Below, piece by piece: positions 1 through 64,000 of a stretch of DNA of 64,000 nucleotides. A model generated the notes under the pieces. The model worked only from the letters and a program-made list of their open reading frames with translations, was not told the DNA's origin and made no database searches. Where the stretch lies: NCBI RefSeq assembly GCF_002217795.2, contig NZ_AP018823.1:4340001-4404000 (forward strand), read 5' to 3'. The position numbers were made by a program, and so were the translations under genes. Source of the stretch: Aquitalea magnusonii. GTDB taxonomy: Bacteria > Pseudomonadota > Gammaproteobacteria > Burkholderiales > Chromobacteriaceae. Positions within the stretch are counted from its first letter, which is position 1. Each line of letters starts with the position of its first letter.

Positions 1-1
1 C

Positions 2-226
2 TTTGGCCGCATCGACCAGCGTCTGGCCGCCTGCCTGTTGCAACGCGCTGGCGGCCAGAGTGCCTTGGCCATGACCCATCAGGAACTGGCGGCAGAGCTG
101 GGCAGCGCGCGCGAGGTGATCAGCCGTCAGCTCAAGGACTTCGAGCGCCGTGGCTGGATCCGCCTTGGCCGTGGCCAGTTGCAATTGCTGGATGCTGCTG
201 CCTTGCAGCAGCTGACTGGTAAGTAG
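2..226 (+). CDS. Crp/Fnr-family transcriptional regulator, C-terminal part (5' truncated by window edge)
   Basis: The frame is open from base 2 and ends at a TAG at 224-226. The residues show a winged helix-turn-helix of the Crp/Fnr type: MTHQELAAELGSAREVISRQL is followed by a basic wing (LKDFERRGWIRLGRGQLQL). The effector-binding cyclic-nucleotide-like domain would lie upstream of the window, so the signal sensed (oxygen, NO, cAMP or redox) cannot be read. The DUF2892 membrane protein 230 bp downstream on the same strand is a plausible target. Family assignment is good; the regulon is unknown. Confidence 0.75.
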   Translation, partial: FGRIDQRLAACLLQRAGGQSALAMTHQELAAELGSAREVISRQLKDFERRGWIRLGRGQLQLLDAAALQQLTGK

Positions 227-271
227 GCTGTGGTACAGAGCTGCGAACAAAACCTCGTAGAGAACCCGAGC

Positions 272-342
272 CAAGGCGCGCCGCCGCAGACAGTACATGG
301 CGTACGGCAAGGCGGCGCAACGCTGGAGCGGGGGTTTTGTTA
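272..342 (-). repeat. Inverted, degraded copy of the 114-bp repeat
   Basis: The segment is the reverse complement of a large part of the repeat unit tandemly arrayed at 656-1022. Shared blocks are CAAGGCGCGCCG, CGCAGACAGTAC and GTACGGCAAGGCGGCGCAA. A single copy in opposite orientation 300 bp before the array suggests a dispersed intergenic repeat family. Confidence 0.6.
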
Positions 343-456
343 GCGGCTCTTATGGCTGGCCGCGCTGCTGTGTGACCTAGTCACTGAAGCGGACGGCGGC
401 AAGGTCTAGCATCTCCTCATCGCCATCCCGCATGGCCCTGAACCGAGGAGAACACT

Positions 457-645
457 ATGTCCCCGAATGTAGGCGGTATCGACCGCATCCTGCGCATCGT
501 GATTGGTATTGCCCTGATCATTGCCACCGTGGCCGGCCTGCTGCCGGTGTGGGGCTGGATCGGCGTGGTGCCGCTGGCCACCGGGCTGATTGGCTGGTGT
601 CCGGCCTATCTGCCGTTTGGCATCAAGACCTGCAAGCTGAAGTAA
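457..645 (+). CDS. DUF2892 (YgaP-type) inner-membrane protein
   Basis: This 62-residue protein has the start MSPNVGGIDRILRI, two hydrophobic segments (about residues 13-32 and 35-52) and the CPAYLPFG loop near the C terminus that are typical of DUF2892 small membrane proteins. The ATG is preceded by GAGGAGAA at good spacing, which decides the start. Proteins of this family occur alone or fused to rhodanese domains and are often linked to sulfur, metal or nitrosative stress. Here it follows a Crp/Fnr-type regulator. The biochemical role is unknown. Confidence 0.8.
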   Translation: MSPNVGGIDRILRIVIGIALIIATVAGLLPVWGWIGVVPLATGLIGWCPAYLPFGIKTCKLK

Positions 646-655
646 GCGCGGCTGG

Positions 656-1022
656 CAAAATCCCTGCTGCTGCGTTGCGCCGCCTTGCCGTACTCCTTGT
701 ACTGTCTGCGTCGGCGCGCCTTGCCCCAGGGGCGCTGCGCTATTTTGTCAGCCGCGCCTGGGTATGCTCGCAAAACCCTGCTGCTGCGTTGCGCCGCCTT
801 GCCGTACTCTTTGTACTGTCTGCGTCGGCGCGTCTTGCCTCAGGGGCGCTGCGCTATTTTGTCAGCCGTGCTTGGGCATGCTCACAAAACCCTGCTGCTG
901 CGTTGCGCCGCCTTGCCGTACCCGGTGTGCTGTCTGCATTGGCGCGTCTTGCCCCAGGGGCGCTGCGCTATTTTGTCAGCCGCGCTTGGGTATGCTCGCA
1001 AAACCGTGCTGCTGCATTGCGC
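656..1022. repeat. 114-bp tandem repeat, three copies plus a partial fourth
   Basis: Units start at about 656, 771, 885 and 999, a period of 115, 114 and 114 bp; the first unit carries one extra T. Each unit begins CAAAACCCTGCTGCTGCG and contains GCCGCCTTGCCGTACTC, an AGTAC-type inverted core flanked by CGCCG/CGGCG (an imperfect hairpin), and TGCGCTATTTTGTCAGCCG. Because 114 is a multiple of three, all three plus frames stay open across it, giving spurious repeat proteins. The block fills the space between the DUF2892 gene and the ABC exporter and is most likely non-coding. Confidence 0.85.
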
Positions 1023-1112
1023 CGTTGCCTGCAGCAGGTGCAGACCTGCCCGAATGGCCGTAGCCGGTGGCATGGTGTAGCCTGACAGCCTTGCTTTCCT
1101 ACCGGTCTGTTC

Positions 1113-2891
1113 ATGTCCTCTGCTACGCCTGCCCGCCCCTTGTTGCAACGTATCAGCCCCTTGCTGGGGCTGTTGCCCTTTCTGCGTACTTATCGCCGTC
1201 GTGCCTGGCTGGCCCTGCTGGCGCTCACCGTGGCCGCCGTCTCCACGCTGGTGTTGCCCATGGCCTTCCGCGTGCTGATCGACCAGGGTTTTTCCAGCCG
1301 TAATGCCGGTCATATCAACCAGTACTTCCTCATGCTGTTTGGTGTGGCGGTGGTGCTGGCTCTGGCCACCGCCGGGCGCTTTTATCTGGTGTCCTGGCTG
1401 GGCGAGCGGGTGACGGCGGACGTGCGCAGCGCGGTGTATCGCCACGTCATCAGCATGAGCCCGCAGTATTTCGAAACCACCCAGACCGGCGAAGTGCTGT
1501 CGCGCCTCACCACCGATACCACGCTGGTGCAGACGGTGATCGGCACCAGCCTGTCCATGGGCCTGCGCAATGTGTTGCTGATGCTGGGCGGGCTGGTGAT
1601 GCTGGCCATGACCAGTCCCAGCCTCACCGGCTACATTCTGGTGACGCTGTTGCTGGTGGTGCTGCCCATCGTGCTGTTTGGCCGCCGCGTGCGGGCGCTG
1701 TCCAAGTCCAGTCAGGACCGCATTGCCGATTCCAGCGCCATGGCTGGGGAGGTGCTCAACGCCATTCCCACCGTGCAGGCTTTCAACCAGCAGGCGGCGG
1801 AAGCCAGCCGCTTTGTCGGCTCGGTGGAGCTGAGTTTTGCCACCGCGCTGGCGCGCATCCGCGCCCGTTCGCTGCTGACGGTGGCGGTGATCATGCTGAT
1901 CTTCGGTGCCATCGTGTTCGTGTTGTGGCTGGGTGCGCAGCAAGTGCTGGCCGGGCAGATGAGCGGCGGCCTGCTGGCGCAGTTCATCCTGTACGCAGTG
2001 GTGACGGCCGGGGCGATTGGCGCGGTGGCCGAGGTATGGGGCGATGTGCAGCGCGCCGCCGGGGCTACCGAGCGGCTGATGGAGCTGCTGCAACTGGCCT
2101 CGCCAGTGACCGAACCCGCCCAGCCGCATGCCTTGCCGACGGCAGGGCGGCTGCGCTTGCAGCAGGTGAGCTTTGCCTACCCCTCACGGCCGGAGCAGCC
2201 CTCGCTCAGCCAGATTGATCTGGAACTGGCTCCCGGCGAGCACGTGGCGCTGGTGGGGCCGTCCGGTGCGGGCAAGTCCACGCTGTTCCAGCTCTTGCTG
2301 CGTTTTTACGACCCGCAACAGGGGCAGATTTCCCTGGGCGGCATCGACATCCGCCAACTGGCGCTGGCCGATTTGCGCCAGCACATTGGCGTGGTGCTGC
2401 AGGATTCGGTGATTTTTGGCAGCAGCGCGCTGGAGAACATCCGCTATGGCAGGCCGGATGCCAGCGATGAGGAAGTCTACGCGGCGGCTCGTGCTGCGGC
2501 CGCGCATGACTTCATCCAGGCCCTGCCGCAAGGCTATGCCACTTATCTGGGCGAGCGCGGCGTGCGCTTGTCTGGCGGTCAGCGCCAGCGCATTGCCATT
2601 GCCCGCGCCATCCTGAAAAACCCGCCCATCCTGCTGCTGGACGAAGCCACCAGCGCGCTGGATGCCGAATCGGAACAACTGGTGCAAGAGGCGCTGGAGC
2701 GTGCTGCCGCCAATCGCACCACGCTGGTGATTGCCCACCGGCTGGCCACGGTGAAGGAAGCCGACCGCATCGTGGTGCTGGAAGGCGGGCGCATCGTGGC
2801 ACAGGGGCGGCATGAGGAACTGCTGCACAGCTCGCCCTTGTATGCGCGGCTGGCGGCCTTGCAGTTTGCTGCCGGCTCAGCCGGCGCGTGA
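1113..2891 (+). CDS. ABC transporter, fused permease and ATP-binding subunits (MsbA/LmrA type)
   Basis: This 592-residue half-transporter has an N-terminal six-helix exporter domain (about residues 20-320) and a C-terminal nucleotide-binding domain. The Walker [10 protein letters not shown] lies near residue 382, followed by the signature [14 protein letters not shown], Walker [13 protein letters not shown] and the H-loop VIAHRLATV. Length and layout fit the ABCB-type lipid/drug exporters that act as homodimers in the inner membrane. The substrate cannot be read; an msbA identity is possible but a lipid A function is not shown. No strong ribosome-binding site precedes the ATG. Its 3' end overlaps the convergent dsdA gene by 15 bp. 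Confidence 0.9.
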
Positions 2892-4187
2892 CAGGCCACG
2901 CTGGCGGAAGCGCTGGTGTTCCTCTGGCGGAACCAGCGCACCGCCTGTGGTCCACACCACATGATGGGCATCCGCCAACTGCTGTTGCAGGCCGTGCGCT
3001 GCCAGATAAGCCTGCCCGGCTGTGCTATTGCATAGCCAGTCGGGGCCACGCACCGCCGCTGCAGCGGATGGCTCCAGCGCCAGTTGGCAGTGGTCTTCCA
3101 CCTGCAAGCGCAGGCGGAACAGATCGTCATCGCCAACGGTAAACACCCCGCTCAATTCGGCCCGCATCAGGGGGGCCACCAAGGGCGAAGCCAGGCCTAC
3201 CGCCAGACCATCGGCCTCGGTGCGGTTGTCCAGCCCGATGTCGTATACCGATAGCGGCGCATCGCTGCCGCTGGCCAGTTGCACCAGCATGCAGGGCGAA
3301 GCCACCGGCTCGGCAAAAAAACAATGCACATGCGGGCCGAACAACAGCTTCAGGCCAAAGGTAATGCCGCCCGGTGCGCCACCCACCCCGCAAGGCAGGT
3401 AGACAAACAAGGGGTGGGCCGCATCCACCACTGCGCCCTGCGCTGCCAGTTGTGCGGCTAGCGCAGCCGCGGCGGCGGCATAACCCAGCAGCAGCGGCAG
3501 CGAGTGTTCGTCATCAACAAAATAACTGTTGGGGTCGGCTTCGGCCGTGGCGCGGCCCGCCGCCACGGCGGCGGCGTAGTCACCGGCATGTTCCACCACG
3601 GTCACCCCACGCTGGCGCAGCCGCGCCTTTTTCCATTCCTTGGCCTCCACCGACATATGCACCACGGCCTGAAAACCCAGCGCCGCCGCCATGATGCCAA
3701 TGCTCAGGCCCAGATTGCCGGTGCTGCCCACCACCACCCGGTGGCTGGCAAACAAGCTGCGTGCCGCCGCGCCTGCCAGCAGGCGGCGGTCGTCTTCCGG
3801 TTGCAACACACCGTGCTGCAAGGCCAGCGCTTCGGCATGGGCCAGCACCTCGTGAAAACCGCCACGCGCCTTGATGGAACCGGCCACCGGCAGCGCATGA
3901 TCGCCCTTCAGCCAGCACTGCCCCTGCACGCCACGGTATTCCGGCAGGGCGTACAGCGCGCTGGCATCGTGCAAGGCGGATTCGATCTGCCCCTGCGTGG
4001 CGGCCAGTTCGGGAAACAGCATGGCCAGCAGGCCGGCACAGCGTTGCAGCCGCGCTGCGGCCTCGTGGACTTGTTCCGCCGTGGGGGCGCTGGCAGGCAG
4101 GGCGCTGCCCAAGCAGGGGTTCAGCCACAGCAGGGCTTGTTTTGACTGTAGGGCGGCTAATAGGCTGACCGGCAGGGTGGCAGGCAT
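2877..4187 (-). CDS. dsdA: D-serine ammonia-lyase (D-serine dehydratase)
   Basis: The 436-residue PLP enzyme converts D-serine to pyruvate and ammonia. The fold-type II signature is visible: [10 protein letters not shown] with the Schiff-base lysine, the phosphate-binding [10 protein letters not shown] loop, and the CGVGGAPGG glycine loop. Length is close to the roughly 440 residues of DsdA. The start [10 protein letters not shown] at 4187 is chosen because GGAAGA precedes it; longer in-frame starts would run into the divergent promoter region. A LysR gene starts 95 bp away on the opposite strand, the dsdC-dsdA arrangement, so induction by D-serine through that regulator is likely. A related D-threonine/D-serine dehydratase activity is the main alternative. 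Confidence 0.88.
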
Positions 4188-4282
4188 GGCGTGTCTTCCG
4201 GGTGAATATATAGCCCGCATTCTAGAGCGCCACTGCTGCCAAAAAACAGCGATACTTGCTGCTGAATCCATTAGTGGAGCTT

Positions 4283-5224
4283 ATGTCAATGCTGGATGCT
4301 TCCATCCTGGCCCACCTGCGTTGCTTTGACGTGGCGGCCCGCCTGCTCAGCTTCACCGCCGCCGCCGGGCAGCTGCACCTGACCCAGAGCGCGGTCAGCC
4401 AGCAAATCCGCCAGTTGGAACAGCGGCTGGGCTACCCGCTGTTTGTGCGTCAGCACCGCCGCCTGCAACTCACCGCCCAGGGCCAGACGCTGTACCGCAC
4501 CGTCAGCACCGCCTTGCAAGACATCGACACCACCTTGCAGCAACTGGCGGAGCAGGACAGCGTGCTGCAGATCAGTTGTGCGCCGTCCTTTGCGCTGGAC
4601 TGGCTGATGCCGCGCCTGAGCGCCTTCCAGCAGCAATACCCGGCTATTCAGGTTAGGCTGCGCGCCGAATTCCAGCGCATGCGCCGGCAGGACATGCTGG
4701 CGGCGGGCGTGGCCATCTGCATCCGCTACGACCCGGACGAGATGGCCGATCTGCCCGGTATTCCCCTGCTGGATGAAGTGCTGCTGCCGGTGGCCAGCCC
4801 GGACTGGTTGGCCGCCCATCCCGATCCGTGCCGTCCCGGCATGTCTCTGACGCGCCTGCATGACAGCGCCGCCTGGGACGGTGCGCCGCCATTTGCCGAA
4901 TGGGACTGCTGGCAGCAAGGCGCGGCAGAGGCGTTCCGCTTTGCCCCCGCGCCGTGGCAGGAGCGGGAATACAATCTGGCCAGCCTGTCGCTGGCGGCGG
5001 CCTGTCAGGGGCAGGGTGTGGCCATGGCGCGCGCCGCCCAGGTGCTGGAACTGCTGCAGCAAGGCCGCGTGCAACAGGTACTCCCTGCCACGGTGGCCGC
5101 CCCGGCGCGTTATGTGTTGCGCTGCCTGCAGCCGGAAGACCGCCGGGTACAGTTGTTCAGCCAGTGGCTGCAACAGGCCTGCCAGCAGTTTGTGCGCCAG
5201 CGCCGGCAACGGCTGGGGGTGTGA
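4283..5224 (+). CDS. LysR-family regulator, DsdC-like
   Basis: The 313-residue protein has an N-terminal LysR winged helix (residues about 8-65, with AAGQLHLTQSAVSQQIRQLE) and a C-terminal periplasmic-binding-like effector domain. The ATG at 4283 follows GTGGAG. It is divergent from dsdA with about 95 bp between starts, the classic layout for a LysR activator of a catabolic gene. The length matches DsdC (about 311 residues), so it is probably the D-serine-responsive activator. This rests on position and length; the effector was not identified. Confidence 0.85.
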   Translation: MSMLDASILAHLRCFDVAARLLSFTAAAGQLHLTQSAVSQQIRQLEQRLGYPLFVRQHRRLQLTAQGQTLYRTVSTALQDIDTTLQQLAEQDSVLQISCAPSFALDWLMPRLSAFQQQYPAIQVRLRAEFQRMRRQDMLAAGVAICIRYDPDEMADLPGIPLLDEVLLPVASPDWLAAHPDPCRPGMSLTRLHDSAAWDGAPPFAEWDCWQQGAAEAFRFAPAPWQEREYNLASLSLAAACQGQGVAMARAAQVLELLQQGRVQQVLPATVAAPARYVLRCLQPEDRRVQLFSQWLQQACQQFVRQRRQRLGV

Positions 5225-5306
5225 CCGGGGTGACGGGCAGGGTAAAACTGGCCCGCCACCGCGCTTTGCACTACATTGATTTTCCCTGCTTTTACCGCCA
5301 GCCATC

Positions 5307-6134
5307 ATGAACCAGCCACCAACACCGGACAGCCAGGGTTTTCTGCCCGCCACCCACCAGGTGGTGCTGCGCTACCACCAGGCGTGGAAACAGCGTCGGC
5401 TGGAGGACATCCTGGCGCTGTACCACCCGGACATCGCCTATCACGATTTCCTGCAAAACCGGGTGTTCCGGCTGGCCGAGCTGCATGACTATGTGCGGTC
5501 CTCCCTGCCGCAGGGCGAGGCGGAGCGGCTGGAGCACTGCGACCGCATCCGCGTGGATGGCGATACCGCCTTCATCCAGTACCAGTTGGTGTTGCGTGGC
5601 GGGCTGGCTTCCTTTCACAGCAGCGAAGCCATCACCGTGCGTGACGGGCTGATCTGGCGCGTACGCGAATATGCCACCTTGCAGCACGGCACGGCGCAGG
5701 GCCAGCCTGCCAGCAGCAGTGCCAGCCCGCTGCAAAAGCTGGGCCTGTCTGCGCGGCAACTGGGGCGCATGGCGGAAGACCTGCACAGCTACTTCCGGCA
5801 GCAGCAGCCTTATTTGCAGGCCGATTGCACGCTGGCCGCGGTGGCGGCAGCCACCGGCTACAGCCGCAACCAGTTGTCCTATCTGCTCAACCAGGTGCTG
5901 GGGCAAAGCTTTTACCGCTATGTCAACCAGGCCCGGCTGCAACATCTGCTGGCCAGCCTGCCCGCCGCAGACAGCATGGCACGTATCGACCAACTGGCGT
6001 TTGCCGCCGGTTTCAATTCGCTGTCGGTGTTTTACCGCTGCTTCCGCCAGCACACCGGAATGTCGCCCGCTGCCTGGCTGCGGGTTTCTCCGCGCGGGTC
6101 CGCAGCGACGACAGGCCAGGGCAGTGCCGACTAA
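5307..6134 (+). CDS. AraC-family regulator with N-terminal SnoaL/NTF2-like domain
   Basis: In this 275-residue protein residues about 15-130 read like a SnoaL/NTF2 fold (HQVVLRYHQAWKQRRLEDIL, ALYHPDIAYHDF, GLIWRVREYATL). The C-terminal 110 residues are an AraC double helix-turn-helix (CTLAAVAAATGYSRNQLSYL, then IDQLAFAAGFNSLSVFYRCF). The fusion suggests that a small ligand bound in the NTF2-like pocket controls DNA binding. It is followed 33 bp later by an FAD oxidoreductase and a cupin gene, which are the likely targets. The ligand is not known. Confidence 0.82.
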   Translation: MNQPPTPDSQGFLPATHQVVLRYHQAWKQRRLEDILALYHPDIAYHDFLQNRVFRLAELHDYVRSSLPQGEAERLEHCDRIRVDGDTAFIQYQLVLRGGLASFHSSEAITVRDGLIWRVREYATLQHGTAQGQPASSSASPLQKLGLSARQLGRMAEDLHSYFRQQQPYLQADCTLAAVAAATGYSRNQLSYLLNQVLGQSFYRYVNQARLQHLLASLPAADSMARIDQLAFAAGFNSLSVFYRCFRQHTGMSPAAWLRVSPRGSAATTGQGSAD

Positions 6135-6167
6135 GCTGCCTTCCATTCTTGATGGAGAGGGCAGAAC

Positions 6168-7565
6168 ATGGCCGCAACACAACACATCAGCCTGTGGATG
6201 GAACAACTGGGCGACAGCCTGATGCCGCGTGCGGCGCTGCCGGGCGATATCGAGGCCGATGTAGCTATTGTCGGTGCCGGCTTCACCGGGCTGTGGACCG
6301 CCTATTACCTGAAGCAGCAGGCCCCGGATCTGCACATCGTGGTGCTGGAAGCCCAGATTGCCGGCTTTGGCGCCTCCGGCCGCAATGGCGGCTGGCTGAT
6401 TGGCGAAGTGCTGGGCGAGGACCGTCTGCTGGCCGCGCTCGACCCGGCGGCACGGGCGCAAAGCCGTGCCTTGCTGCACGATATTCCCGATGAAGTAGGC
6501 CGCGTCATCGCCCGTGAAGGCATTCATTGCCATTACCGCAAGGGTGGGGTGCTGTATTGCGCTGCCCGTTATCCCGAGCAGGAAGTGCGCCTGCGTCAGC
6601 AATTGGCCGCCTGGCGTGCCCATGGCCATGGCGAAGAGGACTACCGCTGGCTGGAGGTGGCCGAGCTGAACCAGCAACTGCGGCTGGCCACGCCGTATGG
6701 CGCGGTGTATTCGCCGCATGTGGCCACCATTCAGCCCGCGCGGCTGGTGCGCGGGCTGGCCGCCTGTGTGGAGCGGCTGGGCGTGCAGATTTACGAACAA
6801 TCCCGCGTCACCCACTGGCAGCCCGGCGTGCTGCACACTGCGCAAGGCCGGGTACAGGCGCACTGGCTGGTCCCCGCCATCGAAGGCTATGCCAGCACCC
6901 TGCCACCGTTTGGGCGTTATCAGTTGCCGGTACAAAGCCTGATCATTGCCACCGAGCCCTTGTCCGACGCGCTGTGGGAGGAAATCGGCCTGCGTCACGG
7001 CCAGGCCTTCAGCGAAAACAGCCGCCAGGTCAGCTATGGCCAGCGCAGCCGCGACAACCGGCTGGTATTCGGTGCCCGTGGCGGTTACCGCTTTGGCGGC
7101 AAGCTGCGCCAGGACTTCACCCTGACAGCAGACGAAATCGCGCTGCGCCGCCAGTTGATGGTGGAGCTGTTTCCCATGCTGGACAAGGTGCGTATCAGCC
7201 ACGGCTGGGGTGGCAATCTGGGCGCGGCGCGGCGCTTTCAGCCGCATATGGTGTGCGATGCCGGCGTAGGGCTGGCCTGGGCCGGTGGCTATGGCGGCGA
7301 GGGCGTGGGCGCCAGCAATCTGGCAGGCCGTACGCTGGCCGACCTGATGCTGGGCAAGGACACCTTGCTGACCGGCCAGCCCTGGGTAAAAACCGTGGCC
7401 AGCCTGGGCCGCTGGGAGCCGGAGCCGCTGCGCTGGCTGGGCTACAACGCCATCATCAAGAGTTTTACCTGGGAAGACCAAACGCTGAACAAGCCGCACA
7501 GCCCGCGCTGGCAGCGCCGGCTGGCCCAGGATGTGGCCGGTTTCATGGAAGGGCTGATGCAGTAA
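6168..7565 (+). CDS. FAD-dependent amine/amino-acid oxidoreductase (DAO family, PuuB-like)
   Basis: The 465-residue protein begins with a dinucleotide-binding fold around residues 26-60 (DVAIVGAGFTGLWTAYYL, then ASGRNGGW), the signature of D-amino-acid-oxidase-family flavoenzymes. The ASGRNGGW and late GYGGEGVGASN blocks are typical of gamma-glutamylputrescine oxidase-like members. A GGAGAGG-like site precedes the ATG. It lies between an AraC-type regulator and a small cupin, a common arrangement for amine or imino-acid catabolism. The substrate is unresolved; a polyamine derivative is a guess. Confidence 0.8.
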   Translation: MAATQHISLWMEQLGDSLMPRAALPGDIEADVAIVGAGFTGLWTAYYLKQQAPDLHIVVLEAQIAGFGASGRNGGWLIGEVLGEDRLLAALDPAARAQSRALLHDIPDEVGRVIAREGIHCHYRKGGVLYCAARYPEQEVRLRQQLAAWRAHGHGEEDYRWLEVAELNQQLRLATPYGAVYSPHVATIQPARLVRGLAACVERLGVQIYEQSRVTHWQPGVLHTAQGRVQAHWLVPAIEGYASTLPPFGRYQLPVQSLIIATEPLSDALWEEIGLRHGQAFSENSRQVSYGQRSRDNRLVFGARGGYRFGGKLRQDFTLTADEIALRRQLMVELFPMLDKVRISHGWGGNLGAARRFQPHMVCDAGVGLAWAGGYGGEGVGASNLAGRTLADLMLGKDTLLTGQPWVKTVASLGRWEPEPLRWLGYNAIIKSFTWEDQTLNKPHSPRWQRRLAQDVAGFMEGLMQ

Positions 7566-7611
7566 GCCGGTGTTTATCCCTTCCGCTATTCCTTCCCGAC
7601 AGGAGAGCAGC

Positions 7612-7953
7612 ATGTCCATCACCCATCTGCCGCAAAGCGGCAGCATATCCTTGTCCGCCGCCATGCCGGTGGCCCAGCCGCTGGGTACGCCGCATGCCGC
7701 CACCCGTGTGCATGCCGTGGAGCGCCCGGATGGCGTGGAAACCGGCGTCTGGGAGTGCAGCCCTGGCCGCTGGCGACGCCAGATCATGCAGGCCGAGTTC
7801 TGCCATTTCATCCAGGGGCGTTGCCGTTTCATTCCGGATGCCGGTGAGGCCATCGACATTGCTGCCGGCGATGCCGTGTATTTCCCGGCCAATAGCCGCG
7901 GGGTATGGGAAGTGACCGAAACCGTGCGCAAAAGCTATGTGCTGCTGCCCTGA
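7612..7953 (+). CDS. Small cupin-domain protein
   Basis: The 113-residue single-domain cupin ends with FHFIQGRCRFIPDAG-like and AGDAVYFPANSRGVWEV blocks, resembling the DUF861 ((S)-ureidoglycine aminohydrolase-like) group. AGGAGAG lies just before the ATG at 7612, and this start is preferred to an upstream in-frame ATG. It follows the FAD oxidoreductase by 46 bp and is probably cotranscribed. Such small cupins often accompany DAO-family oxidases; the reaction is unknown. Confidence 0.75.
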   Translation: MSITHLPQSGSISLSAAMPVAQPLGTPHAATRVHAVERPDGVETGVWECSPGRWRRQIMQAEFCHFIQGRCRFIPDAGEAIDIAAGDAVYFPANSRGVWEVTETVRKSYVLLP

Positions 7954-8064
7954 ACCGGGCCAGCCTCGCCGACATGAAGACTGCCTGGACGAGACAGGGG
8001 GCTTGTCCTAAACTGACCGCTGTCTTTTCATGCCGGCCTGCTCCGGCCACCCGGGCTCCTGTTC

Positions 8065-9270
8065 ATGAATGCAGCCAACAAATTGCTTGCGGCTGTCCGC
8101 TTTCGCTGGCGGGTGCGTATTCCAGACGCGCTATGGCCGGAGTTCGAGCATTACATCCTGCGCCAGCACCGCCCCTTTTTGCTGCTGACCAACATCATCG
8201 CCGCCCTGGCTTTTTTTTCCTATGTGCTGGCTGATGCGCTGCTGATACCCGATATGGCCAGCGCGTCGCTGCTGACGCGGGCAACCCTGCTGGTGGTGGC
8301 CATGGTGAATATCTGGCTGGTGTTCGGTCGCAGCCGCAATGTGCTGCTGATGGACCAACTGATGCCGGTACACGACCTGATTGCCACCCTGTCCTGGTTC
8401 GAGCTGCTCAAGCGCAGCCATTCGCCCGATGTGCCCACCTTTCTGTATGCATCGCTGATCTTCATCGTGTTTGCCAATCTGGGCGTGCGGGTATCGTTCA
8501 AGGGGGCGGTGCTCAGCTCACTGGCCATTTCGGTTGCCATCATGAGCAATGTGGCGCTGATGAACCCGCATGACAGCAAGCCGCTGCTGGTGTTTTCGCT
8601 GGTCTACCTGCCGGTATTGCTGTTCTGCCTGTTCATGAGCTGGAGCACCACCACCAGTGTGCGGCTGGCGTTTTACACCGCGCAGGAGCAGCGGCGGCGC
8701 AAGCATGAGCTTTCCACCCTCAATCAACGCCTGCAGATGCTGGCCTCCACCGACGCACTCACCCGCGTGGGCAATCGCCGTGCCTTCGATCTGCAATTGC
8801 AAGCATTCTGGCAGCAGTCGCAGCAACATGGCCGCCCCTTTGCCCTGCTGCTGGTGGATATCGATTACTTCAAGCCCTACAACGACCATTACGGCCATCC
8901 GGCCGGGGATCACATCCTGGCGGATGTGGCCAGCGCCATGGTCAGTTGTCTGCGTAGCGGCCAGGCACTGGCTTTTCGCTATGGCGGCGAGGAATTTGCC
9001 ATCCTGCTGCAAACCGGCAGCCAGGACGAGCTATTGCACATTGCCCAGCGGGTGCAACAGCAGGTAGCGGCGCTGGAGGTGGAGCACCGCTACCGGCCGG
9101 ACGGCTTGGGCTACCTTACCATCAGCCTGGGTGCCGCCCTTTCCAGCCTGCATGGGCTGCAACATGCCACCGATCTGCTGGCCTGCTGCGACCGCATGCT
9201 GTACCGCGCCAAGCAGCAAGGGCGCAATCAGGTGCTGCTGGCCCAGGACGAAACCGTCGGTATCGTCTGA
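8065..9270 (+). CDS. Membrane-bound GGDEF diguanylate cyclase
   Basis: This 401-residue protein has about six hydrophobic segments in residues 35-195 and a GGDEF domain in residues about 225-395. The catalytic motif GGEEF is at about residue 307, preceded by DIDYFKPYNDHYGH, so the active site looks complete and c-di-GMP synthesis is expected. No RxxD inhibitory site is seen five residues upstream of GGEEF, so product inhibition through that site is unlikely. The N-terminal membrane domain may be the sensor. Its 3' end overlaps the convergent amidohydrolase gene by 43 bp. Confidence 0.88.
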   Translation: MNAANKLLAAVRFRWRVRIPDALWPEFEHYILRQHRPFLLLTNIIAALAFFSYVLADALLIPDMASASLLTRATLLVVAMVNIWLVFGRSRNVLLMDQLMPVHDLIATLSWFELLKRSHSPDVPTFLYASLIFIVFANLGVRVSFKGAVLSSLAISVAIMSNVALMNPHDSKPLLVFSLVYLPVLLFCLFMSWSTTTSVRLAFYTAQEQRRRKHELSTLNQRLQMLASTDALTRVGNRRAFDLQLQAFWQQSQQHGRPFALLLVDIDYFKPYNDHYGHPAGDHILADVASAMVSCLRSGQALAFRYGGEEFAILLQTGSQDELLHIAQRVQQQVAALEVEHRYRPDGLGYLTISLGAALSSLHGLQHATDLLACCDRMLYRAKQQGRNQVLLAQDETVGIV

Positions 9271-10484
9271 CCGCCGGCCTGCGCCAGCACCGCTCCCAGC
9301 AGTACATCCGCCCCCATGCGCAGGTCGTCCGGCAGCGCGTCTTCGGCCTCGTTGTGGCTAAGGCCGTCCACGCAGGGGACAAAAATCATGGCGCTGGGAC
9401 AATGCCGTGCCAGATGGATGGCATCGTGGCCGGCACCGCTGACCATCTCCTGATGCGGGTAGCCCAATGCCGTCACTGCCTGGCGCACCGCGGCAATGCA
9501 GTCGCGGTCGAACGGTGTGGCGGCACTGAACCAGTGCTGCTGGATATTGACCGTCAGGCCGCGTTGCGCGGCCAGTTGCTGCAGCACCCTCCGGGTACTT
9601 TCTTCCATGGCATGGATCTGTGCGTCCTGCGGGTGGCGCAGGTCCACGGTAAACCGCACCTGGCCGGGGACGGTATTGCGCGATGCGCCGGGAATCAGCA
9701 GTTGCCCCACCGTCACCAAACCGTGCGGGCCGAATGCATTGGCCAGTTGTTCCAACTGGCTGATCATGGTGCTGGCGGCAAACAGCGCGTCGCGGCGCAG
9801 CCGCATCGGCGTGGTGCCGGCATGGGCCGGTCTGCCCGATACCAGTACGTCCAGCCAGCAGATGGCCTGTCCACCCGTCACCACGCCAATTGGCAGCCCC
9901 GCTTGCTCCAGGATCGGCCCCTGTTCGATATGGGCTTCAAAATAGGCGGCAAATCGCCGCCCCAAGGGCAGGTTGCCGGCCTGGCCGGCCAGGGCGGTGG
10001 CAACACTGATGCCCTGGGCGTCTTCTATTGCCAGCGCATCGGCCAGCGGCACTACCCCGCAAAACGTCGCAGAACCCAGCATGGCCGGGGTAAAACGTGC
10101 GCCTTCCTCATTGGTCCATACCGCAATTTCCAGCGGCCTGTCGGTGGTGATGCCGGCATCGTTCAGGCTGCGCACCACTTCCAGTCCGGCCAGCACGCCA
10201 TACGTGCCGTCAAAGCGGCCGCCGGCGGGCTGGGTATCCAGATGGCTGCCCATCACCACCGGCTCGGCCTGCGGTGTGCGCCCGGCGCGACGGGCAAACA
10301 GATTGCCGATGGCATCGGTATCCAGGCTCATGCCGGCCTGATGGCACCAGTCGGCAAACAGGGCGCGGCCGGCAAAGTCTTCTGCCGACAAGGCCAGCCG
10401 GCAATTCCCACCGGCGGCGGTGGCACCAACCTCGGCCATGTCCATCAGGCTGTTCCACAAGCGTTGACCATTCACGGTCAGCAT
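9228..10484 (-). CDS. M20-family amidohydrolase (N-carbamoyl-L-amino-acid hydrolase / allantoate amidohydrolase type)
   Basis: The 418-residue protein carries the metal-ligand and fold motifs of the HyuC/AllC group: MGSHLDTQPAGGRFDG, WTNEEGARF, RPAHAGTTPM and a late GAGHDAIHLAR. These enzymes hydrolyse carbamoyl or ureido amides using two divalent metals as dimers in the cytoplasm. It is the third gene of a minus-strand cluster with a 2-hydroxyacid dehydrogenase (39 bp upstream) and a class II aldolase, which suggests catabolism of a ureido compound or glyoxylate-producing route. GAGAAGGAC precedes the start. The exact substrate cannot be assigned. Confidence 0.82.
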   Translation of the reverse strand: MLTVNGQRLWNSLMDMAEVGATAAGGNCRLALSAEDFAGRALFADWCHQAGMSLDTDAIGNLFARRAGRTPQAEPVVMGSHLDTQPAGGRFDGTYGVLAGLEVVRSLNDAGITTDRPLEIAVWTNEEGARFTPAMLGSATFCGVVPLADALAIEDAQGISVATALAGQAGNLPLGRRFAAYFEAHIEQGPILEQAGLPIGVVTGGQAICWLDVLVSGRPAHAGTTPMRLRRDALFAASTMISQLEQLANAFGPHGLVTVGQLLIPGASRNTVPGQVRFTVDLRHPQDAQIHAMEESTRRVLQQLAAQRGLTVNIQQHWFSAATPFDRDCIAAVRQAVTALGYPHQEMVSGAGHDAIHLARHCPSAMIFVPCVDGLSHNEAEDALPDDLRMGADVLLGAVLAQAGGQTIPTVSSWASST

Positions 10485-10523
10485 GGTCCTTCTCCTTGGT
10501 AAGGGTTGCTCCGGTTGGCCTGG

Positions 10524-11453
10524 TCAGTAGCCCAACGCCGGATCGGCCCGATGCAGCAGCGGCGCGGCGCTGCTCAGCCGCCGCGTGTTTTCTGCGATCT
10601 GGCTGGCAATGCAGTGCGCCGAGGCAGCCGAGGCCATGTGCGGTGTGACGGTGACGCCCGCGGTGTGCCACCAGGGGTGAGCGGCGGGCAGCGGTTCCTG
10701 TTCGAACACGTCCAGCAAGGCCGCGCGTAACTGGCCACTGCGCAGCGCCTCCGCCAAATCCGCATCGGCCACATGCTGGCCACGGCCACCATTCACCAGC
10801 ACCGCGCCTGGGGCCAGCGTGGCAAACACCTGGCGGTCCAGCAGCCTTTCGGTGGCGGCGGTCAGCGGCAGCAGATTGATCAGCAGGTCCAGCCCGGCCA
10901 GGCAGTGCGGCAAGCCGCTGTCACCGTGGTAGCAGTCCACCCCGGCCAGCGTCTTGGGGCTGCGCGACCAGCCACGCACCGCATAGCCGGCCCCGGCCAG
11001 ATCCTGTGCCACGGCGCTACCCATCGACCCTAGCCCCAACACCCCCACCTTGTAGGCGCTGGCCGGGCATTGCGGTGGGCGTTGCCAGCGCGCCTGGCGC
11101 TGGTTGGCCAGTACGAGGTCGAAGTGGCGCTGATAGTGGATCACCGCCCAGCGCATGAATTCCACCATGCCCTGGCGTTGTTCCGGGTCCACCACCCGGC
11201 ACACCGGCACCGGCGGCAGGCTGCCGCTACTGTCCAGATGTTCGATGCCTGCGGACACGGAATGAATCAGCCGCAGCCGTGGCAGTGCCTGCAAGGAGCC
11301 GGGAGGGGGAAACCAGCAGGCGGCAACCTCGGCCTCTGCCGCACCTGCCTGGTGTGCCTGCAGCACGCGCAGCTCGGGTGCCACCTGGGCAAAAGCCTGC
11401 TGCAATTCGGTGATCAGTTCGGCATCGTCGGTGAGAAGAACAACCGTGCTCAT
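10524..11453 (-). CDS. D-isomer-specific 2-hydroxyacid dehydrogenase (GhrA-like)
   Basis: This 309-residue protein has the NAD(P)-binding signature VGVLGLGSMGSAVAQDLAGAGY near the middle, followed by the family blocks LINLLPLTAATERLLD, GAVLVNGGRGQHV and ALLDVFEQEPLP, and a late catalytic-type histidine (VTVTPHMA). The pattern fits glyoxylate/hydroxypyruvate reductase A. Its start overlaps the aldolase stop codon by 4 bp (ATGA), so it is translationally coupled in the operon. Reduction of a 2-oxo acid produced by its neighbours is the likely role. Confidence 0.85.
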   Translation of the reverse strand: MSTVVLLTDDAELITELQQAFAQVAPELRVLQAHQAGAAEAEVAACWFPPPGSLQALPRLRLIHSVSAGIEHLDSSGSLPPVPVCRVVDPEQRQGMVEFMRWAVIHYQRHFDLVLANQRQARWQRPPQCPASAYKVGVLGLGSMGSAVAQDLAGAGYAVRGWSRSPKTLAGVDCYHGDSGLPHCLAGLDLLINLLPLTAATERLLDRQVFATLAPGAVLVNGGRGQHVADADLAEALRSGQLRAALLDVFEQEPLPAAHPWWHTAGVTVTPHMASAASAHCIASQIAENTRRLSSAAPLLHRADPALGY

Positions 11454-12208
11454 GAGGCGTAGCTTTCCTGTTGGTCGGCAATCAGCGCCAGCGCTGCCTG
11501 CCAGCCCAGGGCGATGATTTCTTCTTCATCGTCCAGGGCAAACTGGTCGGCAGTATGCTGGCGCACCGCTTCGCTGGGATAGTGCAATTGGCAGCCGCCG
11601 GCCATGGCCTGCACCTGTGCCTGGCAGGCCCGCTCCAGGAAGTAGATTTCGTGGAAAGCCTCGGCCACCGAGCGTCCCCCGGCCAGCAGGCCGTGGTTGC
11701 GCAGGATGATTGCCTTGTTGCGCGGGCCAAGATCGGCCACCAGCCGTTCGCGTTCCTCCAGCGACAGGGCAATGCCTTCGTATTCGTGGTAGCTCAGCCG
11801 GCCATAAAACTTCAGCGCATGCTGGGTAATCGGCAGCAGGCCGTGTTCCTGTGCCGACACGGCCATGCCGGCGGCGGTATGGGTGTGGATCACGCAGTGC
11901 AGGTCGGGGCGCGCCATGTGTACGGCAGAATGGATGACAAAGCCGGCCCGGTTGACGCGCTGGGCGTCACCATCGCCGCCCACCACATTGCCATGCTGAT
12001 CGATGCGCACCAGGTCGGAAGCGCGCATGTGCTGGAACAACACCCCGTAGCGGTTGATCAGGAAGTGATGCGCCGGGCCGGGAATGCGCAGCGAAATATG
12101 GGTATCTATCATGTCCGTCATGCGGAAATGGGCAATCAGCCGGTACAACGCTGCCAGCTCGCAGCGTGCCTGCCATTCAGCAGAGGAAAATCGGGCTGCT
12201 GGGTTCAT
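11450..12208 (-). CDS. Class II aldolase/adducin-family protein
   Basis: The 252-residue protein shows the class II aldolase metal-binding pattern: IHTHTAAGMAVS supplies two histidines, with further motifs DMIDTHISLRIPG and LRNHGLLAGGRSVAEAF. The start at 12208 (MNPAARFSS) is chosen because AGGAGA lies 7 bp upstream; a longer frame extends to 12682 but reads like non-coding sequence. It is the first gene of the three-gene minus-strand operon. Adducin-like members act on fuculose phosphate, ribulose phosphate or unidentified 3-hydroxy compounds, so the substrate stays open. Confidence 0.83.
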   Translation of the reverse strand: MNPAARFSSAEWQARCELAALYRLIAHFRMTDMIDTHISLRIPGPAHHFLINRYGVLFQHMRASDLVRIDQHGNVVGGDGDAQRVNRAGFVIHSAVHMARPDLHCVIHTHTAAGMAVSAQEHGLLPITQHALKFYGRLSYHEYEGIALSLEERERLVADLGPRNKAIILRNHGLLAGGRSVAEAFHEIYFLERACQAQVQAMAGGCQLHYPSEAVRQHTADQFALDDEEEIIALGWQAALALIADQQESYAS

Positions 12209-12660
12209 CAGGTTCTCCTGGGGTTTACAGACAAAAAGCGCATGCCGGCATCTGCACTGCCGCCGGTGGCGGGTCAGCCCAGATATCCCGGCACGGGACG
12301 GCAGGGACAACAGTGAAAAACAGCGCAGCGGCCAGCTTTGTCCTGCGGTGGCCGCATCCATCAGCAGCATGTGCTTGGTGGACGGGCGGACGACAAAACC
12401 GGCGGCACTGGCGGCCAGCGTGCTCCGCCTGGGCTTGCCGGCGGGGAAGCACGACAGACCCGGCCGCACCTTGCAACTGGCGCAAAGTCTGCGACATGGG
12501 GTCCGTTCTGTTGCCATGACTGGTACACAGGCCAAGTCCGACATCACATCAGGACTGGGGGGCAGAAATGATAGGCAGGGTTGGAAAGGCTGCAGGACTT
12601 GTCTGGAGATGTGCTGGGAAACTGGCGGGTAATGGCACCCGCCAGTCCTGGCGGCGCTAT
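12209..12660. other. Intergenic region upstream of the aldolase operon
   Basis: No convincing gene is seen on either strand. A hairpin with 9-bp arms (ACTGGCGGG at 12621-12629 and its complement at 12638-12646) lies just after the stop of the minus-strand zinc-ribbon gene and may end its transcription, although the following T-run is weak. The rest should hold the promoter of the aldolase operon; no operator was recognised. Confidence 0.5.
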
Positions 12661-12951
12661 TTAATGAGCCGGGCTGCCACACTGGCTACAGAACTGGCTG
12701 TTGGCCGGCAAAGTGGCATTGCATTGCCGGCATTGGCCGGGGCTTAGCGTCTGCCCACACTGCGGGCAGAAGCGCATGCCGCTGGCAAGCGGTGTCTGGC
12801 AACGCGGGCAGGCGCTGCCCGGCGCAGGGCGGTGTGCCGGTGCATGGCTGCCGTGACTGCCATGACTGCCGTGATGGCTGCCGCCATGGCCCTGCTGCCT
12901 GCCATGGCCGTCAGCATGCGCCTGTCCCAGTATTTTTTTCCAGAATTCCAT
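12661..12951 (-). CDS. Small zinc-ribbon protein with histidine-rich linker
   Basis: In this 96-residue protein residues about 10-45 are rich in His, Gly and Ser (HGGSHHGSHGSHGSH), followed by two CxxC pairs (CPRCQTPLASGMRFCPQCG) and a second zinc ribbon (CRQCNATLPANSQFCSQCG). AGGAGA before the ATG at 12951 fixes the start. The His-rich stretch could bind nickel, zinc or copper; the ribbons are double zinc-ribbon modules seen in many bacterial proteins of unknown role. It stands alone between unrelated genes. Confidence 0.75.
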   Translation of the reverse strand: MEFWKKILGQAHADGHGRQQGHGGSHHGSHGSHGSHAPAHRPAPGSACPRCQTPLASGMRFCPQCGQTLSPGQCRQCNATLPANSQFCSQCGSPAH

Positions 12952-13305
12952 GTCGTGATCTCCTTGAATGCAAATGAAGCAGCCTGCGGCGGCGGCCCCC
13001 ATCGGGCGGATACCGGCAGGTCACTGCTATTGCAAACCATGAAGTCACTTTAAGGTCAATACCGGCGGCAGTCTGACCGGCATCATCCTGCCGCCTGCTG
13101 GCAAGGCTGAGCGCGCTGGCGGCAAGGATTGCCTGCCAGCGGCAAGATTGGCGTCAAGAAATGTTAGCGAATGATAAGAAAGGAAAAATCAGCCTCGCAT
13201 CAGGCTGGTATGGATATTGCAGTAGCAGCGCATCCCCTGCCTGGCTTGCTGGCTTGCGCCGGGATCATCCAGATATCACCACCAGATCACCAGGAGTCAA
13301 GCAAG

Positions 13306-13473
13306 ATGGCCATGCCGATTTCCCCTGCCAGCAGCTATGGCAGCTATATGCCCAAAACCACCAGCACCAACCGTCAGACCCCGCCCGCCACGCCATCTGC
13401 CACGGCCCCGGCAGCGGACCAGCCCGCCAACCAGGGCAGCACCCTCGGTTCGATGATCAATACCAAGGCCTGA
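13306..13473 (+). CDS. Small hypothetical protein (55 aa)
   Basis: An ORF with CAGGAG 10 bp before its ATG encodes MAMPISPASSYGSYMPKTT and then a Thr/Pro/Ala-rich, apparently disordered stretch. It resembles no family I recognise. The good ribosome-binding site and position in an otherwise empty interval support translation. It ends about 60 bp before the convergent chemotaxis receptor gene. Confidence 0.45.
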   Translation: MAMPISPASSYGSYMPKTTSTNRQTPPATPSATAPAADQPANQGSTLGSMINTKA

Positions 13474-13530
13474 GCTGCCGCCCGCCAGGCCGCAACTGCC
13501 AGGCCGTGCTTGCTGCGCGGTGCGCCAGGT

Positions 13531-15147
13531 TTATACCTGGTAGCGATCCAGAATCTCGCTTTGCATTTTGGCCAGATCGTCCAGTTGCGCGGCATTCTGT
13601 GCCGTGTTCTGCGCGGCGGCACTGGCTTCTTCCGAAGCCTGGGCCGTGCGCTCCACCATGGCGGCAATATTATTGCTGGCCACGCCCTGCTGCTGGATGG
13701 CCGCCGCCACCGCATCGCTGCCTTGTACCGCCGCCCCGGCCAGCTCACCAATGCGCCGCATGGCTACGGCGGCCTGATCGGCGCGGGTGACACCCACCTT
13801 GACCAGCTCTTCCGCTTTTTGCATTTGCGCGGTGGCATGGCTGGCATTGCCCAGCATGGCTTCGATGGTGGAAGAAATTTCCTGGGTAGACTTGGTGGTG
13901 CGCTCGGCCAGCTTGCGTACTTCATCGGCCACCACGGCAAAGCCACGGCCCTGCTCGCCGGCACGGGCGGCTTCGATGGCCGCATTCAGCGCCAGCAGAT
14001 TGGTCTGGTCGGCAATGTCGCGAATCACATTGATGACCGTGGCCACTTCGCCGCTATGTGCTTCCATTTCATGAATACTGTCGGCCGATACCGTCACCAC
14101 CTGCGAAATCTGGTGGATGTCCTTGATGGTCTGTTCGATGATGCTGCTGCTTTCCACCACCAGCGCCTGGGACGACTTGGCGCCATCGCTCTGTTCCACC
14201 GATTGCGAAGCCACATGATTGATGCTCACCGTCATCTGCTCGATGGTGGCGGCAATATTGGCCGAAGCCTCGCTTTGCGCACCGGCGGCCATGGACACCT
14301 CGCTGGCGGTTTGTGACAGCTCCTGCGAGGCATGCTTCACCTGGCGCGCACCATCGGCCAACTGGCGCATGGCTTGCTGCAGCCCTTCCAGCATGCGGTT
14401 GAAGGCGCTGGCGGTACGGCCGATTTCATCCTGATTGTTGCTTTGGGCGCGCAGACGGAAATCACGCTGGTTGCTGACCGCCTCAATGGTGTGTTCGATA
14501 TGGCTCAGGCCATGGCTGATATTGCGGTACAGCAGCCCACCCATCGTACCGGTCACCAGCAGGGCGAAGGCCATCAGGCCCACGGCCACGCCGAATACCA
14601 GCCGGTAGGTGCGGTCGTTTTCCTGGGCCAGATCATTAGCCAGGCGGTAATTGAAGCGGGCATGTTCTTCTACCGCGGTCATCAGCGCGGCAGCGGTTTT
14701 CACGAATTCGTTGTTGACCAGGGAGATGGCCTGCTCGGTCTGCTTGTTGCGCGACAGGGCCAGAATGCGGCTGCGGCCATCGCGGTACTGGGCCATCATC
14801 GCCTTGTCTGCTTCCAGCAACTGGCTGTCCTCGGCACTGGCGGTTTCATTGATGCGGTATTCGCTCATCAACTTGTCAAAGCGCTGATCCGCTTCGGCCA
14901 GATTGCTCTCTGCCGCGGCTTTCTGCTCGTCGGTGGTGGCCAGGACATGGCGCAGGGTATTGGCGCGGATATCCGCCACGGCCCGCAAGGTACCCTGCAT
15001 GATTTTCAGATCGGGGAAGGTGTGGGTCTGCACATACACAAAGCGCTGTTGTCCGGCGTGCAGGGCACTGATGGCATAGCCACCCACCAGCAGCATGCCG
15101 GCCAAGGCAATCGATAAGGTCAGCAATAGTTTTTTCGTGATGGTCAT
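13531..15147 (-). CDS. Methyl-accepting chemotaxis protein
   Basis: The 538-residue receptor has an N-terminal membrane helix ([20 protein letters not shown]), a periplasmic four-helix-bundle sensor (about residues 35-185), a second membrane helix, a HAMP region and a cytoplasmic coiled coil. The conserved hairpin tip reads [20 protein letters not shown] followed by [18 protein letters not shown]. It binds CheA/CheW at the tip. The ATG at 15147 follows TTGGGG; a TTG four codons earlier is in frame but less likely. No CheR-tethering pentapeptide is seen at the C terminus (ends LDRYQV). The ligand is unknown. Confidence 0.9.
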
Positions 15148-15614
15148 CGTAAACCCCAATATAAAGAGTGGTAATCACTGCCAGGACAACAATGCAACTG
15201 CAAACTAAAAGCTTTTAGCTAAGATATTGAACACAAAGCGCAAATACCACTTTATGCCATATTCATTGCAGGCAAAAATAATCCCATGGGCATGACTGGT
15301 GGATGTCGCTTCCATGCATACGGATACACTGCCAGCCGTCGATGATGTCGCTACCTGTTAGATTTTCTAATAATGCATGACATCACATCAAGCTTAATTG
15401 TTTAAAATCAGCTTTGCGTATGTTTAGCTGGCATAGGCCGGCTACTGGTGATATGCAGGATGGAACAGCCAGAAAGCGTGGGCTCAAGCCTGCGGGCAAG
15501 CAGGCCGCCAGCCACTGCCGCGCCATGGCGTGAAAACCAGCACAGCACCCCGCCGCACAACAAATGCAACAGGCCCGCATAGCGCGGGCCTGTGTTCATG
15601 CCGGGGGGGAAATG
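15148..15614. other. Intergenic region between chemotaxis receptor and peroxidase genes
   Basis: The AT-rich stretch from 15170 to 15420 should contain the receptor promoter. No credible ORF is seen. The right part holds the palindromic hairpin annotated separately. Confidence 0.4.
15569..15593 (-). terminator. Hairpin downstream of the peroxidase gene
   Basis: A perfect 10-bp stem (ACAGGCCCGC with its complement) and a 5-nt loop lie 22 bp past the peroxidase stop codon. On the minus strand it is followed by TTGCATTTGTTG, which is only moderately T-rich. Confidence 0.55.
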
Positions 15615-16616
15615 CTAGTTGAACGGGGTGGGGCGCGGGGTATTGTTACTGGATGCCGGCAGCACGGGCAGCACAATCTGCGGTTGCTTGCCGGTAAGCG
15701 TATGCAGGAAGGCCACGATATCCGCCACCTCCTGCTTGTTAAAACTGCGTCCCAACTGTAGCTGGCCCATGGTGGTGACAGCCGCTTCCAGCGTGGGTGC
15801 GCCGGCATCGTGGAAGTAAGGCGCCCGCAGCGCCACATTACGCAAGGACGGCACCTTGAACGACATGCGGTCCGCTTCCTTGCCCGTTACCCCGGCACGG
15901 CCCTGCGCCGGATTACTGGTGTGATACGGTGCCACCAGACCCATCTTCTGGAAGGAATTCCCCCCCACCGCCGGGCCGTTGTGGCAGGCCACGCAGCCCG
16001 CAGTCTTGAAGGTTTGGTAGCCGCGCAGCTCCTGCGTGTTCAGCGCCTTCTTATTGCCCTTCAGCCATAGGTCAAAGCGCGAATCCGGCGTCACCAGGGT
16101 TTCCTCAAACGCCGCAATCGCCTGCGTTACCTCCTGCATGGTGATCTGCTTGTGGCCGAATACCTTGTCAAACTCGTTGACATAGGCCGGGATAGAGCGC
16201 AGCACATCCAGCGCCAGCACATGGTTGGATGCCATTTCCTTGGGATTGGCAATCGGCCCGCTGGCCTGCTCCTGCAGCGATTTGGCGCGGCCATCCCAAA
16301 ACTGCGCCACATTCATGCTGGAATTAAGCACGGTGGGCGAACGGATAGGCCCTTGCTGCCAGTGATCGCCAATCGAGGAGCTGAGGTTATCACTGCCGCC
16401 GGTGGACAGGTTGTGACAGGAATTACAAGAAATAAAACCGGATTTCGACAGCCGCGGTTCAAAAAACAGCTTCTTGCCTAATTCCACCATGGCCGGGTTC
16501 TTAATTACAGCCTTGGGAATAGGCTGGATAGGCTCACTTTGAATGCTGGCGGCGGCATGCACTACTGTAGCGGTGAATAGCGGCAGCAGCATGCTGAAAT
16601 AACGGAGAGATTTCAT
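15615..16616 (-). CDS. Di-haem cytochrome c peroxidase (CcpA/MauG family)
   Basis: The 333-residue precursor has a signal peptide (MKSLRYFSMLLPLFTATVVHA, cleavage after HAAA). Two c-type haem sites are visible, CNSCH near residue 65 and CVACH near residue 205, together with the FEPRLS and FDGRA-like FWDGRAKSL blocks of bacterial di-haem peroxidases. It reduces hydrogen peroxide in the periplasm with electrons from cytochrome c or azurin. GGAG precedes the ATG at 16616. Genes of this family are often FNR-controlled; a weak half-matching FNR site lies about 260 bp upstream and is not convincing. Confidence 0.88.
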   Translation of the reverse strand: MKSLRYFSMLLPLFTATVVHAAASIQSEPIQPIPKAVIKNPAMVELGKKLFFEPRLSKSGFISCNSCHNLSTGGSDNLSSSIGDHWQQGPIRSPTVLNSSMNVAQFWDGRAKSLQEQASGPIANPKEMASNHVLALDVLRSIPAYVNEFDKVFGHKQITMQEVTQAIAAFEETLVTPDSRFDLWLKGNKKALNTQELRGYQTFKTAGCVACHNGPAVGGNSFQKMGLVAPYHTSNPAQGRAGVTGKEADRMSFKVPSLRNVALRAPYFHDAGAPTLEAAVTTMGQLQLGRSFNKQEVADIVAFLHTLTGKQPQIVLPVLPASSNNTPRPTPFN

Positions 16617-17140
16617 GGTTTGCTCCATCTGCGTTAAAAATGCTTGTTTTCATCAGTCCTGCATGGTGTTAAACGGCAATGCAAGCCAATATCCATTGCG
16701 CAAAGCCTTTGCTGGCAAGGAAATACCTGCAATAAAAAAGCCTGTGCAAAATAAAAGGCAATATTTCCCCCTGGCAGCGTGGCCATAAAAATTCAATAAA
16801 CAAGAGGTGGAATTAAAACCTTGTGCTGAATAAGGTTTTTAATGGCAGATACAATGCGGTAGATTGAAACCGGCAGATTTGTCGCAGATCAAATAGCGCA
16901 ATTGAAAACCATGCTGAACGAATTGATATTTTAAATGCGCTTGATAGCCAAAAAATATCAGTACACCAATGGGAGATTAAGGACAGCGAAAAAGGCAATG
17001 CACAAAGCGCAGCAGGCTTGCTGTTTGGCGTTGTGCAGGGCAGGTTTGGCGCTGGCGGTGCGCCAGCAGGGCGGATGCATGACAGGGGCTTGAAGTGTGG
17101 CCCACAGTGGCCGCGTGTGCGTGGCAGGGCTGGTCAGCCC

Positions 17141-17305
17141 TTATTTGGCAAAGAAGATAAAACCCAGCGCCAGGCCAATCAGCAGGCACAAACCGCTGAT
17201 ACAGCAGATTCTTTCGATGATGGCATCAAGGCAATGCAAGACGTACTGGCCAGCTTTTTTGAGCATGGTTTCCCCAACCATTGAACGTGGCAGTAATTTG
17301 GACAT
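17141..17305 (-). CDS. Possible small membrane protein (54 aa)
   Basis: A minus-strand ORF starting at 17305 is preceded by AAGGTG five bases upstream. Its C-terminal third is one strongly hydrophobic helix (ICCISGLCLLIGLALGFIFF) ending in AK. Size and layout resemble single-pass small membrane proteins. No family is recognised and no neighbour supports it, so it may be spurious. Confidence 0.3.
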   Translation of the reverse strand: MSKLLPRSMVGETMLKKAGQYVLHCLDAIIERICCISGLCLLIGLALGFIFFAK

Positions 17306-17677
17306 GGCACCTTGCCTGGAAAAATACATGGTTTGACAGCTCTTAACATAAATTGCCATCAGACAATAAATGTTAAATCCCGCCGCTACAAGCTATTGCA
17401 GGCGCTATTGGCTGTTAAATAATGAAAATAATCGTATGGCATTACTGGCAATGGCAAATCCATGCGTGGGGGGAGCGGGCATGCCCAATTCGTGGCAAGA
17501 GTGCAAGCTGGAGGTTGCCGCGTGGCTAGTCATGGGCTGTATGTCCATGCCAGATAGGGCAGGTACCAAGACATCACCGCCAGGCGATGCATTTGGGATA
17601 CAAATTTCCCCAGTCAGCCTGCTATCAGCCATTTGGCATCTGATTTTTATGTCAACTACACAATTTGCCAGTAAGAT

Positions 17678-17706
17678 TTGACCATGTGTGATTTGGTAAC
17701 GATAAG
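17678..17706 (+). promoter_or_regulatory. Sigma70-like promoter of the autotransporter gene
   Basis: TTGACC (17678-17683) and GATAAG (17701-17706) are separated by 17 bp and lie 54 bp before the ATG. Confidence 0.45.
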
Positions 17707-17759
17707 TTAGATGTTGTTAACAGTCATTCAATGGAAAATAAAATATAGTGGGGATTGTG

Positions 17760-19268
17760 ATGAAACAAAAAATCTGCGCACTCAGCATCATGCTGTTTGG
17801 CTTCTCGGCGGTTGTTCAGGCAACTCCCTATACCCCGCCAAGCGTCTCGGTTTCCTATGGCGGTACTCAATACGTTATTTCTTCGGCTCTCATGGACTGG
17901 TCAACTAGCGCTGCAAGATTGTCGGCGCAGCCATGGTGGGGAAGCCAGTCGATTGCGACGACGTTTGCCAACCTGGTGACAACACAAGCCGGTGGTATCT
18001 ACGGAGCCTCCGCTGGTGAAGGAGCCCTGTTCGGATTTGGCCATAGCTCTGGCAAAATTACCCTTGTGTACTATGATACTGGATCAATCATAACGACTTG
18101 CGTTACCCCAGGAAGTTGTTCAACTGGGGATAGCCAATCTTGGTACTACGCCTATGTTGTAAGCAGCTCGCCTAGTACCAACCTCACTAGTTCTGCGCAA
18201 AGCCAGCACAACAACCCCGGCATCAACGCCGCCCGTGTACTGGATGCCAATAGCGCGCTGCAATCCCGCTTCAGCGGCCTGAGCACGGCCCAGCAGCAAT
18301 CCAGTGCAGTCAGCCAGACCTTGCCGGTGCTGACCGGTGCTGCCAGCCAGGCAGTTCAGGCGGCATCCACTGCGGTGAATCAGGTGATTGTCGGTCGTTT
18401 GAATACCCAGCGTGGCCAATCGTCCGGTGACACCTTCTACACCGACAAGAATGTTTGGTTGAAGCCCTTCGGCTCACGTGCCGACCAGGCAGATACCGAT
18501 GGTGTAAGCGGCTACAAGGCCAACATCTTTGGCCTGGCTGGCGGTGTGGATGGCAAGCTCAACAGCAAGCTGCGCCTGGGTGCCGCCTTCAGCTATGCCC
18601 GCAGCGACGTGGACAGCAATGCCAGCGCCCCGCAAAGCCTGAATGTGGATAGCTACCAGCTGATCGGCTATGGCTCTTACGACCTCAACGAACGTACCGC
18701 GCTGGATTTCCAGGCTGACATCGGTCAGAACAAGAACGAAAGCAGCCGCACGCTTTCCTTCGCCAGCAACGTGGCCAAGGCCAACTACGACAGCTGGACG
18801 GTTCACACCGGCCTCAGCCTGTCGCGCAGTTACGCGCTGAGTGAAAATAACAGCCTGATTCCGTCCGTGCGCGTGGATTACACCCGCATTCGCGCTGATG
18901 GTTATCAGGAAAGCGGTGCCGGTTCGCTCAACCTGAACGTGGGCACGCAAAATACCGAAGCACTGGTATTTGGCGTGGACGGCAAGCTGGTCAGCAAGCT
19001 CAACGACAAGCTCACCCTCAGCACCAGTATTGGTGTGGGCTATGACGCCATGAGCAAGCAGAACGCCATCACCTCCGCCTATGCAGGCGCACCGACGGCA
19101 GCCTTCACCACTACCGGCATCAACCCCAGCCCGTGGCTGGGTCGTGGCGCACTGGGCCTGGCATACAAAACCAAGAACGGTCTGGAAATCACCGGCCGTT
19201 ACGATCTGGAATACCGCCAGAGCTACCTGGGCCAAACCGTATCGCTCAACCTGAACATGCCTTTCTAA
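17760..19268 (+). CDS. Autotransporter-domain outer-membrane protein
   Basis: This 502-residue protein has a signal peptide (MKQKICALSIMLFGFSAVVQA). A short N-terminal passenger-like region follows (about residues 22-215, with one Cys pair around ITTCVTPGSC). The C-terminal beta-barrel (about residues 225-502) is of autotransporter type, with alternating strands and the final signature LSLNLNMPF-like ending in Phe. The passenger is unusually short, so it may act as a small surface-exposed adhesin or esterase-like domain; no catalytic motif is apparent. ATG at 17760 is preferred to an upstream GTG. A strong terminator follows. Confidence 0.82.
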   Translation: MKQKICALSIMLFGFSAVVQATPYTPPSVSVSYGGTQYVISSALMDWSTSAARLSAQPWWGSQSIATTFANLVTTQAGGIYGASAGEGALFGFGHSSGKITLVYYDTGSIITTCVTPGSCSTGDSQSWYYAYVVSSSPSTNLTSSAQSQHNNPGINAARVLDANSALQSRFSGLSTAQQQSSAVSQTLPVLTGAASQAVQAASTAVNQVIVGRLNTQRGQSSGDTFYTDKNVWLKPFGSRADQADTDGVSGYKANIFGLAGGVDGKLNSKLRLGAAFSYARSDVDSNASAPQSLNVDSYQLIGYGSYDLNERTALDFQADIGQNKNESSRTLSFASNVAKANYDSWTVHTGLSLSRSYALSENNSLIPSVRVDYTRIRADGYQESGAGSLNLNVGTQNTEALVFGVDGKLVSKLNDKLTLSTSIGVGYDAMSKQNAITSAYAGAPTAAFTTTGINPSPWLGRGALGLAYKTKNGLEITGRYDLEYRQSYLGQTVSLNLNMPF

Positions 19269-19288
19269 GCGCAGCACAGGTGCAATGA

Positions 19289-19313
19289 AAAAGGCCCGCA
19301 AGGGCCTTTTTTT
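19289..19313 (+). terminator. Rho-independent terminator after the autotransporter gene
   Basis: AAGGCCC-GCAA-GGGCCTT is followed by a T-run, 20 bp past the stop codon. It can also serve the convergent lipoprotein gene. Confidence 0.85.
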
Positions 19314-19314
19314 A

Positions 19315-20163
19315 TTACTTCTGTCCTGTAGCCTCCCGCCACAGCGCAGGCCAGGATTCTGCCCAGCAGCATTGATGGTTGAACCCCGGCAATGTACGCA
19401 GGCTTACCGGCAGTTGCGCTGTCAGCCGTTCCGCCACGCCTGTTGCCAGTGATGGCGGTATGTTTTCGTCTTGCTCACCGCTAAACAGCCATACATGGCG
19501 GGCACGCAGATGTTTCAAGCCTTGTCGTGGGTCCAGCGAACCTTGCAATGGAGACAGGTCATGCAGTTTGATCCAGCCTGCCGGGTCCACATTACCCGCG
19601 ACGCCTATCAGCAGCTGTACATCGCTACGCCGCTCGGCCAGCAATAGGGCGAGCGCAGCACCGCCGGAATACCCCACCAGATTGATTTGCCCGGCACCGT
19701 ATTGCTGCTTGAGTTGGTCCAGCGCCTGGTCCAGCGCGGCCACCACCGGCTCGGCAAAGCGCTCAGAGGTCCACCACCGCTGCTGGCATTGTGCGGGCAT
19801 GGGCTGCGCGTACTGGCATGGCCGCGCCAGATAGACAGCCACGCCATCGGGCTGCTGCAAGGCCAGTTGCAAGCCTACGGGCCGCAGTGGGGTAGGGTCG
19901 TCTGACGGGGTGTCGCTATTGAGCCAGGCCAGGCCATCGCCTTCCAGATAAACCGTAATGGGCTGATTGCCTGCTACCTGCGCGACCGGGCCAGCACTGA
20001 ACAGACGGAAGTCCCCGGCCTGCAGATACTGTCCTTGCCAGCTCCTGATTTGCAGCAACTGCTGCGACTGCGCCAAGCGGCTGGCGCCATCCAGCAGCTG
20101 GGCACAGGCGGACAGCAACAGCACGCTACACAACAGGGCACTACGCAGCACAGTGGACAACAT
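19315..20163 (-). CDS. Putative lipoprotein alpha/beta-hydrolase
   Basis: The 282-residue protein has a lipoprotein signal (MLSTVLRSALLCSVLLLSAC, lipobox LSAC), so it should be lipid-anchored. The nucleophile elbow GYSGGAA lies near residue 170, and a plausible acid/histidine region near the end includes GEQDENIPP and GFNHQCC. The TVYLEGDG block near residue 70 resembles the oxyanion region of serine hydrolases. It may be an esterase acting on the periplasmic face. The start at 20163 begins the signal peptide directly. Confidence 0.7.
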   Translation of the reverse strand: MLSTVLRSALLCSVLLLSACAQLLDGASRLAQSQQLLQIRSWQGQYLQAGDFRLFSAGPVAQVAGNQPITVYLEGDGLAWLNSDTPSDDPTPLRPVGLQLALQQPDGVAVYLARPCQYAQPMPAQCQQRWWTSERFAEPVVAALDQALDQLKQQYGAGQINLVGYSGGAALALLLAERRSDVQLLIGVAGNVDPAGWIKLHDLSPLQGSLDPRQGLKHLRARHVWLFSGEQDENIPPSLATGVAERLTAQLPVSLRTLPGFNHQCCWAESWPALWREATGQK

Positions 20164-20232
20164 GGCGGGCACCGGGACCAAAGAAAGCCACACTATACCG
20201 CCTGAGCCATCGCCCCCGGTATGCCAGCCTCA

Positions 20233-21147
20233 TTAAAACAACGATCGCCCGGTATACGTGGTAAACAACTCCAGCGCCTGCACCCCGGCCAGCGAGTTGC
20301 CGTTGGCGTCCAGCCCCGGCGACCACACGCACAGCGCCAGCTCGCCCGGCAGCAGCGCCACAATGCCGCCGCCTACGCCGCTTTTGGCGGGCAGGCCCAC
20401 GCGAAAGACAAAATCCCCCGCTGCGTCGTAGGTGCCGCAGGTCAGCATCAGCGCGGACAGCCGCTTGTTGGCGCTGACATCCAGAATGCGCTCACCAGTC
20501 AGCGGGGCCACCCCGCCATTGGCCAGAAACAAGGCCGCCTGCGCCAGTTCCACGCAGCTCATGGTGATGGCGCACTGGCGGCAATACGCCTCCACCACCT
20601 GTTCCGGCGGCATCTGCATATTGCCGAAGCTGGCCATGAAATGGGCAATCGCCCGGTTGCGGTTGGCATGCGCCATTTCCGACTGCGCCACCCGCGAGTC
20701 GTAGTTGAGGTCCGCCTGGTCAATCAGCCGCCGGATAAACGCCAGCACCGCCGTGTCCGCCCGCACAAAACGCTGCGCCAGCACGTCAGTCACCACCAGC
20801 GCCCCGGCATTGATAAACGGGTTACGCGGCTTGCCCTGCTCGGTTTCCAGTTGCACCAGCGAATTGAACGCCGTGCCGGACGGCTCGCGCCCCACCCGTT
20901 GCCACAAGGCATCGCCCAGCAGGCGAAACGCCATCACGCAGGCAAACAGCTTGGAAATGCTTTGAATGGAAAAGCGCTCTCCGGCGTCGCCCACGGTAAA
21001 GCAGCGGCCATCCACCGTCACCACCGCCATGCCAAACTTGTCCACCGGCACCCGTGCCAGCTCCGGAATATAGCGCGCCACCGTACCGCTGCCGCGCCAG
21101 GGGGCAATGTCGCGGTAAATGTCATCCAGAACGGTTTGGTAATCCAT
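20233..21147 (-). CDS. glsA: Glutaminase
   Basis: The 304-residue protein matches the serine-dependent beta-lactamase-like glutaminase family in length and motifs: FSIQSISKLF (catalytic Ser-x-x-Lys), NPFINAGALV, and the late KSGVGGGIVALLPG block. It hydrolyses L-glutamine to glutamate and ammonia in the cytoplasm. It is monocistronic on the minus strand, with a 424-bp space to the divergent chemotaxis receptor. Confidence 0.93.
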   Translation of the reverse strand: MDYQTVLDDIYRDIAPWRGSGTVARYIPELARVPVDKFGMAVVTVDGRCFTVGDAGERFSIQSISKLFACVMAFRLLGDALWQRVGREPSGTAFNSLVQLETEQGKPRNPFINAGALVVTDVLAQRFVRADTAVLAFIRRLIDQADLNYDSRVAQSEMAHANRNRAIAHFMASFGNMQMPPEQVVEAYCRQCAITMSCVELAQAALFLANGGVAPLTGERILDVSANKRLSALMLTCGTYDAAGDFVFRVGLPAKSGVGGGIVALLPGELALCVWSPGLDANGNSLAGVQALELFTTYTGRSLF

Positions 21148-21571
21148 CCGGCAGCATCCTGTGTGGCGTCAAGGCGGGGCAGTTAATGTACTGGAAACAA
21201 AGCCGCCAATTCCAGCGCTTTGCGTGCTGCGCTGCGGCAGGCGGGGAGAATGGCAGCTTTACCCGTGGCCCGTGGCCCTTATTTGATAAAACACCTTGTT
21301 TTGCCACAATGGCGTGATAGTCTTCAAAGGATGCATTTCGGGTATTAATACGGGCGGCAATCTTTTTACATGCTTTTACGCATGTTGGAGCCGCCGGTGC
21401 TGCTTGGGGCGGCATGTATTGATATCTGTCAGGCTTTCAATTTTCAGAAAATGCCAAAATAAATTTTCTGTCATAAACAACATAAAAATAATCCGGGACA
21501 AGCGCAGCATGCATCCGTTGCCGATGGACTGCCGCCTGCTCCTGAATTTGATTCCGTCGCTTGGAGGCACC
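21148..21571. other. Divergent promoter region between glsA and a chemotaxis receptor
   Basis: No gene is seen. The region 21290-21560 is AT-rich and should carry the receptor promoter. The ribosome-binding site of the receptor (TTGGAGG) is at its right end. Confidence 0.45.
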
Positions 21572-23218
21572 ATGTCAATTTCACAGCGTATATCGCTTCT
21601 GCTGGCTGTACTGTTCGCGGCCATTGTTTCCCTCAGTTTTACTGGCATTTATGGCTTGAATGGTGCGCAAGACCGTTTTGAGTTCTATCAGGACAACACC
21701 GCCCCCAGCGTAAAGGCGCTGAGTGAGATCAATATACTGACCCAGAAAATGCGCGTGCAGGCACGCGACTACCTGATTTTCACCGCCCCGGAACGCCGGG
21801 CGCAGGCAGAACGCAGGCTGAACGACGCCGCCACGCGGGTGACATCGCTGCTGGATAACTACGAAAAAAACTACATTTCCGACGACACCGACCTGGCCAT
21901 GGTCAAGCAAGACCGGCAAATGTTTGAGACCTACTTCAACAACACGCGCAAGCTGCTGAGTGCTGCCGCCGCTGGCAATACCGCCGCCGTACAAGCCGGT
22001 TTTTCCGATGGGGGAGATTTCCGCCAAAGCGCCATCACCCTGGAAGCCCAGTTGGAAAAGCATCTGGACTACAACTGGAAGCTGGGCGATGTGCTGCGCG
22101 AAAAAAACCAGCAAGCCTACCAGCGCCTGCTGATCACCCAGATTACCATCAGCACCCTGGCCATTGCCTTCTGCCTGGTGTTTGGCAGCATCACCATCCG
22201 CAACCTGCGTAACCGCCTCAACCGGCTGGGCGAGTTTATCGACCACGTTACCGGCAAGCTGGACTTCACCCCGCGTATCAAGGTCACCCGCGATGACGAG
22301 CTGGGCAAGGTGGCCGACGCCATGAACAAACTGCTGACCCGCCTGCAAGACAGCCTTAACGAAATCAACCGTGGCGCCCTGTCCATTGCCAGCGTGTCCG
22401 AGTCCCTGTCGCAAAACGCCAGCCAGGTAGCCAGCGCCGCCAGCCAGCAAAGCAGCGCCTCGGCCAATGTGGCCGCCACGGTAGAGCAAATGACCGTCAG
22501 CGTGAACCACGTGGCCGACCGCGCCTCCGAGGCCAACAACATGACCGTGGAATCCGGCAAGCTGGCCAGCGACGGCGTTAGCGTCATCAACGACGCCGCC
22601 ACCGGCATCCGCAATATCGCCGCCAATATCAGCAATGCCGAAACCCTGATCCGCGACCTGGAAACCAGAACACAAGACATCGAAAGCGTGATTCAGGTGA
22701 TCAAGGACGTGGCCGACCAAACCAATCTGCTGGCGCTCAACGCCGCCATCGAAGCCGCCCGCGCCGGCGAACAAGGCCGCGGCTTTGCCGTGGTGGCCGA
22801 CGAAGTACGCAAGCTGGCAGAACGCACGGCCAGCTCCACCCAGGAAATCACCTCCACCATCGTCAACATGCGGCAAAGCGCCGAATCCGCCGTGCGCGGC
22901 ATGCAGGACGTCGTGGGCCTGGTGGAACACAGCGTCAGCAACACCACCACCGCCAACGACGCCATCAACCGCATCCAGCACAGCAGCCAGCAAGCCAGCC
23001 ATGTGGTGGGCGAAATCACCAGCGCCATCCAGGAACAAAGCGTCGCCACCAACAATATTGCCCAGCAGGTGGAAAGCATTGCCCAAATGGCCGAGCGCAG
23101 CAGCATCTCCGCCACCGACACCGCCAAGCTGGCACAAGACCTGGACCAGCTCTCCCGCGCGCTCAAGGGCATTGTCGACACCTACACCCTAAGCTCTGCC
23201 CAAACCACGCTGATGTAA
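21572..23218 (+). CDS. Methyl-accepting chemotaxis protein
   Basis: This 548-residue receptor has the N-terminal helix [20 protein letters not shown], a four-helix-bundle type sensor (about residues 30-190), a second membrane helix ([20 protein letters not shown]), a HAMP domain and the signalling hairpin with [20 protein letters not shown] and [21 protein letters not shown] precedes the ATG at 21572; longer upstream starts are unlikely because the upstream residues look random. It is paralogous in layout to the receptor at 13531-15147. The ligand is unknown. Confidence 0.9.
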
Positions 23219-23222
23219 GCCA

Positions 23223-23257
23223 AAGGCAGCCAGGGCCACCCGCCTTGGCTGCCTGGG
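23223..23257. terminator. Hairpin between convergent genes
   Basis: GGCAGCCA and TGGCTGCC form a stem between the receptor stop and the stop of the convergent hypothetical gene. A run of T is lacking, so it is a moderate candidate. Confidence 0.45.
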
Positions 23258-23259
23258 CG

Positions 23260-23658
23260 CTAACGCATGTACAAATCGGTACTGGCGCGGCGCAGTTGCT
23301 GATGGGTAAGCGACAGAATGCGGTACATATCCTCGCGCGACAGGCTGTTGCCGCGCGCATCCCCCAGCATTTCCAGCAAGTGCGACAAAGGCTTCAGACT
23401 GCCGTTAAGGTCGGCCTCCACCTTGTCCAGCCGCAACTGCAACTGCAGGCACACCCGCCACACTCGCTGCATGCAGGCATCGGCCAGCGGGTCCGGTTCT
23501 TGCCCCAGCGCCTGCTGCAAGCTTTCCAGACAAGCATGCAAACAGCCCAGCGGCAGGCTGATCTGGCTCATGAAAGCGGCAAACTCCGGGTCGGACAGGG
23601 ACGGGAAATGCGAAGGCAGGGACGGCGGAAAAGGCGGTGGTTGTGGAGTACGGCTCAT
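23260..23658 (-). CDS. Hypothetical protein (132 aa), possibly DUF1484-like
   Basis: The first 20 residues are proline-rich, then helices follow with many Leu and Cys residues (ISLPLGCLHACLESLQQAL, RVCLQLQLRLDKVEADL). The ATG has an excellent site (AAGGAGG). The layout recalls the small helical DUF1484 proteins of betaproteobacteria, but this is from memory and uncertain. It is notable for lying 88 bp downstream of a phage-type conserved leader that also occurs in the P4-like element at 57.7 kb, so it may be a domesticated phage cargo gene under the same kind of control. Confidence 0.6.
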   Translation of the reverse strand: MSRTPQPPPFPPSLPSHFPSLSDPEFAAFMSQISLPLGCLHACLESLQQALGQEPDPLADACMQRVWRVCLQLQLRLDKVEADLNGSLKPLSHLLEMLGDARGNSLSREDMYRILSLTHQQLRRASTDLYMR

Positions 23659-23689
23659 GGCAAATCCTCCTTAGGTAGGTTCACCCGCC

Positions 23690-23860
23690 ACACGTCGCCA
23701 AACGGAGGTGGCAGGCGCAAGGCAGGGTTGGCGAACCGGACCTAAGAACCGGCATACCCGAAGGTATCCCCACCAAGGCCCGCCATAGATGCTGCGAAGC
23801 AATGGTGTGTTCGGACACTCCGCAGTCGCAGCTGCGTCAGTCCGTCTTAGGTCACAGGTC
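23690..23860 (-). ncRNA. C4/Ash-type phage leader (candidate antisense-RNA regulatory region), copy 1
   Basis: A 43-bp block on the minus strand (23746-23788, starting CTATGGCGGGCC and containing ACCTTCGGGTATGCCGG) matches the block at 57729-57771 at 41 of 43 positions. The homology continues outward (ACACACCATTG before it, GCCTGCCACC after it), and both copies lie about 90 bp before an AAGGAGG-led gene. In the reading frame used by Icd/Ash-like phage peptides this copy encodes MAGLGGDTFGYAGS and then stops. P4/P1-type phages place the C4 (CI) immunity RNA in such a leader. The ncRNA call is an inference from the conserved arrangement. Confidence 0.5.
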
Positions 23861-24044
23861 GCCAAACCTGATGCCGCTATTGAACGGCACTTGGCGATTA
23901 TCAGTTGGGTCGGGGGTGGGAGGCAAGGCTGATTCCGGCAAGACCGGTTAATACCCGGCAAGGCTGAAACCAGTGGAATACCGGCAATGTTGGGGTTTGC
24001 ATTGCGCATGCCCGGCACCTGCATAAAAAGTGATGGGCAAATTG

Positions 24045-24074
24045 TGACGTAAAAGCGGCTGACGTAAAAGCAGC
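24045..24074 (+). promoter_or_regulatory. 15-bp direct repeat, candidate operator
   Basis: TGACGTAAAAGC(G/A)GC occurs twice head-to-tail with no gap, ending 20 bp before the XRE start codon. The position suits autoregulation by that repressor. Confidence 0.45.
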
Positions 24075-24094
24075 ACACCCTAAAACTGGCCAGC

Positions 24095-24334
24095 ATGACA
24101 GATAAGTCCGCTCTCGATCCTTCCGCCCGCCAAGTGCGCGCACAACTGGCCACAAACCTTATCCGCTTGCGCCGGGAGAAAGGCATGTCACAAGAGGCCC
24201 TTGCTTTGGAAGCAGGCCTGCACCGCACCTTCGTCGCCCACGTCGAGCGGCAAGCCCGCAATATCTCGCTGGACAACCTGACACGGCTGGCCAACGCGCT
24301 GGATGTGCCTGTCCACAACCTGCTGATGCCCTGA
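24095..24334 (+). CDS. XRE-family helix-turn-helix regulator
   Basis: This 79-residue protein is one Cro/CI-type DNA-binding domain (NLIRLRREKGMSQEALALEA, then HRTFVAHVERQARNISLDNL). It resembles the C protein 155 bp downstream but is more GC-rich, so it probably has a separate origin. It is transcribed away from the C4-like leader gene and may repress itself through the 15-bp direct repeat just upstream. Confidence 0.75.
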   Translation: MTDKSALDPSARQVRAQLATNLIRLRREKGMSQEALALEAGLHRTFVAHVERQARNISLDNLTRLANALDVPVHNLLMP

Positions 24335-24438
24335 CTGCGCGCACCAAGTAAAGTCGCTTGATACTCAAAACTAGCAAGGTGTCGAACGGCTACCTAAAGT
24401 GAGGAAATTTCAGACTACTTCGATAAAATGAAAAATGC

Positions 24439-24464
24439 TACTTATAGTCTATAGACGCAAAGTC
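24439..24464 (+). promoter_or_regulatory. C-boxes of the restriction-modification control gene
   Basis: Two half-palindromic sites, TACTTATAGTC (24439-24449) and GACGCAAAGTC (24454-24464), each fit the GACTNNNAGTC-type C-box with one mismatch. Their centres are 15 bp apart and they end 25 bp before the C gene ATG. Tandem sites like these let C protein first activate and then repress its own promoter. Confidence 0.65.
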
Positions 24465-24489
24465 ATCTAACAACCTACCTTCGCTTCTT

Positions 24490-24750
24490 ATGGACATTAG
24501 TAGCGAACACGCAATTCTTATTGCCTTTGGTGACACAGTAAGGCGCCACAGGGTAGAGCTGGGCCTTAGTCAAGAGGCTCTTGCGGAAATTGTTAGCCTT
24601 CACAGAACCTATATTGGCTCCGTAGAGCGTGGAGAACGGAATGTATCTCTCTTAAATCTTTGCAAAATTGCTCATGCGCTAGGACTCTCGGTTTCCGAAC
24701 TACTCAGCAGAGCGGAAGATGAGCTGCCAGTTCGCCCTATCAGGAGCTAA
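24490..24750 (+). CDS. Controller (C) protein of a type II restriction-modification system
   Basis: The 86-residue XRE protein has the helix-turn-helix RRHRVELGLSQEALAEIVSL followed by HRTYIGSVERGERNVSLLNL, typical of C proteins. No Shine-Dalgarno site precedes the ATG, consistent with the leaderless C transcripts reported for several R-M systems. C-boxes lie just upstream, and the restriction gene begins at its stop codon. It should time expression so that methylation precedes cleavage. The stretch is AT-richer than the flanking chromosome, suggesting acquisition. Confidence 0.8.
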   Translation: MDISSEHAILIAFGDTVRRHRVELGLSQEALAEIVSLHRTYIGSVERGERNVSLLNLCKIAHALGLSVSELLSRAEDELPVRPIRS

Positions 24751-24751
24751 T

Positions 24752-25501
24752 GTGAGCCCGCAAGAAGAACTCGCAAATCTTATCAGTCAGCTTTCACCAG
24801 AACGTGTCAGTTTGCTCATTGAAATGGGCCACGCTCTGACTCGTTCGGTTGTATCGCAAGTGGCATCTGATTCAGACATAGTGGTGGATGCGTTTGAGCG
24901 TGATTTTTCTGGGCGTCTATTACTATTTCACGCAATGCACGACGCAGCTCTGACCAAAAAGACATTTGAATATTTCTTTTGTGGTTCATCCCGTGCAGCG
25001 GGAAGGCATGCATCTCAAACAGAAAACTCTGTTTATCCTGGGGAAGATGTTGTTGTGGATGGCCACAAGTTTTCCTTGAAGACAGAAGGCGGATTATCAA
25101 TCAGTAGCACGGCTATCCATATTTCAAAATTAATGGAAGCCAGATGGATCCGAGAGTGCCATAGTGCTGAGGATTTTTGCACCTTCTCCAAGGAAAGGAT
25201 TGGCATCCATTTAAGCCATTACGAGCGAATTATTTCGCTTCGTTCCTTTCATAGACGTTCTACGGTTTTATACGAACTTGTCGAGATTCCAAAGGATGTG
25301 CTTTTAGAAATCTTCCATTTAAATCCCTCTGATTTTTCAGCAAGAACAGCTAACGGTTCATCTAGTGCCGAGGTTCGAGGAAGCGACGGTAGGCGGTTGT
25401 TCGTTTTAAGTCTTGATGGATCAGTGGAAAAGATCACTGTTCGAAGCCTCCAGTTACGTCATTGTAAGGTACATGCCACTTGGGAAGTTACCCTAGCTTA
25501 G
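24752..25501 (+). CDS. Probable type II restriction endonuclease
   Basis: This 249-residue protein starts at GTG 24752, 7 bp after AGGAG embedded in the end of the C gene; an overlapping in-frame ATG at 24719 would add 11 residues but has no such site. No family is recognised with certainty. The stretch PGEDVVVDGHKFSLKTEGG (about residues 90-108) has the spacing of a PD-(D/E)xK-like metal-binding core (D...LKTE). Function is inferred from the C-R-M layout: it follows the C gene and converges on the cytosine methyltransferase, whose stop is 5 bp away. The recognition sequence is unknown. Confidence 0.68.
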   Translation: MSPQEELANLISQLSPERVSLLIEMGHALTRSVVSQVASDSDIVVDAFERDFSGRLLLFHAMHDAALTKKTFEYFFCGSSRAAGRHASQTENSVYPGEDVVVDGHKFSLKTEGGLSISSTAIHISKLMEARWIRECHSAEDFCTFSKERIGIHLSHYERIISLRSFHRRSTVLYELVEIPKDVLLEIFHLNPSDFSARTANGSSSAEVRGSDGRRLFVLSLDGSVEKITVRSLQLRHCKVHATWEVTLA

Positions 25502-25505
25502 ATAA

Positions 25506-26777
25506 TTAAGTAGTAACCAAGAAATCATCATGCAAGAAGGAAAGCTGCTGATCTTTGCTAATGTTGATTGGTACGATGTCTTCTGGTAGTAAACTGGTGC
25601 CTGAGAGAATACAGTTTTTGATATCGGGCTTGATACCAGTAAACATCCAATCGACAACGTTAGCCAGTTGAAAAGAGATGAGTGGTGGAACGGCATCTCC
25701 AATGTGTCTATACATGTTTGACAGCGACTCCCCGCCAAATACATAAGTTTCAGGAAAGCCTTGTAGAAGTGCAAGCTCTCTAACAGTGCAAAGCCGATCT
25801 TGCTCCGGGTGAGCATATCGACCGTTACCAATGTGGGAGCACTCCCTTTTGATTGTCGCTGCAGGGCGCAGCCAAGCCATACGGCCATAAACATCGGGGT
25901 GTGAACCAAAATCCCCTTTTTCGACATAGCGCCTCATGGCTGGAGTCATCAACTCCAATCCACCTTTACGAGACCTTAAATCAATCCATGATCCACCATC
26001 ATGGGGTATAGCTCTAAGTCTTGCTAGAGAATCCTCATTCATGTTTGGTGAAACATGAAAATCGTCCAATGCATAGCGTTCCCCAGCCTTAACTTTGGGA
26101 AGATGAGAGATACACCGATAGACTGTAGTAGCTTCCTCTTGTACTTGATAGCCGTGCCACAAATCCTCCAATCCCTTCACACCAGTTGGAAGAAGAGTTG
26201 CAATAACTAGAGCACGTTCGCGGCGTTGTGGCAATCCAAAGCGATTCAGCATATGAACAGATGCCTGCACGTCATATCCTAACTGTTCAAGTACCTTTCT
26301 TAGATCCCGAAAATGGTGCGAAAAATTTCCTCGCAAAAGCTCACGGGCATTTTCCATGACAAGAACTTTAGGCCGCAGGATACGCACCCATTTTTCGGTG
26401 CGGAGAACAAGGCTATTCCGATTGTCATCGGTTAAATGGTTGTTTGGATTGGCTCTAGAAAACCCCGTGCAAGGTGGACAGGCCGAAAGAACATCAAGAT
26501 CGTTCCCATTCAAAAGTTGCGTACGTATCAACTCGATTTCATCATCTTCGATTTGAGCCAAATCAACAGCAGTAGGGGCTATAGAAATGTTTGATTGATA
26601 CGTCAGGTTGCAACCGAGTTTTCCCTTCCCGCTGCTAGGCTTACCAAACTCTCCATCAAAAGCTGCCATTACTTGAAAGGCGGGGTGAGCATGAAAACCA
26701 AAACTCATTCCGCCAGCGCCAGAGAAGAGGTCGATAAAGGTGATTTTTCTTGGGAAAGTGGTCATTACAGCAGCCAT
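25506..26777 (-). CDS. DNA (cytosine-5) methyltransferase of the R-M system
   Basis: The 423-residue enzyme shows the ordered C5-MTase motifs: I (FIDLFSGAGGMSFGF), IV with the catalytic cysteine (SACPPCTGFSRAN), VI (VMENARELL), VIII (PQRRERALVIA) and X (IGDAVPPLISFQLANVV). The variable target-recognition region lies between about residues 225 and 330. It transfers methyl from S-adenosylmethionine to a cytosine within the site cut by the neighbouring nuclease. It is convergent with the R gene, as is common. AGGG precedes ATG 26777; an internal Met at residue 5 is an alternative start. Confidence 0.9.
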   Translation of the reverse strand: MAAVMTTFPRKITFIDLFSGAGGMSFGFHAHPAFQVMAAFDGEFGKPSSGKGKLGCNLTYQSNISIAPTAVDLAQIEDDEIELIRTQLLNGNDLDVLSACPPCTGFSRANPNNHLTDDNRNSLVLRTEKWVRILRPKVLVMENARELLRGNFSHHFRDLRKVLEQLGYDVQASVHMLNRFGLPQRRERALVIATLLPTGVKGLEDLWHGYQVQEEATTVYRCISHLPKVKAGERYALDDFHVSPNMNEDSLARLRAIPHDGGSWIDLRSRKGGLELMTPAMRRYVEKGDFGSHPDVYGRMAWLRPAATIKRECSHIGNGRYAHPEQDRLCTVRELALLQGFPETYVFGGESLSNMYRHIGDAVPPLISFQLANVVDWMFTGIKPDIKNCILSGTSLLPEDIVPINISKDQQLSFLHDDFLVTT

Positions 26778-27208
26778 AAATTTTGCCCTGGAGATGACTT
26801 AAAGTATCATTTTGGGCTTAATCGGTCAAGTTTGCTACTGTGAACTCTGGATCATTTTTGAAGATTTTGGGTTGTATAGCAGAACCAATGACGGCAATGG
26901 GTCGTAGTTGCCCGAGCCTCTACTCGGGTTCCAGCGCTAGTTGGTATTGCCCCATAAGCAGCCGCGATCTGGTTGATATCTACTTAATTTGCTCTTGCCC
27001 TGCTATTAGGGGGCTGCGTGAAATGAGCATGGGTATATGCTAGGGCGCAGAATGTTGGAGTTCACTTCAAGAATGTTTTTGAGGGGGGGCACTGTGCTGG
27101 ATGGCAACTGTTAAGGAATCCTTGATAGTTCAAATAGTGGGCACCCGCAATGTGCATGTCTTGCCGTCTTCTACAACGGCGATTAGCCTGTGTGCCTCGT
27201 TCCCAGGC
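26778..27208. other. Intergenic region between methyltransferase and parE
   Basis: It contains the methyltransferase promoter region. A short imperfect hairpin around 26908-26930 (GCCCGAG ... CTCGGGT) and the phrase GCAATGGGTCGTAGTTGCC are also present; the latter recurs near 43,887 (GCAATGGGTCGTAAGTTGCC). No gene is supported. Confidence 0.4.
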
Positions 27209-27526
27209 TTACGTATTGGTGTCGATGTCCTGCAAGCTGGCCGCGTAGTCTTGCCCGCCGTAGAAGATGCCAATGATGGATACCGTGTCGGCGTCCACGG
27301 TGAAGGCAATGACGGTTCGTTTCTTGTAATGGGTAATGCGTAGTCCTGGCCGCACTTCGTCGCGGTTTGTCCCGCGCAGTGGAAAAGTGTGCAGGTTTTC
27401 GCAGTAGCTTACGATTGCCTCGGTGTATTGCGCTGCGGTATGTGGCGATGCTGCCTCTGCGATGTAGCGGTAAAGCTCGGCAAGCTGCTCCATGGCTTCC
27501 GGGCTGAACACTACCTGATGGCTCAT
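27209..27526 (-). CDS. parE: ParE-family toxin
   Basis: This 105-residue protein of the RelE/ParE superfamily has MSHQVVFSPEAMEQLAELYRYI, LHTFPLRG and the late strand pattern RITHYKKRTVIAFTVDADTV and IGIFYGGQDY. ParE toxins block DNA gyrase. Its ATG overlaps the antitoxin stop by 4 bp, so the pair is translationally coupled. It lies in the DNA that was next to the gyrB terminator before the transposon came in. The symbol denotes the toxin, not topoisomerase IV. Confidence 0.85.
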   Translation of the reverse strand: MSHQVVFSPEAMEQLAELYRYIAEAASPHTAAQYTEAIVSYCENLHTFPLRGTNRDEVRPGLRITHYKKRTVIAFTVDADTVSIIGIFYGGQDYAASLQDIDTNT

Positions 27527-27792
27527 GGTTTCTTGGCGTGTTCGGCGGCCAGACGGGCGCGCACCTGGTCTATGGTGACGGCGCGGGACGGGTCGGCTTT
27601 CAGGGCGTCATAGGCCGGGCCTACCTGATTGAGCAGCCAGCTTTCCACGGCACGGTCTCGTGCCATCAGTGCGCGTAGTCCATCGCGGATGACTTCGCTT
27701 TCACTGGCGTATTCTCCAGAGCGCACTTTTGCCTTCACCTCCTCTGCCATGTCATTGGGCAGGGTGATGCTCATTTGCTGGGTGGTCCGCAT
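27523..27792 (-). CDS. parD: ParD-family antitoxin
   Basis: The 89-residue protein begins with a ribbon-helix-helix DNA-binding segment (MRTTQQMSITLPNDMAEEVK, SGEYASESEVIRDGLRALM) typical of CopG/ParD antitoxins, followed by a C-terminal toxin-binding tail. AAGGAG precedes ATG 27792. A perfect 15-bp palindrome sits 22-36 bp upstream of the start and is the likely operator. Confidence 0.87.
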   Translation of the reverse strand: MRTTQQMSITLPNDMAEEVKAKVRSGEYASESEVIRDGLRALMARDRAVESWLLNQVGPAYDALKADPSRAVTIDQVRARLAAEHAKKP

Positions 27793-27813
27793 GGCAATCT
27801 CCTTTGAAATCAA

Positions 27814-27828
27814 TAGGATTCAATCCTA
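27814..27828. promoter_or_regulatory. parDE operator palindrome
   Basis: TAGGATT-C-AATCCTA is a perfect inverted repeat just upstream of the parD ribosome-binding site, suited to a ribbon-helix-helix autorepressor. Confidence 0.6.
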
Positions 27829-27884
27829 CTCACGACAATGCCCACTGTCCACCAAGCAATATGGCCGTGGTGAGCAGCGGCAAG

Positions 27885-27917
27885 AAAAAAGCGACCAGAA
27901 AATCCGGTCGCTTTTTT
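27885..27917 (-). terminator. Strong terminator, probably the original gyrB terminator
   Basis: AAAAAAGCGACC and GGTCGCTTTTTT enclose a 9-nt loop, giving a U-run on both strands. With the transposon (27962-44030 and one CTACC copy) removed it would lie about 50 bp after the gyrB stop on the gyrB strand. Confidence 0.8.
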
Positions 27918-27961
27918 TACCTTCGCGCCATGCAGCTTTGCACGCGCTGCGGTGGCCTACC

Positions 27962-28065
27962 TGTAGATGAACGCATAAGCTGAGAAATCCTGCTCTTGTC
28001 ATTCAATGACTTAGGGCTGGTGGGGACGCATATGCTGAGAAAATGCGACTCATAAGCTGAGAATT
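27962..28065. repeat. Left end of the transposon with three TnsB-type sites
   Basis: GCATAAGCTGAGAAAT (27973-27988), GCATATGCTGAGAAAA (28028-28043) and TCATAAGCTGAGAATT (28050-28065) are in the same orientation, with spacings of 55 and 22 bp. Uneven spacing of transposase sites at one end is typical of Tn7-like left ends. Confidence 0.8.
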
Positions 28066-28216
28066 TACTCCCCCAATCCCTTGAATGTAGGCTTCCGAGA
28101 TGGCCGAAAAACCAAACTCCCATCAGGAGCGATAGCCATCGTCAGCAAGAAGTAATCCGAAAACAACCTGCCAGCGAGTAAATTCTAGCCGGTTTTCCCT
28201 TATGGGTGTAGTCAAT

Positions 28217-29311
28217 CTAAGACGACGCAGTATTGGCTGACAGCCTAGAGAGTGGAGGTGTCTGTCCGGCCATTGCTGCGATAGCGATTCGAAGATTGGT
28301 GCCTAGTTGTACAAGCCGAGCGTGTACGACCTTCTGCGCCTCCTCTCGGCTAACGACGTGGACTGTGGTGGGCCATGAGGCTGCAACAAAGTCAGTAGCA
28401 AGTGCAATTGTGCGTGCCGCCATCAATCGCTTTATCCCACTCTTCGCCTGACCGTAAGCCTCCGCTATGGCCTCGCCTGCGGCCAAAGGCATGACGTCTT
28501 GGCCTGCGGACCACTTCTTTAACCTGCCATAGGAGAAGGTTGCTCCGATACCGCCACGCAGCTGCATGTCAGTGACAAGTGCAGACAACGTTTTGCAAGA
28601 TAGGGATGCTTGAGCTTCTCGAATCCAATTGCCAATCGGATGGTGAAGTGGATTCGTCAGTCTATCGAGATTTTCAAAAGCCAGAGGTGCTGGCTTTCTG
28701 TACTTTGCAATGAAAGATTCAACTAGACCTACGCCAACAAGAGCATTCAACAAACGTTCTACAAAATGATATTCAGCCCTACCTATACCTGGTGCATGAT
28801 TTGACCACCAAGCATCTACATCAGCTAAAAGATTCTCACCACAACAAGGGCAGGGAACTACGCTACTCAAGGTAATGGAAGTGACACGCATTGGTAGTCC
28901 TTCAATTACTTTGAATAGTGCAAGGATGTCAGGCATTAATGGACCATCAACGGCACTACCTGCCTTTTCTTCAAGATACCCCTGTGGAAGTCCTAAGCAC
29001 TTAGCCAATATATCTATTGTTGTTGAACTAGCCTTATGTGTACCCCTCAGTAGATTTTCTAGATTCTTGTAGTGATTCCCAGCTCCATGCCGGATATGAG
29101 CCTGGTGACCAGCATGGTCTGTAAGAAGGCGCACAAGAAACTCAGGGTCTGGGGCTTTTGGGGTAGCTGGTTCTAGGCGAAGCATCCTGCCATACGGACC
29201 TAACTTACGGAGAACCGATACTTGCTGAAATGGCGGAGTAAGAAATTCAGCCACCGTCATTCCTGAAGTGTTGGTATTGGCTGAGCTCAGGCTCGGAGAC
29301 AGGTTTTCCAT
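28217..29311 (-). CDS. Unknown protein (364 aa) next to the transposon left end
   Basis: No family is recognised. Residues about 78-118 (NHYKNLENLLRGTHKASSTT, then IDILAKCLGLPQGYL) could be a Cro-like helix-turn-helix. One CPCCGE pair near residue 155 could be half of a zinc site. The C-terminal half is helical with KKWSAGQD and basic segments. It is the gene closest to the left end of the Tn7-like element, a place where target-selection (TniQ/TnsD) genes sometimes lie, but the TniQ cysteine-histidine pattern is not seen. No clear Shine-Dalgarno site precedes the ATG. Confidence 0.6.
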   Translation of the reverse strand: MENLSPSLSSANTNTSGMTVAEFLTPPFQQVSVLRKLGPYGRMLRLEPATPKAPDPEFLVRLLTDHAGHQAHIRHGAGNHYKNLENLLRGTHKASSTTIDILAKCLGLPQGYLEEKAGSAVDGPLMPDILALFKVIEGLPMRVTSITLSSVVPCPCCGENLLADVDAWWSNHAPGIGRAEYHFVERLLNALVGVGLVESFIAKYRKPAPLAFENLDRLTNPLHHPIGNWIREAQASLSCKTLSALVTDMQLRGGIGATFSYGRLKKWSAGQDVMPLAAGEAIAEAYGQAKSGIKRLMAARTIALATDFVAASWPTTVHVVSREEAQKVVHARLVQLGTNLRIAIAAMAGQTPPLSRLSANTASS

Positions 29312-29404
29312 GCAGCGGTACCATCATCCAATGTAGAGGTGAGAGCATAGTTTGCGTCCAACAAGGACGCCAAACCTAGACTTCTCACATGAAAGGAAAA
29401 CATC

Positions 29405-29509
29405 ATGACAATTCATGCCTATGCTGACGCTGACAATCCGAATTGGCCGAGCCGTACCGGCAATCCATCTGGTGGTGGACGTGGGAATAACCCACCGACC
29501 AAAAATTAA
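29405..29509 (+). CDS. 34-residue small protein inside the transposon
   Basis: An ATG with AAAGGA 9 bp upstream opens MTIHAYADADNPNWPSRTGN followed by PSGGGRGNNPPTKN and a TAA stop. The composition (Asn, Pro, Gly, one Trp, no hydrophobic core) is not that of a random ORF, and a hairpin follows the stop. It diverges from the 364-residue gene. I recognise no family. It may be a small regulatory or structural peptide, or a leader. Confidence 0.5.
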   Translation: MTIHAYADADNPNWPSRTGNPSGGGRGNNPPTKN

Positions 29510-29521
29510 CAACTTAGGTAA

Positions 29522-29550
29522 GGCAAGCTCGCTCTGTTGGTGGGCTTGCC
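29522..29550 (+). terminator. Hairpin after the 34-residue gene
   Basis: GGCAAGC and GCTTGCC flank a 15-nt loop 12 bp past the stop. A T-run is lacking, so it is only a moderate candidate. Confidence 0.4.
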
Positions 29551-29635
29551 ATCATCTCTGCTAAGCAGCCTTGCAGCGGCTAGACTCTCACATCCAGTTG
29601 GTCAGATGGTTCCGAACTGTATGGAATGATAGTTG

Positions 29636-29998
29636 TTATGACCTTTTTGACCCAAAGGAGCCGGGAAGAATGGGGGACCACCTGCGCTTTGGCTTTGGAA
29701 CCTTCTTAATTGCTTTTTCCAAAGCAGCAATTTTCTTCACTAATTCAGCCTGATTTGGAGAAGTAGTTGAATTGCGCAGTGATTCCTTCATGATTTTCAA
29801 CTCAGATTTAAGGTCATCAAGTTTTTTCTTATTCTTAGCATCATTCTTAGCAGCTCTCTCCCGCTCTTTTTTTGCATAGAGACTTGCTTGGTATTCGAGC
29901 GGCACATTCCCCAGTCGAGAAGGTGAACTTGAAAATAAAACGGTACCATCGGACATCATTTTTTTTTCGATGGGGGATGTGCATTTTTTATGGCTCAT
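29636..29998 (-). CDS. Hypothetical coiled-coil protein (120 aa)
   Basis: The N terminus MSHKKCTSPIEKKMMSDGTV is followed by a Lys/Glu-rich segment (residues about 40-100: KKERERAAKNDAKNKKKLDD, then LKSELKIMKESL and AALEKAIKKV) that should form a coiled coil. The protein ends with a basic, proline-containing tail. AGGAC lies upstream of the ATG. It is downstream of the DUF262 gene on the same strand but separated by 176 bp. The function is unknown. Confidence 0.55.
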   Translation of the reverse strand: MSHKKCTSPIEKKMMSDGTVLFSSSPSRLGNVPLEYQASLYAKKERERAAKNDAKNKKKLDDLKSELKIMKESLRNSTTSPNQAELVKKIAALEKAIKKVPKPKRRWSPILPGSFGSKRS

Positions 29999-30174
29999 GG
30001 AGCAAGTCCTAGCGTACTAACTAATCTTGGGGAAGGATAGAAATTTACCGCGATGGCACTGCTTATAGGTCATACCATTCGGCTGTTGCCATCCTCGAAG
30101 ATGCTCATTCCTCACATGCCACATCATTGAGAGTATGAATTTATTTGCAGGCATGCATGTAAGACACCGCCAGC

Positions 30175-32028
30175 TTATATTCCTTGCAGCTCCTCATCCT
30201 CTTCTTCGGATGTATCAATAGCCTGCTCAGCCTCCACGTGTAGCAGAGTCTTGCCCATGGCATGCCCAATTAGTTCTAGGAGTGCTTGCTTACGGGCTGA
30301 ATAAAAACCATAGAAATCATCACTTCGTAGCAGCGCCGGGTTAATTGCATGCGTGCTCAAGATGACATCCATTTCTTTGTCATCAATTTTGACATGCTCA
30401 TGCTGCTGAATTTTGCCTAGGTATATGGATGGTGCCACGCCACCTATCATTCGATTTGCCTTGTAGGACAGGGGAGTCTTGTTCACAACGGTGTTGTATT
30501 GCTGCCTTGGGATACCCTTCTTTTCGCACCAGTCTTGAGGGAAAATATGGTGAATATCCAATGCAACGTTCTCTTCCTCTAGCTCAGAGATGGTTCCTTT
30601 CCAGAAGAAGTCCGCAGCCTTCCCGCGCAAGAGAAGGACGTTAAGGCCCTTGTAGGCAGCACTGAGACGAGATGTCATGCGGTCAAGACGGTCTGGACGG
30701 AATGCAGCATCGTGTATGGTGCGAGGCTCCGGGGCAGAGTCACCTTTCTCAATCCAGGTCAGTAAGTCTTCAACATCATTGGCGATTCGGGTTTCCACCG
30801 CGCCACCGTACAGTTCTCCAAGTACGCCGCACCAGTACCAACGTGCCAATTTTTCGTAGATACGTGGCTCTTTCCATCTTTCTTCCAGAATGGTCATTAC
30901 TGCTGCGAGTGGAGCTAGCTGAGTCCGGTATGGCAGGTCCCGGCCATCTCGTACACATTCTCGTCGCAGAAATTTTGCCGCACGCTTGAATCCCTCCTCA
31001 ATCGCATCAGCCCACTCTTTGTATGCCGCCAGAGGCATCTCCAGAATTGTTGCGCGCTTTGCACTTACTGGAGTGACTTGCTTGCCTGTTTTTCCGGCCT
31101 CGAGGTCAGCTTTCCGACGTTTCAATGTGTACAACATGGCAATAGCTTGCAGGAAGTCTGTGGATTCCAGAGGTCTCAGCACTGGCTCGGTAGTCAATCG
31201 CTTATGCCGAGAATCCACCTTACGGGCTGTGCTGCCAAACCAGTCATCGCGCAGGTTATATCCATCAGCTGCATAGGTCGCAGTTACAAGTTCGAAGACA
31301 TTGAGTGGCACACCACCTGTATTCACTTTTTCGAAAACCAGGCACACGGCTTCCTTGCTGGTGGACTTGTGCAATTGAATGACTGGAAGCTGATAGCTAC
31401 GAAATGCCTGTAATACCTGTTTACGGAACTTCATGTAGAGACCGAATTGTTCCGGTTTGGCTTCCTGCAGTCCTTCTTCCCACGCATCAGAATTCATCGT
31501 TTGGCGGCAGGGGAAATAAAGGTGTTCGTACTCATGGGCAGGGGTCGACAGGTCCAGCTTGATATCACGACCGAAGTTTTCTCGCAGGCATTTGTCGGCA
31601 TCCACTGCAATAATGGCTTCATCTAATGACTCAACTCCCTCGAGAGCACGCTGAATGTCCCAGTAGTAATAACGCTCAATAGCACGACCTTTTTCATTAC
31701 GGGTCGCTACTGGTCCATCAATAGATAGCACCTGAGTTAGAGTAGTCAGTCGCTGTTGGCCATCCAAAATCAGCAGCTCAGCGGCAGGAATGCTCTCTGG
31801 CAGCTTTACGCCTTCTACTGGGCGAATCTGGAAGCGTGTTTCTCCCCCAGTTTCAAGTAGCATTACCGCACCCACTGGAAACGAACGTGCAATGCTGACC
31901 AGCAAACTACGTACATGGCTGTCATCCCAGACCCAACCGCGCTGAAAATCTGGCAGTTGAATTTTCCCGTTACTGACGTCCTTGAGCACGTCCTCCAATG
32001 AACGTTTGGTGCTATCGAAGTGGCTCAT
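30175..32028 (-). CDS. GmrSD-like protein: N-terminal DUF262, C-terminal DUF1524 (HNH)
   Basis: The 617-residue protein begins with the DUF262 ParB-like module: IQLPDFQRGWVWDD near residue 23 and ILDGQQRLTTLTQ near residue 85 are the conserved nucleotide-handling motifs. The C terminus has the HNH-type DUF1524 motif ALDIHHIFPQDW with a following NKTPLSYKANRMIGG block. This fusion is found in type IV restriction enzymes of the GmrSD family, which cut modified phage DNA, and in related defence proteins. AAAGGA precedes the ATG. It lies 98 bp downstream of the truncated helicase on the same strand, so the two may be a defence operon. Confidence 0.82.
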   Translation of the reverse strand: MSHFDSTKRSLEDVLKDVSNGKIQLPDFQRGWVWDDSHVRSLLVSIARSFPVGAVMLLETGGETRFQIRPVEGVKLPESIPAAELLILDGQQRLTTLTQVLSIDGPVATRNEKGRAIERYYYWDIQRALEGVESLDEAIIAVDADKCLRENFGRDIKLDLSTPAHEYEHLYFPCRQTMNSDAWEEGLQEAKPEQFGLYMKFRKQVLQAFRSYQLPVIQLHKSTSKEAVCLVFEKVNTGGVPLNVFELVTATYAADGYNLRDDWFGSTARKVDSRHKRLTTEPVLRPLESTDFLQAIAMLYTLKRRKADLEAGKTGKQVTPVSAKRATILEMPLAAYKEWADAIEEGFKRAAKFLRRECVRDGRDLPYRTQLAPLAAVMTILEERWKEPRIYEKLARWYWCGVLGELYGGAVETRIANDVEDLLTWIEKGDSAPEPRTIHDAAFRPDRLDRMTSRLSAAYKGLNVLLLRGKAADFFWKGTISELEEENVALDIHHIFPQDWCEKKGIPRQQYNTVVNKTPLSYKANRMIGGVAPSIYLGKIQQHEHVKIDDKEMDVILSTHAINPALLRSDDFYGFYSARKQALLELIGHAMGKTLLHVEAEQAIDTSEEEDEELQGI

Positions 32029-32126
32029 CGATTTCCTTTCTGTTCTCTTTGTAAGCAGTGAATCATTCCCGCCCCTGTGGGCAATCGCGTCCCAAAATTA
32101 CGCCTTGGCCAGCGTTTGGCTACCAC

Positions 32127-35100
32127 TTAAGACATCCAGGCACTTTCAAGCCGGGCTCTGCTCACTGCACTAAGTTTTCGCAAGCCGATTTCACGGGCCA
32201 TGGCTTGGATGCCTGTTTCCTGGTCATGCCCTGCGGCCCTCATTTCGAATGCAAGTGCCTTTAATTCCGGCAACGAAATTTCATCAACGGAACGGGCGAC
32301 GCCTTCTGCAGGCCGCCGGAACCGAATCGCATCAGCTGAACTGCTATCTTTGGCCCAGAAGAACGTACCAACATCCTCTGACCCACTGTCGTAATGTATG
32401 GATGCAAGACCAACGACCCGCTCCTGAATACGTGCTCCGGTCCGGACCCATCCATGTAGACGCGCAATCCGCCGAGCAAGAACCTCATCAAGAACAGGAC
32501 CTTCGACGCGCACTACATGCTCAATCATTTTTAGGAGCTGGGCATCATACTCAGCATCAAAAAATGCCCCGGTATCTACTTCCAACCCAGTCGAGGCTAA
32601 ATCGGCCTCGACGAACTGGAACCCAGGGTGTTGAGCATTGGGGGTAACGGCAGCATTTCGAGCATAGGTTTCAACAGACTGGTGAGTGTCCTTCGTCAGC
32701 ATCTCAGCATCGCTGATGCTTACTTCAGCTTGACCTTCCGTCATCACCATGGCATCTGCAATAGCCTGTTGGGCAAGCTTCTCCGCCTGCTCTTCAGCTT
32801 TTGCAGTTTCTGCACGCTGCTCTGCCAAACGCGACTCAAGTTGTAAGTGAATTTTCTCTAGTGTGCCTGGCATATCAATCCACCAGTCAGTGGACCATAT
32901 CCGCATGATTTCCCAGCCCAGCCCCCGTAATACTTGCTCGCGAAGCTTGTCGCGGTCTCGGGCAGTTGCGGAACGGTGGTATGTCGCACCATCGCATTCC
33001 ACGCCAGCGAGATAGCGACCGGGTGCATCCGGGTCAACAACGCCTAGGTCGATACGGAACGCTGATACACCGACCTGAGGGTGAACTTTCCAACCTTTCT
33101 CCGTAAGGGCGATGGCAACAGCTTTCTCGAATGGACTATCAAAATCACCAACGCTGCCATAGATGCTCTCACCAAGAGCGCGAGCACCACGGTCGGCAAA
33201 CTCAAGGAAGTGCTTCAGGTCGCGTACGCCCAGGGCCTGAGTTCTCGACAAGTCCATTTGCTCTGGTTGGAAGCTTCCAAAGACACGTAGCTCCTGTCGA
33301 GCCCGAGTAATGGCCACGTTCAGACGTCGCTCGCCGCCTTGCTTGTTCATCGGACCGAAGTTCATGGGAACGGGACCGGTCACTCCCGGTGCATTACCGT
33401 ATGTAATGGAGAAATACATGATGTCTCGCTCATCACCTTGAACACTTTCCAGGTTCTTAACGAAGACAGGCTCCAGTTGGCTCTCAAGGAAATACGGCTC
33501 TATGGAGGGGTCTTTACGGCGTTCATCGTCCAACAGATTCTCGATAAGAGACTGTTGTTCTGCATTGAAGGTGACAACCCCTATAGTGAGCCCGCTATCT
33601 CGGAATCTAGGTGACTTCAGCTTACCGACAAGGTCTGCGACCAATGCCTTTGCTTCAGGTTTGTTTGTCCGTGAAGCACCACGCTCATATTGTCCGTTCG
33701 GCACGTGGGTGAAACTCACCGCTCTGTCATTGGTCAGCGGGCTCGGGAATGTAACTAGCTCACCGTCGTAATAGCGATAATTCGAGAACGCTATCAAACT
33801 TTCATGGCGGCTACGGTAGTGCCACGATAGTTTCATCGTTGGCAGATTGGCACCGATACACTCTTCCAAGATGCTTTCAAGTTCAGCCTCGACATCACTG
33901 TCGTCTGCATCGGATTCGGCACGGTCAAAGAAGCTGGTCGGCGGCAATTGTTTAGGGTCACCGACCATAATGACTTGCTTCCCGCGAGCCATTGCACCGA
34001 TAGCATCCCAAACTGGTATCTGCGATGCCTCATCGAAGATGACCACGTCAAAATTCGCTGTCTCAGCAGGAAGAAATTGAGCAATGGACAATGGACTCAT
34101 GAGTAAGCAGGGGGTCAAGCTCATCACGGCGTCTGATGCACGAGTCACCAGCTCTCGTAAGGGTAGATGGCGCGTTTTTTTCTGCATTTCGTAACGCAGT
34201 AGACCCCACTCGGACCCATGTGAAACTCGTTCAGGTGATGGGTGACCAGCAGAAAGCTGTGCACGTACTAATGCCTGAGTGAGGCTAGTAAAGCGCTCAT
34301 CCAGCTCTCTGAAATCACGAATACGCTTTTCATGCTCAGCAGAAACAAAGGTTCGGAGCACATCGTCCCGGTCGACCACTGCATTCAGCCACCATCGGCA
34401 GTAGTCCGTTTCGAAGGTTTCTTTTACTTGGCCAAGTTGAATATTTCCTTGCTCCAGGCCCTTAACGACATTGGCGAGCCCCAATGACAGTGCCTGTTGG
34501 CGTGTCTTACGCCACGCACACCACGCATTCAATCTATTTGATGTATGGAGTACACCTTCGGCACGCTGTAGGACGTCGCTGGGTAGTAGTCCTCCAAGCG
34601 TTACTTTGTCGGATTCAGGCAAGCCACTGGTGATGCTGAAGCGGGTAATGGCCTCATCAAAGGAACTCAATGCATTTGCATAGGTACGCCCCGCACTAGC
34701 AATGGCTCCGGTAGACCCAAGCAGGACGTTACTATCGCCTAGTAGCAGTGCAATTGGCGCCTTAATGGCAGCAAGTGCTTCAGGCGTAGTAGCAAGCACA
34801 GAAAGTGAGGTGGTTAGTGCCTCGTAAAAACGGAGAGCGGGCGCAATCGCTTCAACTTTCGTCTGCAGTCCATTCCACAAGCCAGATGTTTTGGAAGACA
34901 AGTCCTCGAATTCTTTCAGCCGCTCTTGAAGCGAGACCATTTCTCGCATTTTCTTGAGGTCTGCAGCTGCGGCTACTCCCGCGCGACCATTTTCGATAGC
35001 ATCTAAACCATCATCTTGCCATGGGGTGTTGCTTCGAGCCGATAGCAATGCGCCTTGAAAGATGACAAATATTTTTGCAACAGCAAGGTCCGTCTCAAAG

Positions 35101-36592
35101 CCTGACCAAACCCCATTGGATTCCTTATCCAGGCCAGATAGTCGATTGATAACCTGCTCTATCTGACGCATTTCCCGCATGCGCAGGATGTCTTCACGTG
35201 CGATGTCACCACATCGACCATGGCTGACGGGGTCAAGGCCAATGTCTTCCCATGCTTGGCGGGAACGTGCTTGTTCAAGTGCGGACTGGAATGCAAATGC
35301 AGCACGAGCAACATCGAGGTCCGTCTTCACCCCAGACCATGCATTCGAGGTGAGCAGTGATAGGTCTTCAAACAGTTTAATATCGGCATGAAGCTTGTCG
35401 AGCTTCACCAGGCACTCAATGTCCGTGCCAATGTCCGGTTCACCGCTTCCATTTGCCAGCCCTTTGAGCTTCTTGACCAATGTTTTACGGCGCATCACGG
35501 TCATCGGCCATGATGAATTCTGTAGCTCCAGCCAGTCCTGTTGTAGCTGATGCACTGTGGCGGTGGAAATTCCTTCTTGATACGGAATCGTCAGCTGACT
35601 AATCAGCTCCTGGCGATTTCGTAGCAACTTGATTCCAACGCCAAGCCGGGAGCGGAGGCTCTCATTCCAAGGGGGCGAAAGGTGTTCTTTAAGCTCCAAG
35701 TAGCGGGAGAGCTGCGAGATACCCAGCCGAATATCTTCAAGGACTTGATTACTGCATGGGGCGGATAACGCACCCAGCAGTTCACGATAACGTTCAACTA
35801 ACGGAGCGGCTTGGCAAAGGTTTTCAGCTATTGCCTTTGCATCTGGACGCAAGACAAACTGCCAGTCGTGACCTGATGCCGCAGGTAGCGTGTTTGCAAG
35901 CAGCCGGAGTCCTTCACGGACTCGTGGCTCCATTTGTAGTGCTGGGATTCCGATAGCAGAGGTAAGTACACCTGTAGCCTCCTCGAAGGCCTGTACCGCA
36001 GGTCCAACTCCCTGAGCCGCCTCCAGCAATGCTGACTGCCATAATGGCGACCACTCCGTTTGAGCGACATGTGCTAGTGGGCTTGCGGTAAGTTGCTCAC
36101 TACCAATTACTTTGGCATGAACATCAAGCAGTTCTGCGGTTTCCCGCAGAGTGTGCATATCTTTTACACCATGCGCTTGCGCTGTTGGCCATGAGAGGTG
36201 GAGTACTGGAAGGTCTTGTCCGGCAACTACCCTACCAATAGCCTCGTACACACTCATTCCATTCGAATGTCGAACATGTAACCGTTCAACATACCGATTC
36301 AATTGTGCACGAAGCCCTTCTAGTCGTTCTGCTTCTGACTGCCACTCTTCAGGGGCTATTGCTGCAGCTCCATCCCAGGAACGGCGAAGCTGTTCTAACA
36401 CATCCGTTTTGCGTGCTTTGTTCGAATGCAGTTCAAGACAAAAATTACCGAGGCCAACATCTGCAAGGCGCCGATAAACAACATCAAGCGCGGCCATTTT
36501 CTCGGAAACAAAGAGCACTCGCTTCCGTTCTGCGAGGCATTGAGCAATCAGATTCGAAATGGTTTGGCTCTTGCCTGTACCTGGGGGCCAAT
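32127..36592 (-). pseudogene. Large SF1 helicase-nuclease, 5' part removed at the IS junction
   Basis: About 1488 native residues remain. They begin abruptly at the Walker A loop (WPPGTGKSQTISNLIAQCL). Later come Walker B (FDVVIFDEASQIPVWDAIGA), GDPKQLPPTSFFDRA, VQGDERDIMYFSITYG and RLNVAITRARQELRVFG. A nuclease-like domain near residue 1195 (FEKAVAIALTEKGW, RIDLGVVD, AGVECDGATYH) has the PD-(D/E)xK/Vsr pattern, and a DUF3320-type helical tail ends the protein. Family members usually have several hundred more N-terminal residues (DUF4011). An ATG inside the IS end is in frame but would start only at the ATPase loop, so activity is doubtful. Such helicase-Vsr fusions occur in defence islands. 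Confidence 0.8.
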
Positions 36593-36655
36593 TGAATCGC
36601 CCCTCCTTTCCTAGACACTTCGCGAGCCTCACACTAGGCCCCACAAGGAGGTGTC

Positions 36656-36934
36656 ATGAGCAAGCCGCGTTTCCCCGAAGCGTTCAAGATTGAAGCAGTC
36701 AAACAGGTAACCGAGCGTGGTTACCCAGTGGCCGAAGTCGCCAGCCGTCTCGGCGTATCTGCCCACAGCCTGTATCAATGGCTGAAACGCTTCGACCCCA
36801 AGCGCGCCCAACCGGCCGAACCCGCAGACCAGCAAGCCGAAATCCGACGTCTCAAGGCAGAGCTCAAACGGGTCACCGAGGAGCGCGACATCCTAAAAAA
36901 GGCCGCCGCATACTTTGCCAAGGAGTCCGGGTAA
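36656..36934 (+). CDS. IS3-family transposase OrfA
   Basis: This 92-residue DNA-binding protein has a helix-turn-helix (FPEAFKIEAVKQVTERGYPV, VAEVASRLGVSAHSLYQWL) and a leucine-zipper-like tail (EIRRLKAELKRVTEERDIL). It ends AAYFAKESG. AGGAGGTG lies before the ATG. The slippery heptamer A-AAA-AAG at 36895-36901 lies in its last codons and allows a -1 shift into OrfB. Confidence 0.93.
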   Translation: MSKPRFPEAFKIEAVKQVTERGYPVAEVASRLGVSAHSLYQWLKRFDPKRAQPAEPADQQAEIRRLKAELKRVTEERDILKKAAAYFAKESG

Positions 36935-37806
36935 GGTATGCCTTCATCCGGGCCCATGCACAGCAGTTCCCTATTCGACGTCTGTGTCGTGTTATGTCGG
37001 TGCATCCCAGTGGCTACTACGCCTGGAAAGCATCCCCGCATTCACCACGAGCGCGTGAAGACCAGCGCTTGCTGGAGCACATCAAGCAGGCGTGGCTCGA
37101 AAGTGGCGGTGTCTATGGCTATCGCAAGGTGCATGACGACTTGCAGGCTCAGGGAGAGCGCTGTGGCAAACATCGTGTGGCTCGGCTGATGAAGCAGGAA
37201 GGCTTACGTTCGCAGACGGGTTACCACCGGCGTCCTGGGCATTACCGTGGCCGCCCGGCAGTGGTGGCACCTAACCACCTGCAACGCCAGTTCACCGTGA
37301 ATGAACCGAATAAAGCTTGGGTGACCGACATCACTTATATCCGCACGCATGAGGGGTGGTTGTACCTGGCGGTGGTGCTGGACCTGTTCTCGCGGCAGGT
37401 GATTGGCTGGTCGATGCAGTCACGTATCGATAGAGAGCTGGTGCTGAATGCCCTGTTGATGGCGGTATGGCGACGTCAGCCCAAGCAGGAGGTACTGGTG
37501 CATTCCGACCAAGGAAGTCAGTTCAGTAGCTACGATTGGCAGGACTTCTTGAAAGCTCATCGCTTGGTGCCCAGCATGAGTCGGCGTGGGAACTGCCACG
37601 ACAATGCCGTGGCAGAGAGTTTCTTCCAGTTGCTGAAGCGGGAGCGCATCAAGCGCAAAACCTATCACGACAGGGAGGAGGCCCGGCGGGATATCTTCGA
37701 TTACATCGAAATGTTCTACAACCCGAAACGCCGGCATGGTTCCGCAAACGGGCTATCGCCGGTAGAGTTTGAGAAGCAATATTTCCAACGGCTCAAGAGT
37801 GTCTAG
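36656..37806 (+). CDS. IS3-family transposase OrfAB, made by -1 frameshift
   Basis: The OrfB part (about 36899-37806) holds the DDE integrase core: GVYGYRKVHDDL, WVTDITYIRTHEGWLYLAVV, VLVHSDQGSQFSSYDW and the late catalytic region NCHDNAVAESFFQLLKRE. No good start codon opens OrfB by itself, and the A-AAA-AAG site at 36895-36901 in the overlap supports production of the fused transposase by ribosomal frameshifting. All three acidic residues are present, so the enzyme appears intact. Confidence 0.88.
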
Positions 37807-37824
37807 AGAAGCCGGGGCGATTCA

Positions 37825-38203
37825 GTGCTAGAGGCGAGCCTTGTTGCTGCTGATATAACTCTTTTGCCCGACGGTAAGCCTGTAGAAAACTACATCCCTG
37901 ATGGCGCTGGATGTCGCAAATGTCACGCATGATTTTGCGGATGTTGCTGTTCTGTTCAATCAACACCTCGTCCGTTGCCTGACCTGCAAGCGATGCGCGA
38001 GGACGACCTGGGCGGAGAACAGTTAATGAACCATCATGAATCGCGGACTGCAGCTTCACGGCTTCAACGTAACGTTCTACGTGTTGCTCAGCATCGAAGA
38101 CCTTTATCCAGCCTTTCTTTGGCTTTGCGTCGAGTACTTCCAGGTAGGCATCTGGTTTCTGCAGTGAAGCAACTTTGTCATGCAAACGTAAAGTGCGAAT
38201 CAT
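37825..38203 (-). pseudogene. tnsB: tnsB, 5' remnant (about 126 residues) cut off by the IS
   Basis: The frame begins MIRTLRLHDKVASLQKPDAY with an ATGA overlap to the tnsA stop, the usual tnsA-tnsB coupling. It contains a Tn7-transposase-like N-terminal DNA-binding region and is cut at base 37825, where the IS right end begins; the last residues would be IS-encoded. Full TnsB proteins have roughly 650-700 residues with a DDE domain, none of which remains. Identity rests mainly on its position after tnsA and on general sequence character. Confidence 0.65.
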
Positions 38204-38973
38204 TGTTCGAGCACCTCTAGCAAGCACAGATGACCAAGGTCGCCATAAGCCAAGCTCAGTTCTAATGTGCCCCCCATGCGGCGGTACCCTATGTCGCCGC
38301 TCAATACGCCAGCAACAAGCAAGACCGGAATCAATCCTGGATGGAGCTGCAAGTCTTTGCATAAGGCAGACATCGTGACCGGCCCGTCTTCACAGTACTC
38401 AATGACTTTCTCAACGATTGCGTCGTTCAGATACGTCTCAATCTTGGTGGCCGCTTGCTTGAGCTGCCAGGCATTTGCCCGAACCGGATGGTTGGCGTCT
38501 GCTGGAATAATGACGGTGCGAAGAGGATAGCCATTGGCGTTCAGAATCGGGCGAGCCCAGGCAATCTTGTCCCAATACGCCTCTGGCCCTTCAAACCCCT
38601 CGGTTTTGACTTCTACCGCAGCGAACAGCCCATCAGCCCAACTGATGCTGAAGTCTGGGGTGTATAGCTTTTCACCTTCCACATCGCGATGACGATGCCA
38701 AGCCTCGCTTTTTGCTTCCTTGGTCAACAGCAGGCGCTGGTCAACCAGGTCTACGCTGAATGGCTGCGGCTGAAAGGCTTTGACTCGCGGGTCAATCGCA
38801 AGCAAGTGCGAAATCAGGCGCTCGGGATTGTGTTCAACATTGATGTGGCCCGATGCCTTCTCATTGAAGGTGCTGAACTTCGGCTTGCCAAAGGTGGAGG
38901 CAACTTGGCGGATACCGGAGTCTGACTCGTGTCGGCGGCTGCGACGGCCGTAGGTGTGCGATATACGAGTCAT
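38200..38973 (-). CDS. tnsA: TnsA-like transposon endonuclease
   Basis: The 257-residue protein has the TnsA N-terminal nuclease layout: a glutamate in VEHNPERLISHLLAID, an aspartate in YTPDFSISW and the lysine pair region AAVEVKTEGFEG, a PD-(D/E)xK arrangement. A C-terminal winged-helix-like segment follows (VTMSALCKDLQLHPGLIPVL). In Tn7-like elements TnsA cuts the 5' ends so that TnsAB performs cut-and-paste. The ATG at 38973 follows GTAGGT; upstream in-frame codons look non-coding. The next gene, tnsB, is truncated, so the enzyme has no partner here. Confidence 0.8.
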   Translation of the reverse strand: MTRISHTYGRRSRRHESDSGIRQVASTFGKPKFSTFNEKASGHINVEHNPERLISHLLAIDPRVKAFQPQPFSVDLVDQRLLLTKEAKSEAWHRHRDVEGEKLYTPDFSISWADGLFAAVEVKTEGFEGPEAYWDKIAWARPILNANGYPLRTVIIPADANHPVRANAWQLKQAATKIETYLNDAIVEKVIEYCEDGPVTMSALCKDLQLHPGLIPVLLVAGVLSGDIGYRRMGGTLELSLAYGDLGHLCLLEVLEQ

Positions 38974-39964
38974 CGTAAACCTACGACAGTGTGAAGATGG
39001 AAAGCTGAAGTAGTGGAGCGATGCGCGGCGTTGGCACAGACCGAAGTCGGTACAAATCGCGATATCGCAGTACGGTTTAGACGCAGCATTTGGCACTCAG
39101 TTGAACTTGTTGCTGCGCAGCTTACTGCAGTATTTTGATGAAAAATAGCCCCACATTTGCCGAAGTTGGTGGAATTTTCGTGAAAACTGCCAGCAATAAA
39201 ACGGTGTTTTTGCAATAAAAATTTTTTAAAAAAATTTACTTGCGATGGTGGTGCTGACAGCCTGCTGTAGCGTGAAGGTGTGGAGACGTGGGAGAGGTTG
39301 AGGGCCGAAAAGGCAGGATTTTGGCGAAAAACCAAGGCAGCCGAGCAAATGGCATTTCGCGCTTGGTTGCACGTATCTACAAGGGTATCGCAGGGGCAAA
39401 CGATACCCATAGGCACACATGTCATGCCCTTTAAGGTGTATGACTCTGTACTTTTTTTGGTAGCCTGTTCCATTGCCAACTCCCGCCGTACCCTCTCACA
39501 AATAGCGGGTGCCCGCGGTAGCGGTGTCATATATCAACGAAAACAGGTCATATCTCAAAACAGCAGGTCAGCGTTGCACTGACATCTACCAAACTTAGGT
39601 GATGGAGTGGGGGTTTTCAAGCAACGTGAGCAGTATCTGGAATGCCATCGCTTCCTGCAACTTGAGTGCGGGATAACTGTATTGATAGGCTGAAATTTAA
39701 TTTGCTATGTGCATAAGGTACTTAGGAGTGGTCTCTGGGGTCGCCTGTAGTCAGTCAGCCCAGCAATGATGATTGCTGAAACTAGCCGCTTACGGCCATG
39801 AGCCGCCCCTTGCGTTCGCAAGGCGAGTGACCGCTTCAGGCAGGCTACTCTCGCTCGGGTTTGAAGCCCGAAAGTCAGCTGCTGACGAGACCTGACATTG
39901 AACTTTACCGGAGGCGGCTAGCGAGACGAACGCACAGCCGATTGCCAACTTGAAAGGAGGGACT
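38974..39964. other. Gene-free 1-kb region upstream of tnsA
   Basis: No ORF is convincing. It is AT-rich at 39120-39250, carries a candidate second transposon end at 39525-39584, and from 39780 to 39950 has several short inverted repeats (such as GGGTTTGAAGCCC). The strong AAAGGAGGG site of the next gene closes it. Confidence 0.5.
39525..39584. repeat. Three ~20-bp direct repeats ending in TGACA: candidate inner Tn7-like end
   Basis: GTCATATATCAACGAAAACAG, GTCATATCTCAAAACAGCAG and GTCAGCG... follow each other at 20-21 bp, and the block is bounded by TGTCA (39525) and TGACA (39580-39584). Tandem sites of this size next to tnsA resemble the TnsB sites of a Tn7-like right end. The motif differs from the CATAAGCTGAGAAA motif of the outer ends. 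Confidence 0.45.
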
Positions 39965-42115
39965 ATGGATAAGCCGCGGGAGGAATCCCAGATTCTGGAG
40001 GACCTGACCACGCTAGCCGCGTCGCCCGGATACGCTCATGCGGTTGCACACATTTGCCATCGCGACAACGTCATCCACATCAAGGGTAAGCTGAAGCCGT
40101 CTGACATGGACCGTTTGTTCAGCAGCGAGCGCCTCATTCGGACGGAATTGACGACGCTGATTGGCCTGATGGCGAAAAAGCCATTGGACCTTTCCCTGCA
40201 GCCGACTGATGTGGTCGAGGGCTACGTCAAGCGCACAGATGCCCTTTTGCGGGAACTGCACGATGCGATGTCCTACCCCATGTTCGCTGCCATGTTCGAG
40301 GCGTTGAACGCGGGCGCTGAGCCGCCAAACCCGTGGTGCGGCCTGGGAATACGAGAGCCCATCTTCTATGGTACCGAGTCGGCCTACGCCTTCCAGTACA
40401 GGGACCTAGTGCCCGAGAAGTACGGGGCCGATGATGACTGGATGCTTAAGACGAAGGGCTTCACCTCCGGCCAGGCGCGGACCATCGCAAAGACGATGTG
40501 CGCCTTGATGGACGAAAAGGGGACGCGACTCTTTGCGGATGCTCGAGCTGCCAAGGCTCCACCCGCAACTTTCCTGCCCGCATTCGAGTTCTCGCTGGAT
40601 GAGGTGGCGTTTCGCAGTGGTATTGCGCAGGGGGTGGTCAAAGCGTTCTTCCACGCGTTCCTCTTCGTGGGGGATAACGCGGCGTTCAAGGAAGTGGGGG
40701 ACTTCAATGAGGTCGCAGCCCGGCCGCTGCTACTTACCGACCGCGGGACCGTGCTCCTCTTCTCGCACTACGCCATTTACGAGGCGCTATACGAGTCTCC
40801 GTTCTTCTGGATGTTGGATGACAAGCCCTACCGCCCGACGGCCTCCAAGCATCGCGGCGCCTTCGCCGAGCAGTTCGCTGCGCGCCGGCTGGCCGGAGTC
40901 TTTGGCTGCGAGCACGTCTATACGAACGTGAACCTGCATCGTGGCAAGGACATCGTGGGTGAAGCTGATGTTCTGGTCATTTACGGTGACCGGCTCATCA
41001 TCGTGCAGGCGAAGGCGAAGAAGCTGACCATCTCAGCCCGCAAGGGGAACGACAATCAGCTGAAGGCAGACTTCGCTGCTGCCATTCAGGATTCCTACGA
41101 CCAGGGTTGGACTTGCGCCAACGAGATTCTCGCTGGCGAATGTCGCTTAGTGGACGACAAAGGAAATGAAGTCGGCTTGCCCCCGAGCATCAAAGAGGCC
41201 TTCCTGTTCAGCCTCGTGTCGGAACACTATCCTGCGCTGGCCTTTCAGGCAAGCCAGTCGCTGAAATTCCAGACCACCGATGTTATCCGGCCTCCGTTCG
41301 TAATGGACGTATTCCTTCTCGACACGCTGACTGAAATGCTGACGACGCCGCTGCGATTATTGAGCTACGTGAAGTTGCGCGTGGCAGTCGTGGACAAGCT
41401 GATGAGCGGGCATGAGCTGACAGTCCTCGGCTACCACCTGAAACAGAACCTCTGGCTGGATGACAATTACAACACCGTCATGCTCGAGGACTCCATCGCT
41501 CGAGACCTAGACACGGCGATGATGGTTCGTAGGGATAACCTGCCTGGAGACGATACGCCGGCTGGTATCCTCACTAAGATGCGCGGAACTCGCTACGAGA
41601 GTCTCATCAAAGAAATTGAGACGAGGGCAGACCCGGCAACTCTCGAACTCGGGTTCCACCTCCTTTCTATGGACGAAGATTCGTGCAAAAACGTCCACAG
41701 CGTACTCGAGACCATCACGCGGAAGGTGCAGTGCGACGGGAAGCGACACGACGTGACGCTCGCGTCGAGCACAACACCGGGCGGGGTAAGCTTCCATTGC
41801 AATCCAACGCTGTCTCCCGAATCGATTGCCGTGCTGGAGACCCACTGCGTCAAACGCAAGTACCAGCAACGTGCGAGGCAATGGTTTGGCGTCTCCGTGA
41901 ACCCGGATGGGCAAGTCCAGTTTGGTGTCACATTGGACTTTCCGTGGGAGCCCTCGGAGGAGTTGGACCAGCTAACCGCGAACATGAAGCCGGCGGCTCG
42001 GGTTCTCGACGTCCTTCCTCAATACACGCGAGGGGTCAGCCGCATAAAACTAGGGAGGAACGAGCCGTGCCGCTGTGGCAGCGGACGCAAGTATAAGAAG
42101 TGCTGCTTGGACTAA
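39965..42115 (+). CDS. Nuclease-like protein with C-terminal SEC-C zinc motif (716 aa)
   Basis: A NERD/restriction-endonuclease-like stretch lies near residues 305-365: FAEQFAARRLAGVFG, GKDIVGEADVLVIYG and LIIVQAKAKKL form an E...D...QAK catalytic pattern. The C terminus is a SEC-C motif (GRNEPCRCGSGRKYKKCCLD), a zinc-binding tail. AAAGGAGGG before ATG 39965 sets the start. It lies alone in the right part of the transposon and is probably cargo with a DNA- or RNA-targeting role; defence is an inference. Its codon use is GC-rich, unlike the AT-rich genes to its right. Confidence 0.65.
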   Translation: MDKPREESQILEDLTTLAASPGYAHAVAHICHRDNVIHIKGKLKPSDMDRLFSSERLIRTELTTLIGLMAKKPLDLSLQPTDVVEGYVKRTDALLRELHDAMSYPMFAAMFEALNAGAEPPNPWCGLGIREPIFYGTESAYAFQYRDLVPEKYGADDDWMLKTKGFTSGQARTIAKTMCALMDEKGTRLFADARAAKAPPATFLPAFEFSLDEVAFRSGIAQGVVKAFFHAFLFVGDNAAFKEVGDFNEVAARPLLLTDRGTVLLFSHYAIYEALYESPFFWMLDDKPYRPTASKHRGAFAEQFAARRLAGVFGCEHVYTNVNLHRGKDIVGEADVLVIYGDRLIIVQAKAKKLTISARKGNDNQLKADFAAAIQDSYDQGWTCANEILAGECRLVDDKGNEVGLPPSIKEAFLFSLVSEHYPALAFQASQSLKFQTTDVIRPPFVMDVFLLDTLTEMLTTPLRLLSYVKLRVAVVDKLMSGHELTVLGYHLKQNLWLDDNYNTVMLEDSIARDLDTAMMVRRDNLPGDDTPAGILTKMRGTRYESLIKEIETRADPATLELGFHLLSMDEDSCKNVHSVLETITRKVQCDGKRHDVTLASSTTPGGVSFHCNPTLSPESIAVLETHCVKRKYQQRARQWFGVSVNPDGQVQFGVTLDFPWEPSEELDQLTANMKPAARVLDVLPQYTRGVSRIKLGRNEPCRCGSGRKYKKCCLD

Positions 42116-42498
42116 ACGAGGGCGCGAGGGCATCACGCTAGCGCACCTTGCATGGCCAGACAACTTCTGGGGTGTTGTCAAGGTCAGCAGTACGCTTGAA
42201 ACCTATCATCGGCCCCAAGAGATTGCTGATTCCCGATGACTGCAACCCAGCCTAGACCGTGAGTTGAGTATGCGGCCCTCTCCGACCGGAACCGCTGCAT
42301 AGCCGTTATTCAGCCCTGAGTGATGATTGACTGTAATGGGTCGTTTTAAGAATTGGACGGTGGGCTGCTCTCGGCCAGTTCCAGCCATTCAAAAATTTGG
42401 TAAGTTCGTAAAATGAAGGCAGTAGCAGTCCGGATAGCCGACGTTAATAGAAAGCTAAAACACAGTGCGCTCCTGCGCGGTCCTGTATGAGCAAAGGG
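42116..42498. other. Intergenic region in the transposon
   Basis: No gene is seen. The phrase TAATGGGTCGTTTTAAGAATTGG near 42,333 partly matches the GCAATGGGTCGTA phrases at about 26,893 and 43,887. Confidence 0.35.
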
Positions 42499-43137
42499 TT
42501 AAGTCTCTGCGCCATCCCGTTTTTCAATTGCTTTTCGCGCACCTTCTGGAAGTTGGCTGTACAACGCCGAGATGTATTTTGGTCTTGATATTCGGTCTTC
42601 AATGATGAAATTCATCATCGTGAATAGGTTGTGAGCAATTTCTGGAGTGTCGTTTATTTCAATTTCGCCAGGATGCACGGCATTGTTTCCAACGACCCGA
42701 CAGAAGTCTAAAGCCTGCTGGACTTCGATTGGCAGGCCTTTGGTTACTAATGACCCGATATCGTCGTTGATGTTCTTGCCTCTCTCTCCAAGCTCGGACA
42801 TTAGTTTTTGGAGTGATAACCTCAACAAGGCAGAAGCAGCACGAGGGGAAGTCGCAACAACTTCCCTAGCCTCATTGTAATCAAGCAGACATGACTCTGG
42901 CATGTCTGGATGTGCAGGTGGGACTGGAGCTGCAGATGGAACAATCATCCTTCCTTCATACCAATATGACCATTCTTTGCAATGAGAGCAGATGCAGAAA
43001 TTTAACGACTGGTGGGTAGAGTAGCTTCCATGGGCGGAGTGAAAATAAAATTCACGCCAATGCTGTGATGAAAAAACTCCACAATGAATGCAATGGAATT
43101 CTCTTTTTTTATGCTCGGGCGGGTAGTATTTTTGCAT
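42499..43137 (-). CDS. DUF4145-like protein
   Basis: This 212-residue protein has an N-terminal CxxC pair (FHCIHCG) and a second pair (FCICSHC), making a zinc ribbon. A helical domain follows with YNEAREVVATSPRAASALLR, FCRVVGNNAVHPGEIE and NLFTMMNFIIEDR, the pattern of DUF4145, a domain common beside restriction and other defence genes. It is AT-rich relative to the chromosome. No Shine-Dalgarno site is evident. The role is unknown; the HPGE helix pair resembles HEPN-type helical bundles. Confidence 0.65.
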   Translation of the reverse strand: MQKYYPPEHKKREFHCIHCGVFSSQHWREFYFHSAHGSYSTHQSLNFCICSHCKEWSYWYEGRMIVPSAAPVPPAHPDMPESCLLDYNEAREVVATSPRAASALLRLSLQKLMSELGERGKNINDDIGSLVTKGLPIEVQQALDFCRVVGNNAVHPGEIEINDTPEIAHNLFTMMNFIIEDRISRPKYISALYSQLPEGARKAIEKRDGAET

Positions 43138-43243
43138 ATTGTATTTTGATGTTTATAGCCTTAACTTATTGCCACCGAAGTATTGGCAGAGGGCTCCTAA
43201 CCATCTAGGGAAAATGGATATTAGTTTGAAGGGTCTCTCGTAA

Positions 43244-43609
43244 TTAACTGAAAATGTATTCCTTTGGAACAATACAATACCCCTTGATAATGGGCTGAAT
43301 GTCTTCACGATATACATGAATATCAGACGGATTTATCTTAATGTTATCCAATGATGCAAACTCAACAACAAAGACTGCATAATCTTCAGCAACACTTCTC
43401 CCGCGATGGGCTAAGCAGCTTGAACTTCTATTGGCATATGAAATAGACTGAAGAGTTGGCCCAAACTTAAATCCGTTATTTATTATTGATTCAATATTTT
43501 TTTTGGGAGTGGCATGAAAAAATACGAGTGGATTTCTTTCCAGTTCATCATCAAAAAGGCAGTAGCCATTCCTTTCAGTCGGATTGGAAAATTCATAAAC
43601 TTTCATCAT
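43244..43609 (-). CDS. Small hypothetical protein with ADP-ribosyltransferase-like start (121 aa)
   Basis: The segment LVFFHATPKKNIESIINNGF resembles the H-x-T...I-x-x-G-F opening of small ART-fold proteins (for example Tpt1/KptA or DarT-like enzymes), followed by SCLAHRGRSVAEDYAVFVVEF and a strand-rich tail. This is a motif-level impression only. It starts MMKVYEFSNPTERNG. It is strongly AT-rich and lies near the right end of the transposon, with no partner gene overlapping it. Confidence 0.45.
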   Translation of the reverse strand: MMKVYEFSNPTERNGYCLFDDELERNPLVFFHATPKKNIESIINNGFKFGPTLQSISYANRSSSCLAHRGRSVAEDYAVFVVEFASLDNIKINPSDIHVYREDIQPIIKGYCIVPKEYIFS

Positions 43610-43742
43610 TAATAGTCTTTTCTCACTTAATTATTGATGCCAATGAACAAATAAAACAGAACTTTACTGTGACACACAGTATTGCAACTCAAACGCATGC
43701 TTTCAAGAACTTTGTCCTAGCGGGGTCTGTATAGTTGCCCAC

Positions 43743-43780
43743 TGGTCTGTCCCGCTGTCCACGAAGAGCGGGACAGACCA
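43743..43780. repeat. Perfect 14-bp inverted repeat with 10-nt spacer
   Basis: TGGTCTGTCCCGCT and its exact complement flank GTCCACGAAG. No T-run follows, so it is unlikely to be a terminator. It could be an operator or a recombination remnant within the right arm of the transposon. Confidence 0.6.
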
Positions 43781-43965
43781 CACAATCTACCGCATGCCGG
43801 AATTGAACCTACACCTTCCTTATCTGCTATCCATGACTGCGCGCACCTCAAAGCGGTCGGCATGCCACACCAAAATCTAATGGCTGCAATGGGTCGTAAG
43901 TTGCCTGAACCCATACTAAGGCACCGTTACAAGACGGCATTGACTCATTAGCAGTAACAATCCAA

Positions 43966-44007
43966 AAAAAGAGGCCCATAAATTTCTCAATTTATGGGCC
44001 TCTTTTT
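43966..44007 (-). terminator. 19-bp-stem terminator in the transposon right end
   Basis: AAAAAGAGGCCCATAAATT and its perfect complement enclose the loop TCTC. On the gyrB strand the stem is followed by a run of T, so it can replace the terminator displaced by the insertion. Part of the stem is also a degenerate transposase end motif (CCATAAATTGAGAAAT). Confidence 0.8.
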
Positions 44008-44030
44008 CTCAGCTTATGAGTCTATCTACA
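43982..44030. repeat. Right end of the transposon with two TnsB-type sites
   Basis: On the complement strand the end reads TGTAGATAGACTCATAAGCT and on into GAGAAA; the first site covers 44004-44019. A second, divergent site, CCATAAATTGAGAAAT, is at 43982-43997. The terminal base 44030 adjoins the CTACC duplication. Confidence 0.78.
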
Positions 44031-44037
44031 CTACCCC

Positions 44038-46572
<2,535 letters not shown>

Positions 46573-46573
<1 letters not shown>

Positions 46574-47679
46574 TAGATGCGCATCGGCATCACGATGTAC
46601 TTGAAGTTGCTGTAGTCGGGAATGGTCACCAGCGTACTGCGGTTGGCATCGCCAAACGCCATCTGCAGGGTATCGGCTGGCAGGTTGGTCAGCACGTCCA
46701 GCAGATAGTTGATGTTGAAGCCGATTTCCAGTTCACCACCCTGATAGGCAATTTCCAGTTCTTCTTCCGCTTCTTCCTGTTCGCTGTTGGTACACAGGAT
46801 GGACATTTTGCCCGGTGCCAGTACCAGCCGCACGCCACGGAATTTTTCGTTGGCCAGAATGGCGGCGCGTTGCAGCGCGTGCAGGAAGGTTAGGCGTTCG
46901 ATCAGGAAGATCTTGTCATTATCCAGCGGAATCACGCGGTTGTAGTCGGGGAACTTGCCGTCCACCACCTTGCTGATGATGACGGTGGAGCCAAAGCTGA
47001 AGCGTACCTGGTTGGCCAGCACTTCGATGTTGATTTCGTCGTCGCTGTCCTGCAGCAGTTTGTACAGCTCCAGGATGGTTTTGCGCGGCAGGATGACTTC
47101 GGCCTTGGGCAGGGTGGCTTCCACGTCGGCGCTGGCAAAGGCCAGGCGGTGGCCGTCGGTGGCAATCAGTTTTACCTGGTTGCCGTCGGTTTGCATCAAC
47201 AGGCCGTTGAGGTAGTAACGGATGTCCTGCACCGCCATGGCAAATTGCACTTGGGAGATCAGGCGTTTGAGTTCGCGCTGGCTCAGGCTGAAGCTGGATT
47301 CGCTGGCGCTGCCCACGGACAGCAGCGGGAAGTCTTCTGCCGGCAGGGTTTGCAGGTTGAAGCGGCTTTTGCCGGCTTTGAGCGTGAGGCGGCCGTCCAG
47401 TTGTTCCAGCGTGACGGTGGTTTTGTCCGGGATGGCTCGCAGGATGTCCTGCAGCTTCTTGGCCGAGGTGGTCAGGCGGAAGTCTTCGCCCGGCAGTTCG
47501 TCGGCGCTGGCGGTGGTGATCTGGATTTCCAGATCAGTCGCCAGGAAGCCTACCTGTCCGCCTTTCTTTTCAATCAGTACATTGGAAAGAATCGGCAGGG
47601 TGTGGCGGCGTTCGACAATACCGGTCACGGCCAGCAGGGGCTTGAGAAGGGCATCGCGTTCGGCTTGCAGGATCAGCAT
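46573..47679 (-). CDS. dnaN: DNA polymerase III beta subunit (sliding clamp)
   Basis: The 368-residue clamp protein starts MLILQAERDALLKPLLAVTG with the family block ERRHTLPILSNVLIE and ends YIVMPMRI, as in proteobacterial DnaN. Three similar domains form the dimeric ring that tethers DNA polymerase III. GGGAG precedes the ATG. It lies 51 bp downstream of dnaA, and the two are presumably cotranscribed. Confidence 0.97.
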
Positions 47680-47730
47680 GTTTCGGGCTCCCGAATGTGT
47701 CCAGAGTCAGTTATCGGTTGAATCAACATA

Positions 47731-49131
47731 TCAGTTACGCAGCATGGATAGCAGCGTATCGTAATCGTGCGCCATATCGGCGTCATTACCACGCATTTCG
47801 GCAATGGTTTTGCAGGCATGCAGCACGGTGGTGTGGTCGCGGCCGCCAAAGGCATCGCCAATATTGGGCAGCGAGAGCTGGGTCAGCTCCTTGGCCAGTG
47901 CCATGGCTACCTGGCGCGGCCGGGCAATGTCACGGCTGCGCTTTTTGCTGTGCATGTCGGACAGCTTGATCTTGTAGTACTCGGCCACGGTTTTCTGGAT
48001 GGCGTCCACCGTCACCTGGCGGTTGCCGGCGGCCAGGATGTCCTTCAAGGCTTCTTTCACCAGGTCCAGCGAGATGCTCTGGTTGGTGAAGCGGGCATAG
48101 GCCACCACGCGCTTGAGCGCGCCTTCCAGTTCGCGCACGTTGGAGCGCACGTTCTGGGCAATGAAAAACGCTACCGGGTGGTCCAGCTTGATGCTGTCGG
48201 CTTCGGCCTTTTTCATCAGAATGGCCACGCGCATTTCCAGCTCCGGCGGCTGGATTTCCACCGTCAGGCCCCAGGAGAAGCGCGAAATCAGCCGCTCTTC
48301 CATGCCTTCTATCTGCTTGGGGTAGGTGTCGCAGGTCATGATGACTTGCTTGCCGCCTTCAATCAGTGCGTTGAAGGCGTAGAAGAATTCTTCCTGGGTG
48401 CGGTTTTTGCCGGCAAAAAACTGGATGTCGTCAATCAGCAGCAAATCCAGCGAGTGGTAGTAGCGCTTGAATTCGTCAAACGCCTTGTGTTGGTAGGCGC
48501 GCATGATGTCGGCCACATAGCGTTCGGCGTGGATGTAGCGGATTTTGGCTTGCGGGTTCTTCTGGAACACGTGGTTGCCAATGGCCTGGATCAAGTGGGT
48601 TTTACCCAGGCCCACGCCACCGTAGACAAACAGCGGGTTGTAGGCCTGGTCGCCCGGATTCTCGGCAATCTGCATGGCGGCGGCACGCGCCAGTTGGTTG
48701 CCCTTACCTGTCACCAGCGTGTCAAAGGTAAAGGCCGGGTTCAGCCGGGTGCTTTCGTGGCTGCCGCCAATGGCTTTTACTGCCGCCTGCTTGGCCGGGC
48801 TGGGGGTGTCGTTGCTGGTGGCCGGGGCCGGGGCCGGTTTGCGCACGCCATTGCCCACTGCAGGCGGTACGGCCAGCGGCTTGTTGCTGGGCGCACCCAG
48901 GCGCAGTTCGACCGGGGCTTCGCCCACCAGCTCTACCGCCAGTTCTTCAATGCGTCCAAGGAAGCGGTCCTTGATGAACTGCATGATGAAGCGGTTGGGG
49001 GCAAACAGCGCAATGCCTTCTTCATTGGCTTCAGCCGCCAGCGGCTTGATCCAGGTATTGAACTGCTGTGAAGACAGTTCGGCCTCGAGGCGTGCGAGGC
49101 AGGCAGGCCAGAATTGATCCAGTTCGGTCAT
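47731..49131 (-). CDS. dnaA: Chromosomal replication initiator protein DnaA
   Basis: The 466-residue initiator has an N-terminal domain I (FWPACLARLEAELSSQQFNT), a variable Pro/Ala-rich linker (about residues 85-130), the AAA+ domain with NPLFVYGGVGLGKTHLIQAI and DLLLIDDIQFFAG, and a C-terminal DNA-binding domain ending in GGRDHTTVLHACKTI. ATG 49131 (MTELDQFW) is preferred to an in-frame start three codons earlier. It is divergent from rpmH, as in most proteobacteria. Confidence 0.97.
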   Translation of the reverse strand: MTELDQFWPACLARLEAELSSQQFNTWIKPLAAEANEEGIALFAPNRFIMQFIKDRFLGRIEELAVELVGEAPVELRLGAPSNKPLAVPPAVGNGVRKPAPAPATSNDTPSPAKQAAVKAIGGSHESTRLNPAFTFDTLVTGKGNQLARAAAMQIAENPGDQAYNPLFVYGGVGLGKTHLIQAIGNHVFQKNPQAKIRYIHAERYVADIMRAYQHKAFDEFKRYYHSLDLLLIDDIQFFAGKNRTQEEFFYAFNALIEGGKQVIMTCDTYPKQIEGMEERLISRFSWGLTVEIQPPELEMRVAILMKKAEADSIKLDHPVAFFIAQNVRSNVRELEGALKRVVAYARFTNQSISLDLVKEALKDILAAGNRQVTVDAIQKTVAEYYKIKLSDMHSKKRSRDIARPRQVAMALAKELTQLSLPNIGDAFGGRDHTTVLHACKTIAEMRGNDADMAHDYDTLLSMLRN

Positions 49132-49389
49132 TAAGTACACGCAAGTAAAAGCAAAAACCCGCCGTTGACGATATGCGTTGCGGCGGGAGGAGCCATGGTT
49201 GTCACCCTGGTGGGATGGCCGGACGGCTATGTCCGGCGCGGGTGCAGCCCTGGCATGTGTTCATGCATGGCAAGTGGCTTGCACCATCCTCCTGTCGCGC
49301 GTGCTGCCCTTGGGCGGGCGGCTTCGTTTAATAATTACGCAGGGGGTGGGGTGCGTTAAGTTTCGACATTCTAACGGTTTTCGACAAAG

Positions 49390-49398
49390 TTATCCACA
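49390..49398 (+). promoter_or_regulatory. DnaA box
   Basis: Exact consensus TTATCCACA, 20 bp upstream of the -35 element of the rpmH promoter. Confidence 0.7.
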
Positions 49399-49418
49399 GG
49401 TGCGCTAAAAATTTGCCA

Positions 49419-49447
49419 TTGACAAACGGCGGTTTTTCTTGTGAAAT
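49419..49447 (+). promoter_or_regulatory. Sigma70 promoter of rpmH-rnpA
   Basis: TTGACA (49419-49424), a 17-bp spacer and TGAAAT (49442-49447) lie 39 bp before the rpmH start codon. Confidence 0.6.
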
Positions 49448-49486
49448 CACGCGTTTATTTCCGTTTCGAAACAGGAATTCTTTATC

Positions 49487-49621
49487 ATGAAGCGTACTTA
49501 CCAGCCTTCCACTACCCGTCGCAAGCGCACTCACGGCTTCCTCGTTCGCATGAAGACCCGCGGTGGCCGCGCCGTTATCGCCGCCCGTCGCGCCAAGGGT
49601 CGCAAGCGCCTGGCCGTATAA
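49487..49621 (+). CDS. rpmH: 50S ribosomal protein L34
   Basis: The 44-residue basic protein [20 protein letters not shown], then [20 protein letters not shown] and RLAV, matches L34 over its full length. It is the first gene of the rpmH-rnpA-yidD-yidC-mnmE series. The upstream site AGGAATTC is a modest ribosome-binding site. Confidence 0.98.
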
Positions 49622-49629
49622 GTTCAGTA

Positions 49630-49992
49630 ATGACTTATCGCTTTCGCCGTGTGCACCGGCTATTAAAAACGGATGAATTTTCATCCGTTTTTAGTTTGCG
49701 GCAAGCGCGCAGCACGGCTTTGTTTCAGGTGTATGCCCGTCCCAACGATCTGGGCCATGCCCGGCTTGGCCTGGTGGTGGGTAAGAAGGTCCACAAGCGA
49801 GCCGTACGCCGCAATTACATCAAGCGTACCGTGCGCGAGTGGTTCCGCCTGAATCAGGCCTCCTTGCCGGCACAGGACTACATTGTCCGTGCCAAACTGG
49901 CTTTTTCACGCGCTGACAGAGCAGAAGCTGTCATCGCCTTGTCTACACTCTTTGCTAAACTGGCACGATGTCGCGCCTCCTCATCCTCCTGA
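49630..49992 (+). CDS. rnpA: Ribonuclease P protein component
   Basis: This 120-residue basic protein has the RNase P signature [20 protein letters not shown] and KRTVREWFR. It assists the RNA subunit in 5' processing of tRNA precursors. The ATG at 49630 is 9 bp after the rpmH stop. Its 3' end overlaps yidD by 25 bp. Confidence 0.95.
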
Positions 49993-50177
49993 TCCGCTTT
50001 TACCAACTGGCCATCAGCCCCTGGCTGGCACCACGGTGCCGCTATGTGCCGACCTGTTCCAGTTACGCGATCGAGGCGGTGAGAAAGCATGGCGCCTGCA
50101 AGGGCGGCTTTCTGGCGATGAAACGCATCGGGCGCTGTCACCCCTGGGGTGGCAGTGGTTATGACCCGGTTCCCTGA
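49968..50177 (+). CDS. yidD: Membrane protein insertion efficiency factor YidD
   Basis: The 69-residue protein starts [20 protein letters not shown] and has the conserved cysteine motif [15 protein letters not shown] and [14 protein letters not shown]. It is a peripheral inner-membrane protein linked to YidC-dependent insertion. It overlaps rnpA, and its stop is 20 bp before yidC. Confidence 0.95.
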
Positions 50178-50196
50178 ACTTTCCGGTATCGTAGAG

Positions 50197-51846
50197 ATGG
50201 ATTCCAAGCGACTCATAATCTTCATCGTTCTGTCCATGGGCATCCTGCTGCTGTGGCAGGAGTATTTTGCGCCCAAGCCTGCTCCGCAGCAGGTGGCACA
50301 GACACAAACGGCTTCGCAGCCGGACGCACCGGCCAGCCATACCGCCAGCGCCCAGCCTGTTGAAGCTGCCAAACTCACCGCCGGCCAGCGCATCCGTGTG
50401 ACGACCGACGTGATCAAGGCCGAAATTGATACCGTGGGTGGTGACCTGCGTCAGCTGGATTTGCTGAAGCACGATTCCGCCACGGACGCCAAAAAGCCGT
50501 TCGAGCTGCTCACCGACAAGAATGGCCGCGTGTACGTGGCGCAGACCGGTCTGGTGGCTGCCAGCAACCCGGCCCTGCCCACCCACAAGACGGTCTACTC
50601 CGCGGCACAATCCAGCTACACCCTGAGTGGCGACAGCCTGCAGGTGAAGCTGACCGCCCCGGCCGCCAATGGCGTGCAAGTGGTGAAAACCTACACCTTC
50701 AAGAAGGGCAGCTACGATATCGCGGTGCGTTTTGATATCACCAACGGCGGCACCACCCCGCTGGCCCCGACTGCCTACTACCGCATCCTGCGTGATGGTC
50801 AGGCACCGGAAGGTGAAGGCCGCTTTGCCCACACCTTTACCGGCCCGGCGGTGTACACCGCTGAAAACAAGTTCCAGAAGGTTGCCTTCGAGGATCTGGC
50901 CAAGGGCAAGGGTGATTACGCCAAGACTGCCACCGACGGCTGGGTGGGCATGCTGCAGCATTACTTCATGACCGCCTGGATTCTCAAGCCGCTGGATGCT
51001 GCCAGCGTGTGCAAGGACGACAAGTCCTGCCACTTCGAGCTGAAAGACAACAACGGCCTGTATTCCGCCGCTGCCACCGTGGACCTGAAAACCATCAATC
51101 CGGGCCAGACCGCTTCCATCACCGTGCCGCTGTATGCCGGCCCGGAAGACTACAGCGTGCTGACCAAGATTGCCGACGGCCTGGAATATTCCAAGGACTA
51201 TGGCTGGGTACACATCTTCGCTTCCCCGCTGTTTTGGCTGCTGACCAAGCTGCATGGTCTGGTGCAGAACTGGGGCTGGGCGATTGTGCTGCTCACCCTC
51301 ACCGTGAAGGCCATCTTCTATCCGCTGACTGCCGCTTCCTACCGCTCCATGGCCAAGATGAAGGCCCTGGCACCGCGTCTGGAACGCATGAAGGAACAAT
51401 ACGGCGACGACCGTATGAAGTTCCAGCAAGCCGTGATGGAAATGTACAAGAGCGAGAAGGTGAATCCGCTGGGTGGCTGTCTGCCCATGCTGATCCAGAT
51501 TCCGGTGTTCATCGGCCTGTACTGGGCGCTGCTGGCTTCGGTTGAGCTGCGTCAGGCTCCGTGGATCCTGTGGTACACCGACCTGGCCCGTCCGGACCCG
51601 TTCTATGTGCTGCCGGTGATCATGGCTGCCACCATGTTCCTGCAAACCTTCCTGAACCCACCGCCGACTGACCCGATGCAGGCGAAGATGATGAAGATCA
51701 TGCCGGTTGCCTTCTCGGCCATGTTCTTCTTCTTCCCGGCTGGTCTGGTGCTGTACTACGCAGTCAACAACATCCTGTCGATTGCCCAGCAGTGGTACAT
51801 CAACAAGAGCATTGAAAACAGCAAGAAAGTCGCCCTGCAGTCCTGA
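50197..51846 (+). CDS. yidC: Membrane protein insertase YidC
   Basis: This 549-residue insertase has the N-terminal anchor [20 protein letters not shown], a Gln/Ala-rich linker, the large periplasmic beta domain (about residues 60-340) and five C-terminal helices containing [19 protein letters not shown] and [20 protein letters not shown]. It inserts and folds membrane proteins with or without Sec. ATG 50197 is chosen as the conserved start over an upstream in-frame ATG. A terminator follows. Confidence 0.97.
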
Positions 51847-51866
51847 TATGGACGGTAGTGACTGAC

Positions 51867-51899
51867 AAAGCCCGGCCAGACAAAGGCCGGGCTTTCTTT
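51867..51899 (+). terminator. Rho-independent terminator after yidC
   Basis: AAAGCCCGGCC and its complement with a 7-nt loop, followed by CTTTC, 20 bp past the yidC stop. Confidence 0.85.
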
Positions 51900-51996
51900 C
51901 TGATACAGTAAAAAATCAACGCAAGTTGACCCAAGCCGCTGTCGCCATCCATCTGGCGGCTGCTTCGGTCAGCCTGTCCGCAGCAAGGAAACCGCC

Positions 51997-53349
51997 ATGC
52001 CTAGCCTCTACGCTCCCGTCACCATTTGTGCCATCGCCACCGCACCCGGTCGTGGCGGGGTAGGGGTCATCCGCGTGTCAGGGCGTGACTTGCTGCCCTT
52101 TGCCGCTGCGCTTACCGGTGGTAAACAGCCCAAGCCGCGCTACGCGACGTATACCGACTTCTACGCGGCAGATGGCCAGGCCATCGACAACGGCCTGCTG
52201 CTGTACTTCCCCGGCCCCAACAGCTTTACCGGCGAAGACGTGCTGGAGCTGCAAGGCCACGGCGGGCCGGTGGTGCTCAATATGCTGCTGACCCGCTGCC
52301 TGCAACTGGGCGCACGGCTGGCCGAGCCGGGCGAGTTTTCCAAGCGCGCCTTCCTCAACGACAAGATGGACCTGGCCCAGGCGGAAAGCGTGGCCGACCT
52401 GATTGATGCTTCCAGCGAAACCGCCGCGCGCAGCGCGCTCAAATCGCTGAAAGGCGCGTTTTCCAATGAAATCCACGTGCTGGTGGATGAGCTGATCACC
52501 CTGCGCATGCTGGTGGAAGCCACGCTGGACTTTCCGGAAGAAGAAATCGACTTCCTCAAGCAGGCCGATGCCTTGGGCAAGCTGCAAACCCTGCGTCAGC
52601 GCCTGCAACAGGTGCAGGCCACCGCACGGCAAGGTGCCATCCTGCGCGAAGGCATGCACGTGGTGCTGGTGGGGCAGCCCAATGTCGGCAAGTCCAGCCT
52701 GATGAATGCGCTGGCTGGGGACGATATCGCCATCGTCACCGATATTGCCGGCACCACCCGCGACACGGTGCGGGAGGAAATTGTCATCGACGGCGTGCCG
52801 GTGCATATCATCGACACCGCCGGCCTGCGCGATACCGACGACGTGGTGGAGAAAATCGGCATCGAACGCACCTGGCAGGCGGTGGAGCGCGCCGACGTGG
52901 CACTGGTGCTGGTGGACAGCCGTGAAGGCGTGACTGCCGAAGTGGAAGCCATTCTGGAACGCATTCCGCCGCAACTGCCGCGCCTGTTCATCTACAACAA
53001 GGCCGACCTGAGCGGCGCAACCATCGGCATGGCCGAAGAAGATGGCCGCAGCGTGCTGCGCCTGTCCGCCCGCACCCATGCAGGGGTGGATCTGCTGAAA
53101 GCCCGCCTGCTGGAGCTGATTGGCTACAGTGGTGCCAGTGAAGGCGTGTTCCTGGCACGCGAGCGCCATCTGGACGCCATCCGCCGCGCGGCCGAGCATA
53201 TGGAACTGGCGCACACAGACTGGGAAATGGTAGAGATCTTCGCCGAAGAGCTGCGATTGGCGCAGAACGCGCTGTCGGAAATCACCGGCCAGTTCACCCC
53301 GGACGACCTGCTCGGGGTCATCTTCAGCCGCTTCTGCATCGGAAAGTAA
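51997..53349 (+). CDS. mnmE: tRNA uridine-5-carboxymethylaminomethyl modification GTPase
   Basis: The 450-residue enzyme has an N-terminal folate-binding domain ([20 protein letters not shown]), a G domain inserted in a helical domain with G1 [19 protein letters not shown] near residue 225, [20 protein letters not shown] and NKAD, and the C-terminal FCIGK with its conserved cysteine. With MnmG it modifies the wobble uridine of several tRNAs. The last 18 bases resemble the SGI1-type attachment site, and the integrative element starts there without disrupting the coding sequence. Confidence 0.97.
53332..53349 (+). other. Candidate attL core at the 3' end of mnmE
   Basis: TTCTGCATCGGAAAGTAA ends at the mnmE stop codon and closely resembles the 18-bp trmE/thdF attachment site used by SGI1-type islands. 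A tyrosine integrase gene starts 340 bp away. The second copy was not found in the window. Confidence 0.55.
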
Positions 53350-53391
53350 TTTAGTGTTCGCTCCGGTACTGGCGAGTGCTAAGTATTATTG

Positions 53392-53415
53392 AAAGCCCCG
53401 TAGATCGGGGCTTTT
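53392..53415 (+). terminator. Terminator after mnmE
   Basis: AAAGCCCCG-TAGAT-CGGGGCTTT is followed by T-rich sequence, 43 bp past the mnmE stop. It lies on the element side of the candidate att site. Confidence 0.8.
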
Positions 53416-53461
53416 ATTGTATCTGGAGGTGCGCGCTAGTTCGTGGACATGCCGCTGTTTT

Positions 53462-53675
53462 GGGTACACACTTAGGTACACGTCCGGAAATATGAAAAAT
53501 ACTGTGTACCAAAATGTGAGAATTCTGCGGGAAATGGTGGCAAAAATCCCCTTGAGATTGTCCATGGTTGGTACATGGAAAACGTAGCCGCTTGCTATCT
53601 ATCCCTGAAATCCTTTCTGTATAAGGGTTCCATGTAATTTTCATGTGTGCGGGATGTGTACCAATGTGTGTACCC
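53462..53675. repeat. 20-bp inverted repeat flanking the integrase promoter region
   Basis: GGGTACACACTTAGGTACAC (53462-53481) is matched by the complement of GTGTACCAATGTGTGTACCC (53656-53675) at 18 of 20 positions. A further GTGTACC lies near 53503. These are candidate integrase arm sites or autoregulatory sites; the right copy ends 14 bp before the integrase ATG. Confidence 0.55.
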
Positions 53676-53689
53676 AAGAAAGGGAAATC

Positions 53690-54907
53690 ATGCCTCGCCA
53701 AGCCACTCCGCTGACTGATACAAAAATCAAATCTCTGAAACCCAAGGCAGACCGTTACCGGGTCAGTGATACTGGCGGGCTACTGCTGGAGGTCATGACG
53801 AGCGGTTCCAAGATTTGGCGGTATCGCTACCAGTTGCATGGGGTGCGACAGCCCGCACTGACCATAGGGAACTATCCGGAAATCAGCCTGGCTGATGCTC
53901 GCCGGCAACGTGATGAATGGGCCGCGCTAGTGGCCAAGGGCGAGTCGCCCAAGAGAGCGGTCCAGGCGGCTAAAGTCGAGAAGCTCAACACAGTTTCTGT
54001 TTTTGCTGAGGCTTGGATTGCAGAGCAGCTGCCGGGGAAGTCTGAGAGCTATCAAACCACCATTCGCCGGATTCTGGCCAAGGACGTTTTGCCTTGGCTG
54101 GGTGGCATGCCCTTGGCTGATGTCAAACCGGCTGATGTGCTTGAGTTATGCGATCGTATCAAGTCGCGTGGTTCCCCCAAGATTGCCTTGCTGACCCGCA
54201 ATGTCCTCAAGCGGATGTACGATTTTGCTATTGCCCGTGGCCTGGTGGAAAGCAATCCGGCGGCAGCCCTGGTGGCCCGCTTTATTGCAACGGAGGAGAG
54301 CCGGACCCGTGTGCTGTCAGAAAAGGAAATCGGGGAGGTTATGCGGGCGGTCTATGCCTCTGATATTCGCCGTCCTTTGAAGCTGGCTCTACACTTGCTG
54401 GCGGTAACGATGGTGCGCAAAGCCGAGCTGACCGAATCAACATGGTCTGAAATTGACTTGGACGCTGGCATATGGGACATCCCTGCCGAGCGCATGAAAA
54501 AAGATCAGCCGCACCGTGTATATCTATCCAGACAGGCCAAAGAGCTGTTGATTGAGCTGCGGGCCCTGTCTGGCCGCTCCCTGTATCTTTTTCCCAGCTC
54601 GCGGGGTGAGGCAGACCGGCCAATTTCCAAGAGCACACTTAATCAGGCCGTTCGGGCCTTGTCGTTGGACGTTCAGCACTTTGTTTTGCATGACTTCCGC
54701 CGCACGGCATCCACACACCTGCATGAAATGGGGTTTCCGTCTGACGCCATCGAGAAGGCGCTTGCTCACAAGATCGTAGGTATCAAAGGGGTGTATAACC
54801 GTGCCGAGTATGCCGAGCAACGGCGGACTATCATGCAGGCTTGGGCAGATTTCGTGCAGGCGCAGATTGATGGGGCCAAGGTAATACCGTTGTTCAAGCA
54901 GGCATAA
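53690..54907 (+). CDS. int: Tyrosine site-specific integrase, P4/DUF4102 type
   Basis: The 405-residue recombinase has an N-terminal DUF4102 arm-binding domain (PLTDTKIKSLKPKADRYRVS, GNYPEISLADARRQRDEWAA), a core-binding domain and a catalytic domain with the Arg in LLAVTMVRKAELTE, HDFRRTASTHLHE and the nucleophile Tyr in GIKGVYNRAEY. AAGGGAAA precedes ATG 53690, which is preferred to an in-frame ATG 15 codons earlier. It should integrate the element at the mnmE 3' end. Confidence 0.93.
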   Translation: MPRQATPLTDTKIKSLKPKADRYRVSDTGGLLLEVMTSGSKIWRYRYQLHGVRQPALTIGNYPEISLADARRQRDEWAALVAKGESPKRAVQAAKVEKLNTVSVFAEAWIAEQLPGKSESYQTTIRRILAKDVLPWLGGMPLADVKPADVLELCDRIKSRGSPKIALLTRNVLKRMYDFAIARGLVESNPAAALVARFIATEESRTRVLSEKEIGEVMRAVYASDIRRPLKLALHLLAVTMVRKAELTESTWSEIDLDAGIWDIPAERMKKDQPHRVYLSRQAKELLIELRALSGRSLYLFPSSRGEADRPISKSTLNQAVRALSLDVQHFVLHDFRRTASTHLHEMGFPSDAIEKALAHKIVGIKGVYNRAEYAEQRRTIMQAWADFVQAQIDGAKVIPLFKQA

Positions 54908-55025
54908 CACCAGCTGTCCTTAGCACCGGAAACCATTCATACACTGGTCAGAAAAATGTATGTGAGTGGTTGGCCAGGTGCAGCCGTAGCCGCGTGCACA
55001 TTTTGCCGCCGAGTTGTTTTTGCGC

Positions 55026-55110
55026 AGTGACAATGGTGACGTAGTGACAATGTTGATTTTAAAGGGGAATTTGATAGTTTTTCGTAGTGACAAACCGGGC
55101 TGTCACTACG
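55026..55110. repeat. GTGAC iterons and a 10-bp palindrome between int and the PrtN-like gene
   Basis: AGTGACAATG occurs at 55026-55035 and 55043-55052, with GGTGACGT between them. CGTAGTGACA at 55083-55092 pairs perfectly with TGTCACTACG at 55101-55110, and another GGTGACC follows. The cluster could be a replication origin for the DUF927 primase-helicase or an operator for a regulator of the element. Confidence 0.5.
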
Positions 55111-55196
55111 GTGACCTGATAAAAAACACCTATCGAGGCCCCCCACACCCTGCAAGCATGGGCGCGGCTGGTGTTCCAACACCAGCCTGACGGCGC

Positions 55197-55451
55197 TTAA
55201 GCTTTGCTGCTTAGCCAACTTTTCATGGCTGCCTGGCGTTGCTTATCTATGAGAGCTGCTAGGTCTTCAACATGCACCATGCGCGGGGCGCGTTGACTAG
55301 TTCCAACTCTAAATGTTGGTATCGGTAAGCGGTTGAGTTTCGCGGCCCTGTTGGCTTCATGTGCCGTCAGTCCAAAATACAGCTCACATATTGCACTAAG
55401 TGGTATGGCAGGCTGCTCGTACTGCGCCATGAGGAGAAAAAGGGTTTTCAT
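55197..55451 (-). CDS. PrtN-family (pyocin activator-like) regulator
   Basis: This 84-residue protein begins MKTLFLLMAQYEQPAIPLSA and contains ICELYFGLTAHEANRAAKLN, LPIPTFRVGTSQRAPRMVHV and EDLAALIDKQR, the PrtN pattern throughout. PrtN activates pyocin genes in Pseudomonas; in integrative elements this family acts as a small activator. It is divergent from the hypothetical gene at 55560 and convergent with the integrase. Confidence 0.8.
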   Translation of the reverse strand: MKTLFLLMAQYEQPAIPLSAICELYFGLTAHEANRAAKLNRLPIPTFRVGTSQRAPRMVHVEDLAALIDKQRQAAMKSWLSSKA

Positions 55452-55559
55452 TGGCTGCAATCATTCCGCTTTGGGTGAGTATGTATCTTTAGAGTAGGCT
55501 GCAATATTTATCGTACCGTTGCATTCGATGATGTTAAGAGTAAATGGAGATATAGCCGA

Positions 55560-56399
55560 ATGACTCAGATTGTGGGGCCCGGTGGTTGGCACAGCATGGG
55601 CGTTCCTGCTCATGTCACAACACCTGGTGAGCTGGCTGCGTATTGGCTAGGCTGTGGCCTGCCTGAGTCAATTGCAACCGCTGTAGCTCAAATGGCGGTC
55701 AATCCAAAAGGGCAGCGATATTTTCAACGGGCACAGCGTTTTGCGGTATTTGGTGCTCAGTCAGATGAGCATGCTGAACGCCTACGAAAAAAATGGAGGC
55801 GGTTGCAAAGCATAGTTACCGGTCCCGATGGTGTCTTGGGGCTTTTCCTGGCGCTCCCAGATGTGCCGTCCGCGCAGCCATATGCGATGGTGTATGGTCG
55901 GCGTGCGAAATATGGGGTACGCGATCTGTCCGGATCCACGGGTGGTACTTCAGACTATCTCGCAAGAGAAATATCACCAGCAGAAGAGCGCCAGACCTAT
56001 CGGGAACATGCTGCCACCGATGGTGACACGCTCAAGAAAATTTACCGTGGCAGGGTACTGAAGCACCTACTTGCCGATGCCCAGGCAACTGGAGGCGAGG
56101 TACATGACATGGCTATCCGTTATCGGCAGAGATGTGGCGACTTTGGCTCTTCTTTGCCACTGCTGCGAGAGCTGCTACTTGCTGTAAAGCCAGAAGCAAA
56201 ATCCCCCACGAGCCACACGAAAGCTGAAGCCGGCGCAATGACAAACTATCGCATCCAACTTGCCGAGCTGAACCGGTTCTTGGATAAGCCAGCCCCGGCT
56301 GTTATAGCATTCCTGGCAACTATAAATTGTCCCACGGCTCCCGTTGATAGGGACGCCATTAGAAAAGCTTGGCAGCGTCGTCCAGATAACAAAGCCTAA
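55560..56399 (+). CDS. Hypothetical protein of the integrative element (279 aa)
   Basis: No family is recognised. The N-terminal third has GWHSMGVPAHVTTPGELAAY and a helical region; a basic stretch (ERLRKKWRRLQS) follows at about residue 75, and the C-terminal part is helical (MTNYRIQLAELNRFLDKPAP). GGAG lies 11 bp before the ATG. As the first plus-strand gene after the integrase it may belong to an early regulatory operon. Confidence 0.55.
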   Translation: MTQIVGPGGWHSMGVPAHVTTPGELAAYWLGCGLPESIATAVAQMAVNPKGQRYFQRAQRFAVFGAQSDEHAERLRKKWRRLQSIVTGPDGVLGLFLALPDVPSAQPYAMVYGRRAKYGVRDLSGSTGGTSDYLAREISPAEERQTYREHAATDGDTLKKIYRGRVLKHLLADAQATGGEVHDMAIRYRQRCGDFGSSLPLLRELLLAVKPEAKSPTSHTKAEAGAMTNYRIQLAELNRFLDKPAPAVIAFLATINCPTAPVDRDAIRKAWQRRPDNKA

Positions 56400-56502
56400 T
56401 TTGCGGTTTGTCCGCGTTTTGATAACACGTCGGAAAGCTGCCCCTCTAGCATCCTCCTTGCCGTACTGCCTTGGTCCGGCGCGAACTCAAAAGGAAGGAT
56501 GT

Positions 56503-56943
56503 ATGCAAACCACATCAGCACCCAGCGACCGTCTTACCCGTCCGCAAGCAGCCAAATATCTTGGCATTTCTATCTTTACCCTGAATGCCTGGGAAAGCGA
56601 GGGACGTGCTCCTCGTTCGACCCGTGCCGGGCGTCACAGCATTTATCTTCGCTCTGACCTGGACTCTTTCTTGGCAGATCGTCAATCCAAGCCGGTGGCC
56701 ACATCAGACGCGGATTGCTCTACCGTGGCTGAGCCATCGCGATGGCCGGCAGGCTCTCGCGTGATGCGTCTGCGAGAAGTCTGTCATCTGACCGGCTTGT
56801 CCAAAACCACCATTTACAAGCTTGGTCGTGAGGGTGGTTTTGTACCTTCGATTTCCTTGGGTGGCTCGTCTGTTGGTTGGCCTAGCCATCTGGTGGAGGC
56901 GTGGCTGGCTGAGCGTCTGCAAAAAGCAATGGAGGCGGCCTAA
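56503..56943 (+). CDS. Double helix-turn-helix regulator: excisionase-like N-domain plus AlpA-like C-domain
   Basis: In this 146-residue protein residues 9-60 form a MerR/excisionase-type domain (LTRPQAAKYLGISIFTLNAW, TRAGRHSIYLRSDLDSFL). Residues 85-140 form an AlpA domain (MRLREVCHLTGLSKTTIYKL, WPSHLVEAWLAERLQ). AlpA proteins control integrase or excision in P4- and CP4-57-type elements. AAGGAAGG precedes the ATG. The following gene starts on its stop codon. Confidence 0.78.
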   Translation: MQTTSAPSDRLTRPQAAKYLGISIFTLNAWESEGRAPRSTRAGRHSIYLRSDLDSFLADRQSKPVATSDADCSTVAEPSRWPAGSRVMRLREVCHLTGLSKTTIYKLGREGGFVPSISLGGSSVGWPSHLVEAWLAERLQKAMEAA

Positions 56944-57209
56944 TGGCGGATATTTGTAATGGCACCCGGCTTTCCATTCAAGCAGCGAGGCCCTATGGTC
57001 ATGGTTCTGATGTGGAAGTCATGAAGTGCGGCTTTTGTGAGCAAGTTGGCCGTATGCGTCACTTGGCGATTGCGGAGCGTGTCATTGAGGGCAGCACGGT
57101 TCATGGCTGTGTTGAGGTGATTTGCCCGCAATGTGCCTGCAGAGTTGTTTCAAGCTTGGATGAAGAAGCAAAGGCGATTGCCTACATGGAGGGCATGATT
57201 GATGCATAG
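56943..57209 (+). CDS. Small zinc-ribbon protein (88 aa)
   Basis: The start overlaps the previous stop by one base (TAATG). Two CxxC pairs, KCGFCEQVG and ICPQCACRV, about 40 residues apart, probably bind zinc. No family is recognised beyond phage-type small zinc-ribbon proteins. Confidence 0.55.
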   Translation: MADICNGTRLSIQAARPYGHGSDVEVMKCGFCEQVGRMRHLAIAERVIEGSTVHGCVEVICPQCACRVVSSLDEEAKAIAYMEGMIDA

Positions 57210-57552
57210 CACCCATGGTAGTCAGTATCCCAAAGCAAAAGGCCCCGTGCGGGAACACAGGGCCTCTACTGAAATACAGCACCGAAATGGTAGTCGCCTC
57301 CGTCCCGGTTGCAACGATTCTAACACCGCCTCCAGCCCTTCTGCACATACTGTCGCTGCTATGCATTGTACGGTGTGCGGCCAGCGCAACAGAGGGGCAG
57401 TTGATTTGGCCCTGTCATCGTCAGGTGATGCCTATCACGCGCCTGTCTGCCCGGTATGCGTTGAAGCCATCAAAAGCAGTGCCGGATACCGCTCTGCGGC
57501 ATTCCACCGGCTGGCACAACACCAGCTTTATCGGGGGGAGTGCCATGTCTGA
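57202..57552 (+). CDS. Small protein with CxxC pairs (116 aa)
   Basis: It overlaps the previous gene by 8 bp and begins MHSTHGSQYPKAKGPVREHR. The C-terminal half has MHCTVCGQRNRG and APVCPVCVEAI, a split zinc-binding module, ending YRGECHV. The next ORF begins before its stop. Tight overlap suggests one operon from 56503 onwards. Confidence 0.5.
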   Translation: MHSTHGSQYPKAKGPVREHRASTEIQHRNGSRLRPGCNDSNTASSPSAHTVAAMHCTVCGQRNRGAVDLALSSSGDAYHAPVCPVCVEAIKSSAGYRSAAFHRLAQHQLYRGECHV

Positions 57553-58039
57553 TTCTGTACGATTTCATGGCAATCCGTTCAACGTCGTTGACTGGAAATT
57601 AGCCATGGTTAACAATGGCTATGCACTGTTCAATAGCGGTGCCGGGCGTGGAAACCCGATCAGTAAGGCGGACAGCCGCCACTTGCGGCATTTTTTACGT
57701 CCGTCACACACCATTGGTGCGTCTTCTTCTATGGCGGGCCGTGGTGGGAATACCTTCGGGTATGCCGGTTCCTTACTGCCGGTTTTCCACATCCCACCAT
57801 GTGCCTGCCACCCCAGCCGTGGAAAGTTGGGAGCGGGCTTAACGCTCAGTAAGGAGGCCATCATGCCTAGCATTTCCTGCGCTCTCACGCGTTTGTTTCC
57901 TGCCATTTCCATTGTTGTTTCTACTTTACCCACCCTGACGGAAGCCCGGGCCTTATCCGCTTTGCTGGTGTCGCGTGGCAAGCGCGTTTGCATCCAGTCT
58001 ACCGACCAAGGTTTTACTGTGAGCGAGGTGAAAGCATGA
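57545..58039 (+). CDS. Icd/Ash-like phage protein (164 aa)
   Basis: MSDSVRFHGNPFNVVDWKLA opens a long frame that passes through the C4-like leader, where it encodes SMAGRGGNTFGYAGSLLPVF, the signature of host-division-inhibitor-like Icd and Ash phage proteins. It continues to the end of the next gene without a stop. In P4 the corresponding frame overlaps the immunity RNA. Real expression of the full-length product is plausible but not shown; the downstream part is probably also made from an internal start at 57863. Confidence 0.55.
   Translation: MSDSVRFHGNPFNVVDWKLAMVNNGYALFNSGAGRGNPISKADSRHLRHFLRPSHTIGASSSMAGRGGNTFGYAGSLLPVFHIPPCACHPSRGKLGAGLTLSKEAIMPSISCALTRLFPAISIVVSTLPTLTEARALSALLVSRGKRVCIQSTDQGFTVSEVKA
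57690..57862 (+). ncRNA. C4/Ash-type phage leader (candidate antisense-RNA regulatory region), copy 2
   Basis: The block at 57729-57771 (CTATGGCGGGCC ... ACCTTCGGGTATGCCGG) matches the minus-strand block at 23746-23788 at 41 of 43 positions and lies 92 bp before an AAGGAGG-led start codon. The flanks share ACACACCATTG and GCCTGCCACC. In phages such as P1, P7 and P4 a C4/CI RNA from such a region controls downstream gene expression. The RNA itself is inferred. Confidence 0.55.
57863..58039 (+). CDS. Small protein from internal start in the Icd-like frame (58 aa)
   Basis: AAGGAGG lies 7 bp before ATG 57863, in the same frame as the Icd-like ORF. The product MPSISCALTRLFPAISIVVS, then a basic stretch ALLVSRGKRVCIQ, ends VSEVKA. 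The strong site and the matching layout at 23.7 kb suggest that this is the main product behind the leader. The stop overlaps the next start (ATGA). Confidence 0.5.
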   Translation: MPSISCALTRLFPAISIVVSTLPTLTEARALSALLVSRGKRVCIQSTDQGFTVSEVKA

Positions 58040-58584
58040 ACCGCATTGACGCAATGGAATTGAACCCGCTGATTGCTGCTGATGGTGCAGAAATGACCTT
58101 TGAAGCGATTATCGGGGCCTTTGGCACAATGAGTGCTGCTCTTGAGAAAGCTATTGCTACTCGTGGCAATAATCCGGGTGCTGCTGACTGGCATGATTGC
58201 CTTTGCCAAGCCATCGACATGGCCATGCCGTTGCTGGCTGTGTGTCGCGGGGCGTTGTCGTATGAGTCTGGCCGTCTGTTTGCTTTCCTGGGGGCCGCTA
58301 CCCGCACCGGCGAAGAGCGCGAACAGGCTGCCGAGCTGAATCCTCTGATTTGTCCCTCTTCTCGTTTCCAAACCTTCGAAAACATCACGGCCAGCATTAC
58401 CGACATCGTGTATCTGCTGGAGGATGTGCGCGTCCAGGATAAGGAAACTTCGCAACCTGGCACTGCCATCTCTGTGTCCCTGAGGCTGATTGCCTCTTGC
58501 AGTGCTGCATTGTGGTTTGAATGCAGCTCTCTGCCGGATACCAATACAACTGAGCCGGTTCCGGCTCTCCCCGCCAAGGAGTAA
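58036..58584 (+). CDS. Hypothetical protein of the integrative element (182 aa)
   Basis: It starts MNRIDAMELNPLIAADGAEM with an ATGA overlap to the preceding stop. The sequence is predicted mostly helical; ELNPLI occurs twice (near residues 8 and 98), hinting at an internal duplication of an approximately 90-residue unit. No family is recognised. It is in the operon leading to the primase-helicase. Confidence 0.5.
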   Translation: MNRIDAMELNPLIAADGAEMTFEAIIGAFGTMSAALEKAIATRGNNPGAADWHDCLCQAIDMAMPLLAVCRGALSYESGRLFAFLGAATRTGEEREQAAELNPLICPSSRFQTFENITASITDIVYLLEDVRVQDKETSQPGTAISVSLRLIASCSAALWFECSSLPDTNTTEPVPALPAKE

Positions 58585-58588
58585 GGCG

Positions 58589-58948
58589 ATGACACTCCAA
58601 ACAACCTTCCCTAAAAACGGGCGGGAGGCCCCCGGCTTGCCTGCTGCTGACGCTGCGGTGCTGCAAATGGCTGAAAAAGCCGGTGCAGACATTGCCGTGA
58701 ATCTATTGCAGCAAGTCACGATAGCGCGGGCGGCAGCAGCCACGGCAGAAGGCCAAGAGCTGGCCGGACAGGCGGTATTGACGGCCTTTCTGTTGCCCTT
58801 GCTGCCCCTCATTGCCGATGCACTGGAGCTGTTCGGCAGTGATACCACCAGCGGCTTGCTAGGTGGACTGATTGAGGATGTGGCCAATGGCGCTGCCATG
58901 GCCCTTGATGGACTTGAGGTGGAGCATGGCAGCCAAATTGCCGTTTGA
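58589..58948 (+). CDS. Hypothetical protein of the integrative element (119 aa)
   Basis: MTLQTTFPKNGREAPGLPAA is followed by an Ala/Leu-rich helical body (AVLTAFLLPLLPLIADALEL). TAAGGCG precedes the ATG. Its 3' end overlaps the primase-helicase gene by 23 bp. The function is unknown. Confidence 0.5.
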   Translation: MTLQTTFPKNGREAPGLPAADAAVLQMAEKAGADIAVNLLQQVTIARAAAATAEGQELAGQAVLTAFLLPLLPLIADALELFGSDTTSGLLGGLIEDVANGAAMALDGLEVEHGSQIAV

Positions 58949-61838
58949 TGAAGTAAACCGCACAGCCCTGGGGGACCTGTCGCGGGTGTTGGATTGGGCT
59001 GGTGTGCATTGGAAACAGCACGGGCATGAAATCCAGATGATCAATCCGCAGCGTGCGGATAAAGGCTATGGCTCGTTTTCGGTCAATGCCAATACCGGTG
59101 CATGGGCTGATTTTTCTTGCGGTGATAAGGGCGGTGACGTTGTCAGCCTGGTGGCTTATCTGCGTGGCATGCCGCAAGGTGAAACCTGCAAGGAGCTGGC
59201 CAAGCTGCTGGGTATCTCGTCTGGCGTGGCCAGCCCTGCCACTGAAAAACAGCAGCTGCCGGCCCCTGTTTCGGCTCCTGCCGGTGAACAGCCGTTATTG
59301 CCGATTGCTGCCGACATGCTGGGACTGATGCCTAAGAGCAAGGCCAAGCATCCGGGCAAGGTAGTGCAGGTATGGCGCTATAACGATGCGGATGGGCTGC
59401 CGCTGGTGTTCGTGGCCAGACTGGAGCCGGGCGGTAATGGCCGTAGTAAGGACTATCTGCCGTTGTCGGTATGGGTAGATCAGGCCACGGGCAAGCGGGT
59501 ATGGAAATGGAAGGGACTGCCTGCGCCCCGTCCGCTATATGGACTGGACCGCCTAGCATTGCGTCCTGATGCTGGTGTGGTGATCTGCGAGGGCGAGAAG
59601 GCTGCCGATGCTGCAGCCAAGCTGTTGCCTGATCATGTTGCTATCTGCTGGATGAATGGGGCTGAGGCCGTGAGCAAGGCGGATTTCAGCCCACTTGCAG
59701 GCCGTGATTGCCTGATCTGGCCAGACCATGACCAGCCGGGAGAGCAGGCCGCCAGCGCGGTGGCCGTTGAGCTGAAAAAGGTGGGAGCGCGTAGCGTTGC
59801 CGTGATTGACCCGGCCAGCTTTGAGCGGTTTGCACCTGCTGGTGATGCCTCTACCCCTGCATTGGTGGGCGATGGCGCGTGGGGCAAGGGGGATGATGCT
59901 GCCGATGCTCTGCCCCGTGGCTGGACCCCTGAGCACCTGGCTATGCTTTTGGCTCAAGACGGCACTGTGCAGATTGTTCAGGCTGCCACTGCTGCTGGTG
60001 TGGACACCGGCAGCCGAGCCCCGTCGGCTACACAGCAAGCCCCAAAGCGTCCGAAGGCTGATTCACAGGGTGGCCCGTTCCGGGTTACGGATGGCGGCTT
60101 ATGGTTCCAGACTGCCGACATGGATGACGCCATGTGGGTCTGCGATTCCCTGGAGATTGTGGCCAGCACACGCGATAAGAGTGGCGAAAATTGGGGCGTC
60201 TTGGTCCGGTTTGCTGATCAGGATCGGACCCAAAAGGAATGGAATATCCCGGCTGAAATGCTGGCCACGTCTGAGGGTGCGGAGGTGGTGAAGGGGCTGA
60301 TGTCTCGTGGCCTGCGTATGGGGTCAGGCCCCAAGGCCCGACAAAGGCTGCTGGAGTACCTAGGCCGCTATACCGGCACGGCACGCGCAACCATGGTGCC
60401 GCGCTTGGGCTGGCATGGGGATGCATTCTTGTTGCCAGATGGTCAGGTGGGCAGCAGCCAAGAGCAGTTGGTGTTTCAGGCCTCCAATAAACAGCGTGAG
60501 GTGATGCAGGTTGCCGGTACATTGCAAGAATGGCAGCAGCAGGTTGGTCAGTATTGTGTTGGCAATAGTCGCCTGGCCTTTGCCGTGTCAGTGGCGTTTG
60601 CCGGTCCGCTACTGGACATCATTGGTGCCGAGTCCGGTGGCTTTCACTTCTACGGCGATAGCTCACAGGGTAAGACCACGCTGCTACAGGTTGCAGCCAG
60701 TGTGTTTGGTACGTCTGGCTATATGCAGACATGGCGGGCCACGGATAACGCCATTGAGGCGCTTGCGGCTGCCTATTCTGATTGTCTGCTCCCGCTAGAT
60801 GAAATCCACCAGTGTGACCCGCGAATTGTGGGCGAAACCATCTACATGCTGGGTAATGGGCGGGGTAAGAACCGTGCCAATGATCGTGGCGGTAGTCGTG
60901 GGAGCGTAGCGGAATGGCGCTTGCTGTTCTTGTCGTCTGGTGAAAAGACCCTGGCCGCCCACCTGGCTGAGGCCCGCAAGGAAATGAAGGCCGGGATGGA
61001 AATCCGCATGCTGGCAATCAAGGCCGATGCAGGCGAATCCTTGGGCCTGTTCAATCATCTGCATGGTTTGGGCAGCGGTAAGACGCTGGCTGATCAGCTC
61101 AAGGGCGCGGTTGCGCAATACCACGGCACACCAGCCCGGGCATTTATCGAAAAGCTGGTGTCAGAGCGTGGCAATGTGGCCAGTCTTATCCGAGATGGCA
61201 TTGTCCGGTTCTGCAATGATGCATTGCCTGCGGCTGCCCATGGCCAAGTGCATAGAGCAGCATCCCGCTTTGCCCTGGTGGCTATGGCGGGGGAGCTGGC
61301 CTCGATGTGGGGTGTTACCGGCTGGGGTAATGGCGAGGCATGGAAAGCTGCCCATGTGTGCTTTGCCGATTGGCTGGCCGCGCGTGGCACGGTCGGGAAT
61401 CGTGAGGATGAGGAAATCCTGTCCAAGCTGCGGTTGTTCTTTGAGCAGCATGGCGAGGACCGTTTCACCCGGCTCTCAGATGAAAGCATCTTGCACGATG
61501 AAACCGGTGGCGGCCCAATGCCAGATGATCATGCACCCAAGACAATGAACCGCTGCGGCTATCGTCGGCGCGACAAGTCTAGTGGCGTGACGGAGTACTT
61601 TGTTTTTCCGGAAAGCTTCCGTAAGGAAATATGTGCGGGCTTTGATTACCAGCATGCCTGCAAGCTGCTGGCTGCCGCTGGGGCGCTAGATGTGACCAAG
61701 GGTGCAGGCTTCATGTATCAGACCCGCGCCACGCCAGAAGCACGGGCCAAGAATGGCCGGGTGAAGGTGTATTGCGTGACATCCCGCTTGCTGGATATCG
61801 ACAGTGCAGAGGATGAAAGCGGGGCCGCATATGGCTGA
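58926..61838 (+). CDS. TOPRIM primase with DUF927 helicase domain (970 aa)
   Basis: N-terminal residues about 1-90 resemble a primase zinc-finger-like or DNA-binding region (WADFSCGDKGGDVVSLVAYL). A TOPRIM domain follows (VVICEGEKAADAAAKLL, then CLIWPDHDQPGEQAA). After a linker the DUF927 P-loop module has GGFHFYGDSSQGKTTLLQVA and CLLPLDEIHQCD. This architecture is the replication protein of P4-like elements, combining priming and helicase activity. The start MAAKLPFDEVN at 58926 is preferred to an upstream ATG because of GAGGTGGAG before it. Confidence 0.87.
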   Translation: MAAKLPFDEVNRTALGDLSRVLDWAGVHWKQHGHEIQMINPQRADKGYGSFSVNANTGAWADFSCGDKGGDVVSLVAYLRGMPQGETCKELAKLLGISSGVASPATEKQQLPAPVSAPAGEQPLLPIAADMLGLMPKSKAKHPGKVVQVWRYNDADGLPLVFVARLEPGGNGRSKDYLPLSVWVDQATGKRVWKWKGLPAPRPLYGLDRLALRPDAGVVICEGEKAADAAAKLLPDHVAICWMNGAEAVSKADFSPLAGRDCLIWPDHDQPGEQAASAVAVELKKVGARSVAVIDPASFERFAPAGDASTPALVGDGAWGKGDDAADALPRGWTPEHLAMLLAQDGTVQIVQAATAAGVDTGSRAPSATQQAPKRPKADSQGGPFRVTDGGLWFQTADMDDAMWVCDSLEIVASTRDKSGENWGVLVRFADQDRTQKEWNIPAEMLATSEGAEVVKGLMSRGLRMGSGPKARQRLLEYLGRYTGTARATMVPRLGWHGDAFLLPDGQVGSSQEQLVFQASNKQREVMQVAGTLQEWQQQVGQYCVGNSRLAFAVSVAFAGPLLDIIGAESGGFHFYGDSSQGKTTLLQVAASVFGTSGYMQTWRATDNAIEALAAAYSDCLLPLDEIHQCDPRIVGETIYMLGNGRGKNRANDRGGSRGSVAEWRLLFLSSGEKTLAAHLAEARKEMKAGMEIRMLAIKADAGESLGLFNHLHGLGSGKTLADQLKGAVAQYHGTPARAFIEKLVSERGNVASLIRDGIVRFCNDALPAAAHGQVHRAASRFALVAMAGELASMWGVTGWGNGEAWKAAHVCFADWLAARGTVGNREDEEILSKLRLFFEQHGEDRFTRLSDESILHDETGGGPMPDDHAPKTMNRCGYRRRDKSSGVTEYFVFPESFRKEICAGFDYQHACKLLAAAGALDVTKGAGFMYQTRATPEARAKNGRVKVYCVTSRLLDIDSAEDESGAAYG

Positions 61839-62310
61839 TGCTGCGGAGTGGTTTGCGGGTATTTGGGATCCGCCCCAGACCTCCGTTGTAACGGCTCACG
61901 GGGCCTCTGATCTGGTGGCCGGAGGTCCCGATGTAAGCGAAAGTGATCCTTTGCTTTTGCCCTGGTGCGTCGATGGCCACGCCGAAATGGCTGGCCCGGC
62001 TCTGAGGGAGGGTGGTACGCCCCTGCTATGCCGTGGCTGTGCCGACCTGGTGCGCTTGCAGTGTGCGCGACTGGACCAACCTCCCAAATCCGAGGATGCC
62101 GCCCTGTGTAATGACTTCCGGCCACGGGGTGGTGTCACGGTCGGTCGCTGCTGGTTGTGGCGTATCGAGTTGGAGGGCGGTCGGCTGGTGTGGTGGATGG
62201 CGTTGCCAGAGGCTACGCAGCGCAAAGCGGTGCAGTGGGCGAGGCGGGCACATGGCGATCTTGTGACGTGTGTCAGGCCCGTACCGGGCGCTGCTGCCAT
62301 ACCTGGTTGA
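61831..62310 (+). CDS. Hypothetical protein after the primase-helicase (159 aa)
   Basis: It overlaps the primase-helicase stop by 8 bp. MADAAEWFAGIWDPPQTSVV leads into a Cys-containing region (LLPWCVDGH, LCRGCADLVRLQC) and WLWRIELEGGRLVWW. Small proteins with this Trp-rich tail accompany phage-type primases, but no named family is recognised. Confidence 0.5.
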   Translation: MADAAEWFAGIWDPPQTSVVTAHGASDLVAGGPDVSESDPLLLPWCVDGHAEMAGPALREGGTPLLCRGCADLVRLQCARLDQPPKSEDAALCNDFRPRGGVTVGRCWLWRIELEGGRLVWWMALPEATQRKAVQWARRAHGDLVTCVRPVPGAAAIPG

Positions 62311-62340
62311 ATCGTTGATGCTTCAATTTAGGAGATATTG

Positions 62341-62646
62341 ATGTCACAAACTACAGATCTGCCAAGACAAAAGAACGAGCCGAAAGCCTTCATTCAACCG
62401 ATATTTATTGACCTCCCGTCTGTTGCCGCAGCTCTGTCCATTTCAATATCCACCGTGCAGGCACTGGTCAGAGCTGGCGACCTGCCGGGCCCGCGCAAGA
62501 TTTCCGGGGGCCGGGTTGGCTGGTTGTGGAGGGAGGTCGTGGAATGGGCCGAAAGCAGGCCTTTGTCCGACATTCCACCACCTCAAAACACTGGCGCTAA
62601 GAAGCCTCGGAAGTCAATCCCTCAAGATGACATGACAATCGCCTGA
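62341..62646 (+). CDS. AlpA-like transcriptional regulator / excisionase (101 aa)
   Basis: The helix-turn-helix IFIDLPSVAAALSISISTVQ and the following ALVRAGDLPGPRKISGGRVG, WLWREVVEWAESRPL give the AlpA/MerR-type DNA-binding fold. TAGGAGAT precedes the ATG. It is the last gene of the GC-rich element genes and is followed by a terminator; it may regulate excision. Confidence 0.72.
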   Translation: MSQTTDLPRQKNEPKAFIQPIFIDLPSVAAALSISISTVQALVRAGDLPGPRKISGGRVGWLWREVVEWAESRPLSDIPPPQNTGAKKPRKSIPQDDMTIA

Positions 62647-62711
62647 GCGGCACGACTTTTCAGCATCAACGTGTACAGGTTGTACGCTCCCTTAACGGTA
62701 GGAAATTGTTG

Positions 62712-62738
62712 CCGCCCCTAGTGGGGCGGTTTGTCTTT
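62712..62738 (+). terminator. Terminator after the AlpA-like gene
   Basis: CCGCCCC-TAGT-GGGGCGG followed by TTTGTCTTTG. Confidence 0.75.
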
Positions 62739-63262
62739 GCTGGGTAGCAGTTCTGCCTTTGGGTGTCGATGGCCTCGCCAGAATAGTTGCCCCCACTCTG
62801 AAGGGTGGCAGTGCGCCTCTGCTCTGTCGTGGCTGGCTCATGGGGATATTTGTAACGTATATTTCTCTGGAAGATTGTGAAAAAACAACAGTTTGAGTTG
62901 GTATGAAAGGATAGGCCTACAGTCTGGCGGAGACTCTTATCATGTGACCAAGATGCCTATTCCCACAAGATATTGAGAACTAACACACCTTAGTGAGGTA
63001 GAGTTTCGGTGTTCTGGCGGTTGCTATCAGGTTCATTTTGCCTTGCGTTTCGTATCCCTATAGAGATAGACTCGGGTATACACATGTGGTTTTTAAGTCT
63101 TTTTTTTCTTCCCCATTCGATTGAAAAAATCAATCAATCGAAAAAAATAAATAGTTAAAATTTATCCCAAAATTGGATAGTGTTCTTTGATTTCATTCCT
63201 ACATGAAACTACTATTCAAATTAGTGGGACTAATCTAAGTAAGTATAAATGTGAGGCTCATA
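62739..63262. other. Gene-free transition into AT-rich DNA
   Basis: Up to about 62,830 the sequence is GC-balanced; after that it is strongly AT-rich with runs such as TCTTTTTTTTCTTCCCC. No ORF is supported. It probably marks the junction between the P4-type gene set and cargo or another element. Confidence 0.5.
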
Positions 63263-63457
63263 ATGGAATACTCTAAACTCAGTTCCCTTTTTTTCGAAGA
63301 GAAGGCAGAGAGACAGAAGGTATTTCTAAACTCTTTAGATGATCAAGGAGTTAGGGGCTTTGCTGCTATAAGAGCTGCCAGTGTTCTAGTTCAGGATGAT
63401 AATTGTGCTATGAGACTTGTTAAAGGTCCTAGCTACGATAAATCTTTTTCTTGGTAA
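63263..63457 (+). CDS. Small hypothetical protein (64 aa)
   Basis: An ATG with GAGG upstream opens MEYSKLSSLFFEEKAERQKV, followed by RGFAAIRAASVLVQDDNCAM. It is AT-rich and directly precedes the nucleotidyltransferase-like ORF, so it could be its partner (an AbiE- or MNT/HEPN-like arrangement) or its displaced N terminus. Confidence 0.45.
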   Translation: MEYSKLSSLFFEEKAERQKVFLNSLDDQGVRGFAAIRAASVLVQDDNCAMRLVKGPSYDKSFSW

Positions 63458-63465
63458 ATGCGTAG

Positions 63466-64000
63466 AGGCCTAAAATTTACTATCAAGGTAAAAGTTATTT
63501 TCTAGATGTTCTAGAAACTGTATTTCAAGAAGAGCCTGACACATCAATCTTAGTTGGTGGTCAGGCTCTTGCTATTTGGACATTCTTTCTGGGACTTTCT
63601 GATGTAATTCCTGAGGACCTTCCGCCATCCATTACTCACGACTTAGATTTCGTTTGCTCGTTAGAAACAGCCAGAAAAGTTAAAGAAAAGCATGGTGGGG
63701 TACTTATGATTCCTGATCGGGATGACAATACCTCAAATTCTGCAAAAATAACCATTGATGTAAATGGTGAAGTGCATGAAATAGACTTTCTAAAGAAGAT
63801 AGTTGGTGTCTCAGATGTTGTACTATTTAAATCTTCGATAGTTCTTTCTATTAATGCAGGCGAAAAATGGATTTCAGTTAGAATTATGCATCCATATACT
63901 ATATGGATTAGTAGGTTGGTTAATATTATCAGCTTGCCCAGTAAGCAGAATAAATATGGCTATGCTCAGGCTGCGTTGAGTTTGATGGTGTTAAGGGCAT
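63466..64000 (+). CDS. Nucleotidyltransferase-like protein, 3' truncated by the window, start unresolved
   Basis: The frame is open from 63466 to the window end. It encodes SILVGGQALAIWTFFLG followed by PSITHDLDFVC, the G-G-x-A...D-L-D pattern of DNA polymerase beta-fold nucleotidyltransferases such as AbiEii or MNT toxins, then VHEIDFLKKIVGVSDVV, a strand with the third acidic position. No ATG, GTG or TTG exists near the beginning; an ATT at 63475 lies after AGAGG. Either an unusual start, a frameshift from an ATG at 63458, or a damaged gene explains this. Confidence 0.6.

Follow-up and report, generated by a model that had tools for sequence, protein, structure and literature searches.

The gyrB locus and its inserted element

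The window, by which we mean the whole 64,000-nt stretch of DNA that was analysed, contains gyrB on the minus strand, and beyond it lie genes that we take, from their translated sequences, to be dnaN and dnaA. Past the gyrB stop codon (44038-44040), an element of 16,069 bp spans positions 27962-44030, starting 7 bp beyond the stop. The features of the locus are as follows.

27885..27918, minus: gyrB's own terminator-like hairpin, now at the far side of the element
27957..27961, no strand: target-site duplication copy 1, CTACC, a single copy at the G006 empty site
27962..28064, no strand: left end, with the terminal inverted repeat and three CATAAGCTGAGAA copies (presumed TnsB sites)
28217..29311, minus: 364-aa cargo protein, no family match
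29636..29998, minus: 120-aa cargo protein, weak PADLOC match only (LmuB, 16 bits)
30175..32028, minus: 617-aa cargo protein, GmrSD_N (DUF262-type, 109.7 bits) and PADLOC PDC-M55C (110.4 bits)
32127..36592, minus: helicase/nuclease cargo related to anti-phage ProA and Hhe, its start missing at the IS junction
36593..37824, plus: IS3-like insertion sequence with 27-bp imperfect inverted repeats; rve and HTH_21
37825..38203, minus: tnsB remnant, ~126 codons out of ~673
38200..38973, minus: tnsA, intact, 257 aa
39950..42115, plus: 721-aa cargo protein with a NERD domain and SEC-C motif
42499..43137, minus: DUF4145 cargo protein, full-length match to anti-phage PD-T7-4 (319.3 bits)
43244..43609, minus: 121-aa cargo protein, no family match
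43966..44007, minus: right-end hairpin with 19-bp arms and a T-run, including the second end motif; proposed substitute gyrB terminator
44005..44030, no strand: right end, terminal inverted repeat
44031..44035, no strand: target-site duplication copy 2, CTACC
44038..46479, minus: gyrB, the attachment gene; open frame matching GyrB relatives

Examination of the two ends reveals the features by which Tn7-like elements are recognized: TGT...ACA termini, repeated motifs and a 5-bp target duplication. Specifically, the terminal repeat TGTAGATGAACGCATAAGCTGAGAAA (27962-27987) is identical to its inverted partner (44005-44030) at 23 of 26 positions, and CTACC flanks both ends (27957-27961 and 44031-44035). 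With up to three mismatches allowed and ~430 bp covered from each end, CATAAGCTGAGAA occurs three times at the left end (27974, 28029 and 28051) and twice at the right (44018 and 43996, reading leftwards). A preliminary description of this DNA had proposed inverted ends with internal motif copies, a CTACC duplication and insertion 7 bp past the gyrB stop; the repeat comparison, motif counts and coordinates agree with each of these.

It had also called for an empty site with one CTACC, and this is what we see. When the two flanks were joined through one CTACC and compared with G006, 856 bp aligned across the junction at 97% identity with one gap and a single CTACC; the G006 junction is a clean empty site. 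The same joined sequence aligned with G004 over 856 bp across the junction at 93% without a gap, with one of the five bases changed. Both genomes belong to the window's own genus. Given the clean empty site, we rejected chance repeats as the source of the ends.

Among the cargo, several genes are predicted from sequence matches to act against phage. The DUF4145 protein resembles PD-T7-4 over its full length, and the helicase scores 1448 bits against the NCBIfam model antiphage_ProA (cut-off 1500), its best stretch beginning at profile position 1001, and also has PADLOC matches to PDC-S37 and Hhe.

Gene loss in the window copy and its intact relatives

The element retains both ends and an intact gene for the TnsA endonuclease. 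Of the TnsB DDE transposase, only residues 2-118 of ~673 are matched by the remnant (61% identity to a relative's TnsB), and neither a TnsC AAA+ ATPase nor a TniQ/TnsD selector is present in the element; two further TniQ genes in the same genome are located elsewhere, in other elements. Because the TnsB match is limited to this short segment, we read the window copy as a broken member of a Tn7-like lineage, unable to make a full TnsB, TnsC or TniQ of its own. The preliminary description had called the transposon complete, a claim that falls with the absence of tnsC, tniQ and a complete tnsB; the loss of these genes likewise led us to reject a self-mobile element. Its assignment as Tn7-like survives, on the strength of the ends, tnsA, and relatives that encode TnsB, TnsC and TniQ. 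We also rejected complementation in trans: apart from the remnant, the only TnsB match found in this genome is a 24%-identical protein from a different element, and none of the window's family turned up. The IS3-like element lies between the tnsB fragment and the helicase gene that lacks its start, and it has no flanking duplication (the adjoining bases are CAAT and GTGC). The simplest reading would be an IS-associated deletion that removed most of tnsB, tnsC, tniQ and the helicase start, with the IS as its presumed mediator.

The window's TnsA matched no Pfam model and no PDB sequence. It has 84 homologues with identities of up to 95%, three of them named TnsA at source and two carrying PF08722; in 26 aligned sequences, residues E51, D107 and E121 are invariant and K123 nearly so. 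The named TnsA homologues come mainly from Burkholderiales (Ralstonia, Cupriavidus, Burkholderia and Paraburkholderia), with one from Chromobacterium included. When genome contigs were searched, the single TnsA as query found no relative and the TnsA alignment as query found 36 loci. In the Chromobacteriaceae, 4 of 61 genomes carry the family, and in all four gyrB lies upstream of tnsA and is encoded on its strand. A class-wide search (an even draw, with up to seven candidates scored in the genomes listed) was positive in only 1 of 369 genomes, the window's own, and the family thus looks rare beyond the groups found.

The preliminary description expected intact relatives to encode TnsB, TnsC and TniQ, and these exist: tnsA, tnsB, tnsC and tniQ are all present in 34 of 38 loci, and in one relative Pfam matches TniQ, TniB and Mu-transpos_C. 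Mean pairwise identity is highest for TniQ (0.67), followed by TnsC (0.63), TnsA (0.62) and TnsB (0.56), and TniQ conservation peaks at residues 481-600. The relatives' TniQ is ~615 aa long; its TniQ domain is N-terminal, and behind it tandem winged helices of the excisionase/MerR type are predicted. The 50 VIA-align matches listed for TniQ comprise TniQ, excisionase, MerR-type and other small DNA-binding folds, with no additional family among them.

Attachment at the 3′-end of gyrB

The association with gyrB extends across the family. In 30 of 34 genomes gyrB and tnsA share a contig and a strand, gyrB being 4.1-62 kb upstream, and in the other four (G066, G077, G081 and G082) tnsA is on a separate contig that ends before gyrB; this search took 35 of the 36 loci (L032, a short second contig of the G072 genome, was omitted, and L023 is absent), giving 34 genomes. 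We then compared junctions in a 37-genome set made up of the window's genome, G024, G059, G018 and 33 more, with end types judged by eye. A TGTAG end follows the gyrB stop in all 37, at 6 bp (12 genomes), 7 bp (21), 8 bp (3) or 10 bp (1), and in 36 it is the right end of the window's family (the end in L033 differs). The 5-bp duplications vary, being GGTAG in the window and TGTGT, CTGTT, GAAGT, TGTAG and GTGTA in others (6 of the 37 genomes). The coding end of gyrB is conserved, whereas the 7 bp that follow its stop have almost no base preference (0.1-0.4 bits). The window's family, which at this site spans Burkholderiales and Chromobacteriaceae, has a fixed attachment site and a fixed orientation. 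The linkage and the junctions together uphold the earlier suggestion that gyrB is the attachment gene and that TGTAGAT-type ends should be found behind it in related genomes.

The same spot is used by other Tn7-like elements. Among the best 30 of 60 Chromobacteriaceae gyrB genes, three are followed by the end type of the window's family (A), eight by a second type (B, GGATCCCAC) and eight by a third (C, GGGTGACA), the remaining 11 being empty or other; in 15 of 61 Chromobacteriaceae genomes, a TniQ gene shares contig and strand with gyrB and lies no more than 60 kb downstream of it. A-type TnsB shares only 16-20% identity with the TnsB proteins of the other elements behind gyrB; between types, those others share 25-46%. 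Elements of these types are also stacked. The A element of G024 sits 5 bp within an apparent B right end, that of G059 is followed by a B end, and that of L022 by a second A-like end; in all three, the distance from gyrB was kept despite a pre-filled site. Similarly, C elements in G020 and G019 (duplications AAGGG and GATTC) have a B end directly after them, and a C-like end comes after the B element of G002, the duplication of which (TAAGC) takes in the stop codon.

We consider it highly likely that 27962-44030 is a Tn7-like transposon from a lineage that attaches at the 3′-end of gyrB. In intact relatives, TniQ most likely binds the conserved coding end of gyrB and would then recruit TnsC; TnsA and TnsB would be guided to a point 6-10 bp behind the stop codon and insert the element with its tnsA side facing gyrB, yielding a 5-bp duplication without fixed sequence and leaving gyrB intact. 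The window copy would have landed behind gyrB in the same way, carrying its putative anti-phage cargo, and would later have been disabled by a deletion beside the IS3-like element. The target signal is probably in gyrB itself, because insertions hold their position regardless of the downstream DNA and the 7 bp adjoining the stop are so unconstrained; that several lineages use and stack at this spot also places the signal probably within the gene.

A signal downstream of gyrB, such as the terminator hairpin, is an improbable alternative. Hairpins of this kind are used as targets by many mobile elements, and at empty sites the insertion point falls between the stop codon and the terminator. However, spacing from the stop hardly varies, in contrast to the downstream sequence; moreover, the G024 element lies inside an apparent foreign right end, and in G019, G020 and L022 the downstream DNA is another element. 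Still less probable is RNA-guided insertion by a CRISPR-associated transposon with a gyrB-matching guide. Such transposons belong to the Tn7-like elements, and some of them insert next to conserved genes (PMC11406308, in its accessible text), but among open reading frames of at least 100 aa within 4.5 kb past tniQ no cluster occurs in more than 11 of 34 loci, the ~615-aa TniQ exceeds solved TniQ chains (155-432 aa) and has its own predicted winged helices, and the sole cas-like match in the window is a weak type IV Cas8 hit (PADLOC, 17.7 bits) on the tnsB fragment. A genomic island with ends similar by chance, or mobilized by a different enzyme, might be suggested by a copy that lacks complete TnsB, TnsC and TniQ, but is already refuted by the clean empty site and by 36 of 37 genomes that agree in end, orientation and spacing, and we regard it as extremely unlikely.

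A shared site, proposed terminators and known precedents

Insertion behind gyrB displaces the gene's terminator-like hairpin. In L079 and L081, which are empty sites, this hairpin and its T-run lie directly behind gyrB; in the window, insertion has left gyrB's original hairpin 16 kb away. Under a rule that admits long A/T-tailed stems, 31 of 37 right ends have a hairpin with a T-run within their first 200 bp (L052, L060 and L063 being weak cases), compared with 44 of 185 mononucleotide-shuffled sequences. A consensus terminator scan of the window gave 16 sites, no more than the 16.0 obtained from shuffled sequence, and both the right-end hairpin and the original gyrB terminator were missing from its list. 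The right end often brings a hairpin and T-run that could replace the displaced terminator.

We lean towards a broader reading, in which the 3′-end of gyrB, beside dnaN and dnaA, would be a general docking site taken up separately by deeply diverged Tn7-like lineages; each would recognize the same conserved codons through a winged-helix TniQ of its own, stacking would follow order of arrival, and the right ends would supply terminators that bound gyrB transcription. A profile of the A-family TniQ C-terminus matched other-lineage TniQ proteins behind gyrB with whole-protein E-values from 9.5e-8 (L133) to 0.05, and had no match in L134 or in the short TniQ of L121, L131 and L136. Two control TniQ proteins from the window's genome that are not at gyrB gave E-values of 0.03 and 0.09, one of them outscoring three of five B-type proteins, such that this comparison does not separate shared descent from convergence.

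The gyrB lineage shares much with Tn7 in its TnsD pathway: both combine TnsA, TnsB and TnsC with a TniQ-family selector, make a 5-bp duplication, and insert in a single orientation directly behind an essential gene, the tnsA side facing it. In contrast to Tn7, the lineage targets gyrB and has no conserved fifth gene after tniQ. The TnsD pathway of Tn7 uses attTn7 at glmS and inserts ~25 bp past the stop, rather than 6-10 bp. Insertions at comM fall inside the gene, whereas those of the gyrB lineage fall after it. Tn6022-type elements, which use comM via TnsF, are likewise Tn7-like with their own chromosomal attachment gene, and differ in target gene and selector (PMC10293859, main text). The closest parallel in target is parE, the gyrB paralogue; according to the accessible text of PMC11406308, a TnsD in one I-F3 CAST branch directs insertion beside this type II topoisomerase gene. 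That branch carries CRISPR-Cas and a second TniQ, whereas no Cas genes were seen here, the weak Cas8 hit being the only such match in the window and no fifth gene being conserved within 4.5 kb past tniQ in the relatives.

The gyrB-end lineage, and the site that it shares with other Tn7-like lineages, are apparently unreported. The Tn7-like targets named in the accessible text of PMC11406308 are glmS, parE, tRNA, comM, guaC, yciA, ffs and rsmJ, and that text has no word starting with 'gyr'; gyrB and gyrase are absent from the main text of PMC10293859 and PMC8649781, and gyrB appears in the accessible text of PMC12452197 solely as a host-phylogeny marker. Full-text searches combining Tn7-like or TniQ with gyrB or DNA gyrase, judged by titles and the starts of abstracts, returned no gyrB attachment site, within a scope that leaves aside supplementary tables and most subscription journals and in which an unlabelled table entry is possible. 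Within these sources, the earlier remark that gyrB is not a known site for Tn7-like elements holds.

With gyrB, the set of attachment sites of Tn7-like elements gains a gene that is essential and nearly universal, at an address where several lineages meet. Target acquisition by TniQ becomes testable, in that distantly related selectors at the same gene end can be directly compared, and defence-gene cargo may be found simply by looking behind gyrB. The lineage is also a candidate fixed-site insertion system that would leave its target gene whole.

Genes beyond the left flank

Two gene sets lie outside the left end of the disabled Tn7-like element. The first is about 1.2 kb from that flank, and the start of the second is roughly 70 bp away from gyrB's own terminator-like hairpin, which the insertion has displaced to the far side of the element.
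24490-26777: type II restriction-modification set (HTH controller, SmaI-family nuclease and C5 cytosine methylase)
27209-27813 (-): ParE/ParD-like toxin-antitoxin pair

Other Tn7-like operons in the same genome

The genome that holds the window carries a second Tn7-like element, in L122 (G000:C1:330001-349000), with tnsA to tniQ at 12815-7137. Judged by eye, and at that one end, the element appears to start 24 bp past the lysS stop codon; this sequence placement suggests that lysS is possibly another attachment gene for Tn7-like elements. A third Tn7-like operon is found in L123 (G000:C1:1985001-2004000), where the TniQ was assigned from Pfam and the other genes from their order and size.
8263-13833: tnsA, tnsB, tnsC and a 654-aa TniQ

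Cargo and TniQ genes in related elements

Among the loci found through relatives of the window element's TnsA, L013, L021, L025 and L033 share a cargo block after tniQ, parts of which also occur in L036 and L041. Judged by its sequences, this block encodes a serine recombinase together with a pair of ParB/RepB-like proteins. The C-type elements, one of the other Tn7-like lineages located just past the gyrB stop codon, have two TniQ genes, one short and one long.
L121: 6660-7574 and 7946-9865
L131: 10169-11554 and 11454-13373
This layout might hint at two targeting pathways.
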